From a virus, in IMG/VR virus record IMGVR_UViG_3300040807_000922, positions 1-37,492 of that record: 37,492 bases of DNA; one strand, given 5' to 3'. The notes under the pieces were generated by a model. That model ran no database searches. It was given only the letters and a program-made list of their open reading frames with translations, and was not told the DNA's origin. Positions 1 to 37,492 of the stretch are shown here, piece by piece. Within the stretch, counting starts at the first letter, position 1, and every line of letters starts with the position of its first letter. A program made the translations under genes and the position numbers.

Positions 1-30
1 CCATCCAATAAACCACAATTTTATAATTTG

Positions 31-38
31 ATAAATAC
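31..38 (+). promoter_or_regulatory. T4-type late promoter box before the first fibre gene
   Basis: The box ATAAATAC matches the T4 late promoter consensus TATAAATA at all but the first base. With T4 geometry transcription would start near position 43. A GGAG ribosome site follows at 46-49 and ATG is at 56. The same core recurs before gp13, gp18 and gp19. Confidence 0.7.
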
Positions 39-55
39 ACATAACGGAGTAACCA

Positions 56-2014
56 ATGGCAGAATTTAAATTAGGTAGAATTAGATTTGTATGGAAGAAC
101 GCATGGACTGCTTCAACACGTTATTATAAAGATGACGTTGTTGCGTTTGGCGGCAAGATTTATATCTGTGTTTTAGGACATACAAGTGAAGCAGATTTTT
201 TTGCAGACTTAGATATTGTTCCTAGTAAATGGAATTTAGTATCAGATGGACAAACATGGAGAGGCGATTGGACGCCTGAAACACGTTATGTTTATAGCGA
301 TATTGTAAAGTACGGTGGTAGACTATACATTTGTCAAACTGTACATACGTCAGCAGAAGATTCTACTGTAGGGTTAGAAGCAGACATAGACAATTGGCAG
401 TTGTTTGCTGAAGGCTTGGAATGGAAAGGCAACTGGGATACTGAGTTTGACTACAAAATAAACGACTTTGTAAAGTATGGCGGTAATAGTTATGTATGTA
501 ATACTCCACATATAAGTTCTGCTACTTTTGACTTAGGATTAGAAAATGATTCTGCATATTGGGATGTATTCAACGAAGGTTTAGATTATAAAAGTGACTG
601 GACTACAGGAGTTAGATATAAAAAGAACGACGTTGTAAGATATGGCGCAGGTGTTTGGATCTGTTTGTCCGGACATACTTCAGGACTATCATTTGCAAGT
701 GATTCTGTATATTGGGAAAAATTTGTAGAAGGCTTCCAATTCGAAAATGAATGGGACAATGAACAAAACTATCAAACAGGTGATGTAGTACGTTACGGTG
801 GTAACCAGTACCTAGCAATACAAGACAGTATTTTTGCACAGCCAACAACAAATCCAGTTTCTTGGACTTTGTTTTCAGAAGGTTTACGATTTGTAGGAGA
901 TTGGGGCGAAGATTCTTCCTCAATGGAATACAGAGTCGGTGAAGTTGTACGCTTAGGCGGCTTTACTTATAGATGTATATTAGACCATGTTGATCAACAA
1001 CCTCCTAATCCTGCTTACTGGACAAAACTTAATTCAGGTTTTGAATGGCGCGGCGAATGGATGGATGACCAAGAATACTATGAAGGTGACGTTGTTCGTT
1101 ACGGCGATAACTCTTACGTATGTGTAAAAGGTCATATATCAGAAGGCGATGATTTTAGTACAGAAACAAGAACAGAACCAGGCGGTGGTGCAGCTGGATC
1201 ACGCCCAGATTTAGCCGACAGTGGTCAGTATTGGTCAATTATTGCTATTGGTACAGAACAAAGTGTTCTTACTACTAAAGGTGATATGGTGTACTACAGT
1301 GGCAGTGCTCCAACAAGATTACCAATTGGACGCGACGGTCAAGTATTAACAGTAAGTCCAGATGGTGTTCCTGAATGGGCATTCTTAGGTGCCAGCGAAG
1401 ATGTTTACTATGTTGCAGAACATGGAACAGATGCTCCTGCTCCAGAATACGGGCAGTCAATCGACAGACCATTCAAAACTATCAGATATGCAGCAGAGCA
1501 AATAGAAAATGGTGCAAAGCACCCTAGAACTGCAAGATTGTTAGAACTAAACAGACGTTTCATCCAGAGAGAAATTGTAGAATGGACAGACTATCAAATC
1601 GCAAATGCAGATCCTGGCAGCATCTGGGAAGATTTAGATTATGATAGTATAAAATGTGAAAGAGATATGGGATTACTTGTTGATGCATTTATTTGGGATA
1701 TTACACACGGCGGTAATGTTCGTTCGAGAGAAGCAGCACTTGCATATGTAAATGAAACAGCAGGTTCGCCTTACTTAAACCAAAAACAACAAACAGTAGC
1801 TAGTATTCAATACGGCATAAGTCTTATACAAAAAGTACTAGCACAAGAAGCACCTGATGTTAATTATCAAGAAACAAACGGTGACAATTCAACAGCAATA
1901 GTAGAACAATACTTCGAACCTGCACTAGGCAGACAAGATAATGTAGAATACAGTGGATCTACAACTGGCGGCTCAAGTGGCGGTGTATACTCTGAAGTAG
2001 GCGGGGGATATTAA
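56..2014 (+). CDS. Virion structural protein with seven CBM5/12-like repeats, probable adhesin
   Basis: This is a probable tail fibre or baseplate-attached adhesin. Residues about 10-400 hold seven repeats of 50-55 residues. Each has a Trp near its start, a Y-x-x-x-D-V-V-x-Y-G core, an aromatic-Cys pair, often a His-Thr/Ile-Ser, and a closing Trp. This is the pattern of chitin/cellulose-binding modules of family 5/12. From about residue 447 a sequence of the YYVAxxGTD...PFKTIRYA type suggests the start of a beta-helix. A KCERD motif near residue 533 begins a domain that recurs five times in the next gene. The tail is Gly/Ser rich. The start has GGAG seven bases upstream and a late promoter box. 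The next gene begins three bases after the stop. The structural role is well supported; sugar binding is inferred. Confidence 0.75.
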   Translation: MAEFKLGRIRFVWKNAWTASTRYYKDDVVAFGGKIYICVLGHTSEADFFADLDIVPSKWNLVSDGQTWRGDWTPETRYVYSDIVKYGGRLYICQTVHTSAEDSTVGLEADIDNWQLFAEGLEWKGNWDTEFDYKINDFVKYGGNSYVCNTPHISSATFDLGLENDSAYWDVFNEGLDYKSDWTTGVRYKKNDVVRYGAGVWICLSGHTSGLSFASDSVYWEKFVEGFQFENEWDNEQNYQTGDVVRYGGNQYLAIQDSIFAQPTTNPVSWTLFSEGLRFVGDWGEDSSSMEYRVGEVVRLGGFTYRCILDHVDQQPPNPAYWTKLNSGFEWRGEWMDDQEYYEGDVVRYGDNSYVCVKGHISEGDDFSTETRTEPGGGAAGSRPDLADSGQYWSIIAIGTEQSVLTTKGDMVYYSGSAPTRLPIGRDGQVLTVSPDGVPEWAFLGASEDVYYVAEHGTDAPAPEYGQSIDRPFKTIRYAAEQIENGAKHPRTARLLELNRRFIQREIVEWTDYQIANADPGSIWEDLDYDSIKCERDMGLLVDAFIWDITHGGNVRSREAALAYVNETAGSPYLNQKQQTVASIQYGISLIQKVLAQEAPDVNYQETNGDNSTAIVEQYFEPALGRQDNVEYSGSTTGGSSGGVYSEVGGGY

Positions 2015-2017
2015 TCA

Positions 2018-5000
2018 ATGGCAACTGTATTTGAAACGATAACTGATTTAAGCGAAATCGTAACAGACGCAATAACAGCAGGAAATGCAAATAATATTCC
2101 TGCTAGAACAATCAGGAATACACTAATACGTGTAAGCACAGGAAAGTATAAAGAAGTGCTGCCTATTATTGTTCCTGCAGAATGTTGTGTTATTGGTGAC
2201 GAACTGCGTTCTACAAACGTTCAACCAAGAACAATTTATAATGATAGTAATCTTACACCTAAAGCTGATTTCAAATATTCCTTTGAAGCTCTCAAGCAGA
2301 TTGAAAACGTAGTAAGCGATATTGTAACTGGACAAGCGGTTACTGCTACAACAGGTAATACAGAATTACAAGACCAAACATGGCCGTATGCTGAAACAGC
2401 AGTAGTTGCTCCAGCAGTAAAAACGTTAACAAGAAATATTAGAAAAAATATTGATGCAGCATTAGGCACAAAACAAGAAGCGATACTTCCTAGAGCCTAC
2501 GAGTTAGCTGATGTAGATTTTGGTAATTCAAGAGACTTATTCCTAGCAAACAAAGAATTTATCCAAGCAGAAATTATTGCATATATTGCAGATCAATATC
2601 CGAATATAAAATACAGCAGAACAAAGTGTAAGCAAGACGTTGGTTTCATAATGGACGCTGTTGCTTACGATTTGAGTTACGGCGGTAATTGGCAAAGCAT
2701 TAATGCAGGACTTGCATATTTTAATGGCACCAATGGCGTACTGCAAATAGCAGCATCAGAAAAAGCAGCCACTTTAGCAGCATACGGATACTTAGATACA
2801 TTGTTGCAAACCACTGGTAGAGCTATTACAGTTACTCCTGTTTATCAAACAGAAGTTCCGCAACAGCTAGGCGTCGGCGGGTCAGCAACAGCATCGACTG
2901 CTATTGCAGGTTTGTTTACTGATATTACTACAATTATCGATCAAGGTCCGGATAACGCTCCTGCAATCACTTATCCAAGCACAGCAGGTGCAGCAGCTGG
3001 ATTAGTTAGTGATAGTAATGATATTGATGCAATTAAATCTACCCTACAAGAACAAACAATTGACTTTATCAACGCTAACTTTGGTAGTTTTAAATATAAT
3101 AGTTCTAAGTGCCGCAGAGATTTAACGAATATTATTACAGATCTTGCATTTGATATGGCACTAGGTACTAACTATAATGCTACATTTAATGGTATTGCTT
3201 ATCAGCGTCCTAATAATGCATACAATCTAAACAATCAGCGTATCGAAACAATCGGTGCAATAAGACAGGCACGTGATTTAAGTATTGCAGAACTATCAGA
3301 CTCTACAGCTATTAGTAGACTTACAAATGGATTTAATGAAATTGTAGATATTATACAAAACGGAACACTAGGTACTGCTATGCCAGGCGATGGTGTAGTT
3401 GATGCATTAACTTTCCCTAATCCAGCAGGCGTAGATCAAAATAGAATAGATGCAAAAAATAACTTACAAGCTAATATTGAGTTTATAAAAGCAGACGTAA
3501 TTGCATTTATTGCAAATAACTATGGTAGTTTAAACTACGATAGTACAAAATGTGCAAGAGATGTAGAATATATTATTAACGCTCAAAGTTATGATATATT
3601 GTATGGCGGTACACAAGCAACTTCGAGAATTGCAGAGTCGTACTTTAAGGACGGCGATATTCAAGTCGAAGGACAAACAACTGAAACAGCAGCAGCATAT
3701 GATCACTTAGCAAGTCTAATGAGTCAGATTGTGCAAGAACAAAGTGTAACTGCGCAAACTGGCAACGTAGAACTTCAAACAACACTAGGATCTCCCGCAA
3801 CTGCTACTGAAGGTAATGAAATACAAACTAATGTAGAATTAATCAGTGATGTAATAGATGGTACAACTACTCTAAGTGCAGTGCTATCGGCAACAACATA
3901 TCCAAGTGTTACTTGGGCAGCAGCAGGCTTACAAACTGATAAAACTACACTAGACGGTGCAAGATCTCAAATTATTTTAGACACTATACAGTTTATTACT
4001 AATACCTATAACGATTTCAAATATGATCATGCTAAGTGTTCAAGAGACTTAGGTCTTATTATTGACGCTGCTAGATATGATTGGATGCTAGATACTAATT
4101 TTGCAAGTATAGTTGCAGCTTATAGTTATCTAAGACAGCCAAGTTCAAAAGAAATTGGAGATCAAAAAACTGCAACTATTGCAGCTAACCAATTCGCTTA
4201 TAATTACATAATTGATAATAATGTGCTTTCTGAAGCAGCAGCAATCACAGGTTTAAATACAACTTGGGAATGGGTACAAGATATTATCTGGGGCGGATCT
4301 AGCGAAGGTTCTAACAGACAAGTAGAAGATATAGAAGTATACAATGCTGTAAGAATGTTAGAACTTAACAAAGAATTTATTGTTGAAGAAGCAATTGCTC
4401 ATGTCGAAGATTATTTCCAAGACACTGTTACACAGACAATTGACGGAGCAAGCCAACTTCCAGCTGTTCAAAGTGTTCTTACAATAAGTGACACTAGTTG
4501 GTTACATCCGTATATGGAAATAAAGTTTGTTGACTTCCCAGAAACAACTGGTAATGTAAATGCTGGTGGCGTATCATCGTTTACAAGTGAAGGCGATGTA
4601 CAAGTTTACTATGTAAGAGAAATTTTAAGTGCAACAGAGTTTACAATCAGCGAGCAAATAGGATTCCCAGAAGCTTCACTTGCTGATAGTACTGCACCAT
4701 TCCGTGTAACAAAATCTTATACATATAATACAGATTTGTGTAAACGTGACGTTAGAGCATATATTGATGCAATGAAGTGGGATTTAGTTTGGCCACAAGA
4801 ATGGAAACGCTCGTATACTAATGATGTAACTATTTATAGAACAGCATTCTATAAATCAAAACTTGCTGCAAGATACTATGTAAACAGTGTAATAGGCTCA
4901 CAAGAAGAAGATTTCTATTACATGCGCAACGGTTCAGGTCTAAGGCTACAAACAATGGACGGACTCCGTGGCGATCTTACTGCCGAAAACGAGTTTGGTA

Positions 5001-8000
5001 CAAGTCGCGTAACTGCTGGTGCATATTCATCATTAGATCCAGGTTGGGGTCCAGACGATGAGCGTGTATGGATTACAGCACGTTCACCATACTTACAAAA
5101 CAATACTACATTCGGTTATGCAGCAGTTGGTCAAAAGATAGACGGCGCACTTCATAATGGCGGTAACGATTCTATGGTATCTAATGACTTTACACAGGTC
5201 ATCAGTGACGGTATTGGTGCTTGGCTAACTAATAACGGTCGTGCTGAAATGGTGTCAGTGTTTACCTACTATTCATATATAGGTTATCTATGTGAATCTG
5301 GTGGTAGAGCTCGTGCAACAAACGGTAACAATTCATATGGTACATATGGTTCAGTTGCTGAAGGTGTTGATCCGGATGAAAATCCAGTAACAGCAATAGT
5401 TGACAACAGAACACAATATAGTGCAACTTTTGCTACAGTAAATACTGATCAAAACCAATTATTAGACTTTGAATTTAATCATGCAGGTAACGAATATACA
5501 AAAGCAGAAGTGTTGATATTCGGTGCTGGCGACAACGAAGTAGTTGTAGCAGACGAATTTAGAGATAATGCAGTTTTCCAAGTTAGAATCGACGAATCAA
5601 CTCCGGATACTGCTGGTGGTAGTGGATATACTGTTGTAGAAAACACTGCACAGGCAGGAAGTGCAACAGGTATTTTCCTTGCTGCCACAGATGGTAATGC
5701 ATCTAGTGCGTATCCTGGTATGAGAATACAAATTATTTCTGGCGCAGGTACAGGTTTATTTGCAACCATTGATACATATGATTCAGGTACAAAGGAAGTA
5801 ACTGTCGTTAAAGATAGTGACGGTACAGCAGGGTGGGACCATATTGTTCCCGGCACAACATTTGAAGCACCAAACTCTACATCAACATACTTGATCGAGC
5901 CAAGGGTAGAGTTTAGTGCTCCGCCTCAATCAGACACATCAGTTACACTTAATAGTGCAATTACAGCAGCATGTGCAGATTATATAGCAGTTTCTAACCA
6001 GTACGTTGGTGTAGCTACTGTAACAGAATCAGACGGTGGCGGCGCAACATTTGATGTTACAAAAAATGGTAGCAAGTACTTGCTCGACCTCAACGATGGC
6101 GGATCAGGCTACAAGAGACTCGATACTGTTACTATACCTGGCACAAGTTTAGGTGGTGCAAGTCCATTAAATGATATTGTAATTACAATTTCTACAATTA
6201 ACGATGCAACAGGTGCAATTGTTGATTTTGACTTTACTGGGTATGGTCAAAAAGGTTACTTTGTTGTACTGCCAGCAACTAATGGCGATGGACAAATTAG
6301 TGTTGATGGTATAACATGGTCTGCATTAAACATGCCAGATCCAGGAGTTGGTAACCAATGGGACAACATTGCCTCAGGATTAATAGATGACGGATCATCT
6401 AATTTTTATCAAAGTGCGGCAATTGCAGTTGCCCAAGGCGGGTCGCTAGCAGCTATAACAACTGATGGCGAAACATGGACAGGCTCAAACCTTCCTGGAG
6501 CATTTTCTACAAGTGGAGCCACTGACATTGCATTCTTACAAGTTTCAAATTCAATTGGTAGATTTGCAGCAATAAGCAATAACGATACTGATATTATATA
6601 TTCAGACAACGGTGGCGCATCTTGGATTACTATTGCTACTGCATTAGATAATACTGGATACTCGTGTTTGGCAGCAGGACTAGGTCTTTATGTCACTCTT
6701 AGAGCAAACTCTACAAACACTATGTGGTCGAGTGATGCACTTACGTGGAATGCGGGTTCAGGATTAGTAAGTGCTGCATGGACAGATATTGCATACGGCG
6801 ACGGACGTTTTGTAGCTATGGCTAGCGACGGTACCGGAGCATATAGCATCGATGGTAAGAACTGGACTCAAAACGATTTTCCAAATCAAGGAGCAGCAAC
6901 ATATACACAAATCACTTATGGTCAAGGTGTGTTTGTAGCTACAAGAACTGACAACACATATGTATATTCCGAAGATGGTATTTACTGGCAATCATATACT
7001 CCTAGTGTTGCAATAAGTGGACCTATTACATTTGGTAATCCGGATAAACTTGGTAAATTTATTGTATTTGATGATGCTTCTAATGCATCAGCAATTGATC
7101 TAAGATTAGGTGCTAGAGCAAGAGGAAGAGCAAGTGTTGCTAACGAACAGATATTTGAAATTAAGTTGACAGAACCTGGATCGAATTATGTGTCTGGAGA
7201 TCCTACATGTACAATTATTGATCCTAACAACATTAATGATGTTGAACTAGATGTTAGAGTAGGCAACGGTGTACTTGGTCAGCCTAGCTTTGTTGCAAGA
7301 GGTAACAACTTTACAAGTGCAAGTGCAGAAATTGCAGAAGAAGGATCAGATGGATTTGCTGACTTCTTACAAAGCGGAGCATATATTGCGGTAAGACGTT
7401 TAAGTGCATTACCTGTAAATGGTTCAAACGTTGTATTTGATCACTTACCAGGAAGAGTATTTAAACTTGTTAACACTGTTAGTTTCTTAGGAACAAACGA
7501 TGGTAGTTATACAGCGTTCTTACAGTTAAGTCCAAGTTTTGAAATTCCAGAAGCACCTGCAGATGGCACTGATCTAAACTTAAGAATTAGATTTAGTCAA
7601 GTACGTCTAACAGGACACGATTTCCTAGATATTGGTACAGGAAACTTTGCTGATACTAACTATCCAGGAGTACCTGTAAATGCACCTGATCAAGCAAAAG
7701 AAACTGTCGACAATGACGGCGGACGAGTGTTCTTTACTGCTACAGACCAAGACGGTAACTTTAGAGTTGGTGACTTGTTTAGTATTGAACAGGCAACTGG
7801 TGTTGCAACATTGAATGCTGAAGCATTTAACATTGCAGGTCTACAAGAATTGTCACTAGGTGAAGTTACACTAGGTGGTAACTCAGCAAGTATTAGTGAA
7901 TTTAGTACTGACCCATTCTTTACTGCTAACTCGGATACTGTTGTTCCGACACAGCGAGCAGTAAAAGCTTATATTGAAGCACAAATTGGTGGTGGTGGTG

Positions 8001-8161
8001 CGTCACTTAACGTTAACAGTGTTACAGCTGGTGACATTTTCATTAACACTAACCAGATTACTACAGTGTCTGGACAACAGATAAATATTAAAGCAAACGT
8101 TGTATTCCAAGGAGCTGTACTAGGTACACCACTTGCTTATAATTACTTTTTAAGAGGATAA
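2018..8161 (+). CDS. Giant virion structural protein (2047 aa) with beta-helix start, KCxRD repeats and an Asp-box propeller
   Basis: This is probably a long tail fibre or baseplate adhesin. The N-terminus (residues about 30-75) contains an LPIIVPAECCVIGDELR stretch, typical of right-handed beta-helix segments in marine T4-like phage structural proteins. Five domains follow, each carrying a K/L-C-x-x-D-(V/L)-x-x-(I/Y)-I-x-(D/N)-A core, near residues 200, 365, 512, 675 and 908. Between residues about 1425 and 1660 there are six Asp-box-like units (S/T-x-D-G/N-x-x-W), consistent with a sialidase-type beta-propeller fold but not proof of enzyme activity. The C-terminal 150 residues hold a DGNFRVGDLFSIEQATG segment and a VVPTQRAVKAYIE segment of the type seen before trimerisation tips in phage fibres. 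The exact name is unknown to me. It is cotranscribed with the gene before it. Confidence 0.75.
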   Translation: MATVFETITDLSEIVTDAITAGNANNIPARTIRNTLIRVSTGKYKEVLPIIVPAECCVIGDELRSTNVQPRTIYNDSNLTPKADFKYSFEALKQIENVVSDIVTGQAVTATTGNTELQDQTWPYAETAVVAPAVKTLTRNIRKNIDAALGTKQEAILPRAYELADVDFGNSRDLFLANKEFIQAEIIAYIADQYPNIKYSRTKCKQDVGFIMDAVAYDLSYGGNWQSINAGLAYFNGTNGVLQIAASEKAATLAAYGYLDTLLQTTGRAITVTPVYQTEVPQQLGVGGSATASTAIAGLFTDITTIIDQGPDNAPAITYPSTAGAAAGLVSDSNDIDAIKSTLQEQTIDFINANFGSFKYNSSKCRRDLTNIITDLAFDMALGTNYNATFNGIAYQRPNNAYNLNNQRIETIGAIRQARDLSIAELSDSTAISRLTNGFNEIVDIIQNGTLGTAMPGDGVVDALTFPNPAGVDQNRIDAKNNLQANIEFIKADVIAFIANNYGSLNYDSTKCARDVEYIINAQSYDILYGGTQATSRIAESYFKDGDIQVEGQTTETAAAYDHLASLMSQIVQEQSVTAQTGNVELQTTLGSPATATEGNEIQTNVELISDVIDGTTTLSAVLSATTYPSVTWAAAGLQTDKTTLDGARSQIILDTIQFITNTYNDFKYDHAKCSRDLGLIIDAARYDWMLDTNFASIVAAYSYLRQPSSKEIGDQKTATIAANQFAYNYIIDNNVLSEAAAITGLNTTWEWVQDIIWGGSSEGSNRQVEDIEVYNAVRMLELNKEFIVEEAIAHVEDYFQDTVTQTIDGASQLPAVQSVLTISDTSWLHPYMEIKFVDFPETTGNVNAGGVSSFTSEGDVQVYYVREILSATEFTISEQIGFPEASLADSTAPFRVTKSYTYNTDLCKRDVRAYIDAMKWDLVWPQEWKRSYTNDVTIYRTAFYKSKLAARYYVNSVIGSQEEDFYYMRNGSGLRLQTMDGLRGDLTAENEFGTSRVTAGAYSSLDPGWGPDDERVWITARSPYLQNNTTFGYAAVGQKIDGALHNGGNDSMVSNDFTQVISDGIGAWLTNNGRAEMVSVFTYYSYIGYLCESGGRARATNGNNSYGTYGSVAEGVDPDENPVTAIVDNRTQYSATFATVNTDQNQLLDFEFNHAGNEYTKAEVLIFGAGDNEVVVADEFRDNAVFQVRIDESTPDTAGGSGYTVVENTAQAGSATGIFLAATDGNASSAYPGMRIQIISGAGTGLFATIDTYDSGTKEVTVVKDSDGTAGWDHIVPGTTFEAPNSTSTYLIEPRVEFSAPPQSDTSVTLNSAITAACADYIAVSNQYVGVATVTESDGGGATFDVTKNGSKYLLDLNDGGSGYKRLDTVTIPGTSLGGASPLNDIVITISTINDATGAIVDFDFTGYGQKGYFVVLPATNGDGQISVDGITWSALNMPDPGVGNQWDNIASGLIDDGSSNFYQSAAIAVAQGGSLAAITTDGETWTGSNLPGAFSTSGATDIAFLQVSNSIGRFAAISNNDTDIIYSDNGGASWITIATALDNTGYSCLAAGLGLYVTLRANSTNTMWSSDALTWNAGSGLVSAAWTDIAYGDGRFVAMASDGTGAYSIDGKNWTQNDFPNQGAATYTQITYGQGVFVATRTDNTYVYSEDGIYWQSYTPSVAISGPITFGNPDKLGKFIVFDDASNASAIDLRLGARARGRASVANEQIFEIKLTEPGSNYVSGDPTCTIIDPNNINDVELDVRVGNGVLGQPSFVARGNNFTSASAEIAEEGSDGFADFLQSGAYIAVRRLSALPVNGSNVVFDHLPGRVFKLVNTVSFLGTNDGSYTAFLQLSPSFEIPEAPADGTDLNLRIRFSQVRLTGHDFLDIGTGNFADTNYPGVPVNAPDQAKETVDNDGGRVFFTATDQDGNFRVGDLFSIEQATGVATLNAEAFNIAGLQELSLGEVTLGGNSASISEFSTDPFFTANSDTVVPTQRAVKAYIEAQIGGGGASLNVNSVTAGDIFINTNQITTVSGQQINIKANVVFQGAVLGTPLAYNYFLRG

Positions 8162-8174
8162 TGGAGAAAAATAA

Positions 8175-8498
8175 ATGGCAACAGGAATTTTAGGAACACC
8201 AGCAGACCTTGCAGCAACTACTAATACTACATTGTATACTGTACCAGCAGAAACGTTTAGTATAGTATCTGTAAACTTAACAAACAGAAGTGTTCAATCT
8301 AGAAGCATAAGGATTGCTCTAGCAGTAGCGGATTCACCAAGTCTTGCAGAATATGTAGAATATGATGTAGAACTTGTAGCTAACGGTACACTAGAAAGAT
8401 CTGGCATAGTTCTAGACGCAGGGAAGAAAGTTGTAGTCTATGCAGATAGTACTGATGTAAGTGCTATGGTGTATGGAATTGAAACAGCAACAGCGTAA
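8175..8498 (+). CDS. Small beta-rich virion protein, hypothetical
   Basis: This 107-residue protein has no signal peptide or membrane segment. It alternates beta-forming stretches with Ser/Thr/Asn-rich loops, as expected of a small beta-sandwich. GGAG at 8163-8166 lies eight bases before ATG and decides the start. It sits between the giant fibre and the first S74 fibre in the same operon, so a fibre accessory or connector role is likely. I do not recognise a named family. Confidence 0.6.
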   Translation: MATGILGTPADLAATTNTTLYTVPAETFSIVSVNLTNRSVQSRSIRIALAVADSPSLAEYVEYDVELVANGTLERSGIVLDAGKKVVVYADSTDVSAMVYGIETATA

Positions 8499-8507
8499 GG
8501 AGTTGAA

Positions 8508-9380
8508 ATGCGAGTAATAAAAACAGGTATAACAGGTGCACCGATCCTAGGTAGACTTGCTGCAAGCAACAACTCTTTCCAGAGTATTGCAACAAACGAA
8601 GATATTATCTTAGATCCGGATGGAACTGGTACTGTAAAGACAGAATCTCACTTACAAGTGCAAGGTGGCAATGCTGTAAGAATATTAGACGATAATTCAA
8701 CTAATTGGGTCGGATTTACTGCACCATCATCAGTTGATAATAATTTAGTTTGGACCTTACCTGCCACTGACGGCGGGAATGGTCAAATAATTTTTACAAA
8801 CGGCAGCGGAACACTAGGTTGGAAATCACCGGCAATTGAAAGAAGTGATCAGACTACAAGCACTAGTACTTTTTATCCTGTTTTTACAGACGGTACTAGT
8901 TCGACATCAATAACAGGTGTAAACACATCAAATGGTAAATTAGAGTTCCAGCCAAGTAACGGTAGACTTACCGTTGATAGACTTACAGTAAGTAATGAAG
9001 CAAATATTGTAATGAATGCAGGAAGTGTCAACGGAGTTCCTATAGGAGCATCAACTGCTAGCACAGGTGCATTTACTACACTAACTTGTACAAGCTTAAC
9101 AGAAACTTCGAGTATTGCTTACAAAGAAAACGTAAGACCAATCGACGATGCGCTTGAAGCAATTTCAAGTCTTGTTGGTGTTGTTTATGATCGTAAAGAT
9201 GGATCAAAACATAACGAAGCAGGTCTAATTGCAGAAGAAGTTGAAAAAGTATTGCCTAATATTGTTGAGTACAAAGACGGCAAAGCAGAAGCTATCCATT
9301 ATACAAAACTTACTGCGTATCTAGTAGAAGCAGTAAAAACTTTAACACAAGAAGTAAAAAGGTTAAAAGAGGGTAACTAA
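8508..9380 (+). CDS. Tail fibre with C-terminal S74 intramolecular chaperone domain
   Basis: The N-terminal part carries fibre-shaft phrases such as NEDIILDPDGTGTV and LVWTLPATDGGNGQ, common in marine phage fibres. The C-terminal 90 residues form a peptidase S74 (endosialidase-type chaperone) domain. Ser201 and Lys206 have the spacing of the self-cleavage dyad, followed by GLIAEEVEKVLP and a coiled-coil end. In this family the domain trimerises the fibre and is then cut off. AAGGAG precedes the ATG. The last base of the stop codon is the first base of the next ATG, so translation is coupled. Confidence 0.85.
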   Translation: MRVIKTGITGAPILGRLAASNNSFQSIATNEDIILDPDGTGTVKTESHLQVQGGNAVRILDDNSTNWVGFTAPSSVDNNLVWTLPATDGGNGQIIFTNGSGTLGWKSPAIERSDQTTSTSTFYPVFTDGTSSTSITGVNTSNGKLEFQPSNGRLTVDRLTVSNEANIVMNAGSVNGVPIGASTASTGAFTTLTCTSLTETSSIAYKENVRPIDDALEAISSLVGVVYDRKDGSKHNEAGLIAEEVEKVLPNIVEYKDGKAEAIHYTKLTAYLVEAVKTLTQEVKRLKEGN

Positions 9381-10402
9381 TGGCCAATTTAAGAGATACA
9401 GAAACAGATTCGCTTACGGTAGGAGGCTCAGCAGTATGGACAGCATCGCAAAGTAATAATAGTTCACCTATTACTGCTGACAAAATTGCTGGTTATAATA
9501 TCGAATTCCTTGACGTATGGGGAAGAACAAAGTATCTCGGACTGTTTGGAACATATAGTAATACAACCTTCTATCCAATGATCATTAGCGGACTATCACC
9601 GGACAGTGTTACAGAAGTTGATCTTCGTAGAACAAGTATTCACCAAGACGGTAGCGGTCGTGGCGCATTATTTGGAACTTTCCGTTGGAGAGGTAACGGA
9701 TATAATTTCTGGGAAGTAAAAGAAAATTGGGGATCGGGTTGGGGATCTAACAGTAGATGGCCTTTCTTGGTAGATTTTCAGGTTGCTCAAAATAGCAACG
9801 ATGCTGTAATATGGGTACGCGGCGGCCAAGGCTATTACTACAAATTTAGTAATTGGAGTAAGTTTGACGATACAAGTGCTACAGTTCCAAAAAACTTTGA
9901 TGGTAGCACTGTTACAAGTACTACGAGCACTAGTGCAATTCCTTATTATGCAATGTATCTACAACAAAATGTCTGCTCTCAAGGCTACAGTTTAGGACAA
10001 AGCACTTTCAGACATAGCACAGTGTATACTGTAAACGCTATTAACACTAGTTCTGATAGACGTTTTAAAGAAGACATACAAGACTTAGATTGGGGTAAAG
10101 ATTTTATTTTAAATTTATCTCCTAAAAGTTATACATTATTACCACAGCCTCATGCTTCTGATGAAATGAAAGAACAAACAGATAAAAGACGTCAACATGG
10201 ATTAGTAGCACAAGATGTCAAAGCAACAATGGATAAAGTAGGTCTTACCGACAAAGACTTTAGTGGTTTAAACAACAAAGAAGATTATTGGGGATTAGAA
10301 TACGATCAATTTATTCCTATCTGCACAAAAGTAATACAAGAACAGAATACAGAATTAGATGATATCGATGCAAGAATTAAAAAACTCGAGGAGATGGTGT
10401 AA
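9380..10402 (+). CDS. Receptor-binding-type fibre tip with S74 domain, tandem copy 1
   Basis: The N-terminal 220 residues form a beta-rich domain shared with the next two genes: an SAVWT start, an N-I-E-F-L-D core, a TFYPM segment and a WEVKENWGSGW segment. A C-terminal S74 chaperone domain follows, with Ser225 and Lys230 in dyad spacing, HGLVAQDVK, and a closing coiled coil. The first and last bases overlap the neighbouring genes (TAATG junctions), so the tandem set is translationally coupled. The protein is too short to be a full fibre and is probably a tip or side-fibre module. The S74 call is firm; the receptor role is inferred. Confidence 0.82.
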   Translation: MANLRDTETDSLTVGGSAVWTASQSNNSSPITADKIAGYNIEFLDVWGRTKYLGLFGTYSNTTFYPMIISGLSPDSVTEVDLRRTSIHQDGSGRGALFGTFRWRGNGYNFWEVKENWGSGWGSNSRWPFLVDFQVAQNSNDAVIWVRGGQGYYYKFSNWSKFDDTSATVPKNFDGSTVTSTTSTSAIPYYAMYLQQNVCSQGYSLGQSTFRHSTVYTVNAINTSSDRRFKEDIQDLDWGKDFILNLSPKSYTLLPQPHASDEMKEQTDKRRQHGLVAQDVKATMDKVGLTDKDFSGLNNKEDYWGLEYDQFIPICTKVIQEQNTELDDIDARIKKLEEMV

Positions 10403-11475
10403 TGGCTACATCTTTGCAAGCAACTAATGCAACTAATGCTTTTGTAAATGGTAGCGGAGTCTGGGCATCTACAAATGATGGTAGTACAGGCACAGGCGGC
10501 GGCAGCGGTCCAAATGTAGGTAGCATTTGGAATTACGGCATTGATTATTTTGATATCCGTACTAGAGTTACAACACTTGATGTAACCAGCGGTAACAGAA
10601 CAACATTTTATCCTATGAACTTTGCTGGTTCTACATGGGGTACAGGTATTGCAGAATTGTATATTCGTAAAAGTTATGTACACCAAGGCGGAGGCGGCGC
10701 TGGCGCTGTGTACGGGCGTTTGAGATATCGTTCTACAGCTTGGGGACACCACGGTACTTTCTGGGAAATGGAAGATAACTGGGGCGGCGGCTTTAATAAC
10801 CCTTACATTGCAAATGCTGACGATGCATCAACTCGTGTTAACATGACTATTTGGTTACGTGGCGAAACAACTTACTTTTATAATTTTAATTCACCTGATT
10901 CTTTTACTGATACAGATGTTTTAGATGTAAAACCAAGACCAGAATCAAATAACGCTAGTGCAACAGTTTCTAGTACAACAACAATAAGTATTCCTGGCAA
11001 CGCTAGATACTATCAAAAACATATCGTTGGTAAGTCAGGTTATAACTTAGGAGATCCTAGTTTTAGATGGGCAGCAGTATATGCATCAGCAGAAAATGCT
11101 AGTTCTGATGCTAGATTTAAAGAAGATATAGGTGACAGTTACGGATTAGATTTCTTAATGAAATTAAAACCAAGAACATATATAAGAAAAGCTAGCTACG
11201 TTTTAGAAGATCCAACAGAATGGGACGAAGATAAACAATACCCAGATGGCGATCGTCGAACTGTAGGATTTATTGCCCAAGAAGTAGAAGATGTCCTTGA
11301 CGAAATGGGTATAAGTGTAAACGACTTTGCCGGATTTGACAATGATACTCCGGAGCATTTAAGTTTGATGTATGCACAATTTGTTCCTATACTAGTTAAG
11401 AGTTTACAAGAGAAAAAAGCAAAACGTTTAGCACTAGAAGAAAGAGTAAAAAAATTGGAGGGGCTAAATGGCTAA
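10402..11475 (+). CDS. Receptor-binding-type fibre tip with S74 domain, tandem copy 2
   Basis: This paralogue of both neighbours shares the GVW start, the TFYPM segment, the FWEMEDNWGGG segment and the end domain. The N-terminal region has a Gly/Ser-rich insert near residues 25-40. The S74 domain has Ser235 and Lys240 in dyad spacing and VGFIAQEVEDVL, ending in a lysine-rich coiled coil. The middle region (residues about 95-215) differs most from the other copies, as expected where receptor specificity would vary. It overlaps the next gene by eight bases. Confidence 0.82.
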   Translation: MATSLQATNATNAFVNGSGVWASTNDGSTGTGGGSGPNVGSIWNYGIDYFDIRTRVTTLDVTSGNRTTFYPMNFAGSTWGTGIAELYIRKSYVHQGGGGAGAVYGRLRYRSTAWGHHGTFWEMEDNWGGGFNNPYIANADDASTRVNMTIWLRGETTYFYNFNSPDSFTDTDVLDVKPRPESNNASATVSSTTTISIPGNARYYQKHIVGKSGYNLGDPSFRWAAVYASAENASSDARFKEDIGDSYGLDFLMKLKPRTYIRKASYVLEDPTEWDEDKQYPDGDRRTVGFIAQEVEDVLDEMGISVNDFAGFDNDTPEHLSLMYAQFVPILVKSLQEKKAKRLALEERVKKLEGLNG

Positions 11476-12559
11476 TTTAACTGCAACTACAGCTACATCA
11501 TTTACTATTAACGGTGGTACTGTTTGGACTAGTGGTAATAGTAGACCTAGTAGCGGAACTACAATTTGGGACGGAACTTCTGAAGGACTAGATGCTAGAC
11601 AGCTAAATGGTTATGACATTCGTTACTTTGCAGTAAGGAATAATACCGAGTCGTTTACTGTCGGCGGCAACAGTAGTACATTTTATCCAATTGTTTTCCG
11701 TGGACAAAGCTGGGGAGGCAACTCAAACGGACGTACTGTTTGGATGCACCTTAATAGAACTCCAAACCAAGACGGAACTAACTACGGTAGCTTGAACGCA
11801 CGTATTAGATATCGTTCAACAAACTGGGGTTATCATAGAAACTTTTGGGAAATTGACGAAAACTGGGGAAGCGGTAATTTTTATCCATTTATTGCGAGAG
11901 CAGTAAGCTCTCCACACCGTGTTTATACAGCAGTTTGGCTACGTGGCGGAAATCTAAGTTATACTGTTGCATATTCTGACCCAGAGTTCGTTTTTGACGG
12001 AAGAGCTGTAGATGCAAAAGGCGGCCCAGGTGTTGCGGGCGATGATAGTACATGGAGCTGGATTTCACGTAATAATACCACACAGATCTTTTCACAGACT
12101 GCTGTACAAGTACCTAGCAATGCTTGGTATCTACAAACTCATTTATGTTCTAGGGGGTATAACCTAGGTGATGCTAGCTTCCGTTGGTCTAATTGTTATG
12201 TTAACTCTAAAGATATCAGCTCTGATGTAAAACTTAAAAGTAACTTTAGTGTAAGTTTTGGTCCTGAGTTTCTTGACAAACTAACGCCAAGAAGTTATAC
12301 TAGAAATGATTTACCAAACGAAAAAATTAAAAAGAGACACCACGGATTTATTGCACAAGAAGTACAGGAAGTGCTTAAAGAACTAGGAATAGCAGAAGAT
12401 GATTTTGCAGGATTTGACGGAAGAAATCCAGATCACTTAGCTCTAAGTTATGATCAATTTTTACCCGCAATTATTAATACAATAAAAGACGAAGAAGAAA
12501 AAACAAACGAACTTAAAAGTCGACTTAGAAAATTGGAGGAAAAGTATGGCCTTGTATAG
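11468..12559 (+). CDS. Receptor-binding-type fibre tip with S74 domain, tandem copy 3
   Basis: This is the third paralogue of the array, with TVWTSG near the start, STFYPIVFRG, and FWEIDENWGSG. Its S74 domain has Ser252 and Lys257 in dyad spacing and HGFIAQEVQEVL, then a charged coiled coil. A GGAGG site inside the end of copy 2 serves the start. The gene overlaps the small gene that follows by 14 bases. All three copies keep the Ser-Lys pair, so all are likely to mature by self-cleavage. Confidence 0.82.
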   Translation: MANLTATTATSFTINGGTVWTSGNSRPSSGTTIWDGTSEGLDARQLNGYDIRYFAVRNNTESFTVGGNSSTFYPIVFRGQSWGGNSNGRTVWMHLNRTPNQDGTNYGSLNARIRYRSTNWGYHRNFWEIDENWGSGNFYPFIARAVSSPHRVYTAVWLRGGNLSYTVAYSDPEFVFDGRAVDAKGGPGVAGDDSTWSWISRNNTTQIFSQTAVQVPSNAWYLQTHLCSRGYNLGDASFRWSNCYVNSKDISSDVKLKSNFSVSFGPEFLDKLTPRSYTRNDLPNEKIKKRHHGFIAQEVQEVLKELGIAEDDFAGFDGRNPDHLALSYDQFLPAIINTIKDEEEKTNELKSRLRKLEEKYGLV

Positions 12560-12842
12560 ATTAGAAAAAGACGATAGAGGTGCTGTAAATATTAAAAAAG
12601 ATGGAGCTCGTATCGGATTATATACAAACATTCATGACTTTGGTATTACTGAGCACGGCTGGGGCGGAATAATTGGCAGTCCCACCCAAGTAGCATTTGC
12701 TGTAGTTTATGATGTGCTACAAAATAAAGATAACGCACTTGCAAGATATAGAAAATTTGAAGAAGCCATTTCTGAAGCAGCACCATTTATTCTGGAACTA
12801 AGTACTAGTGATATACAGGGTATTTTAAATACTCCTAGCTAA
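12546..12842 (+). CDS. Small hypothetical protein, DUF6166-like
   Basis: This 98-residue soluble protein contains HGWGGIIGSPTQVAFAVV followed by a helical stretch ending in a Phe-Glu-Glu segment. That layout (a Gly-rich turn, then a helix of small residues, then a second helix) resembles the DUF6166 family as I remember it; I could not verify this. GGAGG lies at the end of the preceding fibre gene, which it overlaps. Its place at the junction of the fibre array and the enzyme island gives no clear function. Confidence 0.5.
   Translation: MALYRLEKDDRGAVNIKKDGARIGLYTNIHDFGITEHGWGGIIGSPTQVAFAVVYDVLQNKDNALARYRKFEEAISEAAPFILELSTSDIQGILNTPS
12825..12832 (+). promoter_or_regulatory. Possible late promoter box before the enzyme island
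   Basis: TTAAATAC shares the TAAATAC core of the other late boxes. It lies 27 bases before the ATG at 12860, with an AAAGGA ribosome site between them. It falls inside the end of the upstream coding region, and in AT-rich DNA it may be chance. Confidence 0.3.
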
Positions 12843-12859
12843 CTTACAAAAGGATTACT

Positions 12860-13549
12860 ATGGCAGTAACAATTGGTTGGTTTCTTGACGAATCCACGCC
12901 TTGGAATGAATTGGTTTGGCTTCAACCAGAACCTCTGAATCTATATAAAGGACATAAAGCACAGTATGCAAGATGTCCTTCTCTTACTCATTATTGTAGA
13001 AATACATATGTTCTTAGATCAGGGATAGATTTTGAGCTTCGTTTCGATAAAGAACAAAAGAAAATTAAGTACGTAGACGGATCAGTTGAACCATGGCTTG
13101 TAAAAGAGATGCTTCATCAGTTTCATCCAAACGAATGGCGCTCACCAGAACATCCTATTTTTCAAATACAAACACAACAAGGTTTTATAGCAGACGAACC
13201 AGTTTGGGTAGAAGTATCACAGCCATTCGGTGACGAAGCACCTAAACTTCCTGGAACACTATTACCAGGAACGCTAGATATTTATAGCTGGCAAAGAATG
13301 TTAAGTTATGGCGTAGAATGGAGTAATATTAATGAGCATTGGAAAATAAAAAGAGGAGATCCTCTAATGCACATACGCTTTAGATCTACAGATCCGTCAG
13401 ATGAATTCAAACTAAAGCGTATAGACTATACAGAAGAGCTACAAAAAGACGTTAACAAATGTCAAGGTGTAAAGTTTGCTTTAAGAAATTATAGTTGGCG
13501 ATTAACAGCACTGAACAGAAAATTTAGACCTAGGAGATACATTAAATGA
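12860..13549 (+). CDS. Hypothetical protein, first gene of the plus-strand enzyme operon
   Basis: This 229-residue protein is rich in Trp, Arg and Tyr and has no signal peptide or membrane segment. It has a CPSLTHYCRNTYVLRS stretch near residue 40 and a basic C-terminus. I do not recognise the family. It overlaps the next gene by four bases (ATGA) and heads the operon of oxygenase-fold and halogenase genes. That suggests it belongs to the same pathway, perhaps in substrate recognition; this is inference only. Confidence 0.55.
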   Translation: MAVTIGWFLDESTPWNELVWLQPEPLNLYKGHKAQYARCPSLTHYCRNTYVLRSGIDFELRFDKEQKKIKYVDGSVEPWLVKEMLHQFHPNEWRSPEHPIFQIQTQQGFIADEPVWVEVSQPFGDEAPKLPGTLLPGTLDIYSWQRMLSYGVEWSNINEHWKIKRGDPLMHIRFRSTDPSDEFKLKRIDYTEELQKDVNKCQGVKFALRNYSWRLTALNRKFRPRRYIK

Positions 13550-14298
13550 GTTTAGAACAAGCAGCAATTTATCCTATTAATATAAGTTACGGATCATTGT
13601 TAGACAAATGGGAAGATAGTACTTTTATTAAATTTCAAGATATAATTGAAAATACTAGTCCAGATACACATGCAAATTTACAAAAGCCACAGAGCGAACC
13701 AGCTGTTACTGATGATGGTTTACTACTGCATGATGTAGTAGAATTAAAAGAATTAAAAGAAATTTTTGAAAAAGAATGTCTAAAGATACATGATGAAACT
13801 TTCCCAGCAATGAAAGGAAGATTTCAAATTTATGAAACTGTTGGCAAAGGAATTGTTGTAAATCATAATACAACAATACAACAAACGTTGAGTAATCACC
13901 CGTGGAATTACACAGGGTTGTTTGTTGTTAGAGTGCCTCCGAATCTTAAACCAGGTGAAGGAGATGTAGTTTTCCTTGATCCAAAGCCTGTAAGTGATGT
14001 AAACGATCAGTTTGGCTTAACAGTAGAAAAAGGTAATATAGCAGTATTTCCGAGTTGGCTAAAATATAGATTCCGCCCATTAACATTAGAACAAGGCACA
14101 TATGACACTGTAATGTATATTATGATGCATACAATGATTGTGCATAAAACACTAGATAGTCATGTTGCAGAAGAGCGAGAAAAATGGATGGATGAAATGG
14201 GTACACCTAACGAAGTGCAATCTTTAGATGTTGATGATGTAGATCAGTTAGGACCTTCTAACACTAATCCAGATGAAACAGATATCGGTTTAATGTAA
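13546..14298 (+). CDS. Degenerate 2OG-Fe(II) oxygenase-like protein
   Basis: The middle of the protein follows the fold pattern of the neighbouring oxygenases: a strand pair with YTGLFVVRVPP, then GEGDVVFLDPKP, then a GNIAVFPSWL strand. The residue where the others have the distal iron-binding His is Tyr174 (FPSWLKYRF). The expected HxH before the first strand is replaced by a looser NHNTT...SNHPW stretch, and the usual 2-oxoglutarate Arg after the distal His is not evident. It may therefore be inactive or use a different site. A 70-residue acidic C-terminal tail is extra. It is coupled to both neighbours. An inactive partner of the next oxygenase is one possibility. Confidence 0.55.
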   Translation: MSLEQAAIYPINISYGSLLDKWEDSTFIKFQDIIENTSPDTHANLQKPQSEPAVTDDGLLLHDVVELKELKEIFEKECLKIHDETFPAMKGRFQIYETVGKGIVVNHNTTIQQTLSNHPWNYTGLFVVRVPPNLKPGEGDVVFLDPKPVSDVNDQFGLTVEKGNIAVFPSWLKYRFRPLTLEQGTYDTVMYIMMHTMIVHKTLDSHVAEEREKWMDEMGTPNEVQSLDVDDVDQLGPSNTNPDETDIGLM

Positions 14299-14918
14299 TG
14301 AAGGATGAAGTTTTTCGCTTGTTCTCTACTCCAGTTTTTAAAACAGAGGCTGATCAAAGCCTCTGTGATAAAACTCTTAAAGAAATTTTAAAATTAAAAA
14401 AAGAAGGCTTAGGGTACGACAATAAAGTAAATTGGTTTAGCGAAGACAATCTACATAAAATGGCAGAGTTTAATGAAATAACAGAATTTATTAATCACTG
14501 CTTAAACAATGTTTTAGACTTTATTACATTAAAAAGAAATAAAGTATACATTACCTGTATGTGGGCAAATGTAAACAAAGTTGGCTACATGCATCCTTCA
14601 CATTCTCATGCTAATAGTTTGTTTAGCGGTATAATATATCTCCAATCACCACCAGGAAGTGGATCTACATATTTTTGTGATCCACGACCTGCCGCAACAA
14701 CATTTAACTTTGAGGTAGAAGACCCAGTAGCAGAATGGTATAATGTTAACAATTGGGCATACCCGCCCAAGGTAGGAAATGTTTTAATTTTTCCTAGTTG
14801 GTTACAACACGGTGTTGATCATAGCGAAATTGCTAGCGACGAAGAACGAGTAACGCTAGCATTTAATGCATTTATAAGTGCAGATGTTAATTATATCACA
14901 AGGAAAATTTCTATATGA
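14298..14918 (+). CDS. Putative 2OG-Fe(II) oxygenase (TIGR02466-like)
   Basis: This is a double-stranded beta-helix dioxygenase-like protein. The first motif is HPSHSHANSLFSGIIYL, with His102 and His104. A GSTYFCDPR strand follows, then IFPSWLQHGV with the distal His171, and Arg184 as the probable 2-oxoglutarate contact. This matches the small phage and marine bacterial family in which an N-terminal LFSTPVF-type strand is typical. Such enzymes hydroxylate protein or small-molecule substrates using Fe(II), O2 and 2-oxoglutarate; the substrate here is unknown. The start overlaps the previous stop by one base and the stop overlaps the halogenase start by four. Confidence 0.8.
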   Translation: MKDEVFRLFSTPVFKTEADQSLCDKTLKEILKLKKEGLGYDNKVNWFSEDNLHKMAEFNEITEFINHCLNNVLDFITLKRNKVYITCMWANVNKVGYMHPSHSHANSLFSGIIYLQSPPGSGSTYFCDPRPAATTFNFEVEDPVAEWYNVNNWAYPPKVGNVLIFPSWLQHGVDHSEIASDEERVTLAFNAFISADVNYITRKISI

Positions 14919-16423
14919 TTAAGAAATTTACTGTATTGGGCGGAGGTACTGCTGGTTGGATTGTTGCTAACATGATACGAGCATTTACTTCGTCTGATAC
15001 AGAAATTACGATTTTAGAATCTCCAAAAATTAAAACAGTTGGCGTAGGAGAAGGTACTAGTACAGTTTTCTGGGCATTAATCAATCGATGGTGTCCTTGG
15101 TTTAGTGAAGAAGAATTTATTAGAGAAACTAATGGTACATTTAAACTAGGTACTAAATTTACCGACTGGACATATAAAGGTAGTGTTTACACTACACCTA
15201 ACGACAATTTAGGGCATTTACCACATTCAAATGAATACTGGCCTCCTAGCTTTGATGCTATGCGGGCTTGGGCTATTGCAAACAAAAAAAGTACTAATCC
15301 TACTATACAAGAACTTCTTATAATGAACGATAAAAGTCCTTATATAGATAATAAAAGTGCAGGTCATAGTTATCATTTTCAGGCAGACAAGTGTATAGAA
15401 TATTTTAATAAAAAAGCAAAAGAAGCACGTATAAATGTTGTAAAAGGTACAATAGTAGATAGTGTTATTAATGATAATGATATAATCGAAAAACTTATAT
15501 TAGATGACGGTAGAGAAGTTACAAGTGATTTCTTTTTTGACTGTACAGGATTTCATAGATTCTTACCTAAGAAAATGGGTGTAGAATGGAATAGTTGGAG
15601 AAAGTGGATTATTGTAGATAGAGCAATTAATTTTCCTATACCTATTTCTCCAGACAGTGAAGAAAGAATCCCAGCTTACACACTATCACATGCATTAGAT
15701 AATGGTTGGCTGTGGCGTATACCTACATATACTCGATATGGCAGTGGATATATTTACTCTAGTGATTTTATCAGCACCGAAAAGGCATTTGAAAAATTAG
15801 AAACAGAATTTGGTGCTACAGGCTATGAACTTGAAGTTAAATTTGAATCAGGAGCATTAAATGAAGGATGGCGCGGGAACGTATTCTTCGGCGGGCTATG
15901 TGCAGGTTTTATAGAACCAATGGAAGCAACTAGTTTGCATAGTACTATTGTTAATATAATGGTATGGTTTAAAGATTACTATAAGCCTTGGTTAGATCTA
16001 AAAGATAAATCTATAGCAAAAAGATATAACACAACATATTGGCAACCTTACTGGAACAGTGTAAGAGATTGGATACTATTACATTACATGGGCGGAAGGA
16101 CTGATAGCGAATATTGGAAAGCTATTACAAATATGGAATTACCAGATAGTTTACAAAGTAAATTAGACATTTGGAAAACTAGGGTACCTCGTATAGATGA
16201 TTATAACTTTGCTAGCGAAGTTTGGCAACACAGTTTAACTGTTGGAGTAACAACAGGATTAGGTATAACAACACCAGAGATGGCGCAAAGAGAATTAGAT
16301 TACTACGATTTGAATGATGCAGGAAAAGAATTGTGGAATGAATTTAATAACATTGCTACAGGTGTTTATTCTCGAAACAGAGATCACAAAGAAGTTTTAG
16401 ATGAAATACGAGCAAAAAGCTGA
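14915..16423 (+). CDS. Flavin-dependent tryptophan halogenase-like protein 1
   Basis: The FAD-binding motif GGGTAGW is at residues 9-15. The VGVGEGT segment (42-48) and Lys77 match the position of the catalytic Lys79 of PrnA and RebH. The family signature WxWxIP is present as WLWRIP (265-270). EPMEATS contains Glu337, equivalent to PrnA Glu346, but the following residue is Ala338 where the reference enzymes have Ser. The length of 502 is near the usual 510-540. These enzymes chlorinate or brominate indoles using reduced FAD supplied by a separate reductase; no reductase gene is visible here. The substrate could be free tryptophan, another indole or a peptide. The overlapping gene order suggests cotranslation with the oxygenase before it. 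Confidence 0.85.
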   Translation: MIKKFTVLGGGTAGWIVANMIRAFTSSDTEITILESPKIKTVGVGEGTSTVFWALINRWCPWFSEEEFIRETNGTFKLGTKFTDWTYKGSVYTTPNDNLGHLPHSNEYWPPSFDAMRAWAIANKKSTNPTIQELLIMNDKSPYIDNKSAGHSYHFQADKCIEYFNKKAKEARINVVKGTIVDSVINDNDIIEKLILDDGREVTSDFFFDCTGFHRFLPKKMGVEWNSWRKWIIVDRAINFPIPISPDSEERIPAYTLSHALDNGWLWRIPTYTRYGSGYIYSSDFISTEKAFEKLETEFGATGYELEVKFESGALNEGWRGNVFFGGLCAGFIEPMEATSLHSTIVNIMVWFKDYYKPWLDLKDKSIAKRYNTTYWQPYWNSVRDWILLHYMGGRTDSEYWKAITNMELPDSLQSKLDIWKTRVPRIDDYNFASEVWQHSLTVGVTTGLGITTPEMAQRELDYYDLNDAGKELWNEFNNIATGVYSRNRDHKEVLDEIRAKS

Positions 16424-17834
16424 AGAATTTATAATTGCAGGCGGCGGCACTGCTGGCTGGATAACAGCAGCAATGATTGCAAGTATGTTCAGCAATTGTA
16501 AAATTACTTTAATTGAAAACAGTAAGATAGGAACAATCGGTGTTGGAGAAAGCACTACTCCTGCTATATTAGATTTTTTATCAATGTGCAATATTGATAT
16601 AAGAGATTTTATTAAGCATACAGAAAGCACAATTAAGGTCGGAATAAATTTTGAAAACTGGACTGCTGACAAGAGTAGTTATCTTCATAGTTTTGAGCTA
16701 GTAAGAAACGATCAACAAGGAAGTATATTTGGGTATGATTATTTACATAAATTTTTAAAAGATGATCATCCATATAACTACTTTGCAGAAAAAAATGTAT
16801 TGCCTATTTCTGATACAGGTGAATTAATCGGATCACATGCATTACACATTAATGCTATTAAGTTTGTAGAATATTTAAAAAGTTTCTTAGGAAATAAAGT
16901 TAATGTAATCGATGATAAAATTATATCGGTTAATAATCTACAAAATAAAATAACAGATATACAATTAGAATCAGGTGTGATTTTATCTGCAGACATTTTC
17001 TTTGATTGCACCGGATTTAAAAGAGTATTACACTCAGAATTAGGAAGTGAATGGAAAAGTTGTAAAGATATTTTGCCTGTAGATAGTGCTATTCCTTGTC
17101 CATTCGAATGGAATAATCCTATGAATACTACTCATTCTACTGCATTAGACGAAGGATGGGTATGGCAAGTTCCTTTACAAACTAGAATGGGATCAGGTTA
17201 TGTGTACAGCTCAGAATTTGCAAAAGATCCCGAAAAAACTTTTGTAGAATTTATTAAAAACAAATATGGAAAAATTATATCTCCTGATCGTATAATAAAA
17301 TTTGATAGTGGATATGTAACTAATCCTTGGAAAGGTAATGTTATTTGCGTAGGGCTAAGTAGTGGATTTGTTGAACCATTAGAAAGTACAAGTATCCATA
17401 TGATTTATCATCAAGTACTTAGTTTTATACATGCCTATGACGGTTTATGTACAGATAATATTTCCTATATGTATAATAAAAATATGCAAGATATGTATGA
17501 CGATACAGTTGCATTTATCAAGTTACATTATATAGGAAAACAAGGCAAAAATGATTTTTGGAATTATATGGCGGAACCTAACTGCGAAAAATTAAACACT
17601 TTGTTAGATTTATGGAAACATCATCTTCCTACTACAGATCATATTGGTCAAAATAAAAATGAAACACCTGGGTATAGATTATTTGCAATTATCGCATGGT
17701 TACAAGTAATGCAAGGTATGAAACTTATTCCTAAAGATAATATAAAAAGATTTATACACTATAACGAAATTTCAGAAACGGATTGTTTTAGAAATAATTT
17801 AATTACACAAGATATGTTAATTAAAAATTTATAA
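16401..17834 (+). CDS. Flavin-dependent tryptophan halogenase-like protein 2
   Basis: This is a divergent second copy of the preceding halogenase. It has GGGTAGW at 14-20, VGVGEST at 47-53, Lys79 as the catalytic lysine candidate, WVWQVP at 253-258 (Val for Ile in the WxWxIP signature), and EPLESTS with Glu328 and Ser329, the full canonical pair. It starts 23 bases inside the end of copy 1. At its 3' end it meets the minus operon tail to tail with a six-base overlap and no visible terminator. Keeping two divergent copies suggests different substrates or positions rather than simple duplication. Confidence 0.85.
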   Translation: MKYEQKAEEFIIAGGGTAGWITAAMIASMFSNCKITLIENSKIGTIGVGESTTPAILDFLSMCNIDIRDFIKHTESTIKVGINFENWTADKSSYLHSFELVRNDQQGSIFGYDYLHKFLKDDHPYNYFAEKNVLPISDTGELIGSHALHINAIKFVEYLKSFLGNKVNVIDDKIISVNNLQNKITDIQLESGVILSADIFFDCTGFKRVLHSELGSEWKSCKDILPVDSAIPCPFEWNNPMNTTHSTALDEGWVWQVPLQTRMGSGYVYSSEFAKDPEKTFVEFIKNKYGKIISPDRIIKFDSGYVTNPWKGNVICVGLSSGFVEPLESTSIHMIYHQVLSFIHAYDGLCTDNISYMYNKNMQDMYDDTVAFIKLHYIGKQGKNDFWNYMAEPNCEKLNTLLDLWKHHLPTTDHIGQNKNETPGYRLFAIIAWLQVMQGMKLIPKDNIKRFIHYNEISETDCFRNNLITQDMLIKNL

Positions 17835-18395
17835 AGATACAAAATAATCAGCAGCAATTACATATCTAGGATTAGAAGTAGTAATAGAATTATTACTATG
17901 TTCCATACTACTAGGAAATATAGTCCACGATAAATCTTTTGGTGCAATCTCAATAGGTTCTTTTTCAAAACTTGTAGGATTTGATGTTTTAAAAATAGTT
18001 CCTATTTCCTTACTTCTTAAATAGAATACTCCGCTTAATAGTGCTGGATAGTGCTCATGCCAACTTATTTGTTGTTGCAAAGAATTATCCGTTTTAAAAA
18101 ACCAAGCTCTGGTATCTGTAAATTTATATTGAAAGTTATAACTTTGTAAATATATTTCGCAACATTTTAAAAAAGTATTTCTAAGTTTTTGAAATACTTC
18201 AGGTGCTTCTTTAGCAAACAAAAATGTTTTACTTTGATATTTTAATGCACCGTCTTTACTCAAACAATCTGGATGATTAAGTATTAAATCGTCTATTGTT
18301 GATATCATAGTATCTGTGTCTGACGTAGTTATTACTTCAGACACATCTATTGATAAAATTTTAGTAGGAAAAACGTTATATTCTTCTACATTCAT
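17829..18395 (-). CDS. Putative 2OG-Fe(II) oxygenase, last gene of minus operon
   Basis: The motifs follow the family order: HEHYPALLSGVFYL with His113 and His115, GTIFKTSNP, then IFPSSMEHSN with the distal His166, and Arg177 before the last strand. It starts with an ATGA overlap on the methyltransferase stop, so the two are coupled. The sequence is more divergent than the other oxygenases of the island, but the metal and Arg positions remain. The substrate is unknown. Confidence 0.7.
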   Translation of the reverse strand: MNVEEYNVFPTKILSIDVSEVITTSDTDTMISTIDDLILNHPDCLSKDGALKYQSKTFLFAKEAPEVFQKLRNTFLKCCEIYLQSYNFQYKFTDTRAWFFKTDNSLQQQISWHEHYPALLSGVFYLRSKEIGTIFKTSNPTSFEKEPIEIAPKDLSWTIFPSSMEHSNNSITTSNPRYVIAADYFVSL

Positions 18396-19306
18396 TGTGG
18401 AATATCAATGCCAACATTAAATGCTCCTAGGGATTCGTCTAACTTAAACAATAGTCTAAGCTCAGTCATTTCATCCATAAGTGTCCATTTGCCAAATCTC
18501 AAAAACGAATTACCCCAATGAGTATGATCTCTGTCAGGTTTATAAATCTCAAATCTTTCAGAAGCATTTTTAATATAAGGTATACACCATAAACTATCTA
18601 TTCTTTTTTGTTCTTTAAATTGATATTTTTCTTTAAATTCTCTGCTCGGATCAGGATAATCTAGAAACTTAAATGGTCCTACTTCGATCCAATCGCGCCC
18701 GTTATCGTGTATGTAATCTTCAACAATAGCTTGATCTCCTTGCATCATTCTTCCAAAAGTAGGAGAAATACTATCAATATACTTAATAGATTCAACATCA
18801 TTGCTATTAAAAAATTTAAATTTGAAACCAAATTCTTCTGGTATGATCTTGCCTTCTGGTTTTAACCATTTTTTAACTTCATTAATAGTATGAAGACACA
18901 TTTCTTCTAATAGCATAGGGCCAAACATTTCATGGATAATAACATCTACTTGTTCAGGAAGTTCTGCATCCCAACTTGGAGCCTGTATAATTTCTAAGTT
19001 ATCTAATTTTTCATCCTTCTTAAGCTCTTTAAGCACATCAACTGCAACCGGATTTACTTCTAGTGCATAAACTTTTTTTGCTCCTGCTCTACAAGCCATC
19101 AGTGATAACATTCCTAAGCCGGCACCGACATCAAGTACTACCTTATCTTTTACATTATGTTTTATTTGATAATCATAAAAATCGTTTCTAGCTTTATCTG
19201 TCATCATAACACGGTATGTTGCAGGGTTAGGATAAAACGATCTAATTTGAAATGTTCTGTATTCTCGTAATCTTTGAGTTTCTTGTTCTTGATTAATATC
19301 TGTCAT
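18392..19306 (-). CDS. Protein arginine methyltransferase-like enzyme
   Basis: This is a SAM-dependent methyltransferase with the hallmarks of the arginine methyltransferase (PRMT) family. A pre-motif helix has MMTDKARNDFYDYQI (34-48), like the family MLxDxxRTxxYxxAI. Motif I is VLDVGAGLG (57-65), with Glu83 as the ribose-binding acid. The double-E loop is HEMFGPMLLEEM, with Glu126 and Glu135 nine apart as in PRMT1. A THW loop is present at 262-264. At 304 residues the C-terminal barrel is at the short end for the family. The expected product is methylarginine in protein. The substrate could be a virion protein, a host protein or a small guanidino compound. The start follows the upstream stop directly with no gap. 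It is embedded among oxygenase genes. Confidence 0.75.
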   Translation of the reverse strand: MTDINQEQETQRLREYRTFQIRSFYPNPATYRVMMTDKARNDFYDYQIKHNVKDKVVLDVGAGLGMLSLMACRAGAKKVYALEVNPVAVDVLKELKKDEKLDNLEIIQAPSWDAELPEQVDVIIHEMFGPMLLEEMCLHTINEVKKWLKPEGKIIPEEFGFKFKFFNSNDVESIKYIDSISPTFGRMMQGDQAIVEDYIHDNGRDWIEVGPFKFLDYPDPSREFKEKYQFKEQKRIDSLWCIPYIKNASERFEIYKPDRDHTHWGNSFLRFGKWTLMDEMTELRLLFKLDESLGAFNVGIDIPQ

Positions 19307-19906
19307 TTAAATGTCCATGTTAAAAGCAATACATCTTCTTTCACCATCGCAAAAGAACGGATACACTGTATGTAATATATAGCTAGGGAATAAGTACAAG
19401 TCACCAACTTCTGGCAGTATAACCCTTGGGCCAAAATTATTAAGACTAGGTCTATGATAGTTCCCCATTATAAACTGTATGCATCCATCTAAAGATGGAT
19501 CATCCTTGTCGTAAAAAGTTTTACTGATACCTTCCGGCACTTTTAAATAAACTATTCCGCTTAGTAAACTTTCGTGACTGTGTGCAGGATTATAATCTCC
19601 TGCAAACTGACTCACAACCCATGCTTCCCTCATTTTAACATCGCCTGGTAGTAAATTTTTAAAGTCGAAATGTTCATTGAGATAAGTTGCTGCAATTGTT
19701 CCTAAATCAATTTCGTTAGGAAAATCTATTTTAACTTCACATCCTTTTTTCATTTCTCCTACAAGATTGTGACTCCAATCTTCATTAATTGACAATGCTT
19801 CCTGAGATTTTTCAAGTAAACAGTTTAGTTGATCGCTAGAGAGTTTAGCTTTAACAAAGTCTAACTTCCATAATGTACCAGGTTGTACACTTTTAAATCC
19901 TTGCAT
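19307..19906 (-). CDS. Putative 2OG-Fe(II) oxygenase (TIGR02466-like)
   Basis: It has HSHESLLSGIVYLKVP with His109 and His111, TFYDKDDP, YLFPSYILHTVYP with His179, and Arg190/Arg191 before CIAFNM. All the expected metal and 2-oxoglutarate positions are present, so it should be active. Its start shares one base with the preceding stop (TAATG) and its stop abuts the methyltransferase start. The substrate is unknown. Confidence 0.8.
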   Translation of the reverse strand: MQGFKSVQPGTLWKLDFVKAKLSSDQLNCLLEKSQEALSINEDWSHNLVGEMKKGCEVKIDFPNEIDLGTIAATYLNEHFDFKNLLPGDVKMREAWVVSQFAGDYNPAHSHESLLSGIVYLKVPEGISKTFYDKDDPSLDGCIQFIMGNYHRPSLNNFGPRVILPEVGDLYLFPSYILHTVYPFFCDGERRCIAFNMDI

Positions 19907-20466
19907 TATTCAATAGGTCTCCATGTAGAATTTAGTGTAAATCTAAACTGTTTAGCTTCTGCAGGAGCATGCGTAGCTTTATGCGGAACATCGCTATCAA
20001 ATATTACAACTCTGCCTGGTCTAAAACTACAAGCATACTCAACTTCTGTCATTTGTTCATTACTAAAAAGTGTAGGAGCATCCCAGTTGATGTCCCAATG
20101 AACATTTAAATAATAAAGCATACTACGTTCACCGGGCTTTGTACTATCACTGTGATATCTTAGTCTATCAATAGGAGTTCCTAAATTTACCCAAGATCTA
20201 TGTAATGCATAACCGTGAAGTTCTTTACGCAACGGTTCGGCTTCGGGCAATTGCATTAATCCAAAATGTCCAAAGTGTTCGTTATCCCATGCACTCTTTA
20301 TTATGAAAGAAGATTCTTGATCGGTAATCAATGTATCATATGCTGCCCAAAAATTAAACGGAATTTTTCTCATTAGAGAAAACATATTACATCTATCTCT
20401 ATATGTAAACAATTCGTCAAACACTTTGATTTTTTTATTATTAGATAAAGTAATTTCTTTCATCAT
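19906..20466 (-). CDS. Putative 2OG-Fe(II) oxygenase, HxD type
   Basis: This enzyme uses the classic H-x-D form: RYHSDSTKPGERSMLYYLN with His105 and Asp107, then PTLFSN, then IFDSDVPHKATH with distal His162 (or His166), and Arg175. The long N-terminal region is unlike the HxH-type oxygenases beside it and closer to prolyl-4-hydroxylase-like enzymes. Two ATG codons open the gene. The first overlaps the upstream stop as ATGA and is preferred. The substrate is unknown. Confidence 0.78.
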   Translation of the reverse strand: MMKEITLSNNKKIKVFDELFTYRDRCNMFSLMRKIPFNFWAAYDTLITDQESSFIIKSAWDNEHFGHFGLMQLPEAEPLRKELHGYALHRSWVNLGTPIDRLRYHSDSTKPGERSMLYYLNVHWDINWDAPTLFSNEQMTEVEYACSFRPGRVVIFDSDVPHKATHAPAEAKQFRFTLNSTWRPIE

Positions 20467-21122
20467 TGTTCCTCATAATGAGACATAATACTATTTTTGC
20501 CTAAATTTTTAATATTAAAAGTATATGCAATATTAATCCTTGCACCGTGATTTATATTATTAGCAGTAGTACCATGTATAGTATTACTTTTAAAAACTAC
20601 ACACTGTCCTTCTCTAGGACTTATTGCAAATTCAGAACTATTAGCGTTAGACATAGATTTTGGATCAGGTTCTAAACTATTAAGTTGCATATTAGGATGT
20701 AAAAAGTATAAGTCACCGCTACCTCTTGGCATAGACAAATAATAAACTACACTAAACATACTATTAGAATGTATATGAGGAGTATGTGTAGCTACTTTTC
20801 CTTTGCTGTAATTTGCCCAGCAGTCAGCAATATACAAATCGTCATACTGAACGTTATACTCAGACACTTTTGCATAAGAATATACACAATCTTTAATAAA
20901 AGAATTTAAACGTGGCGGCAAAAACTTATGATATCCTGTTTCTGTTTGTACAAAGTTTTTTAAACTATCGTCTTCAGCGTCAATAAATTGCTGCGATTGT
21001 TCTTCATAGATTTTTTTAAGTTGTTGTTCGATACTGTCGTGATCTCTTATATCAGGTCTTTCGTACAGCCCTACGTTAGTTGGAAATAAGTTAAAAAAGT
21101 CTTTTTCGAACATTAGATCCAC
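20463..21122 (-). CDS. Putative 2OG-Fe(II) oxygenase (TIGR02466-like)
   Basis: It has the LFPTNVGLY start typical of the family, then THTPHIHSNSMFSVVYYL with His116 and His118, GDLYFLHP, CVVFKSNTIHGTT with His183, and Arg195 before INIAYTF. It is complete in all expected positions. It overlaps the upstream gene by ten bases and the downstream gene by four. The start could be Met1 or Met4. Confidence 0.8.
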   Translation of the reverse strand: MDLMFEKDFFNLFPTNVGLYERPDIRDHDSIEQQLKKIYEEQSQQFIDAEDDSLKNFVQTETGYHKFLPPRLNSFIKDCVYSYAKVSEYNVQYDDLYIADCWANYSKGKVATHTPHIHSNSMFSVVYYLSMPRGSGDLYFLHPNMQLNSLEPDPKSMSNANSSEFAISPREGQCVVFKSNTIHGTTANNINHGARINIAYTFNIKNLGKNSIMSHYEEQ

Positions 21123-21715
21123 TCTTTTTCAAAATCTTTTTCATACTCTTCTCGACCCGGAACCATCATAGCATCCATACTAATAATAATTTTTTTACGC
21201 TCTCCTTTTGTAGGAAATGTATAGTGTGTCATCCAACTTGGCCATATAAGAAAATCACCAGCTTCGACTTTAACTTTTTGACACCAAGGGTTAAACAGTG
21301 TAAAGGAACTAGCAGTCGCAGGATTTGGAACAACAAATTCACCGCCTTCAGATTCTTGCACTACTAACATACAGGAAATGTCATTTCCTGGGTGTGCATG
21401 CATTTCTTGGAAACCGCCTTCGTTATATGTTACAGTCCAAGAATTTCTTACTTCAACTGGATACTTTACATTAAAAACTTTTTGGCAATATTCTTCTAGC
21501 TGACCTTGTATCCATTCTCTTACAGGTAACCAGTCAGGAAACTGCCAATTATGCGGCCACACTGTATACTTAGGTTGATGTCCGTGTCGTGTTGTATTGT
21601 ATTGACCGTGTGCAAATTTTTCATTTGCTTCTAAAATAATATTTTTTACTTTTTCTAAATTTCCTGGATATTGAGATTTTGCAATTACTGTTGGCCAAGG
21701 ATCTGTCATTTCCAT
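21113..21715 (-). CDS. Putative 2OG-Fe(II) oxygenase
   Basis: The motif order is FQEMHAHPGNDISCMLVV (His106, His108), GGEFVVPNP, FLIWPSWMTHYTFP (His164), and Arg173 before KIIISM. It opens with a DPWPTVIAKSQYPG segment of the family type. The start could be Met1 or Met3, which lie within the overlap with the previous gene. The substrate is unknown. Confidence 0.78.
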   Translation of the reverse strand: MEMTDPWPTVIAKSQYPGNLEKVKNIILEANEKFAHGQYNTTRHGHQPKYTVWPHNWQFPDWLPVREWIQGQLEEYCQKVFNVKYPVEVRNSWTVTYNEGGFQEMHAHPGNDISCMLVVQESEGGEFVVPNPATASSFTLFNPWCQKVKVEAGDFLIWPSWMTHYTFPTKGERKKIIISMDAMMVPGREEYEKDFEKEWI

Positions 21716-22269
21716 ATCGATGTTTCCTCTACGTTAATGTCAAAGTTTACAACACATCTATGATTATTTTTTGGAATACCTGCTGCATGATATATGTCAC
21801 CATTAAAAACAACTAGTCTTCCTTTTTTAGGAGAAACGCTTTCAGTAACATTTCCTTTTTTGTCAAAAAATACAGTATCACCATCGGCATCGTTTACATA
21901 GTATAATAATACTTTATGCCATTTTTGCATGTCAATGTGAGGATCGTAGTGCGATTTTGATGTGTTTTGCGGAGTAGTTAGATAAATTCTTCCTGCCATA
22001 ACATCGTGTAGTATATCACCTGAATTTTTACAGTAAATGTCGATAATTTGGTAAAAATTAGGTAGGTGTTTGCTTGTTTCGAATTGCGTTTTAAGCAGAT
22101 GTACAAAGCTAACTGGCATGTTGCCCTTTTCGTCTATAGCTGTTTTTTCGTACTTACAATGTAAATCAATAACAGGTTTTACTCTCTGATTTCCGCTCTT
22201 ACCTAGTATTAACAGTTCGTAAAAGTCTTGTAAATACTGAGGTATAGCATTATCGATAACTTGAATCAT
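21706..22269 (-). CDS. Putative 2OG-Fe(II) oxygenase, prolyl-4-hydroxylase-like, first gene of minus operon
   Basis: The core reads SHYDPHIDMQKWHKVLLYYV, which offers two H-x-D pairs (His107/Asp109 or His111/Asp113). It continues with GDTVFFD, VVFNGDIYHAAGIP with distal His161, and Arg171 before VVNFDI. The layout is that of P4H-like hydroxylases. The start is fixed by AGGAG at 22276-22280 on the minus strand, and an early-type promoter lies just upstream. It leads a six-gene chain of short overlaps running to 17829. Confidence 0.8.
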   Translation of the reverse strand: MIQVIDNAIPQYLQDFYELLILGKSGNQRVKPVIDLHCKYEKTAIDEKGNMPVSFVHLLKTQFETSKHLPNFYQIIDIYCKNSGDILHDVMAGRIYLTTPQNTSKSHYDPHIDMQKWHKVLLYYVNDADGDTVFFDKKGNVTESVSPKKGRLVVFNGDIYHAAGIPKNNHRCVVNFDINVEETSIWK

Positions 22270-22288
22270 TTATTACTCCTTAATATTA

Positions 22289-22318
22289 GTTATCGCAGAT
22301 TAGAGGAGTAAGTGTCAA
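22289..22318 (-). promoter_or_regulatory. Early sigma-70-type promoter for the minus oxygenase operon
   Basis: On the minus strand TTGACA (22318-22313) is followed after 18 bases by GATAAC (22294-22289), a four-of-six match to TATAAT. Transcription would begin about 15-20 bases before the AGGAG of the first oxygenase gene. No late box was seen in this direction, so the operon is predicted to be transcribed by unmodified host polymerase. Confidence 0.5.
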
Positions 22319-22324
22319 ACTCTG

Positions 22325-22332
22325 AATAAATA
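22325..22332 (+). promoter_or_regulatory. Late promoter box before the 22356 fibre gene
   Basis: AATAAATA matches the late box core. A GGAG site at 22346-22349 follows, then GTG at 22356. The box points away from the early promoter of the minus operon, so the 86-base gap carries divergent early and late control. Confidence 0.55.
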
Positions 22333-22355
22333 TAGTATAAGTATTGGAGTTACAT

Positions 22356-23666
22356 GTGTCAAGTCAAGCACCTATTGTAGATAGAATAAGAATCATACCT
22401 AGACCTACAGATTTTCTAGATAGAAACGTAGGGTCTAGCGGCGAAGTTTTTTATTCAAAAGAATCAGGAAGTTTAAGGGTTTATAGCGGAAAACTAGCAG
22501 GTGGCTATGAACTAGCAAAAAGCGATTTATCCAATGTGAGCAACGAATTATTTGCAGCAAAAGTTTCTAGCTCAGGTAGTAGTGGCTTAGAATCTATATA
22601 CACAGCAGATGAGACTCTTGATTGGGTAGAAGGATCTTACAACTTCGGTAACAATATTATCAAATATGCTAATGCTATACAAGCAGAAAGTGAATTAGCA
22701 AATTACGATCCTGCAACATACCACGGCATGACAATGCATGTTCATGAAACAGGAGCATTATACTATGCACACTCCGGAGAATGGCGCAAGTTACTTACTG
22801 ATACTACGTTTAATGATGCAGTAGGAGCAGGTTATGTTGATCCTTTAGCATCTGTTGCATACAGTGGATCTTACAACGATTTATCAGATTTACCTGATAT
22901 CGCCGGCGGCGGAGCTAGTGTTGATGTTGGACTGACACCACCTACAGATCCTACAGCAGGCAATATATGGTTCGACTTAAACACTGGTAAAATTTATGTT
23001 TATGTTGATGATGGTGATACACAACAATGGGTGCAACCAGTTGCAGCAATTGGATCTACGTTTAGTGGAGATTACAACGACTTAGATAATAAACCTAATT
23101 TACCTACATTTGATGGCAGTCTTGTAAGCACAGACAGTGTAACATTTGATACAGTTACAGCATCAAGTTTTGTAAATAACGGAGTAGGTAATGCTGGTCT
23201 AACTAGCGCAAGTACTATAGACCTAACTGCACCAGATGGCGTTAATGTTAGTGCAGCTCTAAATGTTGCTGGTATTTCTACATTAGCTTCTACAAGAGAA
23301 AAAATTATACAAGCAACTGTAGATACCGTTACTAACACACTTACAGTTGATTATGAAGAAGGTGCAATTTATTTTGTTACAGTACCTCCTAGTGCAGATT
23401 TTACGTTAGACATATCAAACGTTCCTACAGAATTTTGGCACAGTATAACAATGGCTGTAGTAATTTCTCAAGGCGGTACAGCATATATGCCTACGGCAGT
23501 AACAGTAAACAGTACAGCTCAAAGTAGTTTATTTTACCAAGGCGGTCCGCCACCGCCTTCGGGCACAGCAAATGGAATAGATGTATATAGTTTAGTACTA
23601 CTAAAAGCTGACGTAGCAGGCAATACATTCAATTGTTTAATATCTTCAACATCGTATGATAACTAA
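22356..23666 (+). CDS. Fibre-like virion structural protein
   Basis: The preferred start is GTG at 22356, with GGAG six bases upstream. A TTG 12 bases earlier is in frame but lies on the ribosome site itself. The protein has two copies of an S-G-x-Y-N-D-L-x-x-x-P shaft motif (SGSYNDLSDLP and SGDYNDLDNKP) and an IWFDLNTGKIYVYVDDG segment, both seen in marine phage fibres and baseplate-attached proteins. The C-terminal 120 residues form a separate beta-rich domain with a Gly/Pro-rich loop. No catalytic motif is visible. It is followed 11 bases later by a second fibre-like gene. Confidence 0.7.
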   Translation: MSSQAPIVDRIRIIPRPTDFLDRNVGSSGEVFYSKESGSLRVYSGKLAGGYELAKSDLSNVSNELFAAKVSSSGSSGLESIYTADETLDWVEGSYNFGNNIIKYANAIQAESELANYDPATYHGMTMHVHETGALYYAHSGEWRKLLTDTTFNDAVGAGYVDPLASVAYSGSYNDLSDLPDIAGGGASVDVGLTPPTDPTAGNIWFDLNTGKIYVYVDDGDTQQWVQPVAAIGSTFSGDYNDLDNKPNLPTFDGSLVSTDSVTFDTVTASSFVNNGVGNAGLTSASTIDLTAPDGVNVSAALNVAGISTLASTREKIIQATVDTVTNTLTVDYEEGAIYFVTVPPSADFTLDISNVPTEFWHSITMAVVISQGGTAYMPTAVTVNSTAQSSLFYQGGPPPPSGTANGIDVYSLVLLKADVAGNTFNCLISSTSYDN

Positions 23667-23677
23667 GGACATATATT

Positions 23678-25162
23678 ATGGCATTAAATTTTCCAAGTAA
23701 CCCAAATTTAAACGATCAGTATACTGATGGCGTTACTATATGGCTATGGGACGGAACAACTTGGAACGTTATTTCTAGTGCATCTGGCGGAGGAGGAGGC
23801 GTAGGTGACTCTTTTGTTACTGTTACTTCCGATGATGGCTCGGCAACAGCAGATGGCGAAGATACACTATCTATACTAGGCGGAACTAATATTTCTACTG
23901 CAATAGCTACAGATACTAAAAACGTAACTATAAATTTAGATAGTTTTGAACTTGGATTTTTATCTAATGTATCAAATTCTGCTCCAACTAGCGGCCAAGT
24001 TTTAAAATGGGACGGCAGCCAATGGGCGCCAGGTGCGGACATAGCAGAAGGCGGCGCTGGTCTAGACGCAGACACATTGGACGGGTTTGAAGGCACATAT
24101 TATTTAGATTACACCAATTTTACTAATACACCAGCAGTTGTTACACTAACTGATTTAAGTGTAGGGAATGAACTAACAGCAAGTGGCAACGGCGCTATTA
24201 GTTATGACAACACAACTGGTGTTTTCCGTTATACTCCACCTGATCTAAGCACATATCTTACAGCAGAAGCAAACGACCTAACAGCAGCAGTTACATGGGC
24301 AAATGTGCCTGATGATAATATTACACAGTCAAGTGTAACACAACATCAATCAGCATTAAGTATTACTGAAAGTCAAATTTCAGACTTTGGAACTTATCTA
24401 ACTAGTGTAAGTGCAACTGATCTAAACAGTATTAGTATCGATGCATTAAGCGATGTTGATACTACTACAGCAGCACCTACTAACGGTCAAGTTTTAGCAT
24501 GGGACGACACTAGTAGTACATGGAAACCAGCAGCAGCAGCCTCAGGTGGAGGCGGCGGAGAAGCAAACCAAAATGCATTTAGTAGTATTATTGTAAGCGG
24601 GCAAACAACTGTTGCTGCAGATACTACCACAGATAGTGTGAGTTTTATAACCGGCACAGGTATACAAATTACAACTGATGCAGTAAATGATACTATTACC
24701 TTTACAAATACGCAAAATCCTGGAGCGACTGCACTTACTGGGTTAACAGACGCTAACACAGCAGGATTAACTGTTGATCAAATTTACGAAAGTGCAGCAG
24801 CAACTTTTAGAGTCGACAATAGTGGCACAAGTGCTTATACAATTGATAGTCATTATAGCGGAAATAACCCAACGATATACCTTTTAAGTGGAATGACTTG
24901 GGCGTTTGATTTGAATGCAATAACAGGACACCCTTTTGAATTACAAGATAGCACAGGTACAGCTCTTAGTAGCACTAACATAGTACATGTTGATATTGAC
25001 GGTACAGTTTCAACAGGTTCGAATGCACAAGGAAAAGATAGAGGAACATTATACTGGCGTGTTCCTGAAAGTTTAGGAAGTCCGCCTAACTACAGATATC
25101 AATGTACAGTTCATTCAGCAATGGTTGGCGCAATAACATTAAAACGTTTAAGCACTCTATGA
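23678..25162 (+). CDS. Fibre-like structural protein with C-terminal cupredoxin-like domain
   Basis: The N-terminus (GVTIWLWDGTTWNVIS) and two NGQVLxWD-type repeats mark a fibre or tail-attached protein. The C-terminal 110 residues resemble a cupredoxin. His418 lies in GHPFELQD, and the end holds Cys476, His479 and Met482 in C-x2-H-x2-M spacing within YQCTVHSAMVGAITL. This is the ligand set and spacing of amicyanin-type blue copper sites. Copper binding is inferred; the domain may only keep the fold. AAGGA precedes the start. It meets the minus gene at 25157 tail to tail with a six-base overlap. Confidence 0.7.
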   Translation: MALNFPSNPNLNDQYTDGVTIWLWDGTTWNVISSASGGGGGVGDSFVTVTSDDGSATADGEDTLSILGGTNISTAIATDTKNVTINLDSFELGFLSNVSNSAPTSGQVLKWDGSQWAPGADIAEGGAGLDADTLDGFEGTYYLDYTNFTNTPAVVTLTDLSVGNELTASGNGAISYDNTTGVFRYTPPDLSTYLTAEANDLTAAVTWANVPDDNITQSSVTQHQSALSITESQISDFGTYLTSVSATDLNSISIDALSDVDTTTAAPTNGQVLAWDDTSSTWKPAAAASGGGGGEANQNAFSSIIVSGQTTVAADTTTDSVSFITGTGIQITTDAVNDTITFTNTQNPGATALTGLTDANTAGLTVDQIYESAAATFRVDNSGTSAYTIDSHYSGNNPTIYLLSGMTWAFDLNAITGHPFELQDSTGTALSSTNIVHVDIDGTVSTGSNAQGKDRGTLYWRVPESLGSPPNYRYQCTVHSAMVGAITLKRLSTL

Positions 25163-25426
25163 TACGTCTTTTACAATCTTGTTTAGTTTAACTCGCAGCC
25201 GAACAAGATTGTCAATATTTTCTTTTAACATGTCAGGCCTAATATATCCATTATATTCTGTGCTGTGTCCATCATTTATCAATCTTACTTGTTCTTGAAA
25301 ATCGTCGATTAACTTTTGTACCACTTTTACAACTTTAGGATTAGTTATTTTATCACATGCAGCTTGATACTGTTTTAAATCTTTATTATATTTTTCTATG
25401 TTATTAACAGATAATCTTTTATACAT
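25157..25426 (-). CDS. Small helical hypothetical protein
   Basis: This 89-residue protein is rich in Lys, Asn and Asp and predicted to be mostly alpha-helical. I see no motif I can name. It overlaps the upstream cupin gene by eight bases and is the last gene of the minus operon that starts with gp14 or the Nudix gene. Confidence 0.5.
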   Translation of the reverse strand: MYKRLSVNNIEKYNKDLKQYQAACDKITNPKVVKVVQKLIDDFQEQVRLINDGHSTEYNGYIRPDMLKENIDNLVRLRVKLNKIVKDVS

Positions 25427-25781
25427 TGCTCATTCCGATATTATTTGAGGGTATTAGTTTATAAACAGTATCTTCTACAAAATCGCCTACTTCAGTGATA
25501 GATCCGGGCGACACGCATTCAATACTGTACGGCATTAATTTATTAACTGTAAATGTTGCACCTTCTTTAATTTCTTTTTCATAAAACGATCCATCGTTTG
25601 TATCTATCCATCTTATAATAAACGTGCCTTCATTAATAAAAAGAGATTTAGTTTTATCTTTTTGAAATGTCATATCTGTTTTAAAAGGTTTATCAAAGAC
25701 AACTATTTTACCATAATAATTTTCTGTTTTAGTCCAAAATACTTCGTAACCAAACCCAGTTTTAACTACATTATCTGACAT
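25419..25781 (-). CDS. Small cupin-like protein
   Basis: The sequence is a single beta-barrel of cupin type. VFWTKTENYYGKIVVF at the start resembles the WxKTxxYCGKIL segment of mannose-6-phosphate isomerase-like cupins. TFIIRWID and a Pro-Tyr-Ser-Ile strand follow, ending in TEVGDFVEDTVYKL. The metal-binding histidines of active cupins are not evident, so it may bind a sugar or a protein rather than catalyse. It overlaps the Nudix gene by 11 bases. Confidence 0.6.
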   Translation of the reverse strand: MSDNVVKTGFGYEVFWTKTENYYGKIVVFDKPFKTDMTFQKDKTKSLFINEGTFIIRWIDTNDGSFYEKEIKEGATFTVNKLMPYSIECVSPGSITEVGDFVEDTVYKLIPSNNIGMSNV

Positions 25782-26217
25782 TTTGATCCTCTAATAAATC
25801 TATTACTTCTACAACAGTTTGTAGTTTTTTCTGTATGTTTTTATTTTGCAGTGTATTGCGTAACCCATGATGTAAACTTTTAGGCCATTTGCCAAAACTT
25901 ACCCATGCATATCCTGTGTGTTCGTTGTTTAATTTAGGAAGGAACTCTTGTGAAACTATTCCGAGATAGGTATGGAAGTGAAATGCGTTATCATTACTTA
26001 CAAAACTTTCTAAAGGTATTGTTTTTATAACTTTTACACTTCCAATTTCTTCTTCAATTTCTCTTTGTAGAGCTGTCCATGGAGATTCGCCCGTTTCATT
26101 AGTACCACCAACTAATCCCCATAAGTCTTTGTGTTTACCTTGGGCACGATGTAAAAATAAAAAGCGTTTGGTATCTAGTGCATAGAGTAAAGCACCACTA
26201 CAAATAATATCCTTCAT
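25771..26217 (-). CDS. Nudix hydrolase
   Basis: Residues 38-60 form a complete Nudix box (G-x5-E-x7-R-E-I-x-E-E-x-G), with Glu53, Glu56 and Glu57 in the metal-binding positions. Members hydrolyse nucleoside diphosphates linked to another group. The substrate here is unknown; nucleotide cleansing, NAD-type cofactors or mRNA caps are options. No clear Shine-Dalgarno site precedes the start. The gene follows gp15 after 26 bases, possibly by read-through. Confidence 0.85.
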   Translation of the reverse strand: MKDIICSGALLYALDTKRFLFLHRAQGKHKDLWGLVGGTNETGESPWTALQREIEEEIGSVKVIKTIPLESFVSNDNAFHFHTYLGIVSQEFLPKLNNEHTGYAWVSFGKWPKSLHHGLRNTLQNKNIQKKLQTVVEVIDLLEDQNVR

Positions 26218-26243
26218 ATAATTAATTATTGAAGTTTATTGTA

Positions 26244-27743
26244 TTATGCGTCTAATATGATTGACCAAGTACCTGGGAAATATTCGCCTTCGTATGAGCG
26301 CACCCAATACTTGTTGTCATTGTCCCATTTGTATTGTATGCCAGTATTTAAATTGCTGGTATAGAATGTTGTACTATCGTCTACATTACTATCAAATATT
26401 ACATGCCAACGTGTGCCGTCCCATTCTACAATGTCATTTTCGCTTGCAATGAAGTCGGTACCGTCGTTGTTTTTCCAACCGTCTGCACCGTCTGTATTAC
26501 TTGGATCACCTATATCTCCTAATAGTAATAATCTAACTCCTGCTGTTTTATCTTGATTAGGATCAAAACGTAATGGATCAATAATATAATCAATGCTGCC
26601 GCGATCGCCCATAGGACCGGTAATAACAGTATCATTAGGTAATGTATCGCTATCAAAGTTAATTGATAGTTTTGTTTCATCAAGTGGATTAATTGTTACA
26701 GTACCAATTATGTAGTTATCAGTATCGTCTGTTTTTAGATACAGTTTACTTACATCTGCCATATATGTACCAGGTAATGCTTCGATTAAATCTTTGAAAC
26801 TAACTTCGCCAGTACCACTTCTGTATATAATTTCTGCTGTTGTACCTATTACATTAAGACCGTAATTCTGATAAGTTGTAGACTTAGTAAGTCCACGCCA
26901 TCTAAATTGTGCTGCTATGTCCATTTCTCCTGTACCATCATTAGGGAACTGGCCGTCATCTACTATTCTTTCAATTTCGCCGTCATCGCCAACTTCGGTT
27001 CTAGTTGCTTCAAAGACAGGTTCTAGTCCACCTTGTCCGCCCAGGAGTGTTAGTCCTAGATTAATGTCTCCGGTATCTTCATTAAAAATACTTGTAATAA
27101 TGTTTGTTACAACTCCTAGACGTTTTACTTTAGCAGGAGGTGTTAGATATATAGGTGTACTAAATTGTAGATTAGCAACATCAATTTCGCTGTCAACACC
27201 AACTGGAATACTTCTGCTACTAAATGTTACCCCGTCTAGATTTACAACACTTAAACTCGTCCAGTCCAAGTAGTTGTCTGTTGTTTGTATTTCGAAACTA
27301 GGATTAAACAGCACAAGTATTTGTTCTAGTATTTGTAATTTTTGTTCTGTGTTACTTGCCCAAATGTCTGCTTGTAGACGAAGTGTATATGGACTAGGCA
27401 TTAGTCTTTCTACAGTATAATTTTTGCCCTGTGTGTTGAGATACTCGTTATTGTTTTCGTCATATGCACGTTCTCTAACACTCATTTTATTTACAAAACT
27501 ACTGTCACCTGTTCGTTCACGATCCATTTCTAAGCCTGTGACATACACAGCTATACGAGGCGCACTAGGTATTTTATTTTCTGAGTTATCTCTTATAATA
27601 CTTGCAACCTGGCGTGTTAGATCACCATACATTACAGGAATCTGTGTAAGGTTATCGTTGCCGTCGCTTACACTAAAATTACTCATAAGTCTTACCATTT
27701 GAGTAATGTAACGTCTAATCTGTCCATCGTAAAAATACTGCAT
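26244..27743 (-). CDS. gp15: Tail sheath stabiliser, gp15-like
   Basis: The N-terminus MQYFYDGQIRRYITQMVRLM aligns with the T4 gp15 start (YFYNSSFRRYATLMGDLFSN). A shared SPYTLRLQADIWASNTEQKL segment and LEQILVLFNPSFEI correspond to gp15 around its middle. T4 gp15 is about 272 residues; here there are 499. The extra C-terminal half contains repeat-like beta segments and a DIVEWDGTRWHVIFD unit of the type seen in fibre proteins. It forms the terminal ring of the tail that binds the neck. It is encoded opposite to gp13, and its start codon meets the gp14 stop. Confidence 0.8.
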   Translation of the reverse strand: MQYFYDGQIRRYITQMVRLMSNFSVSDGNDNLTQIPVMYGDLTRQVASIIRDNSENKIPSAPRIAVYVTGLEMDRERTGDSSFVNKMSVRERAYDENNNEYLNTQGKNYTVERLMPSPYTLRLQADIWASNTEQKLQILEQILVLFNPSFEIQTTDNYLDWTSLSVVNLDGVTFSSRSIPVGVDSEIDVANLQFSTPIYLTPPAKVKRLGVVTNIITSIFNEDTGDINLGLTLLGGQGGLEPVFEATRTEVGDDGEIERIVDDGQFPNDGTGEMDIAAQFRWRGLTKSTTYQNYGLNVIGTTAEIIYRSGTGEVSFKDLIEALPGTYMADVSKLYLKTDDTDNYIIGTVTINPLDETKLSINFDSDTLPNDTVITGPMGDRGSIDYIIDPLRFDPNQDKTAGVRLLLLGDIGDPSNTDGADGWKNNDGTDFIASENDIVEWDGTRWHVIFDSNVDDSTTFYTSNLNTGIQYKWDNDNKYWVRSYEGEYFPGTWSIILDA

Positions 27744-28963
27744 TAATTGTCTGCCTTAGGTCTTAGTGCGTTAGACAAGCTTTGTCTTTCTTCAACTTCT
27801 TCGCCACCGATTGTATTAGTATTTGCATTGTTAATAAATGTACCTTTAAGTGTTTGTCTATTCGGTCCATTTGTTATTGTCATACGCACAGCATCTTGAA
27901 CTCTTATCCAACTAGCTCCGTCATATCTAAATAATCTGTTAGGAAGATAATCGGTTCTTAGGAAGTAATCACCATTAGAATTAACGCTTGGAAATCTTGT
28001 ACCGCTACCAAATGCTTCTCCGTTTGGTGGATTATCGCCCGAAACTAGATAACCTGCATATCCTGCTCTATCCGGTTTAGAAGCATTTGGATCTTCAACT
28101 GTGTCTACAACAGTACGTCCGTTTTCGTCTACATTCACAGTATAGTAATGACTAATATCGTAACCACTAAGCGGCGCATCTGCTTCTGCTTCACTAAGCA
28201 CAGCATCGTTGATTTGCATTTCTTTTTCGTATGTACTCAATAGATCTCTCAGTGTACTATCAGTATACTCTCGCCAATTAAAAACATCAGTAGGAGTATT
28301 ACCTGTAGTTTGAGCAGTTGCTTCATATAGCTTGCCCTGATATTTAACTACTTGTCCTATTTCATATGTAACACTTGCATCATAATCGCCGATAAAGTTA
28401 TCATCATTTTCAGGACGCTCAAGTATATCTGCATATTCTTGGCTATCAATAATTGATTTAATTTTAAGCCTATACAAGTGCGGATACCAAGTAGGCGAAA
28501 ATCCTTCAGCTGCACGGTTAACATCTTCAACTACATAGTATCTTTTTAGACTAGTAGCAAAATCATTTTCTGCATATTCGTCTGTTAAGTGAGGTAATTC
28601 TAATACATCACCTGGCATAATCTTTCTACCAAGAGTAGCTACACTTCTTGTTATGTGTATTGTCATAAACAGAGTATCGTTGCTCAAGAACAAACCAAAT
28701 TGACTTAGGTCAAAATCTAGATCTTGTACATTGTATACTCCGCGGATAGTATAGACATCCGGATCATATTTTCTATCTCTATTCTCTAAAAATAGGATGT
28801 CTTGTATTTGGGTATGATCTTTTACAGTTTCGCCATCATCTGTACCAACGTATTTGTGTACGTGTACATCAGTGCCGCCAATTGTAAACATTTCATAGAT
28901 GCGATTATCCATGAACTTGTAATCATTTCCTCTTTCTGGTTTGTATAAACTTAATCTTGGCAT
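27743..28963 (-). CDS. gp14: Neck protein, gp14-like, with an inserted CBM5/12-like module
   Basis: The start chosen is Met at 28963 (MPRLSLYKPERG), which gives 406 residues. A longer reading frame to 29023 would overlap the divergent gp13 start and carries no ribosome site. FGLFLSNDTLFMTIHI, GDVLELPHL and a YYVVEDVNR segment fit gp14, the head-completion neck protein. Residues about 205-260 are an extra module: YEIGQVVKYQGKLYEAT with a closing Trp, similar to the repeats of the gene at position 56. The late box lies exactly five bases before this ATG on the minus strand, predicting a leaderless mRNA. T4 gp14 is shorter (about 256 residues). Confidence 0.75.
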   Translation of the reverse strand: MPRLSLYKPERGNDYKFMDNRIYEMFTIGGTDVHVHKYVGTDDGETVKDHTQIQDILFLENRDRKYDPDVYTIRGVYNVQDLDFDLSQFGLFLSNDTLFMTIHITRSVATLGRKIMPGDVLELPHLTDEYAENDFATSLKRYYVVEDVNRAAEGFSPTWYPHLYRLKIKSIIDSQEYADILERPENDDNFIGDYDASVTYEIGQVVKYQGKLYEATAQTTGNTPTDVFNWREYTDSTLRDLLSTYEKEMQINDAVLSEAEADAPLSGYDISHYYTVNVDENGRTVVDTVEDPNASKPDRAGYAGYLVSGDNPPNGEAFGSGTRFPSVNSNGDYFLRTDYLPNRLFRYDGASWIRVQDAVRMTITNGPNRQTLKGTFINNANTNTIGGEEVEERQSLSNALRPKADN

Positions 28964-28968
28964 ACACA

Positions 28969-28975
28969 TATTTAT
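28969..28975 (-). promoter_or_regulatory. Late promoter box of gp14, five bases from ATG
   Basis: The minus strand reads ATAAATA, then TGTGT, then ATG at 28963. If this box sits at -12 to -6 as in T4, +1 is the A of ATG. There is no Shine-Dalgarno site. The box pairs back to back with the plus-strand box at 28979. Confidence 0.55.
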
Positions 28976-28978
28976 CGC

Positions 28979-28986
28979 ATAAATAC
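28979..28986 (+). promoter_or_regulatory. Late promoter box of gp13
   Basis: ATAAATAC is followed by GGAG at 28992-28995 and ATG at 29005. It lies only three bases from the minus-strand box, making TATTTAT-CGC-ATAAATA, a perfect inverted repeat with seven-base arms. Confidence 0.65.
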
Positions 28987-29004
28987 TATACGGAGAACAT
29001 CTAT

Positions 29005-29766
29005 ATGGCAGACTTAGTAACACAAAAGCAAGAAATATTTGATTATGTTAATGCGTTTCTCGGCGGAGGAATGGTCGACGTTGAACTTGACCCTATACAC
29101 TACGAGACAGCACTAACTAAAGCACTCACTCGTTTTAGGCAGCGTAGTGATGCAAGTGTTGAGGAAAGCTATTTGTTCCTTGATCTAATAGAAGATCAAA
29201 ACGAGTATATATTGCCAAACGAAGTTATCGAAGTACGCAAAGTACACCGCAGATCAATTGGTACACGCACAGGCGGCGGCGATGGAGGTAGTTTACACGA
29301 GCCATTTAACCTAGCATATACAAACACCTATCTATTAAGTGGCTCAACACAAATGGGCGGACTAGCAACATATGAAATGTTTGCAGGTTATCAAGAACTA
29401 GTAGGTCGTATGTTTGGATCATTTATTGAGTTTACATGGAACAACACTACTAAGAAATTAACTATTCTACAACGTCCAAGAGCAGAAGAAAATGTGTTAC
29501 TTTTTGCCTATAACTATCGTCCAGATAGCGAATTATTAAACGATTATCTTGCCAAACAATGGATTAAAGACTATACACTAGCAGCATGTAAGTACATGCT
29601 AGGCGAAGCACGTAGTAAGTTTGCAACCATTGCTGGACCACAAGGCGGCACGAGTCTTAATGGTGATACACTAAAAGCAGAAGCGCAAGCTGAAATGGAA
29701 AAACTAGAAATAGAAGTAAGTCAAGCAGTGCCCGGTGGTACAGGATATGGCTTTCTTATTGGTTGA
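29005..29766 (+). CDS. gp13: Neck protein, gp13-like
   Basis: The chosen start at 29005 has GGAG nine bases upstream and gives 253 residues. An in-frame ATG 48 bases earlier lies upstream of the late box and is rejected. The C-terminus WIKDYTLAACKYMLGEARSKF...GYGFLIG matches T4 gp13, which ends WVKDYATALAKELNG...PPFGILVG. The N-terminus has the same INVEL/VDVEL pattern. gp13 joins gp14 on the filled head to form the neck. It is transcribed away from gp14, although the two work together. Confidence 0.82.
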   Translation: MADLVTQKQEIFDYVNAFLGGGMVDVELDPIHYETALTKALTRFRQRSDASVEESYLFLDLIEDQNEYILPNEVIEVRKVHRRSIGTRTGGGDGGSLHEPFNLAYTNTYLLSGSTQMGGLATYEMFAGYQELVGRMFGSFIEFTWNNTTKKLTILQRPRAEENVLLFAYNYRPDSELLNDYLAKQWIKDYTLAACKYMLGEARSKFATIAGPQGGTSLNGDTLKAEAQAEMEKLEIEVSQAVPGGTGYGFLIG

Positions 29767-29791
29767 CAATCATTCTTAAAGAGGTTATAAT
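29763..29791 (+). promoter_or_regulatory. Perfect consensus sigma-70 early promoter
   Basis: TTGACA at 29763-29768 and TATAAT at 29786-29791 are both full consensus, with the ideal 17-base spacer. The -35 element overlaps the gp13 stop codon. Transcription would start near 29798, just before GGAG at 29804-29807. It should be read by the host housekeeping polymerase early in infection. Confidence 0.85.
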
Positions 29792-29814
29792 AAACAAACT
29801 ATAGGAGTATGTTT

Positions 29815-30381
29815 ATGTTACCTAAACTTTTAGTTATTGGACACGGCCGACATGGCAAAGACACGGTCTGTGAAATTCTTAGAGACAATTACGGTTTTAG
29901 TTTTGAATCGAGCAGCAAGTTCTGTTCGAAGTTGTTTATATATGATATGTTGAAGGACAAATATGGATACGCTACTGAAGAAGAATGTTATGCTGACAGG
30001 CATAATCACCGAGCAGAGTGGTATGATGCTATCTGTGATTATAATAAAGGTGATGGAGCTCGTTTAGGTAGAGCTATTTTTGCAGAGCACGATATCTATT
30101 GTGGTCTACGTAACAAGCGTGAATTTTTTGCTATGAAAAACACTGGCGTGTTTGATTATGTTATTTGGGTAGATCGCAGCGACCATCTTCCTCCTGAGCC
30201 TAAAGACTCAATGAGCTTAGAACAGTGGATGGCAGATTTTGTTATTGATAATAACACAGATCTTTCTGAGTTAAAATTTAATACTTGCAACTTGATTGAT
30301 TATTTAGAAACTAAAGATCGGGGATTAGATCTCCTTGACGCCAACGGACTCCCTCATCCTGGAGGACTCTTTGGCAGTTAG
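29815..30381 (+). CDS. Deoxynucleoside monophosphate kinase-like protein
   Basis: The P-loop GHGRHGKDT (residues 9-17 from the chosen start) marks a P-loop kinase of the phage dNMP kinase type. The role would be phosphorylating dNMPs for phage DNA synthesis. The start at 29815 is preferred because GGAG lies seven bases upstream; an ATG six bases earlier is too close to that site. The C-terminal 70 bases overlap the antisense HNH gene. The perfect early promoter fits a nucleotide-metabolism gene set among late genes. A generic P-loop nucleotide kinase with another substrate is an alternative. Confidence 0.72.
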   Translation: MLPKLLVIGHGRHGKDTVCEILRDNYGFSFESSSKFCSKLFIYDMLKDKYGYATEEECYADRHNHRAEWYDAICDYNKGDGARLGRAIFAEHDIYCGLRNKREFFAMKNTGVFDYVIWVDRSDHLPPEPKDSMSLEQWMADFVIDNNTDLSELKFNTCNLIDYLETKDRGLDLLDANGLPHPGGLFGS

Positions 30382-30652
30382 CACAAATTGTTTTTAGATT
30401 ACTAGGACGGCAGTTGTCTAGTCTGCCGTCTATATGATACACATCAAACTGTTTTGGATTATTACTTGTAAATCCACACTTTTCGCAAATAGACTTTTTA
30501 GTATAACCTTGCTCTTGCCAGCGAGGTATACCTTTTGATTTGCCGCCGTTTCGAGCACAACTTTCACACATGCTCCTATAGAATGTTTTTCCATCCTTGT
30601 GATAGTTGATTGCCGACGGTTTTTTCTTACAATTCTTGCATAAAGGGCGCAT
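30311..30652 (-). CDS. HNH endonuclease with zinc-ribbon Cys pairs
   Basis: This 113-residue basic protein has CxxC pairs at 5/8 and 29/32, and another four cysteines at 56/59 and 90/93 around the HNH core. In that core His73 lies in DVYHIDGRLDN, followed by Asn85 and Cys90-x2-Cys93. Such small HNH proteins are often free-standing homing endonucleases in T4-like phages. It lies antisense between the kinase and gp18, with its 3' end overlapping the kinase by 71 bases. Its start codon is five bases from a late box and inside a hairpin. Confidence 0.78.
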   Translation of the reverse strand: MRPLCKNCKKKPSAINYHKDGKTFYRSMCESCARNGGKSKGIPRWQEQGYTKKSICEKCGFTSNNPKQFDVYHIDGRLDNCRPSNLKTICANCQRVLQDEGVRWRQGDLIPDL

Positions 30653-30673
30653 ACTAATATTTAGCTGCCCTTT
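30642..30673 (-). promoter_or_regulatory. Hairpin spanning the HNH start codon
   Basis: On the minus strand AAAGGGC (30673-30667) pairs with GCCCTTT (30648-30642), seven base pairs with an 18-base loop. The loop contains the late box CTAAATA and the ATG. CTAA and TTAG inside the loop can add four pairs. A transcript begun upstream would fold over the start. A late transcript would lack the left arm. Confidence 0.5.
30658..30664 (-). promoter_or_regulatory. Late promoter box of the HNH gene, five bases from ATG
   Basis: The minus strand reads CTAAATA, then TTAGT, then ATG at 30652. T4 geometry would place +1 on the start codon. No ribosome site is present between them. Confidence 0.5.
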
Positions 30674-30721
30674 TCGGTCCCTTTTTATAGGTGTTTATCC
30701 AGGGTTTTTAATGTAGATACG

Positions 30722-30729
30722 CTAAATAC
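30722..30729 (+). promoter_or_regulatory. Late promoter box of gp18
   Basis: CTAAATAC is followed by AGGAGA at 30748-30753 and ATG at 30761. The same box sequence precedes gp19. Confidence 0.7.
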
Positions 30730-30760
30730 TACTAACAACAACCCATTAGGAGAACATAAC

Positions 30761-33700
30761 ATGGCTTTAGTATCACCAGGTGTACAGGTTAATGTAATCG
30801 ACGAGAGTTTTTACACTCCGGCGGAACCAGGCACTGTACCAATGATTTTTGTTGCTTCTGCTAGCAATAAGCAAAATGGCAGTGGCACAGGTATTGCTCC
30901 AGGAACACTGGCAGCAAACGCAGGTAAACCTTACCTACTTACATCACAGAGAGAATTAGCAGAAACTTTCGGAGATCCAATCTTCTATACAGATTCTAAT
31001 AACAATCCAATACACGGTGGTGAATTAAACGAATACGGATTGCAAGCAGCATATTCACTGCTAGGTGTAAGCAACAGAGTATATGTAACTAGAGCTGATG
31101 TAGATCTAAGCAAACTACAAGCACAGGCAGATGAGCCAACAGCAAATCCAGCAGCTGGTACATATTGGTTAGACACAGAAGCAACTAACTGGGGTATTTT
31201 CCAGTGGAATGGTGCAGCAGTAGGAACAACAGGAGCACAGAGCTTTACAGTTCAAGAACCAATTATTATTATTGAAGCAGCTCGTGTAGACGGAAACGGC
31301 TTTCCAAAGCAAAGCGAAGGCGTAGTTGGTGGTTATGCTATCAAAGCAACAACAGATGTTATCAGAGCTTACTACAGAGTTAATGCAGCAACAGCTTTAA
31401 GATTGGGAATAACAAATCAATGGGTTGAATTAGGTTCTCCAAACTGGAAAGCGGCATGGCCAGTAGCAACAGGTTCTGTAAGTTCACCGAGTGTAAGTCA
31501 ATCAAACGGTGCTTCTATGACACTACAAGCAGGTAGTGGGTCTGTAATTACAATTAATGAAGACGACAGTTTAGCAGATATTGTAACCGCAGGTAATACA
31601 GCACTAGCGGGAACAGGTATCAGTCTACAGGTTGTTGACAACAAGCTTGCAATTTTCAATGATGGCTCGTCAGACGAAGTTGTAAACTTATTAGACAGCG
31701 CAGGATTAGGCGCAATACTAGGACTAACAGCTGGAGCATACAAAGCACCAGAACTACAAATCAGCAAGCATACACAAGTTCCAGAGTTTAAGACAGCAGA
31801 AGAAAATCGTCCAACTGGTTCTATTTGGGTCAAAACAACAGAACCAAATCTAGGTGCTCGTTGGAGATTTAAAGTATGGAATGACGACACAGAACTATTC
31901 GACGAAGTTGCTGCTCCACTACATGCAGACAATGCTACAGCATTATACGAACTAGATAGAACAGGCGGCGGATTTAATCTACCAAGCGGCAGTGCTTATG
32001 TTCGTACTAATGTAGAAGCAGAAGCAGAACCACACGCAGCGTTTACAATTTATGTAAGATCACGTAGCGGCGCAACTACTATTACTGGTGAGCCAAGAAT
32101 AGCAGGAGCATTTACAAACTTAACGTCATATTCTTTAGATATCGCAGAAACAGATGCAGGTTCACAAACTTTTAACAGTGCAATCACAGTTTCATTTACA
32201 GGTACAGGCGCAGCAGATGACACAGAACTATTTGCAGGAGCTGTTAATGCAGCAGGTTTTGAAAATGTAAGCGCAAGTGTTGATTCACAAAACAGAATAG
32301 TAATTACACACGCACAAGGTGGTGATATTCAATTTACTAATGCATCTACAGCAATGGCAGCAGCAGGATTTAGTGTGTTTGACGCAAATAATCCAACAAC
32401 TACTGCACACCTATACAGCTATAATAGTGTATTAACTGCAAGTAACTGGAGAAAAGCAAGCTACACAGCAAGTGAAAATGAGCCAGCAAGCCTAGCAGCA
32501 GACGGCGAACTATGGTATAGTTCAGTAGTCGACGAAGTTGATATAATGGTACACAATGGTACTACTTGGGTAGGTTATCAAACACTTTACAGTACAACTA
32601 ATGACCAAGGTCCAATTGTAAGTGCTACAGAGCCAACTACACAATCAGACGGAGGCTCACTACAAAATAACGACCTATGGATTGACACTTCAGATATTGA
32701 AAACTATCCAACAATTTATCGTTATTCAAACGCACAGTGGACATTGGTAGACAAGACAGACCAAACTACAGAAAGTGGTGTGCTATTTGCAGATGCACGT
32801 TATGGCACAAGCGGCGGTACAGCAAGTGTTGCACCAGAAGCAACTATTATAGAATTGTTATCTAGTGATTACTTAGATCCAGATGCACCAGATCCAGCAC
32901 TATATCCAAAAGGCATGCTGCTATGGAACCTACGCAGAAGCGGATTTAATGTCAAGCGTTTCGAGCGCAACTACATTGATCTAACAGCAGATAATGCTCG
33001 TAACAATGACGAAGCAATGAGCGCATATTATCCACACCGTTGGGTAACTGATTCACCTAACCAAGCAGATGGTTCAGGTAGCTTTGGACGTCTAGCACAA
33101 CGCAGTGTTGTTGTTAAGCAACTACAAGCAATGGTTAACTCAAATGACGATATTAGAGACGACGAGTCAAGAGTGTTTAACGTAATGGCAACACCTGGTT
33201 ATCCAGAGCTAATTGGCGAGATGATTACACTCAACTACGATAGAGGACTAAGTGCATTTATTGTAGGCGATTCACCATTCCGCTTAACACCAGATGCAAC
33301 TTCACTTAACGAGTGGGGACAGAACGTTCGCTCAGCAGTTGAAGACAATGACGACGGACTAGTTAGCTTTGATGAGTACATGGGTGTTTATTACCCAGCA
33401 GGCTTTACGAGTGATAACGCAGGTAACAACGTAGTTGTTCCTCCAAGTCATATGGCACTACGTACTATTGCACTAAGTGACCAAGTTAGCTTCCCATGGT
33501 TTGCACCAGCAGGTACAAGACGTGGTGGCGTAACTAACGCTACAGCAACAGGCTACATTAACAACGAAGGCGAATTTGTAAGTGTTGCACTTAACGAAGG
33601 ACAGCGTGATACACTGTACTCAAATGCAATTAACCCAATTACATTCCTAAACGGAAGTGGACTAGTTGTATTTGGTCAGAAGACTCGTGCAAGAAATGCA

Positions 33701-34030
33701 AGTGCGCTAGACAGAATCAACGTAGCACGTCTAGTAATTTATATGAGAAGTCAGCTAAACAAACTAGCAAAGCCATACTTGTTTGAGCCAAACGATAAGA
33801 TCACACGTGATCAGATCAAGCAAGCAGCAGAAAGCTTATGTCTAGAACTAGTAGGACAAAGAGCACTTTATGATTATCTAGTTGTGTGTGACGAAACAAA
33901 CAATACACCAAGTAGAATTGACCGTAATGAGCTTTATCTAGATATTGCAATTGAGCCAGTAAAAGCAGTAGAATTTATTTACATTCCGCTACGCTTGAAA
34001 AATACAGGAGAAATTGCAGGACTAGGCTAA
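30761..34030 (+). CDS. gp18: Contractile tail sheath protein, gp18-like, enlarged
   Basis: The start MALVSPGVQVNVIDES resembles T4 gp18 (LLSPGIELKE). The C-terminal 410 residues (from about 677) contain the conserved sheath core, including INVARLVIYMRSQLNKLAKP and the AIEPVKAVEFIYIPLRL end. The protein is 1089 residues against 659 in T4. The extra sequence lies between residues about 128 and 675, is beta-rich, and contains several units of the type G-x-Y/L-W-x-D-T...Y-x-W/S (TYWLDT, SIWVKT, DLWIDT). It would face outward on the sheath and may be a decoration. It has a strong late promoter and AGGAGA site. Confidence 0.9.
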   Translation: MALVSPGVQVNVIDESFYTPAEPGTVPMIFVASASNKQNGSGTGIAPGTLAANAGKPYLLTSQRELAETFGDPIFYTDSNNNPIHGGELNEYGLQAAYSLLGVSNRVYVTRADVDLSKLQAQADEPTANPAAGTYWLDTEATNWGIFQWNGAAVGTTGAQSFTVQEPIIIIEAARVDGNGFPKQSEGVVGGYAIKATTDVIRAYYRVNAATALRLGITNQWVELGSPNWKAAWPVATGSVSSPSVSQSNGASMTLQAGSGSVITINEDDSLADIVTAGNTALAGTGISLQVVDNKLAIFNDGSSDEVVNLLDSAGLGAILGLTAGAYKAPELQISKHTQVPEFKTAEENRPTGSIWVKTTEPNLGARWRFKVWNDDTELFDEVAAPLHADNATALYELDRTGGGFNLPSGSAYVRTNVEAEAEPHAAFTIYVRSRSGATTITGEPRIAGAFTNLTSYSLDIAETDAGSQTFNSAITVSFTGTGAADDTELFAGAVNAAGFENVSASVDSQNRIVITHAQGGDIQFTNASTAMAAAGFSVFDANNPTTTAHLYSYNSVLTASNWRKASYTASENEPASLAADGELWYSSVVDEVDIMVHNGTTWVGYQTLYSTTNDQGPIVSATEPTTQSDGGSLQNNDLWIDTSDIENYPTIYRYSNAQWTLVDKTDQTTESGVLFADARYGTSGGTASVAPEATIIELLSSDYLDPDAPDPALYPKGMLLWNLRRSGFNVKRFERNYIDLTADNARNNDEAMSAYYPHRWVTDSPNQADGSGSFGRLAQRSVVVKQLQAMVNSNDDIRDDESRVFNVMATPGYPELIGEMITLNYDRGLSAFIVGDSPFRLTPDATSLNEWGQNVRSAVEDNDDGLVSFDEYMGVYYPAGFTSDNAGNNVVVPPSHMALRTIALSDQVSFPWFAPAGTRRGGVTNATATGYINNEGEFVSVALNEGQRDTLYSNAINPITFLNGSGLVVFGQKTRARNASALDRINVARLVIYMRSQLNKLAKPYLFEPNDKITRDQIKQAAESLCLELVGQRALYDYLVVCDETNNTPSRIDRNELYLDIAIEPVKAVEFIYIPLRLKNTGEIAGLG

Positions 34031-34035
34031 GAAAA

Positions 34036-34059
34036 TAGGCCCCTGAAATATGGGGCCTA
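34036..34059 (+). terminator. Hairpin between gp18 and gp19, possible weak terminator
   Basis: TAGGCCCC and GGGGCCTA form an eight-base-pair stem with an eight-base loop. No T tract follows, so it may slow polymerase or mark an RNA processing or stability site rather than terminate. The gp19 late box begins seven bases later. Confidence 0.45.
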
Positions 34060-34065
34060 AATTGG

Positions 34066-34073
34066 CTAAATAC
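34066..34073 (+). promoter_or_regulatory. Late promoter box of gp19
   Basis: CTAAATAC is identical to the gp18 box. AGGAGA follows at 34081-34086 and ATG is at 34095. It gives the tube its own transcription start. Confidence 0.7.
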
Positions 34074-34094
34074 TTGCAACAGGAGAAATATTAA

Positions 34095-34727
34095 ATGGCA
34101 ATCTCAACACTATCAAAAATTACAGTACCACTAGCTAGCGACCAGAGTGCTACTAGCCAAGGCTTGTTAATGCCTAAGCTACAGTATCGCTTTAGAGTTT
34201 CATTAGAAAACTTTGGTGTTAGTGCTGATACTACTGAAATTACAAAACAAGTTATTGACGTAACAAGACCAAACGTAACATTTGAAGAAATCACACTAGA
34301 CGTTTATAACTCAAGAAGCTATCTAGCAGGTAAGCATACTTGGGAACCAATTACACTAAACATTAGAGATGATGTAAATGGCAATGTACAAAAACTAGTG
34401 GGTGAGCAACTACAGAAGCAATTCGACTTCTTCGAGCAGTCAAGTGCAGCTTCAGGTATTGACTATAAGTTTGTTACACGTATTGAAATCTTAGACGGTG
34501 GCAACGGTGCAAACGAAGTAGGTGTACTAGAAACTTGGGAGTGCTATGGTTGTATGCTACAAAATGCAAACTATAACACACTAAACTATGCAACTAATGA
34601 TGCTGTTACAATCGCACTAAGTATCCGTTATGATAATGCAATCCAAACACCACAAGGTACAGGAGTTGGTACAGCAGTAGGACGTACAGTTAATACTCTA
34701 GTAACAGGTGGCGGCGGCGCTGCTTAA
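34095..34727 (+). CDS. gp19: Tail tube protein, gp19-like
   Basis: This 210-residue protein has the tube fold sequence: LQYRFRVSLENFGV, a VTRPNVTFEEITLDVYNS strand pair, WEPITLNIRDDVNG and LETWECYGCMLQNANYNTLNYA. These match the order of T4 gp19 (163 residues), with a Gly-rich extra C-terminus. It stacks in hexameric rings inside the sheath. It follows gp18 as in T4, with its own late promoter and a strong terminator after it. Confidence 0.88.
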   Translation: MAISTLSKITVPLASDQSATSQGLLMPKLQYRFRVSLENFGVSADTTEITKQVIDVTRPNVTFEEITLDVYNSRSYLAGKHTWEPITLNIRDDVNGNVQKLVGEQLQKQFDFFEQSSAASGIDYKFVTRIEILDGGNGANEVGVLETWECYGCMLQNANYNTLNYATNDAVTIALSIRYDNAIQTPQGTGVGTAVGRTVNTLVTGGGGAA

Positions 34728-34752
34728 TCTTAAAAATTAGATTGCCGATACG

Positions 34753-34780
34753 AAAGGGAGCCTTTGAGCTCCCTTTTTTT
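34753..34780 (+). terminator. Strong rho-independent terminator after gp19
   Basis: AAAGGGAGC and GCTCCCTTT form a nine-base-pair stem with a CTTTGA loop, running directly into a T tract. It ends the sheath and tube transcript. Confidence 0.9.
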
Positions 34781-34806
34781 ATTATATACGCAGTTAATTA
34801 AATAAG

Positions 34807-34814
34807 ATAAATAT
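34807..34814 (+). promoter_or_regulatory. Late promoter box of the 34819 gene, five bases from ATG
   Basis: ATAAATAT: the last A of the ATAAATA core is followed by TTATT and then ATG at 34819. There is no Shine-Dalgarno site. It is the third example of this exact spacing in the window. Confidence 0.6.
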
Positions 34815-34818
34815 TATT

Positions 34819-35955
34819 ATGGCAAACAAACTAAACGGCTTCTTAGATAACTTTTTTAATGCTGCATTAAACCCTAAAGGTAACGTAGGGGATTTTGCGC
34901 ATGCGTCTCGTCTATACGTAGACAGTGCTTTTAGACTTGCACCAAAAGTTAAATTTCTTTATTTTGTAAATTTTAATTTTACAGACGAAGCACTTCGTAC
35001 GATGAAAAAACTTGATCAACGTCATCGTGCAGAACTTAACATGCTTGTAAAACAAGTCGATCTGCCACAATATAGAGCAAGTGTTGATGTCAAGAATCAA
35101 TACAATCGCAAAAAGAATGTGCAAACAAGAGTTGATTATCAGCCCATACAAATGCGCATGCACGACGATAATATCGGTATTACTACTATGCTTATGGAAG
35201 CATATTACAAATATTATTTTAGAGACAGCAGTATCAGTAACATAGGCGATACATTTGATGCAAGGGGCAGTTATTCTCCTATTACTAAAGGACTACGCTA
35301 CGGTTTAGATACAGAACGCAGAGCGCCGTTTTTTAGAGATATTAAACTTTATCAATTTAGTAGACAAGAATACACAGAATATACACTTATTAATCCTATT
35401 GTTGAACAATGGGGTCATGATACTATGGATCAAACAGATGGAACTGGAGTTGCAGAAAATGCAATGACACTGTCTTATGAAAATGTTCTATATAATAGAG
35501 GTGCCGTAGGTGAAGATTCACCTGCAACTTTTGCTACTAGCCATTATGATAAAACACCTAGCCCATTAGGTGCAAGTGGCGGTGGAGTTAGCAATTTATT
35601 CGGTGCAGGCGGGGTACTAGACGGAGCAAGTAGTGTATTAGGTGATCTTGCAAGTGGCAATGCAAATCTAGGTACTCTTATTACTGCTATAAACACTGGT
35701 AGAAATGCTGGCAATTTAAGTTTAAACAGTATTGTTAATCAAGGAGTCGGTTTATTAGAAGGCGGTCTAGTAAATGCATTAAATAGGAGTGCAAGCGGTG
35801 TACCTGGAACTAGTTTTCCAAAACGTAGTGGACTAGGAGGTAATGCTAGTAAAACAACAGCATCTGCATTGCCAGAAGTAGGCGGCAGAAGTGCCCGTGC
35901 AGCAAAAGTAGCTGCTGCTAGAGCTGCAAATAATATTGGTTTAGATGGAACTTAA
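34819..35955 (+). CDS. Tail-tube-fold protein, gp19/gp54-like
   Basis: Residues about 40-240 have the tube fold layout. FLYFVNFNF is the first strand, VDLPQYRASVDVKNQYNRKK corresponds to the strand after the inner loop, and YQPIQMRMHDD matches the WEPITLNIRDD position of gp19. ENAMTLSYENVLYN is the last strand. T4 has two such extra tube proteins in the baseplate, gp54 and gp48, and the Gly/Ala/Ser-rich tail after residue 250 is more like gp54. So it may be the baseplate tube initiator, but it could also be a tail terminator or head-proximal tube protein. The gene lies after the terminator of gp19 with its own late box. Confidence 0.65.
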   Translation: MANKLNGFLDNFFNAALNPKGNVGDFAHASRLYVDSAFRLAPKVKFLYFVNFNFTDEALRTMKKLDQRHRAELNMLVKQVDLPQYRASVDVKNQYNRKKNVQTRVDYQPIQMRMHDDNIGITTMLMEAYYKYYFRDSSISNIGDTFDARGSYSPITKGLRYGLDTERRAPFFRDIKLYQFSRQEYTEYTLINPIVEQWGHDTMDQTDGTGVAENAMTLSYENVLYNRGAVGEDSPATFATSHYDKTPSPLGASGGGVSNLFGAGGVLDGASSVLGDLASGNANLGTLITAINTGRNAGNLSLNSIVNQGVGLLEGGLVNALNRSASGVPGTSFPKRSGLGGNASKTTASALPEVGGRSARAAKVAAARAANNIGLDGT

Positions 35956-35957
35956 AA

Positions 35958-36356
35958 ATGGCAAGTAATACAACTAATTTACCTCCAGTAGGAAAAACCC
36001 AACAAGCAGATGGCGTAGTACGTCAATTTTTCGATGCTTACTTCGAAAAACCTTTAGAATTTTCAGCAAATGAAGTAGACAGTGTAATAAACTTTTTTAC
36101 AAAAAGAAACTTTGATGAAAATGCAGCAAGAAGCACTAGTGCTGCTCTACTTAGACAAGCAAAAATTGATCAAGTACCTATCTTTAAAGTTCTTGATACC
36201 CTTAAAGGTCTAGACGATGTACAGCTAAGTACTGTTGTAGCAGAAGTACTAAACTATAGCCGCCAGAAAACTAGCACATTAGGTTTTACGATTGTAGAAG
36301 AAGAAAATTTATACGAAACAAGAAATATAGAACCGAAACCTAGAACAAATGTGTAA
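35958..36356 (+). CDS. Hypothetical protein of the tail gene cluster
   Basis: This 132-residue mostly helical protein starts three bases after the tube-fold gene. It has FFDAYFEKPLEFSANEVDSVINFF and a KVLDTLKGLDDVQLSTVVAEVLNYSRQ helix pair. I do not recognise the family. Its position suggests a tail or chaperone role. Confidence 0.55.
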   Translation: MASNTTNLPPVGKTQQADGVVRQFFDAYFEKPLEFSANEVDSVINFFTKRNFDENAARSTSAALLRQAKIDQVPIFKVLDTLKGLDDVQLSTVVAEVLNYSRQKTSTLGFTIVEEENLYETRNIEPKPRTNV

Positions 36357-36365
36357 AGTGCTAAT

Positions 36366-37492
36366 ATGGAAAAAGAATACGCAGTAATTGTAAATAAAGG
36401 CATTGACTTAGAAGCATTTGATGCAGAACTTGCAGCGTCAACCGGCGATGATGCTATACCTAATAGATCTGTTGAGATAGCCAATGCGAGACTAGGTTCA
36501 AGACGCATGACACATTGGATGCTTACTGATGAAGAAGCAGAAGCATTGCGTAAAGACCCGAGAGTGTTTGCTGTAGAAATTCCTCCAGATCAGCGTGACG
36601 ATATTCAGATAGGTTTAAGAGCTAGTCAAGCAGGATCGTACTATAGAGGGTTTAATGACTCGTCAGACGTAAATTGGGGGTTAAGACGAGTTAACGAGAA
36701 CACAAACGTATACGGTAACAGTGTAACTACTTCTGGAAACTACAATTATGCACTAGACGGTACCGGAGTAGATATAGTTATACAAGATAGTGGCATACAG
36801 CCAGATCATCCAGAATTTATGATAGCAGGGGGGGCTATAGACTCAGAATACAACAACGGGGCAATTATTGATGTTACAGGCGATGGTAGTGATTTCTTCA
36901 AACGTGAAGTTACTGTAAATGGCGTAAGAATTGTTGCAGCAGGCACAGTAGGTGGACAAACAGCGGTTCCAGATGCGTGGCTAGAAAAAGTAGCACGTAT
37001 GTTTGAACTGTTCTTAGACAAAGATGCCGCAGGCATTAATGAAACTGCACAACGAAATGTTATTAAAACACTTAGAGGTGACGCAGGGACATATCACGCA
37101 GCCCAAGGACCAACACTACAAAGAGTAGCAAGAGGTGCAGGCAGCGATTACACACCAAACTTCTTAACTGATGAAGGTATTGCAAGCTGGAACTTATCAC
37201 CATTGTTTGATAGTCATGTTGCCAATGATATGGTTTGGTATCTAAACTCAACTGGTGATGGGTATGGCGACGGCGACAATGATGCACAAGAAGTTATTGA
37301 ACACGTATTCCATACACTTCATATGCACGGTCTTGACGCAGTATCATTAAAGATGTATTCCTACATTAGTGCAGACTGGGCAAGTGGTCCACTATATGCG
37401 GCTATGGAAGAAGCATACGATGCAGGCAAATGGGATTCATCAGGATATGGCGGAAACGCTTGGAAGACTGATGGAGATGCATTTGAAGTAGC
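36366..37492 (+). CDS. Subtilisin-like (S8) protein with a large inserted domain, cut by window end
   Basis: No stop occurs before the window end, so at least 375 residues are visible. The first 75 resemble an I9-like propeptide; then VNWGLRRVNEN and GTGVDIVIQDSGIQPDHPEF carry the catalytic Asp motif of subtilases. After that the expected HGTHVAG region does not appear. Instead a separate domain of more than 200 residues follows, rich in His and Trp near its end (EVIEHVFHTLHMHG, LNSTGDGYGDGDND). The Ser motif would lie beyond the window, if present. A run of seven G at 36828-36834 marks the start of the insert, and the frame stays open through it. It may act in virion maturation or host entry. 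The start at 36366 has no strong ribosome site but is nine bases after the preceding stop. Confidence 0.65.
   Translation, partial: MEKEYAVIVNKGIDLEAFDAELAASTGDDAIPNRSVEIANARLGSRRMTHWMLTDEEAEALRKDPRVFAVEIPPDQRDDIQIGLRASQAGSYYRGFNDSSDVNWGLRRVNENTNVYGNSVTTSGNYNYALDGTGVDIVIQDSGIQPDHPEFMIAGGAIDSEYNNGAIIDVTGDGSDFFKREVTVNGVRIVAAGTVGGQTAVPDAWLEKVARMFELFLDKDAAGINETAQRNVIKTLRGDAGTYHAAQGPTLQRVARGAGSDYTPNFLTDEGIASWNLSPLFDSHVANDMVWYLNSTGDGYGDGDNDAQEVIEHVFHTLHMHGLDAVSLKMYSYISADWASGPLYAAMEEAYDAGKWDSSGYGGNAWKTDGDAFEV

Follow-up and report, generated by a model that had tools for sequence, protein, structure and literature searches.

A putative fibre-dedicated modification module with halogenases, 2OG oxygenases and a PRMT-like protein in a relative of jumbo phages

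Halogenases and arrays of 2OG oxygenases have, to our knowledge, been known in phages since the early cyanophage genomes, without a substrate. Such arrays adjoin fibre genes in the isolated cyanophages syn9, Syn10, P-TIM40 and P-RSM6; in S-SRM01 a halogenase is located between two fibre genes, and in DSL-LC01 the array is found behind collagen-like proteins. The phage halogenases of S-B64, S-RIM44 and S-H38 are not next to fibres. A PHROG survey of array neighbours, which had no matched control and was not used as a statistic, returned tail, neck and carbamoyltransferase families.

The Syn10 copy is the characterised halogenase VirX1 (PDB 6QGM), which accepts a wide set of small aromatic compounds for halogenation in vitro (PMC8407142); no native substrate is given in the published VirX1 work that we found. 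The clusters of S-SSM6a and S-SSM7 were read as halogenated secondary-metabolite pathways (Iyer et al., 2021, PMC7824862), and the 2OG genes of syn9 were tied to repair (PMC2984593). A halogenase relative, QhpG, oxidises Trp inside a protein (PMC7876137).

Organization of the enzyme island and its fibre genes

The window analyzed here is a whole stretch of viral DNA of 37,492 nucleotides. The first-pass annotation had described eleven packed genes at 13546-22269, located between two sets of fibre genes. All eleven ORFs are present, with ends that abut or overlap (intergenic distances -23 to 0 nt), and fibre genes were found on both flanks. Profile searches confirmed the families named: two PF04820 flavin-dependent halogenases, eight 2OG-oxygenase-fold proteins and one PRMT-like methyltransferase. 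The features are listed below, with identities to the compared phages (G and L numbers).

8508-9380, plus strand: S74-type fibre a; PHROG tail fibre matches, 43-45% to G001/G013
9380-10402, plus strand: S74 fibre b, proposed substrate; 44% to the G032 orthologue
10402-11475, plus strand: S74 fibre c, proposed substrate; head identity 46% to G032, 39% to L129
11468-12559, plus strand: S74 fibre d, proposed substrate; Peptidase_S74 chaperone domain 252-307 (PF13884, E 5e-9)
12546-12842, plus strand: DUF6166 protein (PF19663, E 8e-7)
12860-13549, plus strand: 229-aa protein, phrog_17480/phrog_7084 type; 62%/57% to G032/L129
13546-14298, plus strand: O1, degenerate 2OG-oxygenase fold protein (phrog_81 6e-8; hhalign E 1.7e-6)
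14298-14918, plus strand: O2, PF13759/TIGR02466 2OG-Fe(II) oxygenase, above cut-off
14915-16423, plus strand: H1, flavin-dependent halogenase (PF04820 E 3e-89); 57% to G032
16401-17834, plus strand: H2, flavin-dependent halogenase (PF04820 E 4e-96); 55%/51% to G032/L129
17829-18395, minus strand: O5, divergent PF13759-type oxygenase, sub-threshold score, HxH/H/R kept
18392-19306, minus strand: PRMT-like protein arginine N-methyltransferase (CARM1 match, motifs, Foldseek)
19307-19906, minus strand: O7, PF13759 oxygenase, above cut-off; 48% to G032
19906-20466, minus strand: O8, P4H/FlmC-like 2OG oxygenase (phrog_274 3e-18; NF052475 7e-14); 48% to G032
20463-21122, minus strand: O9, PF13759 oxygenase, core member, above cut-off; 44%/40% to G032/L129
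21113-21715, minus strand: O10, PF13759 oxygenase, above cut-off
21706-22269, minus strand: O11, PF13640/phrog_274 2OG oxygenase, HxD/H/R kept
22334-22362, minus strand: sigma70-like promoter candidate (TTGACA-17-TATACT, 11/12), consensus match only
22344-23666, plus strand: far-side fibre protein (phrog_9729 2e-16)
25419-25781, minus strand: cysteine-dioxygenase-like cupin, possible outer member (phrog_7851 1e-13)

The S74 fibre genes and the genes for DUF6166, the 229-aa protein, O1, O2, H1 and H2 are arranged head-to-tail with ends overlapping or almost touching, and no plus-strand terminator match was found between 12000 and 17834. The coupled gene ends support a translational coupling of O1-O2-H1-H2 to the fibre genes. 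On the minus strand, the PRMT gene and the other oxygenase genes are grouped in a convergent operon. The only real gap at the island has 74 nt (22270-22343), all others in the island and its neighbours being 17 nt or less; the promoter candidate is located within this gap and slightly past it and may serve the minus-strand enzyme operon. The T4 late promoter TATAAATA gave only two matches, fewer than expected by chance, and was rejected. A shorter candidate motif, TAAATAC/T, precedes several virion genes.

RiPP pathways include halogenases, 2OG oxygenases and methyltransferases. Since all three enzyme kinds are thus known from such pathways, and small ORFs are present beside syn9 gp41-gp45, the enzymes might tailor a ribosomally made peptide with its precursor encoded elsewhere in the genome. 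The gaps of the island are however too small for a precursor-sized gene and no exporter or protease was found nearby, and we regard this reading as very improbable. A minus-strand operon with its own promoter candidate would also suit enzymes that modify host proteins (ribosomal proteins, RNA polymerase, receptors) for takeover or rival exclusion, the fibre-side site then being a recombination hot spot. This would not readily explain the translational coupling to the fibre genes, and we consider it unlikely.

Halogenases, oxygenases and the PRMT-like protein

H1 and H2 score 300 and 323 bits against PF04820 (curated cut-off 21). In an alignment of 16 phage sequences the halogenase motifs GGGTAG, Lys77 (= PrnA Lys79) and Glu337 are retained, and the WxWxIP-type motif reads WLWRIP in H1 and WVWQVP in H2. 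NETPGYRL of H2, for which 9luq is the best match, aligned weakly with YYHGLPPYSY of 6nsd, the C-terminal Trp-binding segment (YYxGLxxYSY type) of the free-tryptophan halogenases PrnA/RebH/PyrH; this weak alignment hints that H2 may not be an enzyme for free Trp.

Seven oxygenases had been reported to keep the metal and Arg positions and one to be degenerate, which agrees with our alignments: HxH, distal His and 2OG-binding Arg are all retained in O2, O5, O7, O9 and O10, and the P4H-type residues in O8 (HSD..H..R) and O11 (HID..H..R). Against the PF13640 cut-off of 27, O11 scored above (32.9) and O8 below (22.8). O1 was detectable solely via phrog_81 and profile-profile comparison (58 columns), and its HxH, distal His and Arg are lost in the window, G032 and L129 copies alike; it is probably a non-catalytic partner, judged from these residues.

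Some island oxygenases match phrog_274, a family labelled 'DNA endonuclease V', which together with the earlier repair link of the syn9 2OG genes (PMC2984593) could point to action on DNA, RNA or nucleotides (hypermodification, repair). The label looks like a mis-annotation, however, and the domains are of the PF13759/PF13640 and not the AlkB/TET type; no nucleotide-modification gene adjoins the island and a PRMT has no such role, all of which makes action on nucleic acids highly doubtful.

The PRMT-like protein matches CARM1/PRMT1 with E 1.3e-22 over residues 10-157. Motif I/post I is present (VLDVGAG, Glu83), and Glu83, the double-E residues Glu126/Glu135 and His263-Trp264 of the THW loop are invariant across the three lineages that carry the gene. 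It shares with CARM1/PRMT1 the SAM-binding fold, both loops and, as far as the model suggests, the overall two-domain shape: the top 50 PDB Foldseek matches were all PRMTs (E ~1e-13, both domains), for a modest model (pLDDT 59, TM ~0.35). Unlike these eukaryotic enzymes it is a phage gene product, is smaller (304 aa) and has mostly lost the YFxxY helix motif, CARM1 YFQFY aligning with IRSFY so that the last Tyr alone is retained. An assignment to PADLOC 'mad2' was rejected, since that match spans the SAM-binding stretch alone. No PRMT match was found in isolated phages (50,697 phage records searched), and a scan of the genome collection returned nothing beyond two distant bacterial methyltransferases. 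Viral-contig scans gave matches solely from lineages carrying the fibre-head family.

Co-inheritance of fibre heads and enzymes

The tail sheath has its best matches in the PA5oct group, Phosso and Atu_ph07 (43-48%), which makes the window phage, by protein similarity, closest to jumbo (giant) phages of this type. A cyanophage (Kyanoviridae) origin was thereby ruled out, and the cyanophage framing of the first-pass annotation does not apply to this phage. No near-DNA match to the window was present in phage records.

The closest backbone relatives, G001/G002, have neck and sheath proteins 82-92% identical to those of the window phage and carry different fibres and different enzymes: fibre heads b/c/d, PRMT, O1 and the 229-aa protein are absent and nearly all island enzymes are missing. 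G032 and L129, with a gp15 only about 40% identical, share the S74 fibre-head family in the same place (heads 36-46% identical; fibre d head 36% to G032) and retain DUF6166, the 229-aa protein, O1, H1, H2, O9 and PRMT at 33-62% identity. The fibre b head (about residues 1-205) is co-inherited with the enzymes and absent from G001/2, G010 and G013, and DUF6166 was found, among the phages compared, in the window, G032 and L129 only. A fibre-head scan of IMG/VR (2.9 million viral contigs) gave matches solely from PRMT-bearing lineages. Since the backbone relatives lack the heads and nearly all the enzymes, distant G032 and L129 keep the heads and the core enzymes and the scan returned no others, fibre heads and enzymes are, on sequence comparison, one module moving between differing backbones. 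This co-inheritance is the new result. Only three lineages carry the exact set, so it rests on few events, and co-transfer is likely to be expected from adjacency alone, whatever the function.

Much of the gene set, sought in other phages as had been proposed, recurs in the same order in G032 and L129, and the island is therefore beyond chance. Apart from fibre genes, the three lineages have just the seven retained genes in common, and the others are variable, which makes the term 'full pathway' used before too strong; L129 has the minimal version (fibre-DUF6166-229aa-O1-H1-H2-O9 / PRMT). Nor is the enzyme density peculiar to this phage: in G010/G011 the same slot is occupied by four halogenases, and up to five halogenases plus nine oxygenases were found on other viral contigs.

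By co-inheritance, the module reaches beyond the island to 12546-13549 and takes in two more genes. The 229-aa protein is its best conserved member; proteins of this type are found near 10 of 52 halogenase loci, as companions of phage halogenases. Its model (pLDDT 76) has a weak dUTPase-like beta fold match (Foldseek E 1.4e-3), from which no function is claimed. The cupin at 25419-25781 probably belongs to the module too; it has a homologue inside the S-SSM6a halogenase cluster, an iterative HMM linking it to L116:15849-16250.

The lineage comparison bears on host proteins as targets as well. The slot is hypervariable within the lineage, its G010 version includes a NO66-like JmjC_2 oxygenase, and NO66/JmjC_2 relatives hydroxylate ribosomal proteins; fibre heads and enzymes that track each other against the backbone are, by contrast, not readily explained in this way. 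Alternatively, the enzymes could halogenate, hydroxylate and methylate a small molecule, or a decoration of surface sugars, that is made during infection (antibiotic, signal, capsule change). Two points argue against this: the targets of PRMTs are Arg residues in proteins or peptides, and the enzymes are co-inherited with a specific fibre-head family. Natural-product pathways are the best-known setting of halogenases, carbamoyltransferase matches occur near some viral arrays, and the similar S-SSM6a cluster was published as such a pathway (PMC7824862); yet that cluster itself is located directly behind a phrog_9851 tail fibre, and no synthase, carrier protein, sugar or carbamoyl genes were found among the profile-scanned proteins of the window (genome incomplete). 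We therefore judge a small-molecule product improbable.

Proposed function and comparison with known systems

The most likely reading, which we hold with somewhat more than even confidence, is that the block constitutes a fibre-dedicated post-translational modification module decorating host-recognition fibres, because block and matching fibre family co-occur in otherwise distant phages. The first-pass proposal of virion-fibre modification gains from the fibre coupling, joint exchange, exclusive co-occurrence and repeated fibre-adjacency in isolates; substrate and activity are what we infer from them. Newly made fibre heads would be modified before or during trimerisation: H1 and H2 would halogenate exposed aromatic residues, the seven intact 2OG oxygenases would hydroxylate the heads (Pro, Lys or Asn as sites are guesses) and the PRMT would methylate Arg, while dead O1 and perhaps also the 229-aa protein would bind the substrate or serve as a scaffold. 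With such side chains a fibre may bind its receptor differently, differ in stability or be recognised otherwise by host factors; the enzyme set would therefore have to match the fibre and be swapped with it. Protein-directed precedents (PRMT, the NO66-like JmjC_2 protein in G010, the FAD region that H2 shares with LodB, and the halogenase relative QhpG) support fibre modification by analogy. The phage halogenases that are not next to fibres, and the in vitro activity of VirX1 on small aromatics, count against it. The fibre d head contains 5.0% Trp and 7.3% Arg; Trp in the fibre heads amounts to 3.4-5.0%, against a median of 1.5% and a 95th percentile of 3.4% in background whole proteins. This enrichment is suggestive and was dropped as evidence, since G010 (four halogenases, 0.9% Trp) breaks the trend.

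A defined fibre-head family moving with a defined enzyme set provides a concrete, testable substrate. We give about even chances to the broader proposal that phages carry exchangeable cassettes in which a fibre comes with its own modification kit, the halogenases, oxygenases and arginine methyltransferase of which equip the receptor-binding heads with non-canonical side chains of several kinds; phage halogenases, including VirX1, would then be protein halogenases. If true, halogenated, hydroxylated and methylated receptor-binding proteins would be a new layer of phage-host specificity, host recognition depending on enzymatically expanded chemistry and not on sequence alone. Such phages would be a source of natural protein halogenases, and clusters annotated as auxiliary or secondary metabolism would need rereading.

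As in the window, the fibre genes of syn9, Syn10, P-TIM40 and P-RSM6 are followed by two halogenase genes and these by a series of 2OG-oxygenase genes. The cyanomyovirus arrays also encode a relative of the 229-aa protein that falls into phrog_7084 (syn9 gp43 belongs to this family). They differ in belonging to another phage family and in that no PRMT was found in them; their halogenases share only about 21-30% identity with H1, and the searches run showed no relationship between the fibre heads. VirX1 has the PF04820 fold and catalytic motifs of H1 and H2 and is encoded in an equivalent fibre-side array, whereas H1 and H2 score higher against the halogenases 9luq, 6nsd and 6y1w than against VirX1. 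The S-SSM6a and S-SSM7 clusters differ by carbamoyltransferases and sugar genes (sugar kinase/phosphatase), and share with the window a halogenase, 2OG oxygenases and a cysteine-dioxygenase-like cupin, a HemK-like methyltransferase also being listed there; in S-SSM6a the position behind a fibre gene is likewise shared. QhpG and LodB are monooxygenases, and the match of H2 to LodB is limited to the FAD region, with H2 far under the family cut-offs; they have a halogenase-like FAD fold, as H2 does, and provide a precedent for modification of protein-bound Trp.

Gene layout of the enzyme island

The window is a single linear viral contig of 37,492 bases. It comes from a myovirus, and its tail sheath (1089 aa) has its closest counterparts, at 43-48% identity, in the jumbo phages of the PA5oct group, Phosso and Atu_ph07. 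Fibre and enzyme genes follow each other with little or no spacing on the plus strand and meet a convergent operon:

2018-17834, plus strand: in order, large fibre proteins, four S74-type fibres (a-d), DUF6166, the 229-aa protein, oxygenase-fold genes O1 and O2, halogenases H1 and H2
22269 to 17829, minus strand: in order, oxygenase-fold genes O11, O10, O9, O8 and O7, the arginine methyltransferase (PRMT)-like gene, O5

The sole sizeable gap, 74 nt, separates the minus-strand operon from a divergent fibre gene. No terminator-like sites were found on the plus strand between 12000 and 17834. Upstream of O11 lies a strong sigma70-like match (TTGACA-17-TATACT), a candidate promoter by consensus match only. 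A perfect sigma70 consensus (TTGACA-17-TATAAT, 29763-29791) stands ahead of a dNMP-kinase-like gene at 29809, and a TAAATAC/T motif precedes several virion genes; possibly, the sigma70-type sites and this motif represent two promoter classes. The virion protein encoded at 27743-29023 bears a carbohydrate-binding module (CBM5/12), and its gene starts divergently, overlying the head-tail adaptor gene.

Halogenases, oxygenases and the PRMT-like protein

Both halogenases, H1 and H2, are PF04820 proteins of full length and retain the FAD motif, the catalytic lysine, the WxWxIP-type motif and the glutamate. The solved structures matching them best include 9luq, 6nsd and 6y1w; VirX1 is more distant. 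QhpG sets a precedent for a halogenase-fold flavoprotein acting on Trp inside a protein (PMC7876137). Five oxygenases, O2, O5, O7, O9 and O10, belong to the PF13759/TIGR02466 type (HxH...H...R), and O8 and O11 are P4H-like (HxD...H...R). O1 has lost every metal/Arg pattern position in all three lineages carrying it, yet its sequence is conserved among them (35-45% identity). In each of the three the protein closes with a conserved motif, DIG(L/R)(M/F), at its C-terminus, despite the lost catalytic residues. Judged by its sequence, O1 is probably a conserved pseudo-enzyme that would serve as a partner. Two window genes (19906-20466 and 21706-22269) and many cyanophage genes belong to phrog_274, labelled 'DNA endonuclease V' in PHROG; its members include 2OG-oxygenase genes, and the label, inherited by cyanophage record annotations, looks wrong. 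Nucleic-acid modification by the island enzymes is very unlikely, and RiPP tailoring is an equally unlikely role for them.

The PRMT-like protein aligns to CARM1 with an E-value of 1e-22. It retains the THW loop and the two glutamates of the double-E loop, while the YFxxY motif is mostly lost. A PDB search with its AlphaFold model, in which confidence is modest (pLDDT 59), gave PRMTs as all of the 50 best hits. No relatives were found among 50,697 phage records.

Fibre heads and enzymes in related phages

Relatives were gathered by tail sheath, PRMT and halogenase scans. The closest backbones, G001 and G002 (gp15 85%, head-tail adaptor 92%, sheath 82%), fill the slot of the island with different fibre proteins, a single halogenase and two or more oxygenases, their identities to the window being 25-33% or less; PRMT, O1, the 229-aa protein, DUF6166 and the heads of fibres b, c and d are absent from them. 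The most distant backbones compared (gp15 40-41%), namely G032, six contigs of one population, and locus L129, have b/c/d-type fibre heads (36-46% to the window), DUF6166 (34-43%), the 229-aa protein (57-62%), O1 (36-43%), H1 (33-57%), H2 (51-55%), O9 (40-44%) and PRMT (49-55%). The set lies between the fibres and NUDIX-gp15 in nearly the gene order of the window, and L129 holds the core only (fibre heads, DUF6166, 229-aa protein, O1, H1, H2, O9, PRMT). A fibre-head scan of 2.9 million IMG/VR contigs matched only G032-population contigs and L129, and PRMT scans recovered the same set, all these scans depending on short conserved peptides. Fibre identity therefore tracks enzyme identity and contradicts the backbone, in a sample of three lineages and with the fibre regions of three further genomes (G006, G012, G022) only partly covered; joint swapping of adjacent genes, whatever their function, may limit this argument. 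The best supported reading, which we consider probable, is that the island enzymes modify the fibre heads encoded beside them. That they modify host proteins instead is rather unlikely.

The 229-aa protein (12860-13549) belongs to a family annotated without function (phrog_17480/7084; signature CPA...PGxFDIxxWxRP) that accompanies phage halogenases or 2OG pairs, with homologues in syn9 (gp43) and at L103, L104, L150, L161, L171, L183, L190, L191 and L196. Its AlphaFold model (pLDDT 76) gave a weak dUTPase-like match. A cysteine-dioxygenase-like cupin (25419-25781), which adjoins NUDIX and gp15 in many relatives, is homologous to a gene within the S-SSM6a halogenase cluster.

Comparison with known halogenase arrays

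The corresponding slot of G010/G011 is occupied by four halogenases together with seven or more genes of oxygenase type, one of them encoding a JmjC_2 protein that resembles the histidyl hydroxylase NO66; at L097/L098 (G010:C1:14000-30000) and L099 it is denser than in the window, with two DUF6445 genes, JmjC_2 and PF13759. Our halogenase survey comprised 52 viral-contig loci of at least 9 kb: a 2OG gene lay within 5 kb in 32, 21 had two or more halogenases, and 10 a 229-aa-type protein. Each of five unstudied viral contigs (L161, L171, L201, L152, L183) combines 4-5 halogenases with 8-9 2OG genes, and a 229-aa-type protein occurs in some of them.

Among isolates, a halogenase adjoins fibre genes in syn9, Syn10, P-TIM40, P-RSM6, S-SRM01, DSL-LC01 and S-SSM6a, and fibre-assembly genes in P-SSM2; the regions inspected in S-RIM44, S-B64 and S-H38 showed no fibre genes beside it, and in HTVC008M it lies among neck and terminase genes. 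Since the isolates were picked by search rank and not at random, this adjacency is a pattern without a statistic. In S-SRM01 (L215), a tryptophan halogenase gene (6001-7458) has a tail-fibre gene on one side and an adhesin-tip gene on the other; S-SRM01, an isolated phage, is a good bench system. The Syn10 array contains the counterpart of VirX1 (6QGM): its second halogenase, which matches over the full length.

The S-SSM6a cluster was published as a secondary-metabolite pathway (PMC7824862); it stands immediately behind a phrog_9851 fibre, and the window also has a fibre of this family. Small-molecule synthesis by the island enzymes is rather unlikely, the PRMT being hard to accommodate in it. 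In the literature searched, with partial coverage, we found no earlier statement that halogenase/2OG arrays modify fibres. Such arrays in phages are already known; new in the window are the different phage group, the PRMT and the evidence tying the array to a specific fibre-head family.
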